Shown here piece after piece: positions 1 to 64,000 of a stretch of DNA of 64,000 bases. Every line of letters starts with the position of its first letter. Within the stretch, counting starts at the first letter, position 1. The stretch is from the NCBI RefSeq assembly GCF_019649055.1, contig NW_026570361.1:62001-126000 (forward strand). Reading direction: 5' to 3'. A program made the position numbers and the translations under genes. Under the pieces are notes generated by a model. It worked only from the letters and a program-made list of their open reading frames with translations, had not been told where the DNA came from and searched no databases. Source of the stretch: Paramacrobiotus metropolitanus. Lineage: Eukaryota > Tardigrada > Eutardigrada > Parachela > Macrobiotidae.

Positions 1-935
1 TTTTAAATTTATTAACAAGACTCGGTTTCTCCGCAAAATGGGAAAAAGTAGTCGGACCAAGTCGGCGTATCACCTTTTTGGGTTTGATAATTGACTCCGA
101 ACTAAAGCGGCTCGAAATTCCAGCGGAAAAACTAAATAATTTGTTGAATTTAGTGAAAGGTCACCAAAGTGCGAAGTCGATAAGTAAGAAGGATCTGCAG
201 GTGCTTGTCGGTCACATGTCGTTTGCTGCCAAAGCAGTTTACGGTGCCCGCACATTTACCAGAATTTTTATTGATTGTTTGTGCACCCTTGACAAGCCGT
301 GGCATAAAGTTAAAGTCAACCGACTCTTACGCTTCGAGCTGTCGTGGTGGAACAAATTTGCATCCGACTTTAACGGTCTCTGCCCGTGCCCGCTGGGTAC
401 ACCTCGGACAGTTATCACTGTCTGCACCGATGCATCCTTTTCAGGATTTGGTGCAGTGGTAGAAGGCAGCTGGCTTGCCGGCACTTGGCGGTCATCAAGT
501 TCGAATAAGCCCAACGGCTTTGAACAAAACTGGCTGGTGCCGCCGTACGTGCACGCATCGCTGGAACGCAATATTAATTTTTTGGAGCTGATAGCCGCCT
601 GCGTTCCGCTCATAATTTTTGCTTCATATTTTAACGGCGCCAAAGTTGTCGTCCTCTCAGATAAAACGCAAACCGTGTCGTTTCTGAACAGAGGCACAAC
701 AAAAAATGTAGAGGCGCTGAAATGGCTTAAGTTCGTGTTTGCCGCAAGCAACGCCCACAACTTCCGAGTGGTCGCTACGCACTCCGCGGGCGTTAAAAAT
801 GTGTTGGCGGATGCCTTGAGCAGATTAACAGAGGCCCCGCAACATGCTTCGCGTTTCTTTGAATTTTTTAAAACCAGTTTTCCCGGGCCTAATCTACCGT
901 CTTGTCCTTGTTGCAGTCTCCCAACTGCGTCATAA
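1..935 (+). CDS. DIRS-like reverse transcriptase C-terminus and RNase H (partial)
   Basis: The frame is open from the window edge; the first in-window ATG at 78 is internal to the protein. The start matches an RT thumb region (FLGLIIDSELKRLEI), followed by an RNase H domain with the expected acidic residues: CTDASFSGFGAV, NFLELIAAC, VVLSDKTQT and LADALSRL. The protein copies element RNA into DNA and removes the RNA strand. Its last 92 bases overlap the recombinase frame. The N-terminal RT, including the polymerase aspartates, is outside the window. Confidence 0.8.
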   Translation, partial: LNLLTRLGFSAKWEKVVGPSRRITFLGLIIDSELKRLEIPAEKLNNLLNLVKGHQSAKSISKKDLQVLVGHMSFAAKAVYGARTFTRIFIDCLCTLDKPWHKVKVNRLLRFELSWWNKFASDFNGLCPCPLGTPRTVITVCTDASFSGFGAVVEGSWLAGTWRSSSSNKPNGFEQNWLVPPYVHASLERNINFLELIAACVPLIIFASYFNGAKVVVLSDKTQTVSFLNRGTTKNVEALKWLKFVFAASNAHNFRVVATHSAGVKNVLADALSRLTEAPQHASRFFEFFKTSFPGPNLPSCPCCSLPTAS

Positions 936-1869
936 GCTGTCCGAACTTCGGCTTAAATCAATGGCGGCTACGACCTCCAAAACGCGTTCTTCACAATGGC
1001 GAGCATTCGTGACTTTTTGCGAGCAGTATAAGTTACGCGCTCTTCCCGCTACGGAAGAGACTGTTGCTCTTTATGTTGCACATTTGTCAAGGAAATTGGA
1101 GTTTGCTACAGTTAAAAATTATGTCTCCAGTTTAAGTTCCTTTCATACGATAAATAATTTGTTTCCTCCGGATTTAAACCATTTTTTAATAAAGCAGGCT
1201 TTGACCGGCTTGGAGCGTATTCGAATTGAGCTACCAAATAAGCGGGATCCGCTTATGCCGGCGGATTTACTAAAAATCCACGGTAACTTGGGCTCGGTGG
1301 AGAAAAAGTACCGACGCTGTTTTTGGGCAGCTACGGTGGTGGGATTTTTCTCCCTGCTGCGCAGCGCAAACTTATTTGTAAGCGATGTTGGTTGTCACTT
1401 CCTCGCAGGCGATGTGCAGTTCACGCAGGATGGCGCCCTGCTGTCGGTTTGGGTTTTAAAGACTGACCGTTTTAAAATGAAAACAATAACCTTACCAGTC
1501 TTCAAACTTAATAAGCAAAACGCCTTGTGCCCTGTAAGGGCGCTCGAAAAGCTGTTAAATTCAGCCGACAGACAGCCGCAAGACGTGCTGTTTTCACATT
1601 CTGATGTCGGCCTTTTGTTACCTATGTGTTCTAACCTATACAACAAATTATTATCAGCCGCCGCCTCCGCTGCCGGCATTCCATCCTCACGCATATCCGC
1701 CCATTCGCTACGAAGCGGCGCCGCAACGTATGCAGCATCCGTGGGGATTCCACCCGAATCACTAAAGGCCCAAGGACACTGGCGCAGCGACTGCTACCAG
1801 CGGTATATTCAACGGGACCACGAATGTCGACTGGAATTCTGCCATGCCATGCGCGACGCAATTCATTAA
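844..1869 (+). CDS. DIRS-like tyrosine recombinase (integrase)
   Basis: About 341 residues from the ATG at 844; a later ATG at 961 (MAATTSKTRSSQWRAF) is also plausible. The N-terminal SAM-like DNA-binding part is recognisable (QWRAFVTFCEQY, then VALYVAHLSRKL). The catalytic part shows Arg in FFSLLRSANL, the His-x-x-Arg box in AHSLRSGAATY, His/Trp in GHWRS and the nucleophilic Tyr in YQRYI. It would insert a circular cDNA by site-specific strand exchange. All catalytic residues are visible, so the frame looks intact. It overlaps the preceding RNase H frame in another phase, as is usual for DIRS elements. Confidence 0.85.
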   Translation: MLRVSLNFLKPVFPGLIYRLVLVAVSQLRHKLSELRLKSMAATTSKTRSSQWRAFVTFCEQYKLRALPATEETVALYVAHLSRKLEFATVKNYVSSLSSFHTINNLFPPDLNHFLIKQALTGLERIRIELPNKRDPLMPADLLKIHGNLGSVEKKYRRCFWAATVVGFFSLLRSANLFVSDVGCHFLAGDVQFTQDGALLSVWVLKTDRFKMKTITLPVFKLNKQNALCPVRALEKLLNSADRQPQDVLFSHSDVGLLLPMCSNLYNKLLSAAASAAGIPSSRISAHSLRSGAATYAASVGIPPESLKAQGHWRSDCYQRYIQRDHECRLEFCHAMRDAIH

Positions 1870-2608
1870 ACCCTACTGCAGCGGCTGCATCCTCTCTGTG
1901 TTTGTTTTTCTGGGGGTTTGGAGGTTGTTTTTCCCCTTGCGTTGTGTTCGTTCAATGAGAAATAAATAAGCCCCCTTTCAGTTGTGGTGTCGCACCGGAA
2001 ACAATAATGAGGTGCGAACAGTACAAGTGTGGTTCTGACCAGGTTTGGCAATATCCAAGAATGTCGTCACTTTGAACGGAAACCCTCAAGACTGAATTAC
2101 ATACAGTAATTTTCCGGACATTCGAATAAGCAAAAGTGGAGAAAATGTAGTGCGGTTGAGATTGTAGCTCACTTTGGTCAGATATACAGTAACAACGCTG
2201 CATCAAGCTTCTTCCATCTGTAACTTTTCGCCGTGACTTGGCCCCAGGCTTCCTGGCCAGTTTAACTAGGTCATTCGTAATAGCAGGATCCATTTGCCCC
2301 AAATGTATTACAATTGTTTTTGCTCTATACGGGCAGAGGTCATGTGCTGAATAACTGTATCCGCCTCAACGATTTTGCATTCACAAAAATAGACAAATGC
2401 CCGTTCTAAAGCCATCACGTGCAAAAGTCTGCATATAGCGTCCATCAGTAGCAACTGAATGCTATGCCAACGTCTTGCTGTCTATGGTTCTTATTTTTGC
2501 GTGCCTGAATCCATAAGTCCATTTCCTTTTGCATCCATACATCGATACTATTATAGTCCGCAGATGTAGGAATTGTCCGCAGATTAGTGCTCCCATATTG
2601 CACTTCGA
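1870..2608. other. No gene seen; DIRS 3' tail and gene A upstream region
   Basis: No convincing coding exon on either strand. The left part probably includes the untranslated end and terminal repeat of the DIRS element, which I could not delimit. The right part should hold the promoter of the F-box gene starting at 2609. Confidence 0.4.
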
Positions 2609-5368
2609 ATGGCCACGAACGCGACATCGTTGTACTTCCGGGAGCTGTTTCCTGGTGCCCGTGTGGTGAACTACGGGAACACCGTGCTGGTGCAGCGGGA
2701 CAACGGCCAATGGTGGCTGGGGTACGTTCAGGATATCGACGGTGACCAGTTCTTCGTTGATTTCGATGCCAGCACAATCAAACCGGAATGGATTCACTCT
2801 CAGCGTATTTGGCCGCACCGTTTTCTTCGTGAAACTGTGGTGCCGAGTTCTGTTCTGAGTATGGCCGTTCAAGTAGCCCTGCGTAATGCCAGCGGAGAAC
2901 CGATGGTTTTTCGACCCGGAACGATCGTCAGGTTCATAGGTTATGATTTCTACTGGGTCAGCGTTGTCGATTCAGATTCAACTAATTCAGTGGAACAGCA
3001 CATCGTACAGACTTACCAGTTCGTCAAACATCTGCCGGCGCACGACAGTGAACCACGTTTCTTTAAAAGAACCAACGGTATCGTGTACCGGAAACACGTG
3101 ATTAAATTCCCCGAGGCGCATTTGTTGCGCGACGCCCATTTCCTGCCAATGTTTATCGTTCGCGCATGCCAGTTGACGTTAGATACCGATGAGCGCCAGT
3201 GTGATGGTAACTGCCAATTCACGGCATCTGCTGAAAGGGATACGTTTATATTTCGCTGTAGCGGATTGCACCCCCGGTGGGAACAGCGTTTCGAGTTCCA
3301 TGTCGGGTGTCGCGTGTTTGTCCGACTGGGAATCGACGAGGTGACTTTCATCTGCGCTGAAGTTGACGGCGACACCGCTGGGCGCAGAATGTTCTGGACT
3401 GAAGAGTCCCTGAAGTCCGCCTGCGAGAGCTTCCTGACCAAGGAACATTCGCGGCCACAAGGCAACGTCGTCCCTGAGGAATGCGTAGGGAGTTGTCAGA
3501 ATGGTGAGCTGGCTTAGTAAAGCTTAGAATAATCTTCCGTGCCTTAACATACGCGACCACTTCCTGCTGGTTATTAATTGACCTGTTGACGGTAATTTAC
3601 AGCTGCGCAAGACATGCACATCAATCAGCTTTCCCTTGAGGTTTTGGCTAGCGTTCTTCGCCAATTAGATGTTGATACTCAATTTTGCTTGAGCCGGTAC
3701 GTCAGCGTTAATTCTTCCCTCCGAACATGTTTTACAACAATATACCTATTCTAACGTTCTAAAGCTTTACTACGAGTAGGGTTGTCTTAATTTTTTAACA
3801 TCTATTGCAACTCGGTCATTCTTGCTGTGACCTTTGCGCAACATGTAATCGCTGGAAGCGCTACTAAGTGATTCTAGTACTTTCAAACATACGAAAGTCC
3901 CTTCGACACCTGTGGCGCACAAATCAGCTTCTTTAGCCACAATGGTAGTAAGCGCAGCTTTCATCGTGTGACCAACGTGGTTGCCGCCTTGTGCATAAAG
4001 TTTTAAGTCAACTGCTCTGATGTAAACCCAGTAAAAGCTTATACAGCTGTAATTACAGTGATTACAAAAAAATAATAACGCGGTTGTTTGGCAGGGTGTG
4101 TACATTATGGGTGGTCATTTTACAAGAAAATTTGACCAGCCAGCATCTGCTCGTCGATATTCGGCGAGCCTGCGTTAGCGAAAAGTGGTCGGGCGGCTCA
4201 GTTGATGCATAGGAATCGTACCAGCTTAACATGCACAGGATTCGGGAGGTCATGCATCGTAGCATTACCTGTCGTACACAGACGGTCGTGCTGATTGACG
4301 ATGAAGATTACTATGCAGATAAATATGGCAGTGGTGATTTTGGTCGGAAAGCGTATGGCATGATGTTGTTGCTGCTAGCCAAGGGAATACGTTTGCGCCT
4401 GCTGGTTGTCAAGAACGGTTTCGATGGCCGGGAACAACCCTGCTTCTCGTTTCTTGGACTCTACAGAAATTCCCCAACGGAGTACAGTTATGAATGTAGC
4501 ACTTTAAAGACAATGAGCAGCTTATGCGAGCAGCTGATGCTAGTCAACTACACCGCATCTGATCGCGTCGGCGTTTGCTCGCTACTGTATCTACTGTTCT
4601 TCCCAAGCGGTACGCCGTGGCCGGATGACGTGCGCCGTTTCGGCCAGCTGGATGTGGTTATTCCTATGGTACGGCTCCGTCTGACGGAGACATCCGTGGA
4701 GCAGTGTCGTAGCTTCCTAAGCGCGGTTAATGACAACTGCTGCGCGGTGGTTCAACGTGTGTACGACAAGGTCGCCGCCGCGCACGCAGGCTGGTTGCAG
4801 ACGCTGCCTTATCCCGACGGATGGGTGGGCATTCGTGAGTTTCTTAAACTGTGAGTATTTTCATGTGTGTTGCATTTTCTTGAATCTGCTCTATTAGCCG
4901 ATCGCCCAGGCATCGCTCTGGGTGAGAAACTCCGGTGTGGTAATAATGTGCAGAACAATCTTACTTCAATGGTAAACCGGGTTTCGCGAACCATCCAGGA
5001 AGACAGATGCAGGCGAAGCTACCATCACTCTGCTGATAAAAAATTCCACGCGGATGGAGCGTGGCTGACTGAAGTGCAAGGAAGGGCGAAGTATCACCCA
5101 ATAATGTCACGGCCCACGGTCCCGTTTTATTGAGGGTCCGGAATTGAAATCGTTTTGTACCTAGCATGCTGTACAGTATTAATGATGGAGAGCACTGCCC
5201 TGACTTGTGTGTGGCTGTAACGTGATAGACAATGTCGTATTCTTTAGCTTCAGCAGTTTTGGCTCCGATGGTCCGCAACGATGGGCGAATGCGGATTTGC
5301 GGCAGCTGGACGTCTCGCTGCTGAGCCCGTTGGCCATGGCCCTGCTGGACGGCTACTACGCTAACTGA
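2609..5368 (+). pseudogene. F-box family gene, copy A (four exons, one in-frame stop)
   Basis: Exons 2609..3503, 3603..3696, 4095..4850 and 5257..5368; all junctions are GT-AG and the phases agree (1857 nt in total). Exon 1 starts at an ATG with VNYGNTVLVQRDNGQWWLGY, a segment that looks like a Tudor/Agenet fold, followed by a second similar segment and a Cys-containing region. Exons 2 and 3 join inside an F-box (LSLEVLASVLRQLDVDTQF, then VCTLW), which in other proteins recruits Skp1/Cullin ubiquitin ligases. The C-terminus is family-specific (IREFLKL, then LRQLDVSLLS). The only lesion is a TAG at 4210-4212 in exon 3. Exon 3 is 756 nt, exactly as in copy B, so there are no indels. It could be a very young pseudogene, a polymorphic stop or a readthrough site. 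Confidence 0.7.
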
Positions 5369-6747
5369 AGACAACTGCTTCGGCTCACGGAAAATTTGTC
5401 CTTTAAACATTGTTAACTTGGGTCTCTTTGAATTTATTTACACTGTACAGTGTACGTTACATTGTAACCATTACAGATACACTGTTTATTTATTTACACT
5501 GTAACCATACGACAAAAAATGGCTGTCCTAAATAATTATTCATGTGGTATGTCAAATTTTATCTGGCTCTCACGCGTTACTCTGATTTTCGCGAAACCGC
5601 ACTTTTTGCATCGTTAAAATTTTTTTGCATCTGTCCATCGATAACAAGCAAGAATGTGAGATAAATAGCTGGTGCGAAAAAGGTCGAAATACGTAGATTA
5701 TCGGATACTAGCTGTAAATAGGGAAGAACAAGCATTTTGATTTCTGCAAAACTTCTTGGAGAAGGCATTTCATAATTGCTGCTAATCGTAAATACAAGCT
5801 GTACCTGCCTGCAACGCTAAAACAAGCTGTACCTGCCTGCAACGCTATAAAATTCACCATAAAAAAGGTTGATAAACGACTGCATGACCAGTGACCTAAC
5901 CTTGCTCTTAGACATTCGGCTTAGTTGCTGTCAAAGGAACCCGACAGAAATTATCTGCAATTTTGCAGCAAGCTAAGTAAGGCAATGTTTATGGCAGGTA
6001 TTATTAATGCAGGCAATTTCTGATTACAAGAAGCGGGTTACGCCCTAACTGTACCAGAAACTGCGCATCCTGCAGGTTGTAGAACATCTTTGAGTTCTTA
6101 TAAAAAGCTAACATGCAGATACTCAGTGTTGATGCTGTGGGATTTCCCAGATTTGCTCTCCGAACTGTTGATCTATCTAGCAATTGCTTTTGTTTAGCTT
6201 TGTGCCGACTAGACATTGAAGTCCCGTTAGCGGGTTGTCTGCTCCTGATGTAATAATACCATGACAATACTTGTTCCCTCTTGCGCTTTCCTTGAATGTT
6301 GTGTCTTGTTTATTACTTGGATGTTGAGTGCTCTTATTTGGACGCTGCCCCGTATCCCAATCCCCAAACAATAAATCAATCTCTTAAAATACTTGGCGTT
6401 TACCGCTGTTCTGGAAACGGCAGTGAGTTTACTCATAATTATTTTGCAAGTTTTTAAGACGTACAATCAGAATAGTTACATAATGTAAAACGTTAAAAAG
6501 GGAAGAATAGTATCTACAGTCACAACAGCAGCATCAACATCAAGAAACAAGCCACCATTACGAAACCAGAACGCAGTTCCCAAGTCCACCCGCCCCAGGA
6601 ATTTGTCCAAAACAACGGACACTCAATGCCTTTTGAAAGAATCGGCTTGCAGCATATATCCAGACATTAAGCAATGCAACTTAAATAACGAGGCGCAGTA
6701 ATTTTATTATTTTACTGATGCTGTTACCACGGCTTTAAACACTGGCT
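5369..6747. other. Gap between convergent F-box genes A and B; no gene seen
   Basis: AT-rich spacer between the 3' ends of copies A (+) and B (-). Only short chance ORFs are present. It contains a tandem 28-bp duplication near 5794 and repeated TTTATTTACACTGTA motifs near 5430-5510. Confidence 0.5.
5794..5848. repeat. Two tandem copies of a 28-bp unit
   Basis: The unit beginning ACAAGCTGTACCTGCCTGCA occurs at 5794 and again at 5822, identical over at least 27 bases. A simple local duplication in the intergenic spacer. Confidence 0.85.
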
Positions 6748-9656
6748 TTAGTCTTTGAAGAACCTGTCAAAAACTGCGAAAGTCAAATTCGTCAACGAGG
6801 CAATGTCCAGCTTTCGGAGGTCCATCGTGTCCCAGCGTTGCGGATGGTAATCAAAGCGGAAGCTGTTGAGCCTGATCAATCAAAATTCAATAATAAACGA
6901 AGCAGCTAAAACCCATCCGGTGCTACGATGATGATTAGATCATGTTACGTTTTTATGTCTACGAAACGCAAAAACGATCATCGGGAAAAACAGATTCAGT
7001 AGCCGTTTAAGTCGGGGTGGCAACGAACCTTTGGCAGCAGCTATCGATGCAGCCCGAATAACATAACCATTATTACTAATTTTGTACATTTTGCGCACTA
7101 AAGGATAGCTGCAGTTATCAAATTGCAATATACGCACTTGCATCAACGCAAAAACAGCTTACAGTTGCAATATAAGACGAATACCGGTCCACTGATCCGG
7201 ATAGGACACCGTCTGCACCCAACGCGCATGGATTGCTGAGACCTTGCTTAAAAGTCGTTGGCCAGCGGCCGGGCAGCTGTCGTTTGCGGCGGCCAAAAAC
7301 ATTTGGTATTGTTCGGCCGTCGTCTGTGTGGAGCGAAAGCGTAGAAACGGAATGACAATATCGCTGGAAGCGGCACGTGTATCATTGCGCGTAAACGCCG
7401 CTTCCGAGCGCGGCAAAGCCGACTGTTCGTTCCCGTACAGGATCTCCAACGCCGATTTGGTTATCGCTCTCGTCGCGTTGTAGTTGATCAGCAGCAGCTG
7501 CTCACAGACCGACATCATCGCGGATAGTGCGGGGCACTCGAAAGAGCCGCTGCCAGGGTTGCAGTCGATGTATAGCACATCACCATAGTGATCATAGCCG
7601 TTCTTCACAATAATGACAGGCACGCGGATCTGCTTAAATTGAAGTACTGATTTGACACTCCACAATCGTTCCGAGATGCAGACACCAGTCATAGAGCGAA
7701 GGTATTTCTCGTCTCCCATCAGCGTCAGCGTATGAGTGCGTCCATGAACGATACCGTCCAACATGGTAATCAGTTTGTGAGTGAGAAAGTTGTTGTAGAT
7801 TATTGAAAGTAAGGCACCATCATCACGAGGCCGTTTTTCGCATGTTGCGCAAAGGTCATAGAGAATATGCCGTTTGCCCACAAACTTCCGGTAAAGCAGT
7901 CGCCACAGAGCACAAACTCTGGTGGACCAATGCAAACCAAGCACAATTAAAGTAATTTTCAACAGTTAATTCCTACAGTCCTTGGTTCTTAATAACCGAA
8001 TAAAACCTGTTGCATCAGTTGTATTATACAAGTCACATCTGAAAGGGAAATCTGCTGAAACTAACTGTTTTACTTTCCTAGACTACATTTAAATCTGGTG
8101 CAAAAAATATATCACTAAGTACGCTCGTTAACCGGGACAACTAAAATGCTGTGACAGGTAAGTATGAGGGAGCGGACTGCCATAACGTACCGGCTTGTCT
8201 GCATCAGAGATTCCACGTCCAAATTGAGCAAAATGTTTGTGACAATCGGATGCAGAATTTGATCTATGGAAACCTCTTCCACACCTGCAGAATATCCAGA
8301 TTGGAAATACATCACATCTGCTCAACCTACTTGTTCTGTACTGATCTAACAGTAATAATAATAATAAATATTTCAACTGTGATTGCTAGGCCAGCCCAAA
8401 TTGTATTTTCATTATTTACTGATAATACTTAGGATATTATGAATAATAATAATAGTTTCAATTCGTAAACAATAGTACCACAGTTATAATTTTGGGACAG
8501 TACATCAAACTGCTGAATGGCTCAACCTTGACAGCCATACAATGTCCCTAAAAAATGTTCGGAAGCAAAAAGGAAAGGAAATACTGATTATGGGTTTGAA
8601 ATACACAATTGAATCGCCACTTTTTCGGCAATAGCCATCAAGATTGACATAATATAACAAGATCCTCATCCCACGGTCACACTACTAAAAATTATTGACA
8701 TTTTTATATAGAACACTTTATAATGATTATAGAATAATTTCTATGCTATAGAATACCTTTTGCACTAACCATAGTACTGCAGCGCGGGCCACAATCTCCA
8801 TGGGCTTCTATTCGTGTTAGTATAGTCCGTTCTCATTTTCTCAGTGAGATAGTCGTCGCAAGCTTTTTTCAGAGAATCTTCGTTCCACAGCAGGCGTCCC
8901 GGTGGTTTTATCGTGCACTTCAGCCAAAACAAATATGACCGTATCAAATTCCACTCGCACAAACACCTGACAATCCCAGTCGTAGGAAGTTTTGACAAAC
9001 GAACACTGACACCGTACATCCCTTGCATCCATCATAAACGTTCTTCGAACGGAGCAGTCTGCACCACACAAATCATAGCCCCGACTAAACTCTAACTGGC
9101 GTCTGTAGTATAAAAACGTCGGCATGAAATCGACTTCACGCAACCAGTGAGCTCGGGGGAACCGGATGACATGTTTTTTATACAAGCACCCGGTAGTCCT
9201 ACCGAAGAAGCTATCTCCATCGTCAGCCGATGGAAGCTTTTCAACAAACTGATTGCGCTGTACGATCTGGAACGCCGTTGGTTGCGGGTTTCTCTCGCCA
9301 GGATCTTGATCACCCAGGCATACACAGAAGAACAAAGCATCCACCTCGTCGATGATCGTGCCCGACTGGAAGACCAAGGGCCCAACGGCGGAATGCCGCA
9401 GTGCTACCTGGATAGCTTTTCCTCTGTGCCATTTCTTTCGGGAAAGGAAATGATGTGGCCAGAGATGTTCAGTACGGATCCATTGTGCCTTGATTGAACT
9501 GGTATCAAAATCGACGAAGAAAAGGTCGCCATCAATATCCTGAACGTATCCCAGCCACCATTGGCCGTTATCGCGCTTGACGAGCACTGTATTCCCGTAA
9601 TTGACTTCCCGCAAACCCGTTAACAGCCTGCGAAAGTACAGCGGTGTCGCATTCAT
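6748..9656 (-). pseudogene. F-box family gene, copy B (four exons, one frameshift)
   Basis: Exons on the minus strand: 8770..9656, 8191..8284, 7163..7918 and 6748..6871, with GT-AG junctions at the same positions as in copy A. The N-terminal domain (VNYGNTVLVKRDNGQWWLGY), F-box (ILHPIVTNILLNLDVESLM then VCALWRLLY) and C-terminus (LRKLDIASLTNLTF) are all recognisable. The alternative ATG at 9668 adds four residues. Exon lengths sum to 1861 nt, one base more than a multiple of three. The extra base lies around 8891-8912: upstream of it one frame matches the family, and downstream (LLWNEDSLKKACDDYLTE) the next frame does. Everything else is open. A sequencing indel cannot be excluded. Confidence 0.7.
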
Positions 9657-10115
9657 TGCGTAGGGCATTTTAAAAAGCGACAAGTAATTATAATAAGCTG
9701 AACACATACTATACGCCCTCGCTACGAACCATACCAGTCTCGCGAAGGTAACGACAACGCAGAAACGAAGCCGAATATTAGTGCCGTTGTAACAGGACAC
9801 TGAGATATTTAACAATTGTTGTTGCTCTCTGCTGTAAAAGTGCCCACTACGAGGACCGAACGCCGAACGGTCTGATATAAAAAACGGTTGTCTGTGGCGC
9901 TTTGCTGCGACTGAACCGGACGAACACACTACACAGACAAAGCTAGAATCCGCTAGAATCCTAGAAGCCACTGCTAATGGGGTCGTTATACCAAGTTAGT
10001 ATTGCCGACGCCTTTAACTGGTCATTCGATTGTTTCACCCAAAAAGTGAAGATTATCAGTTGGAGTGTTCTGCTTTGCGACTCCCACACATCCATCTCAC
10101 TGTAAGCTGAGCACC
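9657..10115. promoter_or_regulatory. Divergent promoter region between F-box copies B and C
   Basis: A 459-bp gap between the ATG of copy B (-) and the ATG of copy C (+). The two genes are head to head, so promoters for both should lie here. I see no clear TATA box or initiator that I would defend. The B reading frame happens to stay open upstream to 9971 but shows no family similarity there. Confidence 0.4.
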
Positions 10116-10458
10116 ATGAACGCCACTTCCCTCTACCTTCGCCAACTGAACTCGGGGTGCCGCGAGATCAACTACGGGAACACAGTGATTGTGCAGCGCG
10201 ACACCGGCCAGTGGTGGCTGGGATATATTCAGGACACTGACGGCAGCAAGGTCTTTATTGACTTCGATGCTGGCACTGTTCCCGCCCAATGGATTCGTTC
10301 CGGCCATATCTGGCCGCACCGCTTTATCAAGGATACTCAAGAGGGCTCGGTATTTGTGGCGTTGCGAGAAGAAGACGACGGACTGATGGTGTTCCGAGCG
10401 GGAACCCTGACTGGTTATGCGTGCGACATGCTTCTCATTGTGCGGCTAGAGAACCCAG

Positions 10459-10680
10459 TGTCATAGGTAGTGCTACCTATTTCCTATAATCTACAACATG
10501 GGGAAACATGGGGTGTCCCTAAATAATAGCTTTTATTCATAAAAGGGGGTAAATGGGAGAAAATACATAAAAATGGATAATTCAAGATCAGAAACACTGA
10601 TATTCCAGTCGGAAATCCATTAACAGGGCCATTTCTATAGCTAATCGCCATCATGGGCGGTTATAGGCTACACCGTGACA
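10459..10680 (-). repeat. LTR (3' in element orientation)
   Basis: 222 bp, TGTCA...TGACA termini; differs from its partner at about two bases (ctacaac/ctccaac and cagaaac/cagagac). Confidence 0.85.
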
Positions 10681-10834
10681 CATGCCCCTCCTCCCAACAA
10701 GGGCTGCCCTCAGCCCGTAGGTAAAAGAAAACAGAGTTGCATGCATGCTTACATGCTCGCAAAAAAAAACAAAAAGGAACAACAAAGAGTAGTTAATGCT
10801 CTTTCAAGCCGAACGCCGGTCCTACTGGTGTCCT

Positions 10835-11035
10835 CTAATCAGGACAAATCGTTGGAAGCAGGACGGGGAAAAGGGCCGCTTGTGGCCCTTCGGTAACTGC
10901 AGCCGCAGCATCCGACTTGTCCGGATCTTTCCAGGCCCTTATCCGCGCAGGTGCATTGGCCACACCGGCCATGCGCACTGCACGATTCATCTGCTTCTCG
11001 GTCCAGCAGCAGAGGAGGAGACGGTTCCATTCCAT
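10835..11035 (-). CDS. Possible second small ORF of the LTR element
   Basis: 66 codons starting MEWNRLLLCCWTEKQMNRAV, downstream of the 370-residue frame on the same strand and in the same element. No recognisable domain. It could be a C-terminal extension reached by splicing or frameshifting, or a chance frame. Confidence 0.25.
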   Translation of the reverse strand: MEWNRLLLCCWTEKQMNRAVRMAGVANAPARIRAWKDPDKSDAAAAVTEGPQAALFPVLLPTICPD

Positions 11036-11094
11036 CTTGGCCTCCTCCGAGATCGGAGGGCTTTCACTTCGGTAGGCAGCAGTAAACCTCCGTA

Positions 11095-12207
11095 TTACTG
11101 CTGCGGAACGTTTTTTGAAAGGGGCAACCTTTGAGCAGCACTGCGTGCGGCTTGCGGATGAGGACGGGCGTATGGACAGCTACCGCCGTATTGTGGTGTT
11201 CGACAAGCGGCAATACGTTTGAGTTCCGTTGCCAAATCCATCGTCCGGTAGTCAGCAAGGGACATGCGGTTGCGAGCCACTTTTTTCTTTGGTGAGCGCA
11301 TCACTAAATTCGCTGTCATTATGGGGCTCACCGATGACATAGGGCTTTGGGGTGCAGCTTGGCTAGGTTGCATACGGGGGTCTGCGCCACATAACCCGAG
11401 CGGCTCTGAAATGGCAGCTACTGCCATTGCTGAAGCATCTGGAAGTTCGGTAAAAGCGGCTGATTTATCCCGGCTGCCCACAAGGTCGACAAAAATTTCG
11501 CCGGGGCGCTGGGGCTTTTCAGGCGAAAACGGTACTGCTTGCTGTAGCGGAACAGAGAAATTCTCTGTTATTTTGCGCTGTGCCGATTGGCATGGTACAG
11601 GGAGAAAAGAGTTTTGCAACTCTTGTAGAAGTGCATTACTTCTGTCAGCGACTCCTTTAAAGAAACGCATTTCTTTCTCTAGCCGAACTGCAAGAGCCTT
11701 GTAGCGCTCTTTCTCGTCCCACAAATCAGTCCACTCTCTTTGGTGCTCCTCGGCCTGTTGAGCGACTGCTGACTCCATTTGACGGACGTGCTGCTTATAC
11801 CAATAACAGCCACTGCAAGCAACAGTGCTCACCTTTTGGGCACTGTCTGGCACATAGCGATCCCTGCAGGCTCCTTCCGTTTGTGGAACCGTAGTAGGGA
11901 GACATCCATAAAATAAAGGGTTGGGAAAACCCTTAGGATAGTCCGGAATATGTTGTGGAAATGGCCGAACTGCACCGGCCTCTTCGGGGACCGCGTGACG
12001 CCTCTGTTCCACGGAAATTGCGAGGGGATAATGGACGGGTGCTTCCTGCGGCCATCCATAGGCAGGACATGTGGCATATGCGGCTGAATGCCGCGAAATC
12101 GCGCCGGGAACCGACAGCAACTGTGTCGGCGTCGGCGACCCTAATTCGGCTGGGGCAGAACCACAGCCACCGTCAGGTTGGTACGGTGTTCTAACCAGGA
12201 GCGCCAT
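11095..12207 (-). CDS. Unrecognised 370-residue protein of the LTR element
   Basis: The only long frame of the element, in its presumed transcription direction. The ATG at 12207 lies immediately inside the 5' LTR and overlaps the primer-binding-site-like stretch. The N-terminal third is rich in Pro, Ala and Gly. A CSGCYWYKQ motif near residue 130 is followed by about 60 residues of charged heptad-like sequence (EEHQREWTDLWDEKERYKAL) likely to form a coiled coil. The C-terminal half has a basic patch (SPKKKVARNRMSLADYR). No RT, zinc knuckle or protease motif is visible. A Gag-like role (coiled-coil assembly, basic nucleic-acid contact) is an inference only. The frame is fully open despite the element being non-autonomous, which suggests selection or youth. 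Confidence 0.6.
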   Translation of the reverse strand: MALLVRTPYQPDGGCGSAPAELGSPTPTQLLSVPGAISRHSAAYATCPAYGWPQEAPVHYPLAISVEQRRHAVPEEAGAVRPFPQHIPDYPKGFPNPLFYGCLPTTVPQTEGACRDRYVPDSAQKVSTVACSGCYWYKQHVRQMESAVAQQAEEHQREWTDLWDEKERYKALAVRLEKEMRFFKGVADRSNALLQELQNSFLPVPCQSAQRKITENFSVPLQQAVPFSPEKPQRPGEIFVDLVGSRDKSAAFTELPDASAMAVAAISEPLGLCGADPRMQPSQAAPQSPMSSVSPIMTANLVMRSPKKKVARNRMSLADYRTMDLATELKRIAACRTPQYGGSCPYARPHPQAARSAAQRLPLSKNVPQQ

Positions 12208-12208
12208 T

Positions 12209-12430
12209 TGTCATAGGTAGTGCTACCTATTTCCTATAATCTCCAACATGGGGAAACATGGGGTGTCCCTAAATAATAGCTTTTATTCATAAAAGGGGGT
12301 AAATGGGAGAAAATACATAAAAATGGATAATTCAAGATCAGAGACACTGATATTCCAGTCGGAAATCCATTAACAGGGCCATTTCTATAGCTAATCGCCA
12401 TCATGGGCGGTTATAGGCTACACCGTGACA
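12209..12430 (-). repeat. LTR (5' in element orientation)
   Basis: 222-bp partner of the repeat at 10459, followed on the plus strand by the duplicated host bases CCAG. Confidence 0.85.
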
Positions 12431-14558
12431 CCAGTCGGTTCCTGCGTCATGCATCCATGCCGCATCGTCAAACGCCTGCCGGTATGGGCCAAGAACCGCA
12501 GTTTAATTGCAAGGAAAAACGGCCTCAAATACATGAAACACGTGGTGCGATTCAAGCAGGCGAACCGGTTGAGAGATGTGGATTTCTTGCCTATTTTTTG
12601 GCTCATACTTGCCGGGCCGAATTTTGTAAGAGCGATATAAGGTGTGACGGCAATATTCAGAGATCACAGATATCAGAGACAGTGGACAGCACTAGTTTCC
12701 AGTGTCAGTGTGGAAGGACGCGCATCGACTTTGACATCGGCTGTCGGGCGTTTGTGCGCGTGGCAGGTGACCGAGTAACGGTTATTTGTGCTGAAATTCA
12801 CGGCGACGCTGCCGGGCGACGGATGTTCTGGGATGCGGATGCCGTGCGGAGAGCTTGTCGAAATTATTTGGCGGCGCAACCGTCCTGTGGAGGATTCGAT
12901 GGGGATTGTGGAGTGGTGGCTTTCAAACACGGTAAGCAGGGCATGTCGGGTATCATTTATTTCTTCAACAAGATTAGTGGATTTCTAGTCTGATTGCTTG
13001 CTGTTTAGCACAGCATTAACTGAACTTTTTGCAGACGTCGAAATGCTCATCGCGCATTTGCCGGCGCCGATAGTGGCAACTGTTTTGCTTAATATGGATT
13101 GGAGTACTCAGTTTTCTATGGGCCGGTACGTTTTACACTGTGGTACTCGTGAAAGCTGTGTTTTGTACCCTGCTACCCGTATCATTACTTCAATATTCTT
13201 CGCATTTCGGACCTTTTCACAATATGGATTCGCATACCAGACACCAGAGGCACGGTATTCACCGTGTTGTTCTAGTTCCATAAGGCACAACATTTCAAAA
13301 ATTAATCCCGTGATAAAATTAATAGTGCTTGTATACAAGTGCGACTTGCAGCTTGCAGACGAAATTAACATAAAATTCTTGAGTTTTCTTATATGGAACA
13401 ACCTGTCCCTGGTGTCCGGTACCCAAATCCGTACTGTGAAAATGTCCGGAATGTGATTAACTGAAAAGTACCATTCTGTCAATCCTGTCATGCGAATATA
13501 CTGCCGTTACTAAACCGTGCCATAGGGCAATAAAGTCACCGGAAGGAAGCATTATTTTCCAGGAAATTACGTTTAACACTGAATGTGCTGTTGTTTTGTG
13601 TCACGGTGTGCCCACTGTGGCGCCTGATTCTGCGGGAGCACGGCGCCAAGCGGCACATTGTTTTCGATATTGGTCGCATCGACGTTAGCCGCCCGTGGAG
13701 GGAGGCCTTGCCCGCCGAAGAACCGAACCACCTCGGCGTGTACAAAATGTTCGCCACGCTCAATGCGAACATAACGAACAAGACGCGATCGGTGGCGCTG
13801 ATTGACCAGGGAAGGTACTTTGATTGGAACTACTTCCGCAGCAAACTGCTGCTGCTCAGAGACATCCTGCCAGCAAAACACCTCCGCCTCCCACTGCTCA
13901 TTGCCAAGAACTGCTATGATTCCGTGGAGGATCCGAGCGATTCATTTCTGCGTCTTCACTGCAATTACACGACGTGGGAGAACTACAAGTGCTTAGTGCG
14001 GTATAGTAGCACGGCTTATGAGCGTGTGCCAGCAACTAGTGCTGCTGAACTACACGGCATCCAACCGGAACGGTGACAAGTCATTGGTAAACATGTTCTA
14101 TGTGACGGATAGTTTCCCGTGGCCAGAAAGCGACGAAGCGATTGCACGCGGTGATTCTGATGGGAAGCTGGACGTCGTTGTTCCTTGCCTGGACTTCTGC
14201 CGGAAGGAAAGAGCCGCCGAACACTGCCGACGCTTTCTAGCCGCCGTCAGTGCCCACTGCCCGCCGGTTAGTCAGCGAGTGCGCGACAAGGTCACGGCGG
14301 TGCACGCGCTCTGGGAACGCACTCTGGATTATCCCGACGAGTGGGTCGGCATTCGCCGTTTCCTTCAACTGTGAGTTATTAGATACAAACATCCTCTAGG
14401 TAGAAAATTAGCACTTTTGGTGAGGTTTTCTAATGTTCGGCAGGTTCAGCGATCCTGAGCAGACGCAGCACTGGGAGGGAAAGGATTTAAGGGAACTGGA
14501 CGTCGCCACGCTGAGCAGCTTGTCCGTACATCTTCTGCGCGGGCATTACAGAGACTAA

Positions 14559-15336
14559 ATAGAATTTTCTTCAATGCTGACGAATACATATTTTACTTTT
14601 ACTGATTTTTAACTAGCTTTGATATGCTTGACATTATTGTTTCTGTTTATCTGAAAGTATGCAGTAAATAGTGGTTCGTCTCCATGTTCTGTTGTTTTGG
14701 ATTAAGTATCGTATTTTTAATGTTTTTAATCCGTCAACTACTGGATGCTGAGACTTTTGGTATACCACTCACAGTTCAAACTTTTTAAATTTGATTTCGC
14801 TCATAACTTCTTAACTGGGTGTGGCGCGCACAAGCGGTTTTATGTCAGTTTATACACATCTTCTGGCAGCAGAATATCATAAAACAACGAAGCGCACCCT
14901 CCGGCTTCTTGTATTTTTATGCCGCTTTCGTACACAGCTCAAAAATTAACATGAACGTCAGATTACCAGCGGCAGCATACATTGATTTTGAAAAATATTA
15001 AGTGGAAACAACTAGTGTTTATTAGAGTAGAATGTCGGATTTGAGCAAACCAGCAGCAACAATAAACGACTGTTGTCATGTACTACGAAGTACGAGCAGC
15101 AGAGCGCACAGCATAGCATAGCTCGTAATATAGGTAATAATTATACAGCATAGCGCGGCGGTGCAAGGAAAATAATGAAATGAAATCAAACGATCATAAC
15201 ACGCACGAATTTCGTCGTTTAAATGGTTTTTAAATCAGAAAGAAAATTAAAGCGTAACTTCAATGCGTAACCGCTACATATTTTTTCATTAGAGACGCTG
15301 AATTTTTGGGCCACCTCATAACTGAACTTGAACATT
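14559..15336. other. Spacer after copy C; start of duplicated segment
   Basis: No gene seen. From about 15030 the sequence is similar to 57270 onward (TTAGAGTAGAATGTCG at both), marking one end of a segmental duplication shared with 57.3-61 kb. Confidence 0.5.
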
Positions 15337-18300
15337 TCAAAGGCTGTCGTGACCAGTCGACTGGGACACGGCAATTGAGGCATCCGTCGACTGGATGGAA
15401 TCGTCACTGTCTGGCTCCACGGGACCAAGACCCTCGCGCAGTAATATTTGTCGGCGTATTTCTGCGCGGCGATCAGCCAGCCACATCTAATAAAATGTCT
15501 TCCTTTCCTTATTCAAAGCACAACATTCAGTAGCATCGAATTACCCGTATTTCGGCTTCTTGTAAGTTCAACTTTTCGGCCACCTTCTCTCTTGTGAAGA
15601 CATCGGGATATCGTGTTTTATTGAATTCTATTTGACAAGCAAAAAATACACGCTATAATATTATACACAACAGCGGCGTATAAGACGGTCCGAGACTGAC
15701 CTTTCTCAAGTTCCGCGACCTGTTCGTCTGTGAATGAGATGCGTTGACGCTTAGTTCTGCGTTTGAGTTTTTCAACAAACCGGGCTTGGGCATCGGTTTT
15801 GTCCGTGGAACTGTTACTATCCGATGGCGTGTCCGGTTGATCGCCTGACGGCGTCGTTTCTTCTAAAACAAGAGCAGATTAGAGTTTGAGCAGTTTCACT
15901 GAAAATGAAGACTGGCAAACCTTTTTTCCACAGCCAGACGGTTCCAGCGATGCAAGCAAATATCGCCATGATATGCAGCGGCAGGTCGGCGCGTTCGGGA
16001 AAGAGAAACGGCCAGATCGTCAGCGCAGCATAACACCAGGCCATGCTCAGGATAAATAAGCCAGTGAGAATGTAATGCATATTGGTTAGCGGCGTGGTTT
16101 CCCATTCGGTTAACGGTTGGCGCACCACCTCGGGATCCCTCGGCCGCGTGCGCTTGGCGGTGCAAAAACGCCAGCAACAGTAACCGCATAAGCACAGTAT
16201 GATGACAATGGTCATCAGCGGCAGTCCAAAATAAGCGATGGCAGCGAAGGGCGCCGAGATGGCGTAGCCCAGCCAGCCGACAGCCAGTGCGCCGAGGGAG
16301 AGATCGGGGGTTCCATCCGGAAAGAAGGCTTCGTATGTTGTATTGTCGAAGTACGGGCGCAGATCCATCCAGTAAGACATGCAGGCGGTGATTCTGTGCA
16401 GCACCTGCAACACCCCCATTTAGCGTAAAGTGACACAACAGAACTCCCGCACAATTTTTCCCGTTTTGGTGGGATGAGAAAAGAGATGCTTTGTTTAATA
16501 CAAATTTTCCCAGCATGCGCTTCTCTGTTCGAACCCGCTTTTTGCGAATTATGCCAAAGGCATTTGCTCCCATTGCACACCGTTTCTGTACTATTTATAT
16601 GTATAATAATGTATTGCCAAATTAAATGAGTGCCAATTTTATTCTAATAATTGTAAATCCGTAAAGTAAATTCATAGACTCCCGACAAACAAATCAAGAA
16701 CGATTTCGTTCAGAATATAACAATCTAGAACGAGTGAATACGTACCACGATTTGCGTTTCATTTCCCGCACTCTCTGTCCCGTTAACCCCTTCTTCTCCG
16801 CACGTCCAACCACCAGAAAGTGCCGGCACACACGATAGCACAACCTGCAGGAAAACGAAGAGGAGGTTGTGGGGATAGTTGAGATGGAGAAACAGTCCCA
16901 GCACGATAAATCCAGGGGTGAACACCAATCGTCGCCAAACGACCGCCCTAATGACCACAGCCGCTTTTTGGGTTTCCCTTCGGTTCTCTACTTTTCGGTC
17001 TTTGCTGTAAAGAAAGTTAACGTTAACTATTATATTTCCCCAATCGTTACAGTTGTTGTTCAGGATGCTGGCTAATAGACTGGAACAGTGTGCGTTAATA
17101 GCTAATAAACTGCTTTCCTGCAGACGGAGTCTAATGCGACCAGTTTGCCCATTTTTGCTGCTTAAGTATTTGTGTGATGCTTTTTTGGCACACAATTAAT
17201 TTGTCCGCTAATGAAGAAAAATTTTGTTTAAAGTGTAGAAAATGAAATACTGGCAAAAGTAAAACAGTTCATTCTTTCGGTTAATTGTAGACAACAAAAT
17301 TAATCAAATTTCGTGTAACTTACAGAAATGGTCGAAAGAAAAGCCCGATTCGCGATGGAATTCTCACCAGCCCCGCGAGATTCATCGAGCAGAACCCCGC
17401 CCACCCGCCGACCACGACACAGCTGGCCGGCAGAACGCCGGCATCCCCGGCAACCGCCCGCGCTACCCAGATGGCTAGATTCAGTGTCAGAACAGGCGGG
17501 ACAAGCAAGGACGCAATGTACGCAGCGGTGGCAACGGCGACTAGGATCCAGCGGCGACGTGTATGGCAGCGGGTGGCGGTGAGGAAGGCCGGTGGTGTAT
17601 CGTGGATGGCCCAGGTGGGCGTGTTCACCAGTAGACTCCACGGAAGGAGGATGCACAGCGCCACTGTGGGCACGACACAGATCAGCAGGAGAAACACAGG
17701 AGCGATGAGATCGAAGCCCAGGACGGGATTCTTGGTGAGGTCGACGGAGGTGTCGCAGAGGATGTCGAGAAAGGGAAACCACGGCTCCGAGGTGCGCAGC
17801 CAGAAGCACCGGTAGAAATTGCCCTGAAAAAATCACGATGTCTTTATTTATTCTGCAGCAATAACAAATAAGTCCATATCGGTTAAACTGTAACAAAACT
17901 AACGGTAACAAAAATTAGAAAATAAAATACAAAAAGCTATTCTTCTGAGCTTATACTTCTATATACTATGCTTCTTCTTCTAATACAAAAAGCTATACTT
18001 CTATAAAATACAAAAGAAGTAATTCTGAGAATGCAGTGATATGCAAGTCATAAAAATGGTTCAAATATTTGATTATATTTCTACTGAAGGATATGGTGGT
18101 TTTGTAGTGGTTGGGACATACAGGTTAGTTTTAGGTATGTCCTTAAACTCAAAGCTCCTTTTATTTTCCTTATAAAATTGTTCCAAAAATTAACAATTTA
18201 TCTGCAATTAAATCGCAGTAAATAACTTAATTTTTATCTTACTTTTTAGTTCTAATTTAGTCATTCAATTAGCTTTATTTTTTCAAAATTTGTAGGATAT

Positions 18301-18801
18301 GGGATTTGTTCGGATTATCACATCCCAGAGTATGTAGTTAATAAACCGATTTTGTACAGAAATAGATCACCGTAATTTACAATTGTTCTGGTTTCGCTAA
18401 TGGTATTCGTATAATGGTATTCGTATAATGCAAAATATGGCCAAACTTGGCTTCAACAATAAAAATAGCGATTTTTTCAACAAAATATTAGAAAGGCTTA
18501 CCTGCTGGAGATCGCTCCAAATTACTGAATCCAGTACATCCATCTCCGCCCGGATATCCGTGCGGGCTTCGCGTAGAGCGGGAAACGCCAATCGCATCAG
18601 GAACCGCGACAAATCCGTGCACAGTATCAGGGCCATAATGCTTTCGCACAGCATCTCGGCGTAGCGCCAGTTTTTCTGGCGCAAAAATGACTGCGACATG
18701 GTGCCGATCGCGACTGCCCGTGCTCGAAACGGAAGTTTTAGTTGACAATCGCCTGCCCGTAGAAAATCAAAAATTCCTTGACAAAATGGAGTAGCGTGCA
18801 T
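15337..18801 (-). CDS. Multi-pass membrane protein with C-terminal Paired-like homeodomain (seven exons)
   Basis: Exons: 18502..18801, 17324..17823, 16746..17004, 15921..16404, 15701..15862, 15545..15627 and 15337..15486. All junctions are GT-AG, all phases agree, and the total is 1938 nt (645 residues). Exons 2-4 encode about eight to ten hydrophobic segments (for example LIAPVFLLLICVVPTVALCI and LPLMTIVIILCLCGYCCW), with glycosylation sequons NGT, NET and NTT between them. Exons 5-7 encode a homeodomain: RQRISFTDEQVAELEK, then FNKTRYPDVFTREKVAEKLN, then MWLADRRAEIRRQ. Trp48, Phe8, Leu16, Phe20, Tyr25 and Arg53 are kept, but Phe49 is Leu, the near-invariant Asn51 is Asp and Lys55 is Glu. DNA binding is therefore doubtful. 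The function of the membrane part is unknown to me. Two fused gene predictions remain possible, but exon 5 has no start codon of its own. Confidence 0.7.
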
Positions 18802-19651
18802 TTACATAATAAAAACGAACGGCGAAAAATAGTGCAGTTCAGCTGAGCCTGCCTATCCTTTCTTTCAGTAGCTTGAGACAAAGGCCTCAAGCAGAGAGCG
18901 ACCGTTGCTCAACGGTATAGAGCAGAATACAGATGCACAGGAGAAGGGAGGTCTGCCCTGGATATTTTGTCTGCCCTGACACAGGGCAGACAAAATCCTT
19001 CCTGCTGCCTGCTCGTGGTCGTTCCTTCGCATGTGCAGTTTTTCGCAAGAGGAAAGAGGCAGACTTCCCTCACCGACGCATAACACAGTTTCTCTGCGGC
19101 GTGATATTAACCGGTGCCGTTCGGTTGCTTATCGGAAGTTCGAAATTACTCACAATACAGCACCGGTATGCATCTGTAGATCTGCATCTGTAGCGTCTCG
19201 TCTGCCGTTCACTGTGAACCACGGAAAAATTCCACACAGACCGGGAAAAGGCTGCCAATCTGTCTTCCAGCTGGACTGCGGCTGGTATACGGGCCACGGG
19301 GCACGGTCGTTGTATCATGAGTTAATTTTAGCTATGATAATTATGTACTTATGTTTGCACTGGTTCCGTTATTTCTATCTGTACAACCTGGCTGTTGCTG
19401 TTTGCTTAGCGGCAGATACTTCGTTGCGAAGATAAAAAAACATCATTAACAGCTTTCTCTATGGACCATAAGTGTCTGCGGATCAAGCTTTCACCAGAGC
19501 CGTATTCTGTTCCGATGCCATGGGAGACGTTCATAACCTTTAAGAGTGCACAGGCCATCCTACAGCCTACTCTATGTAACAGCCAAGATAAAGGAAGAGC
19601 GTTTGACACTTTTTTCTCTATACAGTAACACAGCTACCACCCTGACTGTTT
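18802..19651. other. Upstream region of the membrane-homeodomain gene; duplicated at 59.55-60.25 kb
   Basis: No defensible exon. Long stretches are similar to 59550-60250 on the same strand, so this is the upstream part of the duplicated segment. The promoter of the gene starting at 18801 should lie here. Confidence 0.45.
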
Positions 19652-20584
19652 TGACGTGATAGAAATACCTTACACAACCTAAGTGGGTACTATCTCTACT
19701 TGTCCGACCACGTCCAATCGGATAGAGCGACTCTTTCTCAAACTGCTACGGAAGATGGTAGAAGATTACGTTGATCTGGTATGAAGTAGGAAAGAAAAAG
19801 AAGAAGAGGTCCGGGCCCTGCAAACACGAGAAATACACACACGACGGAGAAGTATACGTTACCTGTCCGACGCTAGATGTTAGCAGAAGCGATAAGAGAA
19901 ATATCCATCAACCTGGCGATACAGGGCATGAAGATGATGAAGAGACCGAAAGGTCATGGGAAACAAGTGGGATCAAGTGGGTAGCATGTTACGCCACGAG
20001 ATTATCCGAAGATGATAATGCACGTCGACGAGATCGAGGAATGACCCCTGACAATAGGTGAAAGGTCACCCAGAGGTCAGTTTGAACAGCCTCACTTGGA
20101 AAGAGAAGACCAAAGCAAAAGCCTGAAGTTAATCAGATCAAGTACAAGCCTCTACTTTTGTTGGGATTCCAACTCTTGACATTTGTGTGGGCGACGAGCG
20201 CCTTATATAGCCCTGGGCACTCGCAAGTGCGGCTCTTCGTACGCGCAGGTACGGGTCTGAGAACAATAGAGATCTAAACACTAGCCAATAAGAGACATCT
20301 GAGGACACGTGGACTAATCACACCGCTGCATCACTACACGTGGACTAATAAGAACAAGAGGTCAGCTAGTACACTAGAACAATAGGTTGAGCTACGTCAT
20401 CGAAGCGCGGTCACGTCGAAGTGGCAAGTCGCGGTCAAAGTTCTCTGCTGGAGATTTCTAAGAAGTCGATACTCGGAGTCGCGGTCATGACTCGCGTAGA
20501 AGCTGTAGTAAGGAGTAAGCCTAAGCCTTGGGGCAATAGTAGAGTAGTACGATGTGGACGGGGCTGGTACGCCCGTACACGTCA
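19652..20584. mobile_element. Solo LTR candidate (933 bp)
   Basis: Compared with the duplicate copy near 60315, this stretch is an insertion. It begins TGACG and ends CGTCA (TG...CA with inverted ends) and is flanked by GTTT on both sides (19648-19651, 20585-20588). It carries a TATATAG box near 20203 and no coding frame. These are the features of an LTR left after recombination between two LTRs. No matching second LTR or internal region is in the window. Confidence 0.5.
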
Positions 20585-20887
20585 GTTTTACAACAGCGAG
20601 ACTAAATTAATAAAAGTCGAGGCCAGCAATGATCATCAGTATGTTGCACGTAACGTAATATAATTTCCATTTCCATTTTGCACAAATATTATTCGAGAAT
20701 TATAAAATTCTCAATAATAAAATGCGGACACGTTAAACCTTAACCTCAACTTAAACTCAATCGAAATAATATTAGGTTAAGACGCTAAAAATCATTCAAA
20801 ATATCGTTCTACCCGCGGTTTAAAAGTAAAAGTTATCGTACTTAATACGACGAAGACATTATACATACATGTATTAAGAGGTTTACT

Positions 20888-21838
20888 TCAATCCTTGTAA
20901 TACGCGTCGATTGCGGCAAATACTAGTTTTGTTCGAACACAGCAGATTCAGCTGTCGCAAGTCGACAGCATTCCAGCGCTGCGGACTGCCGGCGGGACGA
21001 ACGCCGCTGAACCTACGCAACAACAATTTCGCACTGAAACCAAGCTGGTTATTGTAACAACAGCCTATCTGGCTGCTGTTCTAGTGGGTTGGTTAATCCA
21101 CCTTACCACGATCTGTTGGCTGTAAGAAGGAAAGGTGGTACGACCGGCAACGATGCTGGCCGAGGACGCTCTTACTGATGTAACACGATTACACAGGTGT
21201 CTCCGATTGGGATGACGCTAGTTCATCCCAAGCTGTCAAACGCAATAACGTAACTCAAGGCATGTTTAATGACAAGGTGTTCAAGAAACGGAGCAAGGTT
21301 AAGGGCATGAAGTTGATCAAGTTGATGGTGCAAGCTGTAGCAAGCTGAGAACAAGACTAAATTCTCTAGAAATTGAGAAGTAGAAATAGCCGGTAAAGTG
21401 GACAGAATTCATAACGCGATGGAATGAATCATAACTGGGTGGTCTTATCGTTCGTACAAATACTATCGCTACATTATATTGTTGGGCGTTGCCCCACTCG
21501 CATCTGAAGAAAACTGCGAATCCCCGCCCACTGCTCAGGACAGGGCTGCGCCTGCACTCAGCGCGCATGCACTGCCGTGACCTTTTCCAACACCAGCGGC
21601 GTGAGGGCCGGGCAACTGTCGTTGGAAGCATGTATAAAAGGTCGACAGTGCTCCACTGCTGTGTTCGGTGCGCCGGAAGCGCACAAACGGAATATCCACT
21701 TCTAAGCGCCCTTCACCGCGTTCCCGCATAAACACATCCACGCTTTCCGCGTCCGTCAGCCCGGCAAATGTGGAATAACAGGACTCATGAGCAACAAGGA
21801 CCTGTCGCCGGTAACGTTGGATGCGGTGTAGTCGATCT
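20888..21838 (-). pseudogene. F-box family relic in duplicated segment 1
   Basis: Exon 4 lies at 20888..21012 (PAGSPQRWNAVDLRQLNLLC) and is one base longer than the same exon at 60615, which breaks the end of the frame. Part of exon 3 (about 21502-21838) shows NYTASNVTGDRSLL and IPFVRFRRTEH in different frames. The exon-3 donor is GC rather than GT (21500-21501). About 490 bp of unrelated sequence separates the two exon pieces. No F-box or N-terminal exons remain. Confidence 0.65.
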
Positions 21839-22085
21839 GCATTATCCATTTTAAGCACGTTCTGTGTGACAGCCGTTTCTAACTTGCCAATATTTTGTGC
21901 CGTTCGTTCATCATTGTACAACAGCCGCTGCGGGATACAACAGTTCAGATGCATACCGTATCATTGCGGGGTTCGCAAGGAATGGAGAAATAAATCCATG
22001 AGGCAATACCCATCCTAAAAAATGCGAGTTTACGTTTTCGGTAGAGTAAATTTAATACAGTTTATGTTATTTATTATTATTAAAA

Positions 22086-22530
22086 GCAAAAAAGCAGTCC
22101 GAGAACGGAAAGGAGTACTTCGAGACAAGTACCCCGGAGAATCAGTACACAGAATACAGCGGCCACGTTTGCAGCGGACGCAACACCACTTTGCCGCCTA
22201 CCGACTTCGATCTTGACGAGCCCAATTCGACGTTCGCTAGGGTCACGGTGACGCACTTCAGCCACGCCAATACCGGTGAATATGCGTGCGTGTGGCACAG
22301 TGGTGCCGAGGTCTTCGTCAGTCAGCGGTATGTGGTTAGCGCGCAGTTCACCGCGCAGCAGCTCTTCACGCCGCCGATGCAGAACGTCACCGCCCGCATC
22401 GGTGAGCGCGTAGAGTTGCGCTGCCATGTCAACTTCGAGAGGATGATCGGCAATCATCACCTCACTGGTGATGAGCATCCTGTCCATCCTCAACTGAACC
22501 AACGCCTCTCCGCCTACCAGTGCAGTCCCT
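22086..22530 (+). pseudogene. Immunoglobulin-domain gene fragment
   Basis: An open stretch, entered after an AAAAG acceptor-like site, encodes the second half of an Ig-like domain: Cys in GHVCSGRNTT, then VTVTHFSHANTGEYACVW with the typical Gly-Glu-Tyr-x-Cys of Ig strand F. The start of a next Ig domain follows (NVTARIGERVELRCHVNFE). Similarity ends near 22530, where repeat-rich sequence begins. It could be one exon of a receptor cut off by a later insertion; no partner exon was found. The minus-strand frames over it are shadows. Confidence 0.45.
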
Positions 22531-22943
22531 GCTGGAGGCAAAGGGGCAACACACGGCAGTACTCTATATCAGAGCAGGGATTATTCTACCGTATCAGATA
22601 TACGGCAGAATAATCCCGATCCATGGAGAGCGCTTATTACACGAGCTATCCATGAGATCGCGGATCCCAGCGGTACGACAATCAGTGAGGCAGTACTCTA
22701 TATCTGAGCAATTTTGCCAGATATGCCACATAGGACAGCACCACAAACGACGACGTACGAAAGGCAGCTCATGGACGATGAGGATTTCGTCTATGACATC
22801 GACGTCCATCGTGGAGTGTGTTTCCGACTGACACACCCACTCTCATCACCACCACAGGCATCTCAACCTCCAGCAAAACGGAAGTAGACCTTACAGTCTA
22901 CTTCCCAGCCAAAACAACAATCAGATCAACGCATAATACAGTA
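22531..22943. other. Repeat-rich spacer, no gene
   Basis: Holds an imperfect palindrome (22577-22617) and two copies of GCAGTACTCTATATC about 134 bp apart (near 22556 and 22690). Confidence 0.45.
22577..22617. repeat. 41-nt near-perfect palindrome
   Basis: The arm GGGATTATTCTACCGTAT is repeated in inverted form with one mismatch around a 5-nt centre. It would form a long hairpin in RNA or single-stranded DNA. Confidence 0.7.
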
Positions 22944-23227
22944 AGATCGCATGGTAGTCTCACAACTACTGTGTAATCACAGCCATTTTCACCTCTGATT
23001 ATAACAGATCGCATGGTAGATGCAAATCTACTTTGTGATTATAGCCAGTTTGCTTCCACAGTCCAGTAGAGATCGCATGGTAGCCGTTACAATCTACCTT
23101 GTGGTTTTAGCCAGATAAACCAATACAGAATTACCAGATCGCATGGTAATTAAGGCAGATAAAAACAACAAACTGGATCATACAGATCGCATGATAGCAA
23201 TATCATGTAAACTCAGTTTGTAACCAG
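22944..23227 (+). repeat. Array of five hairpin repeats (AGATCGCATGGTA units)
   Basis: The 10-13-nt core AGATCGCATGGTA recurs at 22944, 23006, 23070 and 23136, and as AGATCGCATGATA at 23184, spaced 62, 64, 66 and 48 bp. Units 1-3 continue into a tail ending TTGTG..TT.TAGCC or close to it. The core is followed or preceded by a sequence complementary to its own 3' part: GGTAGT/ACTAC, GGTAGAT/ATCTAC, GGTAG/CTACC, ATTACC/GGTAAT, ATGATA/TATCAT. The stems change together between units, which suggests a folded RNA. The array ends about 150 bp before the ATG at 23379. Confidence 0.65.
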
Positions 23228-23378
23228 TTTAAAATTATTCTTTTTCAGAAAAATTTCAGTTACTACAGCCAGCATAAAATAACTAAATTAGCCATTAATT
23301 TAGTTCATTATAAGCCAAATCTACGTAGTGGAAACACCACTGCGATACACGCTTGATTAAGCCATTTCCACTTTCAGA

Positions 23379-24600
23379 ATGGCATTCGCCAGACTCTACG
23401 ATAAAGACTGCAAGGCATGCCACTACAACACAGAGAGACGTCCTTGTATGGATCATCTCTTCATGGATACGCCAGATCTACCCAGCCAGGTCGAAGCTCT
23501 CGTCACGGAGGTCGTAAATGGCAGCTATAATGCTTACGACCGTGTACGCCAGTCCAAATATTGGCCCCATGTTGAAGCCAGTTACAGCTTTCATCGGAAA
23601 GTTTTCAGCGCCGTTAGCCAGCACATCAAATTCAACGGTGGATGGCGTGATGCGCCAGTGCCGCCTGAGCCAAAAATTACGAGCCATTCGAACAGTCGTT
23701 ACCGAATTTAACGACTTTGCCAGTGAAATCGATCTTTATGGGCAGTTGGAACAACGCGACTACAGCGTGGAAGGTCCTCATGGAGAGGAATTGGAGTATC
23801 AGTACGCAAACGGCAGGCAGAACAACCTGAAAACCTTCCTCGACTTGGATGAATTGGATAAGCCAATTTCAACCGTCGATTACGAGGCACTCTCACAACT
23901 GCAGTACCACGGAAAAATCCATTGGGAGGACTATCTCTTCCAGTGGGTCAGCGCTGAATCCAACCCAGCGTTATTCCTGGTCGCATGTAAGGCAGCAATC
24001 CATTGTTTTCAGACACTCAAGTACGCCAAAACTCTTGAGGAAGTTCGTTGAAACGTCCCGAAATCACGCCAGTACAACTCTAGATTGTTTGCACGTATGT
24101 TGGCAGCCCTACTTGGTCATTACAACAGCCATTCCTACTTGTATGACCGTAAATCGGAAGGACGCCTTCAGAACAACTGCAAAGCCATCGGAAGACCACA
24201 CCTGCCAGAACAACAGAAGGAAATTTATGAACAAGCCCTAGCCAGACCTCCTCCTAAGGAAAAGCCAAAAATTCTCACCTACGTCCAGGATCCCGTCGAC
24301 ATGGTTACTGACCATATCGATCGCCTGAATACCCGTAGTGAGAAAGAACGCAAGGCAGCTGAATTATCTTCCAGTCAGAACTCCAATGAACGCAGCGTTG
24401 CAGCATCACCAACTACGCCAGCACAAACAGCACTCAAAAAGCCAACAGGCGAAAATGAATCAGCCCAATCAGAGGAGATGAAAACTCCCCAACAGGCAGA
24501 CCTCAGTGATGCGTTGAACGCATTGAAAGGAGCATCCTTGAACGACGACAAGGATGTGGATACCGAAATACCAGACAAAAACTCGGAAAAATCGGATTAA
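23379..24600 (+). pseudogene. Decayed ORF of unknown origin (nucleocapsid- or Gag-like guess)
   Basis: The frame begins at ATG 23379 (MAFARLYDKDCKACHY). Around 23670 the apparent coding frame shifts by one, then runs to 24600 with a single TGA at 24049-24051. The TAA at 24598-24600 sits exactly in a transposon target site, and the frame stays open beyond the transposon to about 26180. The middle is mixed helical (EFNDFASEIDLYGQLEQRDY); the end is hydrophilic and Ser/Glu/Lys-rich. I recognise no family. Length, layout and tail would suit a viral nucleocapsid or a retroelement Gag, but that is a guess. It is not expressed as one protein without repair of at least three breaks. Confidence 0.4.
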
Positions 24601-24603
24601 CAG

Positions 24604-26064
24604 CAGTGTTGGCCCGTTTCAAAATTTCGGCTCCCGGCCCGTTACCGTCCCGTTAGCCGGCCTTCCCGTCCCGTTAACCGTCCCGTTTACCAAAACGCCG
24701 CCATTTCCCGGCCTGGCGCCCGTTTTTTAAATTTTTCAGAAAAATTTAAAATGAAAAATTACAAAAAATTTTTTCCGCGGTTTTAGTTTAAGTGTACTAT
24801 TATTACTGTAATTTCAAAACCTGCTTGTAAGAGGCAATCAACAGTCAGCTAGCACGGATAATAATATTCAGGGCCGTCGCGAGGTTCGATGTAGGAGGAC
24901 CGCGCGCGCCCTCCTACATCTCCTACTCCGCCATTTCGAAAATGCCATAAAAATTGAAAAAAATTGTAGAAAAGTGGTTCACCAAAGCTACTTTTCTACG
25001 CTTTCTTTGGTTATTTTCGGTGCGCCAGCGAGAAAGCGCCAGTTCGATATTTCCGCGCTAGCGCCAGTTACGCCAGCTCCCGGCGCATTCTTTTCTCGTT
25101 TTCCCGCTTCGATAAGGGGGGGCCCTCGCGACGGCCCTGATAATATGATATTGATTAGTAGACCCCTCGCAAACTGTGGTTCAGAAATGGACATTATCCG
25201 ATAGATAATGTACAGCAATATTAAAAACTTGCGGAAGCCAAGTTTTTAATGAGCAGATTAAATTAATTCGATTTTCTCATAGTTTGCTCATTTCCTAACA
25301 AAACTGAAATTACCTGAAGAAATTGCTATATTTCATAATAAAAACTTGCCCTGTCACTTTTGATAATCCATAAACTGATAAATACCAATCAATTCTCAAA
25401 CCAACACAAAAGGAACAGGAAGTGGACGGGGTGCGATGCGGATCTTACACGCATTCCACTTGTTTCAACAATTTTAATTTCCATTGAATTGATTTGTACT
25501 AGTATTAAAATTATTATATAGAGCACAAGATACCGGGTTGCTCACATGTAAAAAGCTCGAGTTTTTCAGCCCCCAGCTTCAGGGTACACTGTACGGGGTG
25601 TACTAGTGCCTACAGTTTGTACTTAGTACTGTAAATGCTAAGGGTGGGGCCGGTGGGCTTCAAATTCGACGCGAATCCCGCTATGGTACGGCTGCTTAAC
25701 TGTACGAGGTGGCTGTTTGAAGTGACCGCGCCTGGTGATACGATACGAGAAGGCACCTCGCAAGGTGGGAACTGCTGTATCATCACTAGATGCGCTTCCG
25801 ATCTGAGACCCACCCTAACTACATCAGCCATAATAGGCAATCGTAAATTCATAACATGACTGTGATTTCGTAATTTTTATCTGTAAATTTTTTTTGTCAA
25901 CGGAAACGGGAACGGGAATTTTGCCGTAAGAACAGCCGTTCAGTTCCCGGCCGGTTCCGTTCCGTAGGACGTCAGACCCGTTCCCGTTTTTCTACGGAAA
26001 CGGGTAACGGAACGGGAGACTTTCCCGTAATTTTCCGGTCCCGTCAAAAAACGGGCCAACACTG
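24604..26064. mobile_element. hAT-type non-autonomous DNA transposon
   Basis: Terminal inverted repeats of about 16 bp (CAGTGTTGGCCCGTTT left, its complement right) bound 1461 bp. The 8-bp host sequence ATTAACAG occurs at 24596-24603 and 26065-26072. Eight-base duplications and CAGTG ends are typical of hAT elements. Subterminal CCCGTT/AACGGG repeats on both sides are probably transposase binding sites. There is no transposase, so it was mobilised in trans. It inserted into the decayed ORF ending at 24600. Confidence 0.85.
24869..25139. mobile_element. Nested 271-bp hAT-like MITE
   Basis: Perfect 16-bp inverted ends CAGGGCCGTCGCGAGG, flanked by ATAATATT and ATAATATG (8-bp target duplication with one change). 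It lies entirely inside the larger hAT element, so it inserted later. An internal GTAGGAG...CTCCTAC inverted repeat surrounds CGCGCGCG. No coding capacity. Confidence 0.8.
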
Positions 26065-27221
26065 ATTAACAGCCAGAACAGCCAGCTGATGAATCAGCTA
26101 AGCCAGCTGATAATGCACTAGACGGCAGAACTATCGAATTGCATACGAATCCGGATGTGGATGGTATTCCAGAGGCAAATTGAGGGGTTTGCGTCAGAAT
26201 ACGCCATGTTCTAAGCCACACCTACATCAGCCACACCTACTTATCATTCTTACACTCCATGAACAGATACGGTTCATGAGAGTTTGGATTTTGGAATAAC
26301 TCCTTGGGCAGATACGGTCCTTGTGAGTTTGGAGTTGGAATAACCCGTTGGATTGGACGGATTGTAACCCGCCAGCGGAATTCCGGTATTTTTCTTTTGT
26401 TTTCTCTAACAGACCAAATTCCTGTTTTGTGATAACATTAAATTGCATCTCGATGGATTTTTATTTTGGTAATTTTAATAATAAGGCAATAAGCCAAATT
26501 TTTATCTCCCTTAAGGCCATGTTGTATTTTTGTGTTCTTATTGTAAGGCACAGGAAAGGCATTCAATTTTCATAAACTAACCATACAAAATCATTTGTGT
26601 AAGGCAATCGTACTTCAATCAGTCCTATTGTTAAAACCAGTCTTTACCGTCTCGCCATGGTAAATTATGAGCCAAAAACTACTCCTAAAAAGGCAAACCA
26701 GAGGCAAGATACGCGCTCAATACTCAAGTGGTTGGTGAACGGTCGAGAAGTGGTTGAGTTTGAGAATCAATGTGATTTCGGTAACACTGGTTTGCGAGTT
26801 GCGAGTGTTGCGAGGAAACTTGAGCGACTTCTGGTGTCAGCCAGTCCTACAGGCAGTGTGTTGATTTCGTTATGGCACAAACTGCACTGAGCAGCGCTAT
26901 GGCGGAATAGCATACGATCAAACTTTCAGACCTACTCAGGACACCACGGGGAAGCAACATCGGTATCTCGTACTCTTGCGTTTCTCGTATTACCAGTGCA
27001 ATGCCGGGAGATCAGCGGGCCTCGCGAGACCTCGGCACCCCACCCAGTGGCATGAGGGAGACTCCGTCAGGATAGTCAGGCTATAGACGTCTTCGTACTA
27101 TCGGCAGTGTACGCGTGAGCCAGCACTATAATATCGTCAGGCAGTACTATTGTGTAGAGCCATTCTCACTGTTATACGGCATTGCGAGCCATAGCACGGC
27201 AGCGTATGTGCTTGTACGAGT
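26065..27221. other. Continuation of the unassigned element; short ORF only
   Basis: About 110 bp of open frame follow the hAT element as the tail of the decayed ORF. CAGATACGGT motifs recur near 26265 and 26308. The only tidy frame is the 77-codon one at 26657. The rest shows no gene. Confidence 0.4.
26657..26890 (+). CDS. Hypothetical 77-residue ORF
   Basis: ATG-initiated, starting MVNYEPKTTPKKANQRQDTR, basic at the N-terminus and hydrophobic/basic later (VASVARKLERLLVSASPTG). No family recognised. It lies downstream of the decayed ORF in the same orientation and may be part of the same unknown element, or chance. Confidence 0.25.
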   Translation: MVNYEPKTTPKKANQRQDTRSILKWLVNGREVVEFENQCDFGNTGLRVASVARKLERLLVSASPTGSVLISLWHKLH

Positions 27222-27431
27222 TTACTCGTGCAGTGCACTACGTACAACTCGTACATCAGCCATTCTCACTTCAGGCATAGTACTTTGCAGGTAGCCAGCA
27301 CAGTCTTTACGACTGCATAGCTCATTCCTGGTATGCGGTAGAGGGGCGGTTCCGGTGCAAACACGCTCATTGGCTATGTGAGTGGCCAAAGAACAGAGAA
27401 TTAAGCATAGCGCTAACAGGGCAAAATACAT
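27222..27431 (-). CDS. Possible small secreted peptide or first exon with signal peptide
   Basis: 69 codons beginning with a good signal-peptide pattern (MYFALLALCLILCSLATHIA), followed by a short Cys-containing region (ELCSRKDCAGYL). It could be a first exon of a larger secreted or membrane protein, but no continuing exon was found. Its strand is opposite to the Ig fragment at 22.1 kb. Confidence 0.25.
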   Translation of the reverse strand: MYFALLALCLILCSLATHIANERVCTGTAPLPHTRNELCSRKDCAGYLQSTMPEVRMADVRVVRSALHE

Positions 27432-27617
27432 GTGCGCATTGTAATAAATCAGGTAAACGTAGTAACTCTTCAGTTGGCGCGTAAAAAGATTAAATCATTA
27501 TGATCGTGGATTTAACAGGTTTTAGCAGTTCGTTTACGTAAAATACATATTCCGTGTGTTTATGCTTATTGAATACCCCTTCTGCATTTTTTATAAATAC
27601 CTAACGTCTAACACAAT

Positions 27618-29279
27618 ATGGGTCGGTGCTGTGTTGTCGGATGCAACAATAACGGTGATAAAAGTGGGTGCACTACGGAAGGACCGCATTCATTCCATAA
27701 GTTTCCAAATGCTCCCAATCTCCGAGGACATTGGGCGCGTCGAATTAATCGTCAGAACTGGACTCCTGGAATCAGTGCTGTTGTATGTTCAGACCATTTT
27801 ACACAAGAGTGTTTCACGGCGAAAGGGAGCAGAAAGATTCTGAAGGAAGGAAGTGTTCCAACTGTATTCGGAGTTGCAGTTAAACGTAAGAAGAGCAGCG
27901 AGCCCAGTAAGTACACTTTGAAGACTTTTATAGCAATTTGAATTACAAATTATAATTATAAATATACGTTAAACCCATTTTTAAGTTAGCTTATGTCGAA
28001 AAAAATTTACTGAATTTGCAGCCTCTACCAGTGCTTCCCCCAAGAAAAAGAAACTTCGAACGAGTGGGACTGACAATTTATTGGAAAAGAGTCTTGATTC
28101 TCCATGTGTTCAAGACACAGGTAACTTTGTTCTGCACGCAGATGAAAAACTTCAATAGTATTTTTACATATACCCAACTACTTTGCAGAATTAATGGATG
28201 CCAATATGATTGCTACGCTGAGGGAGAGAGTGGCACTACTGGAAGAGCAGCTGGCGTTTGCGAATATTCGCAGTCAAAATTTGGAAGCCATTATTGAAGA
28301 ACGCGACGAGCGCATCTCAGAACTGGAAGCACTACTCTGCCAGGACAAAGACGAACCTTACATCAGCGTAGACAAAATTGCAGATCTGAAGGCCAATGTG
28401 TTTCGACGAATTACGGGTGTTGTGAATTACGAGATGTTTAGCGAGATGGCGGAGAAGTTTTGTCATGCAATATCGAGTGCCTGCCTTAAAGAATCTGTAA
28501 ACGGGAAACCCAGACCTGAGCGTCGGAAGCTGTCAACGAGAAATCAGTTATTGTTGGTGCTATTTAAATTACGAATGGATTTAAGTTTCGAATTTTTGGG
28601 GGTTCTTTTCAAAATTCATCAAAGCACGGCCTCCAGAACTTTTGAAATGTGGATTAACGTCATGGCAGCTGTCATTAGGCGACTTGATTTTTTCCCATCC
28701 CGGGAAATGGTTCTGCAAGACGCACCCAGAGAGTTTATCGCTTCTGGGTTTGCGAACGTGCGGGTGATGGTGGATTGTTTTGAGCTGTTTATAGAGACTC
28801 CGTCTCATCCGGGGACACATTCGTACGCCTATTCAAGCTACAAGCATCACTGCACGGTCAAGTTTTTGATCGGAATTACACCAGCTGCGAAAATCAGTTT
28901 TATCTCGGAGGGCTATTTAGGATCCATATCTGACGAAAGCATTTTGTCCAAAAGCGGCTTGCTGGATTTACTGCAACCAGGTGACGCAATTTTGGCAGAC
29001 AAAGGCTTTAAATTGGCACCTAACGAAGCGCACCGGGAAATACAACTTATTACGCCAGATTTTTTAGGACAACGTGGACAACTGACAGCAGCAGAAATGA
29101 ACAATTCTTATTTTATAGCACGTCATAGGGTTCACACTGAACGAGGTATTGATCGTGTCACTGATTTCCGTATTTTGTCTCCTTGTATACCACAAACAAC
29201 GGTGTCTTTTCTTAGCGAAATTGTTGATGTTATAGTTTTTCTAGTTAATATTTCAACGGATATCTTGGCAAAAAAATAA
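27618..29279 (+). CDS. THAP-domain DDE transposase (three exons)
   Basis: Exons 27618..27906, 28022..28120 and 28189..29279; phases agree, 1479 nt, 492 residues. The N-terminus is a THAP zinc finger (CCVVGCNN, FHKFP, VCSDHFTQECF, ending GSVPTVF), which binds element ends. A basic linker and a coiled coil (ALLEEQLAFANIRSQNLEAI) follow, then a helix-turn-helix (LSTRNQLLLVLFKLRMDLSF). The DDE_Tnp_4 core has acidic residues in VMVDCFELFIETP, GDAILADKGF and HTERGIDRVTDF. It would cut and paste the element. No stop or shift is seen, so it may be active. Confidence 0.85.
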
Positions 29280-29623
29280 GTTCCTAGAAATTCTGATTAG
29301 GTTTGAGGCTTTGGGAAATTCTATTGCGGTCTGAACAAAACCGAAACGTTCTGACGTTCTGACGGGTTTATTTAAAATATACTTGTATGCTATTTTAATT
29401 AATTCTATGAGCAAAAACTTTATAAACTAAAGAAAAGTATGAATTTTAATTTTGACAGAGCAGGTTAAATCATAAAAAAAGTATCATATCGCAGCTGCCA
29501 GTATTCAACAGGTAGCCGCACGCAGGCTGCGCTATCATAGAAGTCGAAACATGTGAAACAGCCATTACATACACACGAAGGTAATCAATTTGTTTTTTAT
29601 TTTGTTTGGTTTTCTTTATTATC
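29280..29623. other. Spacer between the two transposon genes
   Basis: 344 bp of AT-rich sequence with no ORF; it probably contains the 3' end of the transposase transcript and the promoter of the nuclease gene. Confidence 0.4.
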
Positions 29624-31415
29624 ATGGAGTGGACACCATTGACAGCCCGCTATCGCTGGGCGCTTCCCTTTCAGTCTTTTTCTGAACAGGGCATTTCGTT
29701 GTACTACTCGAAATATTCTTCCCGGTCTGCTCGACCTTTCAAAACATCGGATGATGTACGGGATCCTGTCCTTCCGTCAGACGCAAGAGCTCTGTTTTCT
29801 GCAAACCGTATACGTCTACCACTCGAGTTCAAGTTAACCAATCCTGCTGGTATTATTTTCCGATCTCATTGCCATGCTGAGATGAAAAACTTGAATTATG
29901 AAGTGAATCTGACGTTCTCCAGTTCATCCCTGGTGCTCGCAAAGTGCCACTGCGCTGCAGGCAAAGTAGGCAACATACACTGTGCTGCGTCCGGGTCACT
30001 GGAGGTTTTTGGGGCATCGTGTAAGCACGTTGGAGCTGTCGCCCTTATGCTTGTGTACTTATTAAATCATAACGATTATCCAAATTTTCTAACCTGTACG
30101 TCAAAGCCGTGCTCTTGGAGCGTTCCGCGACCAGCGCGAGGTAATGTGCCACGGGTGAGCGAGTTCTCAGTTCGCAGCTCATCGACCAGTGAACCGTCCA
30201 AAATGGTACGTCGAAGAACTTATAACGCCATTGACGAAGCGGTGGCCGAATCTACTGCCTTGGCGATTGGTCAATGGGCAATTGAAAAAAAATTACCTGC
30301 AGCAGCATTGCTCAAGCCTTCAGCTATGATAAAAAGCCGGAGTATCATGCGGACTGACCTTATCCCTGCTCAAGCGGAAATTCCGATCTACCCATTACCG
30401 CTTCCGTTTCAGAGCAACAAGGCTAAATACGTCGAAGACCAAGTTGCGCCGGAAATCATGAACCTTAGCTGGGAGATTCTGCTGTTCTACCAATCCTCTT
30501 GGATGAATTTCGACTTGAAACAAGCCCAAGATTTATCCGCTCGAACCGCGGATCAATCGCGATCTCTGGATTGGAAGAACATGCGGAAAAAAGTGGTCAC
30601 AGCATCAAAAGTGCATTCGGTGATAACTCGTCAGAAAGATTTTTCATCGGCCTTTATGGAAACTTTAATCACTGATTCCCGACCGACGAACCAAATGCAG
30701 CAAGGTCTTGACCAGGAGGACGATGCAGTGCAAATATACTTGCAGTCGCAACGTGTGGCTTTTCCGGATATTCAAGTTGCGAAGGTTGGCCTGTGCATCT
30801 CTCCAGGTATGTACATTGCTACACTAAAAACAAAACAGTAAATTAAATTTGTCTTAAACAGTTGTAATTACCAGAGAATACTTCTAAGAAACGGCTTCTG
30901 TTACTACTACATGAAAAGTATTTGTTGCAGGCTTTCCATTCATGGGAGCCAGCCCAGACAGAGTGGTGGTTAACGGGACGGAAGACAGAAGCGTTGGCCT
31001 GATAGAAGTAAAGGTTCTGACGGAAGACAAAAAGTTTCAATGGAATCTAATTGCTGACAGAAATGAAATCAGCGTCGAAGAGCTACTGACATCGTATGTT
31101 GGATTGAAAAAAGCCATTTCTCCATCGTTCACGTTTTATTTAAACAAAACGCCGACCGGATGGACTTTGAAAAAAACGCACGGATATTACAGCCAGGTAC
31201 TTACCCAGATGGCGGTTACTGGGTTGAGATTTTGTGACTTCGTGGTGAAAACTGATTCAAAGGTGTTCATAGAAAGGATTGAATTTGTGGAAGACGAATT
31301 TTTCAAAAGCAGGTATTTTAATGCAATCACAAAATTCTACTTCACCCATTTTTTGCCTTTTTTATATGACAAGCATGTTGTTGAAGATTCAGTGCAGGTG
31401 AATAAAACAAATTAA
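29624..31415 (+). CDS. SWIM zinc-finger / YqaJ-type exonuclease of the transposon (two exons)
   Basis: Exons 29624..30806 and 30931..31415, phase 1 junction, 555 residues. The first in-frame ATG is at 29624; an upstream TTG extends the open frame. A SWIM-type metal site is visible (AKCHCAAGK, then GASCKHVGA). The C-terminal half is a YqaJ/lambda-exonuclease fold with active-site residues Asp in FMGASPDRVV and Glu-x-Lys in VGLIEVKVL, then GYYSQVLTQMAVTG. In ISL2EU elements such nucleases are thought to help process DNA during transposition. The frame is intact. Confidence 0.8.
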
Positions 31416-31742
31416 TGGTGACGAAAATTTCCAGCGTTACGCAACTGAACCACTCTCCAATTATTAGTGCCATATGTTTATTACTGTCATGTTTGGAATA
31501 TGCAAGAATCTATAGAACTTAAATCAGAATTAAATTAAGCATTTTTTACCGACATGGGTGCGCCAGGCTAAGCCCGGTTTTTCGCAGAGAACCGGAAGAC
31601 ATTTGTATAAACTATAGCCTAATCATCAAATTTTTGAGCTACTTTATTCGTTACTGGCAGTGCATGAAATAATTATTTTAAAATATACTTAAACCTATTT
31701 ACCCAAAACAAACTTATATCGTAAAAACTTCGCACAGCCGCT
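31416..31742. other. Convergent gap between YqaJ gene and KDM4-like gene
   Basis: No gene. A short motif GGTGCGCCAGGCTAAGCCCG near 31557 is related to GGTTCGCCAGGCTAGACCTG near 33565 inside a KDM4 intron; both are followed by or contain small hairpins. Confidence 0.4.
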
Positions 31743-34700
31743 TCAATTTTTATTTGTTTTACAAACATGCTTCATTCGTGCAGGATCGACCAATTTGTTG
31801 CAGTTTTTACATGAAACATAAACCTTTTTGCTATGAACAGAACTAGCGTAGTGCCTTGTCAAATTTCCTTTAGTCGGAAAAGCTTTCTGACAAATTTCGC
31901 ATACAAAACTAATGCTTAACAAACCCGCGGGAAGGGGAGGAGGAAGATCAGCATCGAAGTCGAGATCCGCGGGAAGTGGAGGAGGAAGATCAGCATTGAA
32001 GTCGAGATCAATATGTAGGGGAGGAGGTAGATCAATAGTGTCGAGATTCACGGGTGGGAGGAGATCACAAGCGTTAGAATCCATACCGGCGGTGACTGGG
32101 GCAAAACCACCAGACAGAATGTCGCTGTTGGTCAGAACTTCATTTGAGCAGTCAACCGAATGGTATTTACGAAAAGGATCCATGGGGAAGTGGATGGCAT
32201 TTGGCGAACAGGTACAAAATTTAGCTGCTTCACCAAACTTTATCCACCGAGAAGTAGCAAAATTCGTGGACTCAGCAACGTTCAAACCGCAGTTGAAACC
32301 TGCGTGGTATCCACCAGGAAAAGTAATAATTATTTCCCCTTCGCTTTGAATAACCTACGAAAAAAACAAATGCGAGTTTAAAATGTATTACAAAATCGCA
32401 TGAATGTTCGTTCAAATAATTACGGTGTCGTAACGAATCTTCTCTTGTTTCAAAACCGAGGGCTTAATCAGGCATCGTTTATGACGCAAAAAAGATGGGC
32501 ACAACGCTGCATCCTTCTTGAACAGTCCTGAAAAGCACGGCAATTTTTTGAAAGTATTTTGAAGTTACAACTGATTAGCATTGCTAGTTGTAATTATTGA
32601 AGTAGCTCTTACTAGCAGCAGCAGCCTCGAAAACATCTCTAGCCGCTGGACTCACACCATACCAAAACTTGTCGTCGCCACGGTGAATGAAATTAATCGA
32701 ATACAGATCCATGTCCTCCGTGTGCCACCCGAAAAAGGCCCGCCACATCCCAAAATATAAGTATGGTGTGTTTGCTCCCTGATATTTCTGGGGAAGCAGT
32801 TCCAACAGGTTCGGCAAACGGGAGATATTCCATTCCTGTGGAATCCGGAAAATATTTTATCATAATCTAGTTCTTGCAAAAGCAAATTACCTCAACAGAA
32901 GAATCAAAAAGGGATCCCGGTACGTCGGCGCCATAAATAGGATCATAATTAGGAATATGACGCCAAAAATATTCTTCCAGTTCTAAATAATCAAGGGCTA
33001 GCTTTAATCAATAGGCACAAAATCATTATCGTGTTTTCTAAAACTAATATTAACGATTTTGAGGCGTTTATTTCTACCTTCCGAGGAACAAGGTGCGTGG
33101 GCGTAATTATGTTTGTGGGCATAATTTTCGAGGTCCCCAACCTTGAACGGACTCTCCTGCTTCAGGTTGAAAAGAAAAGCGCCAGTATGGCCAGTTTGCT
33201 GCACACGCTGCTGTATTGGCTTTGGAATTAAAAGGTTATGAACTGAGGGAAATTTAGCCGGATGGGGCCTCCATTCCTTAGGGGGAATTATCTATGTACG
33301 ACAAATTAATTAAGCAATAGTAAAGCAAAATATTCATGTTTACCTTAGCAACACCGCCAAGGTGTGCACTGCACTCCGACTCGATTGAGTGAATAAAGCT
33401 CGGAAAATCACGAAATTCATCCCAGGTAGGGCGAAATACCATGATTCTAGGGCTGGCTGGATCGTTTATACCGAACCGAGCTCTGAATTGCGACCTAGAA
33501 ATCCAAAGAACAAATATAAATTTAAGTCCGCATTAAATTCTGATTTTTTTTAAAAATGTTGGTTCGCCAGGCTAGACCTGGGTCTAGCGCAGGTAACCCA
33601 AAAAATTTTTTTATCGATTTTCCCATTTAACAACGTACGTTTCTTCAGAAATTTATAAAAACTTCATAAAAGATATCTGATTGAAATATTAACAATTAAT
33701 AATGAAGTCATGACAGCAATTATATATAAACATATTTACATGGTAGAACGTCGCGACCCACTGGACTTGACATTCTGGTCATATTCATATTCCCGAAGAT
33801 TGGTTCGTTCAAGGAATTCTTTCCGGTCCAAATATCCCCCTTTGCCTTTATTGAACTGAGCTAAATCTTCGTCCAGGCAGTGGTCATTTTTATACTTTTT
33901 CCAATCAAACTGAGATTTATCCTAAAAAAATTCCAGTTAGCACTAATATCCAAAATCAAAATCAAGTTATACCGCTGCAATTGATTGTGCCAATGGTGTA
34001 CAACACTTTTCAAAGCTTCAACTCACCAATGTAGACATTTTCTTCTTGCCGGATAACTTCGCGAATACTGATCCCAGTCCCGTCAAGGGACCACTAGGCG
34101 CCTTCGATGAGCTATAAAAATAACGAAAGAAATACAGATTTTAAAATTACACAATTCTTCTGCAGCAGACAGCCATATTGAGCAAAAAATAAGTTATTTT
34201 CGTAACCCATGCCACGACGATCCGTATTGTATTTGTAATACTTCGTTATAAAAATTTTAAAAAAACAATTATCAATTGTAGTCCATTTAAATTCTCCAAA
34301 AAATATTCTCGAATAGAAGTACTTGTAAGTAAAATAAAAATTTTTACTTGAAACAGATTCTTTCTTCATATGCTAATCATCCTATTAATGCAAAACGCAG
34401 ACATTTTAAAAGTACTGAATAACGGCATTTATCTCGTTGACAAAAAGAGAAATACTCACATTACAGTACTTAATGATGCAGGCAACAACAGTTGTGCAAT
34501 ACATTATATTCTGCAAAGCTGTATACAGGCTGCACCGCTGCAGTATGATTTTGTGTTTAACAGCACCCTTCAGGACCAAGTATCAACTAACCTGGCATTC
34601 TGCGAAGAGGAAGGAGCAACGACTGATGTTGTGGAATCTCGAGACGTAGAAGACACACGCCCGCTGCCGTTCTTGTCGTCCATTGCCGAGCCTCTGTTCG

Positions 34701-35432
34701 AACTGGAGTCATTAAGGTTAGGGCTGGGTGAGGATTGTGAATACTCCTTGTCCGAGGAAACTCTGGAAGCTGGAGCTTTAAAACTGTGGACAGCTATGGC
34801 TGTCGTGGGTTTCTTCGGCATGCAAACGCGAGTCTCGTTGCTCGTGGTCTCATCATTATCATTATTGTCCAAATCATCCCCGTATTTGCTTTTCTTTTTC
34901 CTACAAATCGAAAGAACTTGCGGATGACTGCTTCGTGTAAAACATGTTGTATCTACCGCTTATCACCATCTAATTTTCGAAGGTAACTAGTTTAACAACA
35001 GTTTACTGCAAGTCCGCTCGCAGTAAAAAACCAATCAAAAGAAACTAAGAAGAAATATTCCGAATTTTTCCTTTGCAGTAGTGTACGTAAATTGTTAACG
35101 GACTCGCCAATTACGATGAGGGGAACCTATTTCGATAAGCGCCATGAGAAGACATACCCTCGACTGTTAGCTTTCACGCAAATTTTGCGCTTTCTCTTCC
35201 GTTTTCCAACATCCAAATTAGTGTCTCCGCCGCTGCTCGGCTCCAGATCGGCTTCGCCACATTCACTTCCTTCCTCTAAACATTGCGCATCGTTTACAAC
35301 AACGAATGGAGAGAAAAAACACAGAAAGTACGGCAACGCACCCTCGACTTCCATATGTTCCGATGGAACGCAATCGTCGTCGCTATCGTCCGTGCTGTCT
35401 TCATCCCCTTTGCGTCGATTCTGCAAAGGCAT
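31743..35432 (-). CDS. KDM4-like JmjN-JmjC histone demethylase with C-terminal C2H2 zinc fingers (ten exons)
   Basis: Exons: 35158..35432, 34592..34900, 34027..34111, 33740..33921, 33344..33494, 33078..33291, 32891..32997, 32613..32835, 32424..32527 and 31743..32354; GT-AG, all phases agree, 753 residues. The first 285 or so residues are acidic/Ser-rich with basic patches. JmjN follows (IMVFRPTWDEFRDFPSFIHS, then IIPPKEWRPH), then JmjC: iron ligands His/Glu in GWHTEDMDLYSIN and His in GGYHAGFNCGLN, and zinc ligands Cys/His in LCPSFLRHK and CTC in KFCTCSP. KDM4 enzymes remove methyl groups from H3K9/K36. The tail has Pro-rich repeats (ADLPPPLPA) and FVCEICQKAFPTKGNLTRHY zinc fingers instead of the PHD/Tudor domains of KDM4A-C. 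The start codon is uncertain: a TTTGCAG acceptor lies just inside it, so an upstream exon may exist. Confidence 0.88.
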
Positions 35433-36572
35433 TATCGAAATGGCTAAGGTAATAATAAATTCTCATGGAAATCCCAAAAGTAAACACAGACCAATTAATA
35501 AAACCGTCATTAGTAAAATAAAATTATAAAAACCTTAGAAAGACACTAATTCAAAACACCAGTAAATTTATATTATAAAGTTGCAGCTCGATCAAACTGC
35601 GAAATAGTGTAAGTGCAGTCTCTGAGGCGGTTAAGGTTTCAGGGAACAGAGCGGCAACCGCCACCATTTACTGTAGTAGCTTTGTCTCACAAGACAGCTC
35701 ACACTTTCTTGTAGAGCACAATTTTCTGTATGTTTTAGTTATGTTTCTGCCTTTTCTAACAGGAAAGGAGCTGAGTGGGCAGCGTTTAAAGTCGTAGTTT
35801 AAAGCACGTGCGTAGCCATAGAAACAGCGACTTCCGGAAACTCATAGGTTTTCACGAACTGCCGTCCGTACGCGGCTGCTCTGTCGCATAAGGTCAATTC
35901 GGTGATTTCCATGCTTGGCATTCCCACCTGTGTCATAGGATTTATGTTTATGTTGTGATTTAGATATTTATGAGCCATAAATATCGATATATACGTCTTC
36001 CCAGTGCGTTTCCCTTATTTCCGGTAGAGTCGTAGGCTCTAGGCCCCTTACGTCGTGTACGGCCTAGATCGCAAGTCGATCGTAAAAGCAGGCCCCAAAT
36101 GGTGTGTCAGCTTAAGGACAGTATATAACGGGTATCACCGTACCGGACGCGCGTACCCGTTATATACTGTCCTTGGGGAGCTGCAGCGTCTACCGTACTG
36201 GTAGCCTGCACTGCAATGACCCGGTGAGCATAATCGATACTGTACCGTCCTAGTTCAACCGCAAGTCGTAATCCACTGGCGTTTTCTTCCTAGTTGATCT
36301 GGAGGTATCGTGATTGTATTTTTATCGCGTTTTGTGATTTTTTCGCGGTACTTTGCGCAAACGGCGAAACTTAACGTGACCTTTTAAAATTTTGTATGGC
36401 GCCTTTTCCCTACGCACGTTGTGTATGGCCAGTAATGCTGTCAACACGTTATATAAAAAATTAACTGTATGCTAGCGAAATCTTTCATAATACAGTTTAC
36501 CAAACACTTTACGCCCGCTTATCAAGTGTACCACATTTTCTGTGGCGTCTGCCAGATTTTATCGTTTGCTAG
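35433..36572. other. Intergenic region with a perfect inverted repeat
   Basis: No coding exon recognised. It probably contains the KDM4-like promoter (right-to-left gene) and unknown repeats. A 21-bp perfect inverted repeat lies at 36114-36174. Confidence 0.45.
36114..36174. repeat. Perfect 21-bp inverted repeat, 19-nt spacer
   Basis: Arms 36114-36134 and 36154-36174 are exact complements; each contains GTATATAACGGGTA, so a TATATAA box points inward and outward. The spacer is GC-rich (TCACCGTACCGGACGCGCG). Confidence 0.9.
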
Positions 36573-38600
36573 TTGCCAGAGTTTCCAGGTTTTATCGCTC
36601 GCCATGCCATTGGCAATGCCACTGGCAGGTGCCAATGCCACGTTTTACCCCCTGCCTACATCCAGGACATTGATGGCGATAACGTCTTTATTGACTTCGA
36701 CGCCGGCACCGCACCGGCCCAGTGGATTCATTCCAGCCATGTCTGGCCGAACCGCTTTCTCAAGAGTACTCAAAAAGGCTCCGTCTATGTGGCGCTGCGT
36801 GAAAAAGACGACAGGCCGATGGTGTATCGAGCGGGGACCTTGACGAGGCAAATATACGGCATGTTTTATGTGGTGCGGCTAGAGAACCCAACCGGCTCTT
36901 GTGTCATGCATCCATGTCGGATTGTCAAACGGCTGCCGGTGCGAGCCAAGAACCGCAGCTTATTCGCCAGTAAAAACGGTCTCAGATACATTAAACACGT
37001 GGTGCAGTTTGACCAGGCGAGCCTACTGAGAGATGTGGATTTCTTGCCTCTTTTTTTGGATTGCACATGCCGGGTCAAATTTAACGAGGGGTATGTTGTG
37101 TGTCAGGGCAGAATTCAGATATCAGTGGGAATGGACAACTTTAGGTTCAAGTGCAGATGTGGAACGACGAGCATTGATTTTGACATCGGCTGTCGGGCGT
37201 TTGTACGCGTGGCAGATGACACAGTTACGGCTATTTGTGCTGAAATCCACGGCGATGCCGCCGGACGACGGATGTTCTGGGATGCAGGTGCCCTGCGGCA
37301 AGCGTGTCAAATTTATTTGGCGGCACAACAGTCCAGTGGAGCAGACAGCATTATCGCTGGAGATCGTGGAATGGCGGCCTTCGAACCCGGTAAGCGTAAA
37401 TTGTCAGTAGTTTAATAGTCCCATCTATTAGTATAAAGTACAGAGTATTTAACATAATATATATATATCTATTGGTACGGATTGCCAGTCTGACTTTTCC
37501 TTGCTTGCCACAGCATTTACTTGAATTTTTGCAGACGTCGAAGACATGCTCATCGGGAATTTGCCGGCGCTGATAGCGGCAGCTGTTCTGCTTAATATGG
37601 ACTGGAGTACTCAGTTTTGTATGAGCCGGTATGTTTTGTATTCCTGTGTTCTCGAAAGTTGTTACAGTTTTTTACCCTGATTCGTGCCGGCATTAGGACT
37701 TGAGATGCGAATTTAATCGCCGATGCTGGCGCGTGGCAGTTAACGATAAGATGCACCGGGAAATTATACAGTACTGTCATGAACCCTACATTTAAACTGA
37801 ATCTTCCTTCATTTGTATCAGGGTTTGCGCACTATGGCGCTGCATTCTACGGGAAAATAATGCCAAGCGGCACATTATCTTCAATATCGGCCGGATCGGT
37901 GTCAGCCGGCCATGGAAGGAGGCTTTAAGCTCCAAAGAATTAAATGACCTCAACGCATACAAACTTGTAGCCACGCTAAATGCGAATATAACGCAGCAGA
38001 CGCGATCGGTGGCGGTGGTTGACGAGGGACGGTACTACGATAACATGAACGACTTCCGTAACAAACTGTTGATGATCAAAGATATCCTGGCAGCAAAAAA
38101 CCTCCACATTCCGCTGCTCGTCGCCAAGAACGGGTATGATTCCGTGGAGAATCCGCACGGTTCATTTCTGGGTCTTCACTGCAATTACGCGACATGGGAG
38201 AATTACCAATGCGGTATAATAGCAGACCTAATGAGCGTGTGCCAGCAGCTGGTGCTGCTCAACTATACGGCGTCCAATCGGAACGGCTGTCAGTCGCGCG
38301 TAAACATGTTTTACCTAGCTGCTGGTGTCCCGTGGCCCGAGCAAGACACAGGGACTGCGCGCGGGGATCCTGATGGGCAGCTGGACGTGGTTATTCATCG
38401 TCTACGCTTCTACTGGACGGAAACACGTGCCGAACACAGCCGGCGCTTTCTAGCCGCCGTCAACGACCACTGCCCGCCGGTTAGTCAACGGGTATTGGAT
38501 AAGGTCACGGCGGTGTATGCGCACTGGATGTGGACTCGGGACTATCCCGACGAGTGGGTCGGCATTCGGCGATTCCTTCAACTCTGAGTAACTGCATAGG

Positions 38601-38787
38601 TGTGATGTATGACTCATAATTAATATTTATATTTATAATTACGATTCTCGAGATATGTTCTTAGCAACGGTTCTTAGAAACACGAAACACTTTGTTGATC
38701 GTCGGGATATTGTTGTTATCATTCAGTTGAGTTGTGTTGGTCTGGGAGAAACTAATATTAATAAACTTACGTAGTAAGTACCTCACA
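38601..38787 (+). repeat. 5' LTR of the intact Gypsy element
   Basis: 187 bp, read as identical to the 3' LTR; contains AATAAA near its end. Confidence 0.95.
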
Positions 38788-38788
38788 T

Positions 38789-38802
38789 TGGCGTGAAGGA
38801 TG
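38789..38802 (+). promoter_or_regulatory. Primer binding site of the Gypsy element
   Basis: TGGCGTGAAGGATG begins two bases after the 5' LTR; TGG pairs with the CCA end of a tRNA. The decayed Gypsy element at 46.3 kb has the closely similar TGGCGTGAGAGGAT, so both may use the same or a related primer tRNA, which I cannot name with certainty. Confidence 0.7.
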
Positions 38803-38856
38803 ATGAATGCCCTTTCTGTGTAAATGGTACTGACTGGTCAAACGTGGTAATTGACC

Positions 38857-41800
38857 ATGGCTACGGGAGGCACGCCACCCGTGGGAGTGACAGGCACTCA
38901 GACACGCACGCCGAATACTGCGGTGTCGGGTGATGATGACTCCACCGGGTTACCCAAATTAAGTAAATTTGACCCAGACACGATGAAGCTGGAAACGTGG
39001 CGTGTACAGTTTAATAGCCACGTGGAATCGTTCAAAATGACCGATGACAAGAAGAAGCCACTACTCTTGGGATCCCTGAATCCGAAGGCCATGGAGATGC
39101 TAGCCTCCATGTGTCGCCCGAAGGATCCAGGTCAGTTCACGTTCGAGGAACTGTATGAGAAGTTAAAGCTGGTGTACAGCAAACGGACAAATATAAGAGT
39201 AGAGCGCGCTACTTTCTTTTCGATTAAGCAGAAGTCAGGTCAGACTTTGCTAGATTTTTCGAACGATTTAAGGAATCAGTGCGTCAAGTGTGATTTTCCA
39301 GACGCGTTTGTAGATGACCAGCTTTGTGCTGCATTTATGTCAGGTGTAGCCAGTGAAACTACGCGCCGTTACTTGTATACGTTGCCAGTGTCGTCTGTAG
39401 AAAAATTCGATAAATTGTACGAAGAGGCGGATAAATACGAAACGAGTAAAGCAGACGCTAAACAGACGGTCGGGGGTAGATCGTCGTCTCCAGACGTAGC
39501 AGCGATTAGGCGCGGTGGGTATGGTGGTCGCGGTAGAGGCCGTGGCGGTAGGTTCCGAGGACCAGGCCGATTCGGACAGCGGTCCAGTAAAGCAGCTTGC
39601 TACGGGTGTGGTTCAACCGAACACATGAAACCGGACTGTCCCCATAAGAACACACAGTGTAATAACTGCGGCCGTCGAGGTCACCTGGCAAAAGTGTGTA
39701 GAGCGCCACGAAGAGGGCGTGGTCAGAGAGGGCAAAGACGAACGAATTATGTTGAGAGAATACCCTATGATGTTTTGCGTACTGGACCAGTAACCCCGTC
39801 GTCGATTTTTGTCCCGTTAAATATTGACGGCAAGACTGTGAATATGGAGTTAGATACGGGATCGTCAGTCACGATAATGAGCAAGTTAACATGGCGGAAA
39901 GTAGGTGCGCCGAAGTTGCAGAAAGTTGACTACTGTTTACGTAGTTTTACGGGCCATGTTATTCCTTTAATGGGAATGGTAGAAGTGACAGTGAAGCATA
40001 GTGGCGTAACGAAGACGCTAAAAGCGTTGGTTACTGAACAAGGTTGCAGTATAATTGGCCGTGACTGGATATCAGAGTTGGAGTTGAGCGCGTTAAGCTT
40101 AAAACAGTTACAGCAAGGTACTGTAAGTAGAATTGAAGAATTTAGCCTTGCAAAAATACTGCAGAAATACAAGGCAGTGTTTAGGGACGAGCTTGGTTGT
40201 TGTAAAAACTTTAAAGCGCACTTGTACTTAAAAGATGGCGCTCGTCCTGTTTTTTGCAAAGCAAGGCCGGTACCGTTTGCACTGAAAGAAGAAGTCGAGG
40301 AAGATTTAGAACGGCTGGTAAAATTGGGTGTACTCACGCCAGTTGATTATGCAGAATGGGCTGCACCAATTACTTCTATCAAAAAGCCTAAGAAAAAAGT
40401 GCGTATCTGTTCTGACTTAAGTACTGGGTTGAATGCGTCGCTGGATGTACACCAGTATCCGTTACCACATCCTGACGAATTATTTGCAAAATTAAACGGT
40501 GGTAAAAAGTTTAGTAAAATCGATTTACGAGAAGCGTACGCTCAGATACCGTTGGACGAAGAAAGTGCAAATTTGGTTGTGATAAATACGCATAAAGGAT
40601 TGTTTCGGTACAATCGATTGCCGTTTGGGGTAGCAAGTGCGCCTAGTATTTTCCAGCAATTAATCGAAAATATACTGCAAGGTTGTGAAGGTGTAGCAGT
40701 ATATCTTGATGATATAATCATCACGGGTAAAGATGATGAAGAACATTTGAGAAATCTGGAGGCAGTACTTGAGCGATTGGAAAAATACGGACTCACGGTT
40801 AAGAAAGAGAAGTGTGAATTTATGATGCCTTCAGTTGAATATCTTGGTTTCATAATTGACAGTACGGGGCGGCATATCTCGCAAGACAAAACTCGCGCTA
40901 TTGTAGAAATGCCACCGCCCCAAGATGTGAGTCAATTAAGGTCATTTCTCGGCATGGTAAATCACTATGCAAAGTTTTTGCCAAATTTATCTGGCAGGTG
41001 CAGTTGTTTCTATAATTTATTAAAGCAGACAACTGTATGGAAGTGGGATGACCAATGTTCGCGAGAGTTCGAATTGCTGAAGAATGACTTGACAAAAGCG
41101 ACTCAGCTAGTGCATTTCGATCCAAAGTTACCGCTTGTATTGGCGGCCGATGCGTCTAAGTACGGTATAGGCGCAGTGCTGAGTCACCGATTAGCCGACG
41201 GCACAGAGAAACCGATTGCCCATGTGTCTAAATCGCTATCGTCAGCAGAGAAAAATTATGGTCAAATTGAGAAAGAAGCGTTGGCTTTGGTTTTTGGTGT
41301 CAAGCGATTTCATCAGTACTTGTACGGAAGAGAATTTTTGTTACTGACAGATCATAAGCCGCTGGTGACAATTTTCGGAAGTAAGAAAGGCATTCCTGTA
41401 GTGTCAGCAAATCGGTTGCAGCGATGGGCAATTATACTAATGGGATATATCTTCAATATAGAGTACAGACGTACTCAAGACTTTGGTCAAGCCGATGGTT
41501 TGAGTAGGCTGCCGTTGCATTCAATCGATCTGTTTGATAAGGAAGACTTCGGAATGTCCGAAACGGTGAACTTAGTAGAGACTGAGTTACTGTCGAATTT
41601 ACCTGTATCTGCGGATATTGTACGTGTTGAAACAGCCAAAGATGATGAGCTGAAGCAAGTTATGACGTATCATTTAAATGGCTGGCCAAAGAACGTGGCC
41701 GAAAAATTGTTACCGTACTCACGCAGGAAAGAAGCATACTCAGTATGTGATGGCTGTCTGCTATGGAATAACCGCGTGGTAATACCGAGTACATTACGTA

Positions 41801-43113
41801 ATCGTATTATGAATTATTTACATGCCACGCACTCTGGTATTGTTAAAATGAAAGCAGAAGCCAGAAGCCATGTATGGTGGCCAAATATTGATGAAGCGTT
41901 AGAGGAAGTGTCAGCTGCATGTGAAATTTGTGCAAAATTAGCGAAGGAGCCGGCAAAAGTTCCGTTACAGCAGTGGCCGGTGCCGCAGGGCCCGTGGCAG
42001 CGGCTGCATATTGACTTTGCGGGACCTTTCAAAACGCGAATGCTACTTATCATTGTAGACGCATATTCGAAATGGCTCGAAGTGTTTGACGTTCGTAAAG
42101 CTGATACTGAGAACGTGGTGTTAATATTTGAAAATCTATTTGCGCGATACGGATTGTGTGATACAATTGTTAGCGATAACGGAAGTCAGTTTACGTCAGA
42201 AGAATTTCAGAAATTCTGTCAACAGTATGGAATTAAGCATCTGACCAGTGCACCTGGTCATCCTCAGTCTAATGGGCAGGCTGAGCGTTATGTTGACGTG
42301 GTGAAAAAGGGAATCGAAAAAGGAATGCAGTCGGGAAAAAGTTTTGCAGTCGCATTACGAGAGTTTTTAAGTCGTATTCGCAATGTTCCGAATAGTACGA
42401 CAGGAAAATCGCCGTGTGAATTGTTTTTAAATCGCAAAACTAAATCGGTATTAGATTTAGTGCATCCGGAAAGTGCTAATTACGTAGATGCGCGTGCGAG
42501 ACAGAAAAAGAATTTTGACAGAAAAGCCAAAATACGAACATTTACGGCTGGTCAGCACGTGCAAGTGAAAGATTTTCGGAAAAATAGACTGCGAGACTGG
42601 GCAGCAGGAAAGCTAATGAAACCGATTGGCAATACAATGTGGGAAGTTGAGGTAGATGGTGTAATACAAAGACGCCATAATAATCAGATTTTAGCTCGTA
42701 AATGGCTAACGGCGGAAGAGCACGTAGAAGCGCAGTTAGCCGCTAAAGCGCATGAAATGTCAGTGCTAGTTCCTGCTAGTGTTAATGGCACACCAGTGGT
42801 TAGCGAGACCAGTGCACCTGCAAGTGTGCAGGAAGAGGCGCGAAGCTTGGTAGCTGCGCCAGCCGAAGTGCAAGGGCGAAGCTTAGTAGCTGCCCAGGAC
42901 ATCGTGAAAAGCGAGCCTGCAGTTCCCACCGTACCAGTACTACCAACGACGAGTACTATCCCAAGTACGAGTACTGTTCCTCCTGCTCGTTCCATGGAAA
43001 AACCCCGAAAAACAACTAAGCCAGCTCCTACACGCGTTGCTGAGCAGCCCGTGCGCCGTGGCGAACGTGAGCGGAAGGAGCCGGTCAGGTTTGGCGATTA
43101 TGTAAAGCATTAA
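38857..43113 (+). CDS. Gag-Pol polyprotein, Mag-like Gypsy element
   Basis: 1418 residues from ATG 38857; an upstream TTG at 38851 is not needed. In order: Gag (about 30-190), an Arg/Gly-rich stretch, two CCHC knuckles (CYGCGSTEHMKPDC, CNNCGRRGHLAKVC, about 250-285), aspartic protease (ELDTGSSVTI, about 332), reverse transcriptase (SKIDLREAYAQIPL, then VYLDDIIITG about 617), RNase H (AADASKYGIGAVL, about 762), and integrase with HHCC zinc site and DDE core (HIDFAGPF, VSDNGSQF, NGQAERYVD, about 1051-1150). The tail is Ala/Val/Pro-rich. No stop or frameshift separates gag and pol. All catalytic residues are present. Confidence 0.95.
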   Translation: MATGGTPPVGVTGTQTRTPNTAVSGDDDSTGLPKLSKFDPDTMKLETWRVQFNSHVESFKMTDDKKKPLLLGSLNPKAMEMLASMCRPKDPGQFTFEELYEKLKLVYSKRTNIRVERATFFSIKQKSGQTLLDFSNDLRNQCVKCDFPDAFVDDQLCAAFMSGVASETTRRYLYTLPVSSVEKFDKLYEEADKYETSKADAKQTVGGRSSSPDVAAIRRGGYGGRGRGRGGRFRGPGRFGQRSSKAACYGCGSTEHMKPDCPHKNTQCNNCGRRGHLAKVCRAPRRGRGQRGQRRTNYVERIPYDVLRTGPVTPSSIFVPLNIDGKTVNMELDTGSSVTIMSKLTWRKVGAPKLQKVDYCLRSFTGHVIPLMGMVEVTVKHSGVTKTLKALVTEQGCSIIGRDWISELELSALSLKQLQQGTVSRIEEFSLAKILQKYKAVFRDELGCCKNFKAHLYLKDGARPVFCKARPVPFALKEEVEEDLERLVKLGVLTPVDYAEWAAPITSIKKPKKKVRICSDLSTGLNASLDVHQYPLPHPDELFAKLNGGKKFSKIDLREAYAQIPLDEESANLVVINTHKGLFRYNRLPFGVASAPSIFQQLIENILQGCEGVAVYLDDIIITGKDDEEHLRNLEAVLERLEKYGLTVKKEKCEFMMPSVEYLGFIIDSTGRHISQDKTRAIVEMPPPQDVSQLRSFLGMVNHYAKFLPNLSGRCSCFYNLLKQTTVWKWDDQCSREFELLKNDLTKATQLVHFDPKLPLVLAADASKYGIGAVLSHRLADGTEKPIAHVSKSLSSAEKNYGQIEKEALALVFGVKRFHQYLYGREFLLLTDHKPLVTIFGSKKGIPVVSANRLQRWAIILMGYIFNIEYRRTQDFGQADGLSRLPLHSIDLFDKEDFGMSETVNLVETELLSNLPVSADIVRVETAKDDELKQVMTYHLNGWPKNVAEKLLPYSRRKEAYSVCDGCLLWNNRVVIPSTLRNRIMNYLHATHSGIVKMKAEARSHVWWPNIDEALEEVSAACEICAKLAKEPAKVPLQQWPVPQGPWQRLHIDFAGPFKTRMLLIIVDAYSKWLEVFDVRKADTENVVLIFENLFARYGLCDTIVSDNGSQFTSEEFQKFCQQYGIKHLTSAPGHPQSNGQAERYVDVVKKGIEKGMQSGKSFAVALREFLSRIRNVPNSTTGKSPCELFLNRKTKSVLDLVHPESANYVDARARQKKNFDRKAKIRTFTAGQHVQVKDFRKNRLRDWAAGKLMKPIGNTMWEVEVDGVIQRRHNNQILARKWLTAEEHVEAQLAAKAHEMSVLVPASVNGTPVVSETSAPASVQEEARSLVAAPAEVQGRSLVAAQDIVKSEPAVPTVPVLPTTSTIPSTSTVPPARSMEKPRKTTKPAPTRVAEQPVRRGERERKEPVRFGDYVKH

Positions 43114-43318
43114 CTTTCACGAGATTTACGACTGACTTAAGAAAAACAAAATTTACACGCTTAGCAACATATTGCTGCGAAGTACTGTAGTCGAAAAATA
43201 TTGTAATAATTATTCAGTTGTGTCTGATTCAGTTGGAAGTAACATTATTATTTTTTAAGCTTAACTTACGCTATTGGCATATATTTATATTAACGGGTTG
43301 CTAAACAGTCGTTTAATC

Positions 43319-43579
43319 ATGCCTAAGTTGGTAAAGAAATTAGTTTTCATATACGATAACCCGCGTCGCGTCACCAATCGGACGTGCTATCACTGCGGAA
43401 AACCTGGACACGTGGAGCGGTACTGCCACATGAAGCGTACCGCGAAGAAGGATCAGGCCTGGGAGCGTCAGCCCGCCAAGGAAGCCAACGAGGATCCAGC
43501 GTACGATGACCATTTTGAGGCTGAACCGGAATTGCCAGCGGATGAACCGGAAGGCAACGCCCCACAGAAAAACGCGTAA
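43319..43579 (+). CDS. Accessory CCHC zinc-knuckle ORF of the Gypsy element
   Basis: 86 residues from ATG 43319 (MPKLVKKLVFIYDNPRRVTN), between the end of pol and the 3' LTR, on the element strand. It contains one retroviral-type CCHC knuckle (CYHCGKPGHVERYC), then a basic segment and a strongly acidic tail. Zinc knuckles of this type bind RNA or single-stranded DNA in Gag proteins. An extra copy as a separate 3' ORF is unusual. It would need a spliced or subgenomic RNA for expression. The function is unknown. Confidence 0.65.
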   Translation: MPKLVKKLVFIYDNPRRVTNRTCYHCGKPGHVERYCHMKRTAKKDQAWERQPAKEANEDPAYDDHFEAEPELPADEPEGNAPQKNA

Positions 43580-43634
43580 CCGTTTTTCTTTATTTATTCT
43601 ATTTATTGCGTTTTTCATACTTTGTGTGAGGGGA

Positions 43635-43821
43635 TGTGATGTATGACTCATAATTAATATTTATATTTATAATTACGATTCTCGAGATATGTTCTTAGCA
43701 ACGGTTCTTAGAAACACGAAACACTTTGTTGATCGTCGGGATATTGTTGTTATCATTCAGTTGAGTTGTGTTGGTCTGGGAGAAACTAATATTAATAAAC
43801 TTACGTAGTAAGTACCTCACA
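43635..43821 (+). repeat. 3' LTR of the intact Gypsy element
   Basis: 187 bp, followed by the duplicated host bases ATAGG. Confidence 0.95.
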
Positions 43822-43997
43822 ATAGGTAGATAGGAAATCAGCGTTTTTGAATTTTCGTGAGGTTTACTTATGTTCGTCAGGTTCAGCGATCCTTAACAGA
43901 CGCAGCAATGGGAGAGAAGGGATTTGTGGGAACTGGAGGTCGCCACGTTGAGCAGGTTGGCCGTACATCTTTTAGACGGGCATTACAGAGACTAAAA

Positions 43998-44496
43998 ATG
44001 GTTTTGTTCAAGACTGATGAATATTCTGCTGTTACTAATTTTAGTTCGGCATTAATTAGACTGTTGTTTCCCTTGGTCTGAAAGTACCCAGTAAATAGTG
44101 GTTCAAGCAAGGTCTTCGTTTTCTGTTGTTTTGTAGTATGTGTAACGTAACCTGTTGTTATTGTTTTAATCATAAGCGATAATGCCGGACAGTGAGCATA
44201 CAGAGCGTCAAGAAATTCCTGAAGCATTTATTAAGAATGGCGATGAAATACAGATCAACAACATCTCCTTTTTATTCGTTATTTCGCAACAAGCCAGTAT
44301 GTAGTAAAAATTGCAGTAAAAAATTCCTGACCAAGTTAGACAGAGGTAGGCACTACTCTTAGGTAGTTTCGCAAAAAGGCCGCCGAATTAAAAAAACGCT
44401 TTGGAAAACGCACGAAGTCCGGATACACGGATTCTAAAAATAGCGCGCTTTTCCTGTCAGCGTAGGAAATTCGAAGTTGGCTCAAGTGATGACGCT
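43998..44496. other. Spacer between convergent F-box copies G and E
   Basis: No gene seen; the short frames here show no similarity to anything I recognise. Confidence 0.5.
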
Positions 44497-45908
44497 TCAG
44501 TCGGCGTAATATCCGTCCAGCAGGGCCATGGCCAACCGACTCAGCAGCGAGACGTCCAGGTTCCGCAAATCGACATGTTCCCATTGCTGTGGACCAACGG
44601 TGCAAAAACCGCTGAACCTAAAAGTTAGGAACATACTGTATATATTACAATAAATTACACCATAGTGACATCGTACTAAATCACTGGGTGCTATGCCACC
44701 TAGGGACTGGACGACTCGACTTGGCCAAGAACGGATTGGCCAAGGTTACCGGATTCTGCTCTGAAAAGGGTTAACTCGCTTTAACTACTTTACATTTGAT
44801 GGACAGCCATCGCTAGCCTCCACCGCGTTAGCCATCTTGGGCGGATGAAAGCGCTCCACGCTAGGCTTATGCGCAAATGTTCGTATAAGTACTGTCAGGT
44901 ACAACCATTATTTTCACCCGGTCCGATGCTTTAGCGGTTCACAAATGCACCAAAATGAAGAAACTACAAGAATATGTGGCAGTACTCACAGTTTCAGAAA
45001 CTCGCGAATGCCGCTCCATCCGTCGGGATAGGCCAGCGTCTGCACCCAGCCCGCTTGCACAGCTGTAACCTTTTCATAGACACGCTGACTAACGACAGGA
45101 CAGTTGTCACTGGCCGCAGATAAGAATCGATGTTGTGCAACGGGCGTCTCCTTCAGACATAGACGCACCAACGGAACCACCACATCCAGCTGGCCGCTAC
45201 GCTTCACGTTTTCCGGCCACGGCACACCGCTGTCATGAAACAGTGTATACAACAGCGATTCCCTGCCGCTGCGATCCGACGCGGTGTAGTTGACGAGCAG
45301 GAACTCCTCACACACCTTCTTCATGCTCTCCAGGAGAGCGCATGCGTAACCGCTCTCCGTCTGGGAAGTCCTGAAGAGCCCGAGGAAAGCGCAATACGCC
45401 GAGCGCCCATCGAAACCGTTCTTGACAATCATTCGGCGCAGTCGAACGTCCTTGGCTACCAATAAATCCACCAAGTGCAATGTTTTAATCCCGAAATCCC
45501 GGCCGTAATCATTAGCATAGTATTTTTCTTCATCAATCAACATTACGGATTGTGTATGACGAGTGATGGTGCGATCCACAACCTCCATGATTTTGTAGTC
45601 GTTAAGCTCTGCTGATCCATAGTAATCAAGTAAACCGTCTGACCAAAGATCTCTGATGCATATCCGGCCAATATCTATGATAAAATGCCGGCTGGTTTCG
45701 TTCTCCTGTAGGAGGAGCCTCCACAGCGCACACACCCTAACAGACAACGTATTTGAGTAAACAAAATAATATTAAGCAAACACCTTTATCAGCGAACAAC
45801 CGATTTTTGCGTACCGGTCTATCCGGTGCTGAGTGTCAACATCCAGATTGCGTAGAACGCAAGCAAGGATCTCCAGGCGAAGGTCGTTGAGGCACATGTC
45901 CTGTACAG

Positions 45909-46214
45909 CTGCAAAACGAAGGATAAAATAATCGCGCCTGGCCTAATCATGGAATATTAGTCTAAAAAACGGAAAGATCGATATTTAAGAAGAGAAAAAT
46001 CTAAAGGTCAGTTCCAGAATTAATATAAAAGTTTGGAAAAATTTTACAGTTTATTGAGATCAAAGAGTGTACATAAAAATCTTTTATTAAAGAGTAAACT
46101 ACATAAATTCTAACAATCAATCCGGAAACCTTTACCGACTTCTCCCGGAAGACCATATCTACTTTTTTTGGTAGCAGTCCTAAGAGTGGCTACAACCTAC
46201 TTCGTGATACTAAC
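45909..46214. other. Intron 1 of F-box copy E
   Basis: Non-coding; donor GTTAGT at 46214 and acceptor TTTGCAG ending at 45909, both on the minus strand. Confidence 0.6.
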
Positions 46215-46313
46215 CCTTTTGGAAGCTGGCAATCATGCAGTGCTCAATGTTGGCTGATGGCTGCGAACGCTGTTCGGTCAGAAGGCACTCGCAAGCTTCT
46301 TTCAGTGACTCTT

Positions 46314-46564
46314 TGTTATGACGTCATTCCGATGATGTCAGATGCTTATATAATTTGGTTTTGATGATTGCATAATTGTGTTTTGATTACCTAATCTTGT
46401 TGTGGTTTAGTGTTTGTGTGTTTTGCATTTTTGAATTCGCTTTGATGTGCCGCTAATAAAAGGCGCGCTTGCAGAGCGCCTGAACACCAGTGAAAAATCA
46501 GTTGCAAAGAGTTTTGATTAAAAGTCGAACCTGCCTTGAGTTGTGTTTTTCCCCCATTGTAACA
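46314..46564 (+). repeat. 5' LTR of the decayed Gypsy element
   Basis: 251 bp with TGTTA/TAACA inverted ends, TATA box near 46348, AATAAA near 46455 and a GGCGC...GCGCC hairpin just after it. Confidence 0.7.
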
Positions 46565-46638
46565 AGTGGCGTGAGAGGATTAACTACGAGCTTGTGGATA
46601 TAGCCCATTGGATTTATAACGGGAGGTAAGTTGCTGAC

Positions 46639-46810
46639 AAAGGTCAGCTTTAGAGTTGATTTTGACCTATAAAGGTCAGAAGATTCTGGTAAAAAGTACC
46701 CGGCCTAAAGTAAAGGTCAGGATTTTTGTGGATAATATATCCGACCGAATAAAGGTCAGGACTTGCTGAGAGTTTAGAAGTGAGCTGTAACAAACCAGGT
46801 GACCTTTCAC
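46639..46810 (+). promoter_or_regulatory. Cluster of AGGTCA-type half sites in the retroelement leader
   Basis: AAAGGTCAG recurs at 46639, 46671, 46712 and 46751; the reverse form TGACCT occurs at 46664 and 46799. The pair at 46664-46678 forms an everted repeat with short spacing. AGGTCA is the classic nuclear-receptor half site. Function here is inference. Confidence 0.35.
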
Positions 46811-47175
46811 CGGGACTTGAACGGATCCGTATAATTTAGAAAGGACGTCCATCAGACTCCGTCAAATCGGAGAGTGTGGTTCTTTGGAAAACTTGAAGAC
46901 CCTAGGGTAAAACACTTGGGTGTAGCGCAGTCTGGCCAATTGCGCATAAGCACTCACGTAATTTATTTAAAGAGAACCGCCAAAAGAATACAGAAGCGTA
47001 CGCAAAGTGTGAATTTCATTTCTGCAGAAAATAATTTGTTGATTGCTTTGAAAAAGGTCACAGGACCAAAGGAAAATAAAGCGAAGAGTCATAAGACGAA
47101 AAAAAATTAAGCATATTTGAATTTTGATTCAGAAGATAAAAATTGAAAGTTTCTGATAGAAAAGGGGAATAGTAA

Positions 47176-50100
47176 AATAAATGTGAGCCAAAAGTGGCGA
47201 CAGACAGGAATAAAGGCAGGAAAAGTCAGTCTAGTAAGCCACCAGTAAAACCTACCGGTAGTGGATTAAGTGGAATTTTTAAGAGCGCAAGGCTCAATAA
47301 GGAGAAACCAGAAATTATCCCTGAAGAACTTAAAAGAAGTAAATACTGGGGAGCTGGGGAAGGAGAGGCTAGCGGCTCGACTCTTCAAAAAATACAGAGA
47401 AAAGCGGAAGAAGAGGGAAGTCTCAGCGAAGGCCCAAAGTTCAAAACAGACTTTATTAGAAAATACGGAGTCGAAAAGGCAGAAGAGCAAAAGAGATTAC
47501 CTGAGTTTGAGGCAAAATTTGAGGAATTTCCTTTTACCGAAGAATCGATTTTTGATAAAACTTTAATTGAAACCCCAGATAAAGTAAAAGATAAAAATAC
47601 AGCGGAAGAGGATAGTCCTCTAGATTACGATAGCATTCTGCATTCGGATCCAGAATCCGATCGGGATTCTAATCCAGACCTGAACCAAACAGTCTTAGAA
47701 AGGTCAGCGGAACTGCCCTTGGTAGATAATTCCAGCGTTTTAGAAGATAAGAGAAATATCGAAGAAATAGAAATGACTAACGGAGCTGACAGAATCGTTG
47801 ATAATGTACTACACGACGAAAGGCGTGAAAATCGTTTAGAACAGGAGGAAAAAGGTGAAGATAAATTAATAAAGGCAATGACTGGGCCTAAAGTAAAATT
47901 GCCGACACCTTTTTCTGCATCATCCCATGAGGACGCTGAGCAGTGGTTGGAGTCATTTGAAAGGTGTGCGGATAGTTATCGATGGGGTGATGTCGAAAAG
48001 GCAACCAGATTTCCTGACGTATTAGCAAATACTGCTCGAAAATGGTATAAAAGTTTAGAAAATGAGGATAAAGATTGGGAATATTTAAGATCAGGATTCT
48101 TAGAGGTTTTTGCTAAAGCAGGAAGTAAAGATAAAGCAATAGAGGAGCTTTTGAAAAGACAGCAAAGCCCTAAAGAAGATTTTAGAACGTATTTTTTTGA
48201 AGTCATTGATTTATGTAACAAAACGGACATGGAAGAAACCGAAAAAGGGTTTTTTGTATTGAGAGGGATGAAGGACCAAAATATAGCAGCGCAAATTCGA
48301 TTAATGGGGAAGAAAACGCCTAAAGAAATTTTACAACTTGCACAAGAACTTTACCCTGTAACAGGAGAAGAGAAAAAGTCCGATAAAGTATATTTTTCCC
48401 AGAATACGGAAAAGAAACAGGATAGTAACGATAAAGTAGATAATTTGGTCTCGCAAGTGCAAAAGTTAATTAATACAAAAATTTATGTGCCGTATAATAA
48501 TAATAATAACAGAAACGGTAATTTTAACAGGAGTAATCGATTTAATAATGATCAAAGAGGCGATAGAGGAAACGGTAGAGATTTCAATAATAACAATAAT
48601 AATAATTTCAATCGCCGTACAAGAACCACTAACGGCAGACCTATCTGCTTTAATTGTAATAAACCAGGGCACATCGCTGTCAATTGTTGGCATAATAAAA
48701 ATAGTGGAACCAATAACAGAGGAGGAGGGAATAACTTCAGAAATAATGACAGGAGAAATAATTACGGAAATAATTCTAACGGAAATTTCAATCGAAATAA
48801 TTATAATCGCGATAATAATTCCAGTGATTCAACTAATCAAGATAATCGTAGCGGAAATAGGGAACATAATAATAACAGGAACCCAAGACCTACATATCCC
48901 ACACTTCCGCCGCGTGGGCAAGTCGGTCAGATAGATCATGAAGAAGCCTTTGAGCCGTACGAAGAGGATGATGACAAAAATTCGCATAATGTTAATATGA
49001 TTGCCCGGGTTAGAGATAAATTTTTTCAGCAAAAGGATAAAAAGAAATTTAAAAGCTGTTTAAGGACCGACGATAAGGTCAGCAATAGCCAAGTATCAGC
49101 GTGTCTGGACACGGGTGCTGGACCTTCGTTAATAAGTCATAAATTGGTTGAAAGATTAAAATTAAAGACTATACCATGGGAAGGTTCTACCTTGAAATTT
49201 GTTGAATGTACGCGAAAGGTAGAAAAGGCGTGTGAGGTACCAGTAGAACTTTTGGGGAGAAAAGTAATTGTTTTCGCTGCAGTATTAGAATCTAACCATT
49301 TTGATGAAGAATTGCTACTTGGCAACGATTTTTTAGACAATATTAAAGTTGTTATTGATTACCGTACCCACCGATTATATTTTATGGACCACGGTCCATG
49401 TAAAAAATGTGTAGAAAAAAGTAAAAGTGTTGTTTTTGATAACACGTATGACGGAGAAACCCACGTTAATTTTGGAGAATTATTTAGTACGGATTTTATA
49501 AGGGAAATCGAAGTGGTTCCAGATAGTAATAAAAAAGAAGAAAAACCCTTTACGGAAAGTCACGTTGATTTCGAAAAGATTCATATTGCGGAAGGATTAT
49601 CGAAAGAAAATAAAATTAAGGTCATAGCGCTAGTCGAAAAATATCAAAAATTGTTTCCTAAGAAAGGGGAGTCTATAGGTCGTACGCACTTAACTGAATT
49701 CGTGATCGACACAGGCGACCATAAACCGCTCCACTGCCCACCGTACAGGGTGTCCTTAAAGCAACAGGAAATAATTCAGCAGGAAGTTGATAAATTGTTA
49801 AAATTAAAAATTATCGAGCCTAGTTTTTCGAATTGGAATAGCCCTCTCTTGTTGATCCACAAAGGTGGCGATAATTACCGACCAGTGTCGGATTTTCGCG
49901 CATTAAATAAAATAACAAAAAAGGACAATTATCCGCTGCCCAACATCCAGACTTGTTTAGATTTACTAGGAGGTGCTAAGTTCTTTATAGTACTCGATAT
50001 GACGGGTGCCTTTTGGCAGATCCCGTTAGAACACAGTTCGAAGGAAAAATCAGCATTCGTCACACCAGGAGGTTTGTTTCAGTTTACATGCATACCACAG

Positions 50101-50694
50101 GGCCTTTGTAACGGCCCTGCGGCCTTTCAGAGGCTAGCAGATAGTATACTGGCCGGCCTTAAATGGCGTACGTGTTTAAATTATTTGGACGATATTTTGA
50201 TTATTGGAAAAACGTTCGAAGAAACCCTATATCGCCTAGAAGAAGTTTTTGATCGAATTTTACGATCAGGGTTAACCCTAAATCTTGAAAAATGTAAATT
50301 TTTTGAACCTGAAATCAAGTTTTTGGGGCATATAATAAATGAAGAAGGGCGTAGGCCCAACCCAGAAAAAACTACCGCACTGTTGAATTGGCCAGTCCCT
50401 AAAACAGTTAAAGATATTCAGTCCTTCTTAGGAGGGACTGGTTACTGGCGAGCGTATATTAAAAATTACTCGAATATAGTTGCCCCGTTGACCGAGTTGT
50501 TAAAAAAGAGCATCGATTTTCATTGGGGAAAATCCCAACATGATGCTTTTGAAGAGATAAAGAAAATGGTTTGCAGCAATGTTATATTGTCGCACTTTGA
50601 ACCAAATCTGCCGATCGAGCTTCACTGTGATAGCTCTACTATCGGTTTAGGTTGTATGTTGATTCAAATCAAAAATAATATGAAAAGGTTTTAG
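47176..50694 (+). pseudogene. Gag-protease-reverse transcriptase frame of the decayed Gypsy element
   Basis: Open from after the TAA at 47173; there is no ATG at the expected start (a GTG at 47194 sits in its place, and the next in-frame ATG is 47773). Order: Glu/Lys-rich N-terminus, Gag (WYKSLENEDKDWEYL), Asn-rich linker, a CCHC knuckle (CFNCNKPGHIAVNC, near 48651), protease (CLDTGAGPSLI, near 49100), RT (VLDMTGAFWQIPL; YLDDILIIG near 50186) and the first part of RNase H. The frame is lost near 50680, and an in-frame TAG follows around 50725 in the continuing frame, so RNase H and integrase are disconnected. Confidence 0.8.
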
Positions 50695-50747
50695 AATTCG
50701 CCAGCAGGAAGCTGAGCGCACCTTAGCGATCTTATTCAGCGTCTGAA

Positions 50748-51836
50748 TTGGAATGCTTATGTGTAGTGTGGGCGGTAACAAAGTTTCGCCCGTATGTTGC
50801 AGGCGTACATTTTACCATTGTTACTGACCATAAAGCATTGGTATATTTACTGAACATCCAGGATCCGACCGGCAAGCTGTGCCGATGGGCCCTTAAGCTC
50901 TCGCCCTATAATTTCACGATAAAGCACAAGGCTGGAAAACTTAACTCCATGCCTGATGCTTTAAGCAGAAATCCAGTAGGCCCGTATGAAGATAATGGTG
51001 AACAAGATATTGAAAGCCTACCGGTTTTTGCCGTTAATAATGTAGACAGTCTTCGACAGCTGCAAGAGGAAGATCCATATTGTCAGAAAATTCTTAAATC
51101 GATTCAAGAAGGAAGTAATAACAGAATGTTTTTTGTGGAGAAAAATATTCTTCAAAAATTTAGAAAGAATATTTACGATGGTGATTCAGTTACCGTCGTG
51201 GTACCTGCTAAGCTCGTCCCTGAGATTTTGTATAGCTATCATGATTCGCCCGCGGGAGGCGGACATTTAGGGTTTTTGAAAACTTATGACAAAATTAAAC
51301 GTAAATTCTTTTGGCCGAAAATGGCTGAGGACACAAAGAGGTATGTTGACAGTTGTAATGACTGCCAAACGTACAAACAGAAAGTGGGTAAGCCCTACGG
51401 GCTCCTGCAGCCTATACCCTGTAATAAAGTAGGCGAACGATGGGAGTTAGACCACCTAGGCCCATTTAAAAAAAGCGGTGCTGGGAAGAAATTTATTATT
51501 GTAGCAATAGAACAAGTGAGCAGATGGGTCGAGGCAAAAGCAGTAAGTTCGGAGACCGCAAAAGAGACAGCTAAATTCTTTATTGAGAACATCCTATGTA
51601 GACATGGAGCACCTCGATACCTAGGCACGGATCGCGGCTCTGGGTTTTGTTCTGAACTCATGGAGCATATTTTAAAATTTTCAGGAACAATTCACCAGCG
51701 TAATACCTCTTACAATCCCAGAAGTACTGGGTTGTGCGAAAGAATGAATCGAACGATTACATCCGCAATAGCAATATGTTGCAGCACATCCCAGCGGGAC
51801 TGGGATGTGTCTACCTCTTTGTGTATTTTCGATTAA
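50748..51836 (+). pseudogene. RNase H end and integrase of the decayed Gypsy element
   Basis: The frame is shifted relative to the preceding one. It holds the end of RNase H (VTDHKALVYLL, PDALSRNP), an integrase zinc site (His-His-Cys-Cys around 51238-51370, with CNDCQTYK) and the core with Asp in WELDHLGPF, Asp in GTDRGSGF and Glu in GLCERMNRT. Around 51790-51830 the coding frame changes again into the frame that begins at 51805. The integrase is therefore split by a frameshift in its C-terminal part. Confidence 0.75.
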
Positions 51837-54800
51837 CTGTTCGATTCAGGAAACGACAAAATATAGTCCTTTTGTTTTGACGTATGGCCGGGAGCCTCGA
51901 CTTCCGGCCGAAATTTGCTTATCGCCAGACTTGGCTGGAGACGAAGAGGTTAATTATGACGAATATGTTGTAAAGCTGCAAGATGCTTTAAAAGAATTGA
52001 GGGAGCTTGCAAAAGCGCGAACAGAAGACTCAGCGTTACTTGCCGCTGAGAGGTATGATAAAGCACATCAGGATAAGGAGTTTAAAAAAGGCGACCTGGT
52101 TCTTATTTTTAATCCCCACCGAAAAATAAAAACAACTAATAAATTAAACCATAGATTTTATGGGCCGTTTGAGGTACTTGAAAAATTATCAGAAGTTAAT
52201 TATAAAGTTCAAGCGCTGTACGGGAAGAAGTTAATAGACACGGTTCATGTCTATAGAATGAAAAAGTTTAATAAAAGAGAGGATTTAGTTGAACGATTGA
52301 AAACCCGTGAGAAAGAAGCTACGTTTGGCGGAGAAAAGAGGGAAGACTATTTTAGAAAAAATAAAAAGGTGCCAGAGGTAGAAGGTCTTCATCTTTCGAA
52401 TACTGATGACGGCACTAGAAGTAATAGTGATTCTAATGATTCTACTTCAGAATCTGAAGAAATCAAAAGACCCCAGAGAGACAGGAAACCGCCGAACAGA
52501 TACGGCTTCGAGAACCCAGTTCCAGTTATGATGATAAAATTCGCAAGCGTGATCACGGACAGTCCGTGTCCGCCGGTATTGTTCCCTGTGAAACCAGGAA
52601 CATCATTGACGTTGGCAGAAAATCTGGCAAACGCTACCAAGTTATCGATAGCATTCAATTATTGCCTGCCCGATGTTCCAATGATATGTGATGGGACAGC
52701 AAATGCAGTTGTGGAGACGGTAAATGGAACTGTGGAAGCAGATAAAAGGACCGTCACACAACTCACAGAAGCTGTATCATCCGGAAATCAGTCATTTGCC
52801 GCTATGTTCGATCAGCTAAACTGCAAGGAGCAAATTATCCAGAACCAGCATAACAGTTTGGAACAGCAAACGAACGAAATCAGACACTGGAAAACTCTGT
52901 ACGAAGTCGAACACCAAAAAATGGAGGACATACTGCAAGAAAAAGAGAGAATTGAGGCAAGTGCCAGATATCTCGACGATCTATTCCAAGAAGACTGCTT
53001 TGGACGAGCTGCCGGAACTGACCGAATGGACACAGAATTTGCACCTGCAATTGGACCCCAACTGCCCGCTGCCAATGAGGAACGTGAACCTTACATCTCA
53101 CCGGTGTTCAGTCCGCGACGAGGAGGCGACGGACTGGGATGGACATCAAAAAGCACTTTGTTTCCGGCAATAATTTGTGTCCTTGGACTGATTGGCATAG
53201 CTGACGGAACCAGATTTAAGGTGTGCGACTGCCATGCCGCACGTTATGTCGGGATTGTTTCTCTTCAAAACTACAATACGTGTCCGTTTCTGCCGGCTGT
53301 CCTAAAAGATTCAACTATCAATTACGAGCTCTATAAAGAGGAACCTAAATCCCTGACCTTTAAAGGAATCGCATGTAAGCAACAAGTCAAAGCAAAAACC
53401 GTCACATCCTTCTTCTTTGGTGGTCACGACACCATATTTCGGAGCTATACCCGAATCGTACCACCGGCCGAATGTTGGAGCATGCACAAAAATACCTTAT
53501 GTGCCGGCCAGACCATGGCAAAGGACGGATCGGTTTGGAAATTCGATGCAGAACCGGAAGGAGATGGATCCTGGATGCGGGAGGTCACTTATACAACGAC
53601 TTCCTGCATAATGGAGGAGATAGAACTTAGCCAGGAATGTCGTGGATGTCCAGTTATGACAGCAACAGGAGAGATCGCGACTTCACGAAGCAAGGGAGAG
53701 GCAATGTCTAACCAGATAATCTACGTGTGGAATGCGCAGGAAACTCCTGATGACCAGAAATGTATCAGAAGAAAATATTCCTCAGTCGGAGTCCTAAGAA
53801 ATGATGAGACCTTCCAAAGACTGCGAGATGACCTCAGACAAATTGACTTTTACCTTGGGAACCTATCCACTGTATGCGGACTTCCCAAAGCCAAAGCCTA
53901 TAATGTTAAGGGAAATCCGAACTTGAAAATTGTTCTCGGAGATATTGTTCAGCCGACCGACACCGGAGCATCCCGGAAGTTTTGGCAGAAGCTGCATAAT
54001 TTTACTTTGGATGTCATGAGGACAAAAAGAAATGCTTCCGAGAAACTCCAGCTGTCCAATTATTACTCGCAGCATTTTAATTATTTTCGAGATGATATGA
54101 CGGATATTGGTAACACCTTAGCACTCACCACTGAAAATTTGGACTGCCGGATGGACAAGATTGCCTTGTACCAGCTCATTTTATTATCCCGAATTAGCCC
54201 GATCTTGGCTGGAAAATCAATGGGTTACCCGGATTGTTTCGCCATCGATACTATGGGACTTAATCAGGCAGTAATCTTTAAATGTGAATCTCGACTGCTG
54301 GACTTTGCTGTGGATTCTGAGGCTTGCAGATACCCACAGCCTCGATACAACCACAGCACGATTGCCTTGGATGGATTAACGTTGATTGACTTTATTTGTG
54401 TGCAACCAACTCCTTTTCTAAATATCGACGGCGAAATACGTGTATCCAAGAATGGTAGCTGGGTCCCAGTTAATTCGACCATGCAAGGAAACCATATCCA
54501 TATCGCAACACGGTTTGCGCCAAAGTACGATGTATCAGTGAATTTTCTACAGACGGAAGTTATTAGGCGACCACTACCAGCCTTCGACTACGTGAATCAA
54601 TTAAATAATTTGGATATACGTACGCCGTACAAGTTCACCACTGGTACTGGAGTGCCAGTTGTTTCTACTTTACCCGATCTAAATTATTCATTCCTCGGAA
54701 AACTGCGTTACGTCGTTTATTGGCTTGTGATTATTATTGTTTTCGTTTTTCTCTTGACCGGAATCGTTATTTCTGGATTTTATATAAAAGACATGCGTTG

Positions 54801-55857
54801 GAATGCGCGCTTGGATGTCCGTCCAGAAAGTATGGAGATGGTGGATGCTCACGAATTTCATCACGAACGAACAATGCCTGTGAACATGGTGCAACGGAAG
54901 CTGAGTAAACGGCCAAAGAGAAATAAATCCAACGGCATGAAGAAAGAAAGAACCAGTCAAGTGGATTCTGGAGTTGTGATTGCCTACTGCAAAGCTGTAC
55001 TGTGTAAACTGCGCGACATCTACACCAGACTGTTAAGAATGGAGCGATCTATCTATCGCGGTTATATCAACGATAATGGAAGTCATGCCATGATATTGCG
55101 GATGAATACGGGACCAGTTAACCAAGAGATGGAAAACCTTGATGAAACCCCGCCAGCTATCTCCAAATTATCGCTGCACCTGGCACGAAATCGTATTGCC
55201 ACATTTATGGAGAGGCCAAATCATGCCGATATAGCCGATGCTTTGAAATTGTTGGCTGATCAGCAAGAGACTGGAATTAACGTGGTGAACGAAATGAATA
55301 AGGAACAGCGAGCGTATGCGTTGCATGCTGGAGAGGAGTTTAAACGTATACACCGTAAATTGGACAGCCAGACACTCCGTATCGATGCATTTATCCGCAC
55401 ATGTGAGCGCAAGAGAAAGAGAGACAGAGAGGATGTGCGTTATGTTGCTGATAAGGAAAGAGACACGCGCAATGACGCGAAACGGATGAAGGAACAGTTG
55501 GCCATTCATACCGAAAGGCTAGACATACACGTTGGACGATTTACGAATGTATGCGGTCGGCTGGATGCTCATGGACTGTCGCTTTCAACACACACCAACA
55601 CCTTGAATGCACAGTATCGCACCATCAATGGACATAATGGTGCAATCGGAGAATTGCGTGGTATTCTGAATGGATTACGCCTGGACTATGACAACGAATT
55701 TACGCAAGTCAAAGAAAGACTGGAAACTCTGCGCGCTACTGTCCGGGTGATGGAAACTGTTTACCTGAACGGAGAAAATGGACGTGCCATGGGAAACGAG
55801 AACGTGGCTATTTTGAAGATACCCGCTCCGGAGGATCGGATCAGCCACCACCGCTGA
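51805..55857 (+). pseudogene. Integrase C-terminus fused to an envelope-like glycoprotein with a long coiled-coil tail
   Basis: 1350 codons in one open frame. Residues 1-190 are the integrase C-terminus (YGREPRLPAEICLSP; KGDLVLIFNPHRK). A variable acidic linker follows. Near residue 450 a signal-like hydrophobic stretch (TLFPAIICVLGLIGIADG) begins a Cys-rich region of about 500 residues with several N-glycosylation sequons. A strong membrane anchor lies near 968-994 (WLVIIIVFVFLLTG). About 350 further residues are charged and heptad-like. Position after pol, signal, Cys-rich ectodomain and anchor match retroelement envelope genes acquired from viruses. I cannot name the donor family. This part has no break, but the upstream pol is broken. 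Confidence 0.65.
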
Positions 55858-56028
55858 TGAGTCCGGAATCCCCGGAGCCGGAGGAGAATATTGACGTGGA
55901 ATGATATTCCCACGCCAGGACATCCCAGATAAGCAACTGAATTAATGCTTTTTGTACGCTTAAGATTGCTTAATTAATTTGCTATTTAAATTTTGTGAGA
56001 ATTTTTGATAATTGATTTTTAATCGCGA
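55858..56028. other. Right end of the decayed Gypsy element, no LTR
   Basis: AT-rich sequence between the stop codon and the duplicated GACTC; it does not match the 5' LTR at 46314-46564. Confidence 0.6.
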
Positions 56029-56827
56029 GACTCTTCATTCCAGAATATGCTGCGTCCGGCTGCGTCCCCGTCAACTTCAGCGCAGATAAAAGTCACCATG
56101 TCGATGTCCACTCGCACAAACACGCAGCATCCGATATCAAACTCGTAGCTTTGTTCCAGATTCCTATGCATTCGTTGCAGCGAAATAGGAACCGATCGTT
56201 GCGAGCGGATACTTGAAATTTGCAAGTGGCACCACATTCGCGGTCATTCTTACCCAACGCCAACTGGCACGTCCGAACCAGAAACAACGGTAGGAAATGT
56301 ATGTCGTGCAACCACTGCGCTTGCGGAAAGTTGATCACGTGTTTGCGGTATACGAGCCAGCTGAACTGATCGGAGGACCACAGTTTCCTTTTACGCGACG
56401 GCATATGTCTCACGCACTGATAGTACTGCACAACGCGCTGTCCCGTTGAATTCGCCGAATCTTCATCATCCACACTGACCTGGTAGAAATTCCGCGATAT
56501 ACGCTTAATGATCTTTCCGGGTTGAAAAACCATGGGCTCTCCGTTCCCAGCGCGCAGCGCCACTTGAACAGTTAGTGGCTTGGAGGGTGGCCTCAGACGC
56601 GGGAATTCGTTGAGAAAGTGGTACGGCCAGATATGGAGCCGAGAAGGGATCCATTCCGCTTTGGTTGTGCTGGCATCAAAATCAATAAAAAATTTATCGC
56701 CGTCAATATCCTGCACGTATCCCAGCCACCATTGGCCGTTGTCGCGTTGCACCAACACGGTGTTCCCGTAGTTGACGTGGCGCGCACGCGCGGATAAATC
56801 CCGGAAATATAAGGATGTCGCGTTCAT

Positions 56828-57646
56828 GGCAATCCGAAACCGTTAGCAGAATACCGTTGTGCGGCAAATTTAATTAAAAAACAATTGAAGTACTGCTATT
56901 CGAATAAAATGCGTTGGTGCATTATGGATGAAAGCTGAAGCAGTAGAAGAGAAGCCAGAAGCATGAAACTCTTTGAGCAAGCCTTAAGAAAAGTGACCCG
57001 GATACGGATCACAAATGACAAAATGAATGCAGACTTCGCTTTTGTGCACTCGTGATTGTTATTTTGTACTGTTCGATGGCATTCTGTAGCCAAGTGATTT
57101 ATCTACGTTCGTGAAAAATGCGTTCGATAAGTTCTAAGTGAAATAAAATTCCAAAAAGCTCAAATCGACTGAGGTGGAATAAGTCTGATTATTCACCCAT
57201 TTCGCAGCGAATCGATTGGCAATCGATTCGCTTCGTCGGAAACTACCAGCTGTGCAGCCTGGGCTTGTTAGAGTAGAATGTCGTACTTTTGCATAACAAC
57301 ATCAACAGTAAACGGCTGTTGCCAGGCACTATGTCGTGAACTCTCGCTCGCATATTTATTGACTGATTTTGTGATAGTTATAGCTACATGTAAACCAGTG
57401 GTCAAGGTTATAATTACTAGTACAAAGTCATGGGTTACCAGGACACCACACACTAACAATGTAAGAAGTAATATTATGCAGCATAGCGCGATGGTTGCAA
57501 AGGAAATAATGAGATGAATCAAACGATCATGTACACATTTGAATTTTATCGTTTACGTTTAAATGATATTTAAATCAGAAAAAAATCAAAACGTAACTGC
57601 CGCGCGTATATTGTTCGGAAGAAGTGTTGTGAGTTTTTAGGCCGGC
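56828..57646. other. Upstream of F-box copy E; start of duplicate segment 2
   Basis: No gene. The promoter of copy E should lie just right of 56827. From about 57270 the sequence parallels 15030-15336, including the 3' flank of the membrane-homeodomain gene. Confidence 0.45.
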
Positions 57647-57855
57647 TCATAACTGAACTCGCATATTATTTCCAAGGCTGTCGAAATGGCGAGTCGATTG
57701 GGACACGGTAACTGGTGCGCCCATCGACTGGATGGCATCGCTGCTGTCCTGTCGAATTTTGCGTTTCAATTTTTCTGCAGATTGGGCTGGGACATCGTGT
57801 GTTGAACTATTACTATCCGAAGGCGTGTCCGCTTGATCGACCGATGGCATCCGTT
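57647..57855 (-). pseudogene. Tail of a second membrane-homeodomain gene copy, homeodomain missing
   Basis: Begins after an AAAAG acceptor-like site. QADTPSDSNSSTHDVPAQ and EKLKRKIRQ parallel exon 5 of the gene at 15.3-18.8 kb (DTPSDSNSSTDK, EKLKRRT). The sequence then passes directly, in frame, to SSDAIQSMGAPVTVSQST, which parallels the end of exon 7 (DDSIQSTDASIAVSQST). The 60-residue homeodomain and two introns are absent. Either a clean deletion occurred here or segment 1 gained the domain. The 3' end extends a few residues beyond the stop of copy 1. Confidence 0.7.
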
Positions 57856-58450
57856 CTTTTAAAAATTTTTTTTGTAATACTGTATGTCATTCAAAAGCTA
57901 AATGATTTGTGTACATTGTTCTGAAAACCGGGTACGCGCGCAACATCCAGCTGCCAAGATACGGGGAATTAAAATGGGCGAAAAGTTTGAATACCTTGTT
58001 GTGTGTATCCTGATTCAGATCTATATTGCCACGAATGGGATACACCAGAGCCGGCAAACCTGAAAGACTGACCAAAACCGATATTATATTCTGAAAGCCC
58101 GTAGTCGAAAACCCGGCCATATAGTATTTATTTCTTTCAAAACCTCTCCCGCTTCGAACGCGAAAGCGGAAGAGTTTTGACTACCTACCTTCACCAAATG
58201 CAACTAACTAACCAGGCAATGTTGCCACGTAAACCAACTAAAATATAGTATAGAGCAAGCTTCGTACGTAGGTGCACTTCAACTCAACCCGGTTATGCAG
58301 TGCTTTATTAAGCGTGCAGGCTTTACGGTAACTTCGCAGTTTATCGTCGTGGCTGAAGCGGTCTTGCGCTAAACGTCACGAATTTGGGGAGGAGCAACAA
58401 CTAACAGCAGTAAAACTTAAGAGCGAGTGAAAACTTAATCTCTGTAATAC
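57856..58450. other. Degenerate sequence upstream of the homeodomain-less tail
   Basis: The minus strand has a short open stretch (57887-58120, FQNIISVLVSLSGLPALVYP) with no clear partner in copy 1. A related piece recurs near 62520-62575 (GCGCGCAACATCC in both), so it is probably a dispersed repeat. Confidence 0.4.
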
Positions 58451-58455
58451 TATCC

Positions 58456-59000
58456 AGTGTACGGGAACCGTTAGTTGAGCGGGTGACGAAGCTACCGGCA
58501 TTGTCCAGTTTACTGTCCAGCGCAAATAGCCCGTTAGGCAAATGAGCTAGCCGGTGACTGAGCTAGCGGTATTGTCCAGTGTACGGGACCCGATAGGTGA
58601 GCGGGTTACCGAGCTGTCGGTACTGTCCAGTGCACCACCCAACACCAAAAAATACTGTAACGTAAAAGTTCTTATTAGAACATTTCCGTTGGTTCTGACC
58701 ATACGGTGCTGTTCTAGTGGCCGAACAACCACCACCGTCCAGGGCACAGAGTCCGCTATGTTAACAAATAACCGTTACTGAATTACCGTTACTGTCCAGT
58801 AACCAGATTCCGCTAAGTGAACGAGTGATCCAACTAGTAACTGCCACTCTGGCCAGTATACAGAGTTCGTTAGGTAAATCAGTGAATGAGCTACCACAGC
58901 TGTCCGGTGCACAGTGTCCGCTTGGTGAACGAGTGACCCAGCTACTACCACTGTCGAATGGTGCCGGCTAGGTTAACGAATAACCGAGCAACCATTTTTC
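58456..59000. repeat. Degenerate tandem repeat, unit roughly 60-70 bp
   Basis: Diverged units carry variants of GTGAACGAGTGACCGAGCTA and CTGTCCAGTGTACGG, for example near 58456, 58573, 58790, 58850 and 58905. Copies are too diverged to give a clean unit length. Confidence 0.5.
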
Positions 59001-59286
59001 ACACTAAACACAGTCCGTTAAAAAATCGAGTGATTGAACTACCACTATTATCGAGTGTGACTCGCCGCACCTGGTTAGTATATCATGTTTTACTACTACA
59101 ATATTCAAAATCGATTAAACCTACCGTCGACCTCAAGAAACGCGGAGGCGACTGTTTTTTGTAATCAGTTATTATCCGGCTGTTGGCAAGCAATTTTACG
59201 CAAAATGCTTGATTTTCCTATTGAAAAAAAAAAACACAAAGAAGTAATAGTGAACTTAGTTAGCCCACAATAGTGAGCTAAGACCA

Positions 59287-59549
59287 TCCACCTCCGCTCG
59301 GATATCAGTGCGGGCTTCGCGTAGAGCGGGAAACGCCAAGGGCAGCAGGAACCGCGGCAAACCCGTGCACATTATCAGCACCATAATGCTTTCATACAGC
59401 GTTTCGGCGTAGTGCCAAGTTTTCTGGCGCAAAAAGGATTGCGACATGGTGCCGATCCCGTCTGCCAATGCTCAAAACGGGAATAGTTTTTTTAAGATCG
59501 CTTGCCCGTAGAAGATTCCTTGACAAAATCAAAATGGAGTAGCGTGCAT
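59287..59549 (-). pseudogene. First exon of the second membrane-homeodomain gene copy (broken)
   Basis: Matches 18502..18801: GTMSQSFLRQKTWHYAETLY against GTMSQSFLRQKNWRYAEMLC, and FPALREARTDIRAE in both. An early stop follows MHATPF because of a short insertion, and similarity ends before the donor site. Downstream exons 2-4 are not present in this segment. Confidence 0.7.
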
Positions 59550-59854
59550 TTACATCATAATGACGAAAGGCGAAGAAAGAGTGCGGTTCAGCTGGGTCAG
59601 CCTTTCTTACAGTAGTAGCTTGAGGGCTCAAGTAAAGAGCGGCCGTTGCTCGACGGTATAGAACAGAATACACACATTCATAGGAGAAGGGAGGATTTTG
59701 TCTGTCCGGTGTCTGCTTGGGGTCGGTCCTTCGCGCGTGTAGTTTTTCGCAAGGGGGAAAAGGCCAACTTCTCTCACCGACGCCATAACAGTGTCCCTGC
59801 GGCGTGATATCAACCCTTGCCGTTCGGTTGCTTATCAAGTTATCAAAAATTCGA

Positions 59855-60090
59855 AACTGCTCCCTCTGAATTTCTATAATCAGCTGTTGTAACAAAAAAT
59901 ACGTTGCGCGAATTTCACCAGTCTGCTCCCCGATTCGTCTAGCCAGCTCATTAACAAAATCCATGGTGCAAGGACCACATCTTCCCACTGTTTCTAGCGC
60001 GACCGGTTGAAAAATATACCGATCAGCCGATTCGGCCTGCTTGCCGCACTTCCGGTGCTCGGCCGCTTCTACTGCAGAACCAGCATGATC
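59855..60090 (-). mobile_element. Short retrotransposon polyprotein fragment
   Basis: The open stretch has the pattern seen near the C-terminus of many animal reverse-transcriptase proteins: YIFQPVALETVGRCG, ARRIGEQTGEIRATYFLLQQ, IIEIQRE. Segment 1 lacks it, so it was inserted into segment 2 after the duplication. Element type cannot be determined from 80 residues. Confidence 0.4.
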
Positions 60091-60614
60091 GGATGTCTGA
60101 CCAATATATGTCATAATTAATAACTTTGTCAATGGGCCATAAGTGTCTGCTGATAAAGCTTTCACCATCAAGCTTTCAACACCCGACATTCTGTTCCGAT
60201 TTCATGGGAGACTTCCACAATCTTTAAATGGGCACCGCTCTTCCTACATTCCTACTCTACGGGCCATGACTAACTGACCAAGAAAGCGCGCTTGATAGCT
60301 CTTATTCTTTGTGCAGCTATTACTCGAATTATTTTACAACAGCGAGAGCAGATTACAAAAATCGATTACATCATTAATCAATAGTGCAAACGTTAAGCAA
60401 CACTCATTTCTATTCTCCACGACGCTACAGTGCACTTCTACATTTCCGCAAGCATTAACAATAAATTGCCAATAACAAAGTGCAGGTGCGTTAATGCTTA
60501 ACCGCAATAGTATTGGGTTAAAACCACTCTAAATTACCTGCCTTCCGCGGCTTAAAAGTGAGAGTTGTCTCACTAAGCACGACGAAGACAATATTATGTA
60601 TGTTAAGGTTTACT
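60091..60614. other. Duplicated spacer, no gene
   Basis: Parallels 19500-19648 and 20588-20890 of segment 1; the junction without the solo LTR lies near 60315-60330. Confidence 0.45.
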
Positions 60615-61023
60615 TTAGTCCTTGTAATACGCGTCGATTGCGGTGAATGTTAATTTGTTCAGACACAGCAAATTCAACTGTCGCAAGTCGACATCATCCC
60701 AGCACTGCGGACTGCCGTCGGGACGAACGCCGTTGAACCTAAACAACAATAATTTCGCACTCAATTCAAGCTGGTAATATTAATTTTTCGATTATAGTGG
60801 TTGCCGGGTTGCCCCACTCACATTTGAAGAAAGCTGCGAATCCCCGCCCACTGTTCAGGATAGGCCAATGCCTGCACCCAGCGCGCATGCACCGCCGAGA
60901 CCTTTTCCAACACCCGCTGCGTAAGGGCCGGGCAACTCTCGTTGGCAGCATTAATGAAACGTTGACAGTGCTCGGTGGCCGTCTCCGTGCGCCGGAAGCG
61001 CATAAACGGAATACCAACATCCC
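60615..61023 (-). pseudogene. F-box family relic in duplicated segment 2
   Basis: Exon 4 (60615..60738, 124 nt as in copy B; WDDVDLRQLNLLCLNKLTF) and the 3' part of exon 3 (60822..about 61023; IPFMRFRRTETATEHCQRF, AYPEQWAGIRSFLQ) are open with correct donor and acceptor. The 5' part of exon 3 and exons 1-2 are missing; similarity ends near 61023. Confidence 0.7.
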
Positions 61024-61469
61024 GTCGCGAAAAGAATAAGACTTGAAAAGGGCTTGAGTGTTCCTGTGCCCACCAGAAGGACTTTCAAAGCTCGTATTTG
61101 GACTTCCTGACAACTTTCTCGAAAGACCTTGAAATAACGCCGTTCTTAAGGAGCTTTTGATCTGCTTAAAATTAAGCCCTTTCTCTGAACTCCATGGCAC
61201 GGCCCTCAAAAGGGCATAAATTGTCGGTTAAACAGTAACATAATAATTATTATCAAGAATAGCGCATACACAAGGCACTGAAACAGGCAGGCTGCATGCG
61301 CGACTCTTACATAACGCGTACGTACTCCGGTGACCACAGACTATACCAGACTAAAGCCATCAGGCACTTTCAGACGTTGCGCGCATTCTCAGTGTTAGAT
61401 AGCAACGATTCAAATTTTTATTTTGTTTCATATCTTTGCAATTATTCAGATTATCGCAAAGCGAGAAGA
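61024..61469. other. Spacer between the F-box relic and the tnp2-type transposon
   Basis: No gene. It probably contains the left part of the transposon; its terminal repeat was not found. Confidence 0.4.
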
Positions 61470-63913
61470 ATGTCTGCCTCCGTTTGCAAACCAAGAGACG
61501 ATTTTGCATTGGTTAACACGCATTTATTAATAACCGATCTCGAAGTGACCTGCAAGGATTGTTTGAAAGTATTTAACACCGTCAATCGTTTAAAAACTGC
61601 CAGAAAGCATGTTCGAACTTTCCACATCGATAAGGACTGTCATGCCACATATGAAGAACGCGAAGAAAACAGCGCAGGTGAGATGTCTGTATGGCAATTT
61701 ACCTTGAAAAATTTTATCGTTCCCATTATTTATGATGTATATGTAACTCGAGCCGCACAATTGTTAGAGGCAACTTAAGATTTTATGAATGTACAGTATA
61801 CGTACTTGCGGAATTTTGTATTTGAGAGAAATAATTTTGTGCTGTTCTAATTCTATTTCGAGGCATAAATAATATGAAAAGATTATACTTTATAGAAAGA
61901 ATTTTTTGAAATTGAAGAATATGTTAAATTTTTCCAATTGCTACAGTCGTTAACTTGTAACAGACACGGGATGCGTATGGCCGATGTCCATGGAAGAAGG
62001 AAGTTATACTACCAATGGCGGCAATAATCTTTTTGATTTGCCGGAGAACAAACAAATTTCGATAGCGGAGATTATTCTGGGATTAACTTTCATTCACTTA
62101 TCGCTGTCAGAACGCCACATGATAATATTACTGGAACTGCTTAAACTTGGACTTGATTTCACGCCTATCAAGAATATAAAGAATGTGATGAAGGCTCTGG
62201 CATCCGCGGAAGTGGTAATGCACATCAAGTGCTTGGTTTGCGGTTTCAACAATGCAGATGAAGAAAAGTGTCCGGAGTTCTGGTACAAATATACATACAA
62301 AGTTTAGATAATTAAATTTTATTTATATGTACAGTTACCCTTAAGCTCTGCAAAGCCAGATCATCATGAAGTGTGGTATATACAGTACGTTAATGAAAAT
62401 CGTCCGCGGTACGGGGTGTCAAAAATCGCATACGTACAATAAATTTTTCGCTTTCGCGCGCGCGCTCCGAACTTATCAGAATATATATAATACTTTATCT
62501 TTATGCCATTTCACTAAATGAGTTGTCTACATTGTGCTGAAAATCCTTTACGCGCGCAACATCCGCTGGCCAAAATATGACGAACAAACAGCTTTTGTTT
62601 TGTTCGGTTCAGTTAACAATATTAATAGTCAAACTAACGCCGTTAACTGCATATAGTTTTCGAAGATCTCAATAATAACAGCTGCAGTATTGAAAAGACG
62701 GCTATTAAATAATTGTACACTTTTGAAAAATATTCTCATTCTGCCCGACCGCGGTGCCCGACCGGAATGAATCTGAAACAGCTATCTGCAATGAAACGTA
62801 TCACAAAAAGGGTTTGTTATTTTAAATACTAAGTTTGGATAGTAACTCGTGCGTCTCCTAAGCTATAACAAGTAGCCTACATAAAAAATGTGTAGAAGTT
62901 AAAGTAGGTTGAGCATTTCCGCGGTGCAGGAGCAAATTTCTAAATTTTATTATCTGCCTAAATAATTAAGTCAAAAAATTTAAGTTGCCGACTTATAAAC
63001 GTACGAAAAAATATGCAAAATTACGAACACCGAGGCTAATTTTAGTGCAGGGGGAGACAAGGAAATTTTCGTAACTGCCTCACTGGAAAAACAACTCCAA
63101 ACCGTTTTGAGAGGTAATTGAATTTTAAAAACAATTATGGGCTGTTTACCAAAGAAAAAGGTGAAATTTTATAGGGGAACATCTTATTCAGCCATGCATG
63201 GTTGAGCCATTTCATCGTACTAAAATCACGGACATTTGCGACGGGCAGGCATATGCTGATTGCCAGACAACTTTTAGAAATGGCCGGCATATTCCTGACG
63301 ACGCTGTTGTATTGACAATGATTATCAACACCGACGGTATTGATCTTTACAACAGTGCCAACAGCTCGGCATGGCCGGTGTTTGGGATTATCGCAGAACT
63401 GCCGCCTCACAGGCGATATCTTATTGATAAGACGGTTAATTACGCGCTGTGGAAGGGCCAGGGGAAACCGCCCCTTGCTTCCATTATTTCCAAGTTGGCC
63501 ACGGAAATCAATAAAATAAATGAAACAGGTAAACATAAATTGGAAAGCATCAACTTCCCGTCTTCGAGTTAATGCAGATTTTATTCATTTGAGAATCTAC
63601 TTTATGCTTTAACGTTAAAACTAGCTTTCTAACAACAGGCATTAAAATTTCTACCAAAGAAGGCGACCGCCTCTGTTACTTAGTATGCCCTGCCATATCA
63701 GCTGACCTTCCGGCAAGAAGTCTAGCAATGAGCCTCAAGTATACGGGAGCCTTCTATGGATGCACCCTATGCGACATCGAAGGTGTGTCGGTACCCACAG
63801 GCAACGGTGGGAATTGCCGGTGCTACATGCCGCAACCGAATGAGATTCCCCAACGAAGAACGCATGACGAAATTACAAATGATGCGAGAACAGCTGTTCA
63901 AACACAACAATCG
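61470..63913 (+). CDS. tnp2-type (CACTA/EnSpm-like) transposase, N-terminal exons, cut by window edge
   Basis: Exons 61470..61677, 61964..62301, 63192..63528 and 63639..63913, continuing beyond the window; phases agree (an extra exon in the 62.3-63.2 kb intron is possible). Exon 1 has a C2H2-like finger (CKDCLKVFNTVNRLKTARKH). Exon 2 resembles the helical N-terminal region (ISIAEIILGLTFIHLSLSER, then IKCLVCG). Exon 3 has the signature INTDGIDLYNSANSSAWPVF then IIAELPPHRR, and exon 4 SADLPARSLAMSLKY and GCTLCDIEGV. These match the conserved order in animal tnp2-like transposases as I remember them. No break is seen in the visible part. Confidence 0.65.
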
Positions 63914-64000
63914 GTAAAAACTTTTAATTATGCATTCCGGCATGTTTAATTATTGGTCTATTAAAACTTTTTTATAATGTCAAATATACATGGGCGTATC

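What the first reader, a model, noticed from the sequence alone, without database searches (positions are those of the whole stretch)
15337..18801. A multi-pass membrane protein fused in frame to a Paired-like homeodomain
Seven exons join with consistent phases into one 645-residue frame. Eight to ten hydrophobic segments are followed by a homeodomain-fold sequence. Ceramide synthases combine a partial Hox-like domain with membrane helices, but their Hox-like part precedes the TLC domain; a C-terminal Paired-type homeodomain after many membrane helices is not an arrangement I know.
Basis: partly seen in the sequence, partly recalled or inferred. Interest (0 to 1): 0.85.

Follow-up and report, generated by a model that had tools for sequence, protein, structure and literature searches.

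The report
Tardigrade membrane protein carrying Pax6 homeodomain
In a tardigrade genome, one gene of a little-known membrane-protein family has had part of a copied Pax6 eye-development gene, including its homeodomain, attached in frame to its end; the DNA shows where the piece came from, but whether the joined protein is made today has not been shown.

Summary
Seven exons (18801-15337, minus strand) with GT-AG borders encode 645 aa; relatives put the start at 18699, giving 611 aa. Residues 1-480 are a multi-pass protein from a tandem family without Pfam or PDB match. A complete homeodomain follows (55.6 bits). The genome is the tardigrade Paramacrobiotus metropolitanus.

The homeodomain exons are a segmental copy of the genome's own Pax6 gene (contig C39), introns included. 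A sister copy (C141:142-146 kb) shows the membrane exon running in frame into Pax6's linker exon; so the exon 4-5 intron is Pax6's own, with its phase. Seven of seven securely aligned indels in the Pax6-derived coding parts are multiples of three, against 4 of 15 noncoding ones. Six other relatives examined end at their own stop, without a homeodomain.

Against a working fusion today: the exon 4 donor is weak and follows six A's; the sister copy is broken; a third is a remnant; selection on the homeodomain exons is not shown on their own; DNA-contact residues changed (N51D). No RNA evidence was available. I call it a young chimeric gene, resembling ceramide synthases but not one of them.

The parts
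18502..18699 (-).
   Evidence: conserved start and exon in L044, L046, L047, L030; stops upstream in L044 and copy 3
17324..17823 (-). Exon 2, membrane part
16746..17004 (-). Exon 3, membrane part, with N-glycosylation-like NGT/NET sites
   Evidence: an NCBI model of the C186 relative has the same exon 3-4 junction
15921..16404 (-). Exon 4: last membrane segments; its final KK codon(s) and donor probably correspond to the end of Pax6's linker exon
15863..15920 (-). Intron 4, 58 nt, weak donor gtttgc after six A's; by position and phase (1) the Pax6 linker-homeobox intron
15701..15862 (-). Exon 5: Pax6 linker and start of homeodomain (to residue 18)
15545..15627 (-). Exon 6: homeodomain residues 19-46, 83 nt, same length as in the C39 Pax6 gene
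15337..15486 (-). Exon 7: homeodomain residues 47-60, short tail and stop, at about the place where the Pax6 exon ends
15437..15879 (-). Block of DNA alignable to Pax6 on C39, both introns included
   Evidence: 456 columns, 74.6% identity
15018..15023 (-). AATAAA poly(A) signal downstream of the stop
59259..59549 (-). Copy 3, remnant of exon 1 and its 5' part with stops
57674..57877 (-). Copy 3, remnant of Pax6 linker joined to the C-terminal tail; homeodomain deleted

Best explanation
This is a young chimeric gene of Paramacrobiotus metropolitanus. Shown from sequence: a piece of the Pax6 gene, from inside the paired-domain/homeodomain linker exon through the homeobox exons with their introns, sits at the 3' end of a member of a tandem family of multi-pass membrane proteins, with the membrane frame running into the Pax6 frame; related copies of this unit lie on contig C141, one broken and one a remnant; the copy in the finding has an open frame and lacks 51 codons that the sister has. 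Inferred from the shared join: the fusion came first and the unit then multiplied. Inferred: the spliced transcript is translated as a membrane protein whose native tail is replaced by a serine/aspartate-rich linker and a cytosolic homeodomain. Inferred with less certainty: the homeodomain keeps its core but, with N51D, F49L and K55E, no longer binds DNA in the usual way and acts, if at all, as a helical interaction or stability module of the membrane protein.
For: Spliced frame and complete homeodomain. Genuine Pax6 with paired domain on C39 whose linker, two homeobox introns and middle-exon length match. The sister copy's exon 4 carries 145 nt of Pax6 linker exon in frame: 0 of 5000 protein and 0 of 2000 DNA shuffles as good. 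Seven of seven securely aligned coding-part indels (6, 3, 9, 153, 6, 3, 6 nt) are multiples of three against 4 of 15 in noncoding parts of the same block (Fisher p 0.004) and 16 of 49 in all noncoding gaps counted (p 0.001). Frame-breaking gaps: 0 of 312 exon nt against 6 of 286 noncoding nt with L044 (p 0.012), 0 of 335 against 5 of 124 with Pax6 (p 0.001). The membrane part is under purifying selection: omega 0.26 and 0.30 on this branch, omega=1 worse by 7.7 and 6.5 lnL units. The joint model gives homeodomain-exon omega 0.48 and 0.52, omega=1 worse by 3.9 and 3.2.
Against: No transcript evidence. T at donor +3 occurs in none of the 19 other donors listed, and a one-base error in the A6 run would break the frame. 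On the homeodomain exons alone, omega of this branch (0.63) does not differ from 1 (0.48 lnL). The same joint model gives the broken sister an even lower omega (0.31), so either it broke recently or the test is biased. With L030 as outgroup and exons 1-2 only, omega of this branch is 0.83-0.90 even in the membrane part. Exon 7 differs more from Pax6 (54 of 96 nt identical) than the intron before it (47 of 57). Gap placement in exon 7 is uncertain: automatic alignment of L044 with Pax6 there gives gaps of 6, 5, 8, 15 and 26 nt. An open frame alone has probability 0.07-0.17 under neutrality.
Confidence: 0.57

Rival explanations
1. Decayed fusion: the ancestral fusion was coding, but in this copy the donor has weakened and the intron is kept; the protein is the 480-residue membrane part plus a 34-residue accidental tail ending at 15817, and exons 5-7 are relic sequence.
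For: Weak donor; retained-intron frame open to 15817, 514-aa product; both other C141 copies broken; homeodomain-exon omega on this branch not below 1 on its own; N51D, F49L.
Against: Frame and splice dinucleotides of all three Pax6-derived exons are intact; indel pattern; a stop at 15817 with two downstream introns would invite nonsense-mediated decay (116 nt upstream of the next junction; the rule is recalled).
Confidence: 0.33
2. Membrane-held transcription regulator: the homeodomain is released by proteolysis or shuttles to the nucleus and binds DNA, as reported for the fly ceramide synthase Schlank.
For: Precedent of membrane-bound homeodomain regulators (PMC13294678 and PMC5650468, passages); basic residues at the start of the homeodomain (sequence).
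Against: F49L, S50A, N51D and K55E in the recognition helix; the N51 contact is recalled as nearly invariant.
Confidence: 0.05
3. Two genes: a membrane gene ending in the intron, and a separate small homeodomain gene starting near exon 5.
For: None beyond the possible stop at 15817.
Against: Exon 5 begins in phase 1 like its Pax6 counterpart, and I saw no obvious own start for it (not searched systematically); the sister copy joins both frames inside one exon.
Confidence: 0.03
4. Assembly artefact: misjoined contig or homopolymer error creates the frame.
For: The published assembly of this species is Nanopore-based with Illumina polishing (PMC8277472, passages); six A's at the junction.
Against: The same membrane-Pax6 join is present in a second locus about 65 kb away with different sequence.
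Confidence: 0.02

Closest known systems
Pax6 (PRD class, Pax4/6) of the same genome, contig C39:214-218 kb
   Same: Linker motif, homeodomain (34 of 59 residues), both homeobox introns, 83-nt middle exon
   Different: No paired domain found and a short tail instead of the further Pax6 exon sequence; recognition-helix residues changed; attached to a membrane protein
CERS (LASS) class: ceramide synthases, fly Schlank
   Same: A homeodomain inside a multi-pass membrane protein; homeodomain divergent; some family members lack it (PMC4901127 section 17, PMC2211742 passages)
   Different: In CERS the homeodomain precedes a TLC domain; here it follows the membrane part, no TLC domain was found, and its Pax6 origin is recent enough to read at DNA level
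Tandem membrane family of P. metropolitanus (NCBI LOC129600615 and relatives on C141, C186, C97, C211)
   Same: Exons 1-4; 60-70% identity in the three aligned
   Different: Six relatives without Pax6 sequence, of the seven examined, have their own stop soon after the last membrane segment

Membership tests
Homeodomain (Pfam PF00046) | Score over the curated cut-off, full domain | tested here: met
   55.6 bits against 22.9; positions 1-57 of 57
Canonical DNA-binding homeodomain | Asn at position 51 with Trp-Phe at 48-49 (recalled) | tested here: not met
   W48 kept; F49L and N51D against Pax6
Pax6 (Pax4/6) | Paired domain plus homeodomain | tested here: not met
   Only the homeodomain is found in the product; the C39 gene has both
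Pax6 (Pax4/6) | Homeobox introns after residues 18 and 46 and Pax6-type linker, as in the genome's own Pax6 | tested here: met
   derived from Pax6, though not itself a Pax6
CERS class | TLC domain after the homeodomain | tested here: not met
   No TLC match; homeodomain is C-terminal
CERS class | Ceramide synthase activity | not tested
   Bench assay needed; not expected without a TLC domain
Tandem membrane family of P. metropolitanus | MSQSFLRQK start, four-exon layout, conserved membrane blocks | tested here: met
Membrane-bound transcription regulators | Nuclear release and DNA binding | not testable with these tools
   Needs localisation and binding assays

The most novel reading that the evidence does not exclude
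A functional membrane-anchored regulator built by capture of Pax6 homeobox exons: a second, independent origin after the ceramide synthases of a homeodomain carried by a multi-pass membrane protein, with the homeodomain retuned (N51D) for a new target or for protein binding and kept by selection.
Probability: 0.2. Interest if true: 0.82.

Novelty: new variant of a known kind. Interest (0 to 1): 0.6.

Why it matters
In the papers I saw, homeodomains in multi-pass membrane proteins are described for one class, the ceramide synthases, whose origin by exon capture has only been suggested (PMC2211742 passages; PMC4901127 section 17). Here the donor gene, the recipient family, the join and related copies are all still readable in one genome, so the steps of such a capture can be followed and tested with ordinary RNA data.

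Tried and rejected
Direct protein searches: full product, 0 hits at E<=0.001 of 7995 scored candidates; residues 500-645, one fly Rx protein at E<=1e-5 of 596; membrane-family alignment, one hit at E<=10 of 7994, an NCBI model of P. metropolitanus. The collection appears to hold few animal proteins (my inference from these results), so they say little about other tardigrades.

I first thought the sister copy's sequence past its stop was the family's own tail; 829 of 2000 shuffles were as good, and it proved to be Pax6 linker exon. One printed alignment against Pax6 used a wrong reading frame and is not used. I first counted nine in-frame indels (Fisher p 0.0006); on recounting the two in exon 7 against Pax6 turned out to be hand-placed (automatic gaps there: 6, 18, 39 and 3 nt for this gene, besides an end gap of 4; 6, 5, 8, 15 and 26 for L044, besides an end gap of 7), so I dropped them and report seven. 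For the same reason I do not use one search's count of all exon gaps against Pax6 (1 of 335), only its frame-breaking ones; the automatic exon 7 alignment of this gene keeps these at zero apart from the end gap past the Pax6 exon.

Structure prediction of the C-terminal half of a relative gave mean pLDDT 38: useless, no fold search made.

I considered reading the low omega of the homeodomain exons as proof of function; the broken sister scores lower still, so I did not.

Full report
WHAT IS THERE. On the minus strand, exons 18801-18502, 17823-17324, 17004-16746, 16404-15921, 15862-15701, 15627-15545 and 15486-15337 join with GT-AG borders into 645 codons and a stop. Pfam finds one domain over its cut-off, a complete homeodomain at residues 552-608 of the 645 (55.6 bits, E 4.7e-15). 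The part before it has about nine hydrophobic regions (merged), no Pfam match over a cut-off, no PDB match as a family alignment at E<=10 and no Pfam match in any of four aligned members at E<=1. The start conserved in relatives is MSQSFLRQK at 18699, so the product is 611 residues.

THE GENOME. The window lies in contig C141 of a 169.8-Mb genome of 533 contigs. A family search returned the NCBI protein LOC129600615 of Paramacrobiotus metropolitanus on a contig of 175412 bases, the length of C186 here; by eye its letters are those of the C186 relative. The published assembly has 170.5 Mb and a longest scaffold of 4,484,941 bases (PMC8277472, passages) against 4,484,719 for C1. I take the species as established.

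THE MEMBRANE FAMILY. Whole-genome search found exon-wise relatives on C141, C186, C97 and C211. Of nine other exon-4 places in that table, seven were examined (the two on C211 were not). All seven reach a stop soon after the last membrane segment. One is L044 (below); in the other six the 1.5-2.5 kb held downstream gave no match to the Pax6-derived block, and one search found no further exon 5 copy at E<=0.01. An NCBI model supports one such ending. In the four relatives where exon 1 was located, its donor is GC; here it is GT. In the membrane exons, omega on this gene's branch is 0.26 with L046 and 0.30 with L047 as outgroup, and omega=1 is worse by 7.7 and 6.5 lnL units; exon 4 with L031: 0.15, worse by 9.4; but exons 1-2 with L030: 0.83-0.90, not different from 1.

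THE HOMEODOMAIN IS FROM PAX6. In the PDB the strongest single-domain match is Pax6 (66.6 bits; a tandem engrailed construct with two copies ranks above it on its summed score). In the same genome, C39:214.3-214.7 kb encodes the same linker and homeodomain, with a paired domain at C39:217464-217817: the genuine Pax6. Window 15879-15437 aligns with it at 74.6% over 456 columns including both introns, so the copy was made at the DNA level. The homeobox introns fall after residues 18 and 46 in both, and the middle exon is 83 nt in both. Exon 5 DNA matches three places (this one, C141:142.8 kb, C39); that search missed the remnant in the window found, so counts are lower bounds.

HOW THE FUSION AROSE. 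L044 (C141:142-146.6 kb) holds a sister copy. In its exon 4 a TAA follows 13 codons after the last membrane tryptophan, and the same frame then runs open for 39 codons to a phase-1 donor. This stretch is the end of Pax6's linker exon: protein score 85, 0 of 5000 shuffles; DNA, 145 nt with gaps of 6, 3 and 9, 0 of 2000 shuffles. The membrane exon was thus joined in frame, inside an exon, to Pax6's linker exon, and the next intron is Pax6's own, phase 1. In the copy of the finding, exon 4 is 153 nt shorter (484 against 637) and ends AAA AAA G|gt where Pax6 has AAG AAA G|gt. That these last codons are the Pax6 ones is my reading of the shared phase and letters; six A's alone could mislead. The tail ends near the place where Pax6's exon ends; a stop follows where Pax6 has its donor.

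IS IT STILL CODING? For: seven securely aligned indels in Pax6-derived coding parts (6, 3, 9 in the linker exon; 153 in exon 4; 6 in exon 5; 3 in the tail; 6 in copy 3, where one automatic alignment splits it 2+4) are multiples of three; of 15 gaps in introns and 3' flank of the same block, 4 are (Fisher p 0.004), and of 49 noncoding gaps counted in all, 16 are (p 0.001). Some of the seven may lie on the Pax6 lineage. Frame-breaking gaps are rarer in exons than in adjoining noncoding DNA (the test treats bases as independent). With branch lengths shared with the membrane part, homeodomain-exon omega is 0.48 and 0.52, and 1 is worse by 3.9 and 3.2 lnL units. Against: without that sharing the branch does not reject omega=1; the broken sister (exon 6 not found, TAA in exon 4, TAG in exon 7) has omega 0.31 in the same model, worse by 7.2 and 7.0 at omega=1; the donor gtttgc is weak (0 of 19 other donors listed have T at +3); staying open by chance has probability 0.07-0.17; the third copy (57.7-59.5 kb) has lost the homeodomain and membrane exons. 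If intron 4 is retained the product is 514 residues. The balance favours a fusion that was coding in its past and may still be.

WHAT IT LIKELY DOES. Inference: conserved N-glycosylation-like sites in the exon 3-4 loop and a K/R-rich later loop put the C-terminus in the cytosol. Of 59 homeodomain residues, 34 match Pax6; changes include V47M, F49L, S50A, N51D and K55E. Core residues L16, F20, L40 and W48 are kept. Loss of N51, recalled as nearly invariant, argues against usual DNA binding. The likeliest role is a helical cytosolic module on the membrane protein; a released regulator is the bolder alternative.

COMPARED WITH WHAT IS KNOWN. In CERS proteins a homeodomain precedes a TLC membrane domain; it seems dispensable for synthase activity, and bound DNA in a one-hybrid test (PMC4901127, section 17 read). 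Exon shuffling has been suggested for its origin (PMC2211742, passages). Schlank is reported to bind DNA through it (PMC13294678, PMC5650468, passages). A 2026 screen for membrane-bound regulators lists CERS2-6 among its new candidates for PF00046; the word tardigrade does not occur in it (PMC13294678, passages). Searches for a report of this fusion: 'Paramacrobiotus'+'Pax6', 0 papers; homeodomain/membrane/fusion terms and tardigrade/chimeric gene/homeobox terms listed nothing of the kind by title; 13 papers hold tardigrade, homeobox, genome and Pax6, of which I saw passages of one. The library is open-access PMC only. A single pax6 ortholog is reported in the tardigrade Hypsibius exemplaris (PMC6065069, passages).

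Noticed in passing
57674-60201 (minus): Third, degenerate copy of the same unit: upstream region, exon 1 and Pax6 linker plus tail, with membrane exons and homeodomain gone.
   Followed up: partly
38851-43113 (+) and 47176-55857 (+): Two LTR-retroelement-like units. The first has reverse transcriptase, RNase H and integrase in one open frame. The second shows similar pol-like frames and a further long frame after pol, judged from the listed translations only. Observed only.
   Followed up: no
829-1869 (+): Tyrosine-recombinase-like frame (Phage_integrase, 25.5 bits, just under its cut-off of 27.1).
   Followed up: no
28146-29279 and 29585-31415 (+): DDE_Tnp_4/HTH_Tnp_4 transposase, followed by two frames of which the second (30915-31415) has a YqaJ-like recombinase domain, perhaps one mobile element.
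   Followed up: no
2588-3517, 8841-9995, 56093-56842; partly 36573-37415: Repeated gene family with the motif VLV.RDNGQWWLGYVQDIDGD (in 36573-37415 only its last part is seen); one member scanned, no Pfam match.
   Followed up: no
4213-4854, 7159-7965, 37796-38587, 44986-45771: Second repeated family with GIREFLKL-like ends; one member scanned, no Pfam match.
   Followed up: no
L044, L046, L047, L030 exon 1: Four relatives share a GC-AG donor (CAG|gcaag) at intron 1, while the gene of the finding has GT.
   Followed up: partly
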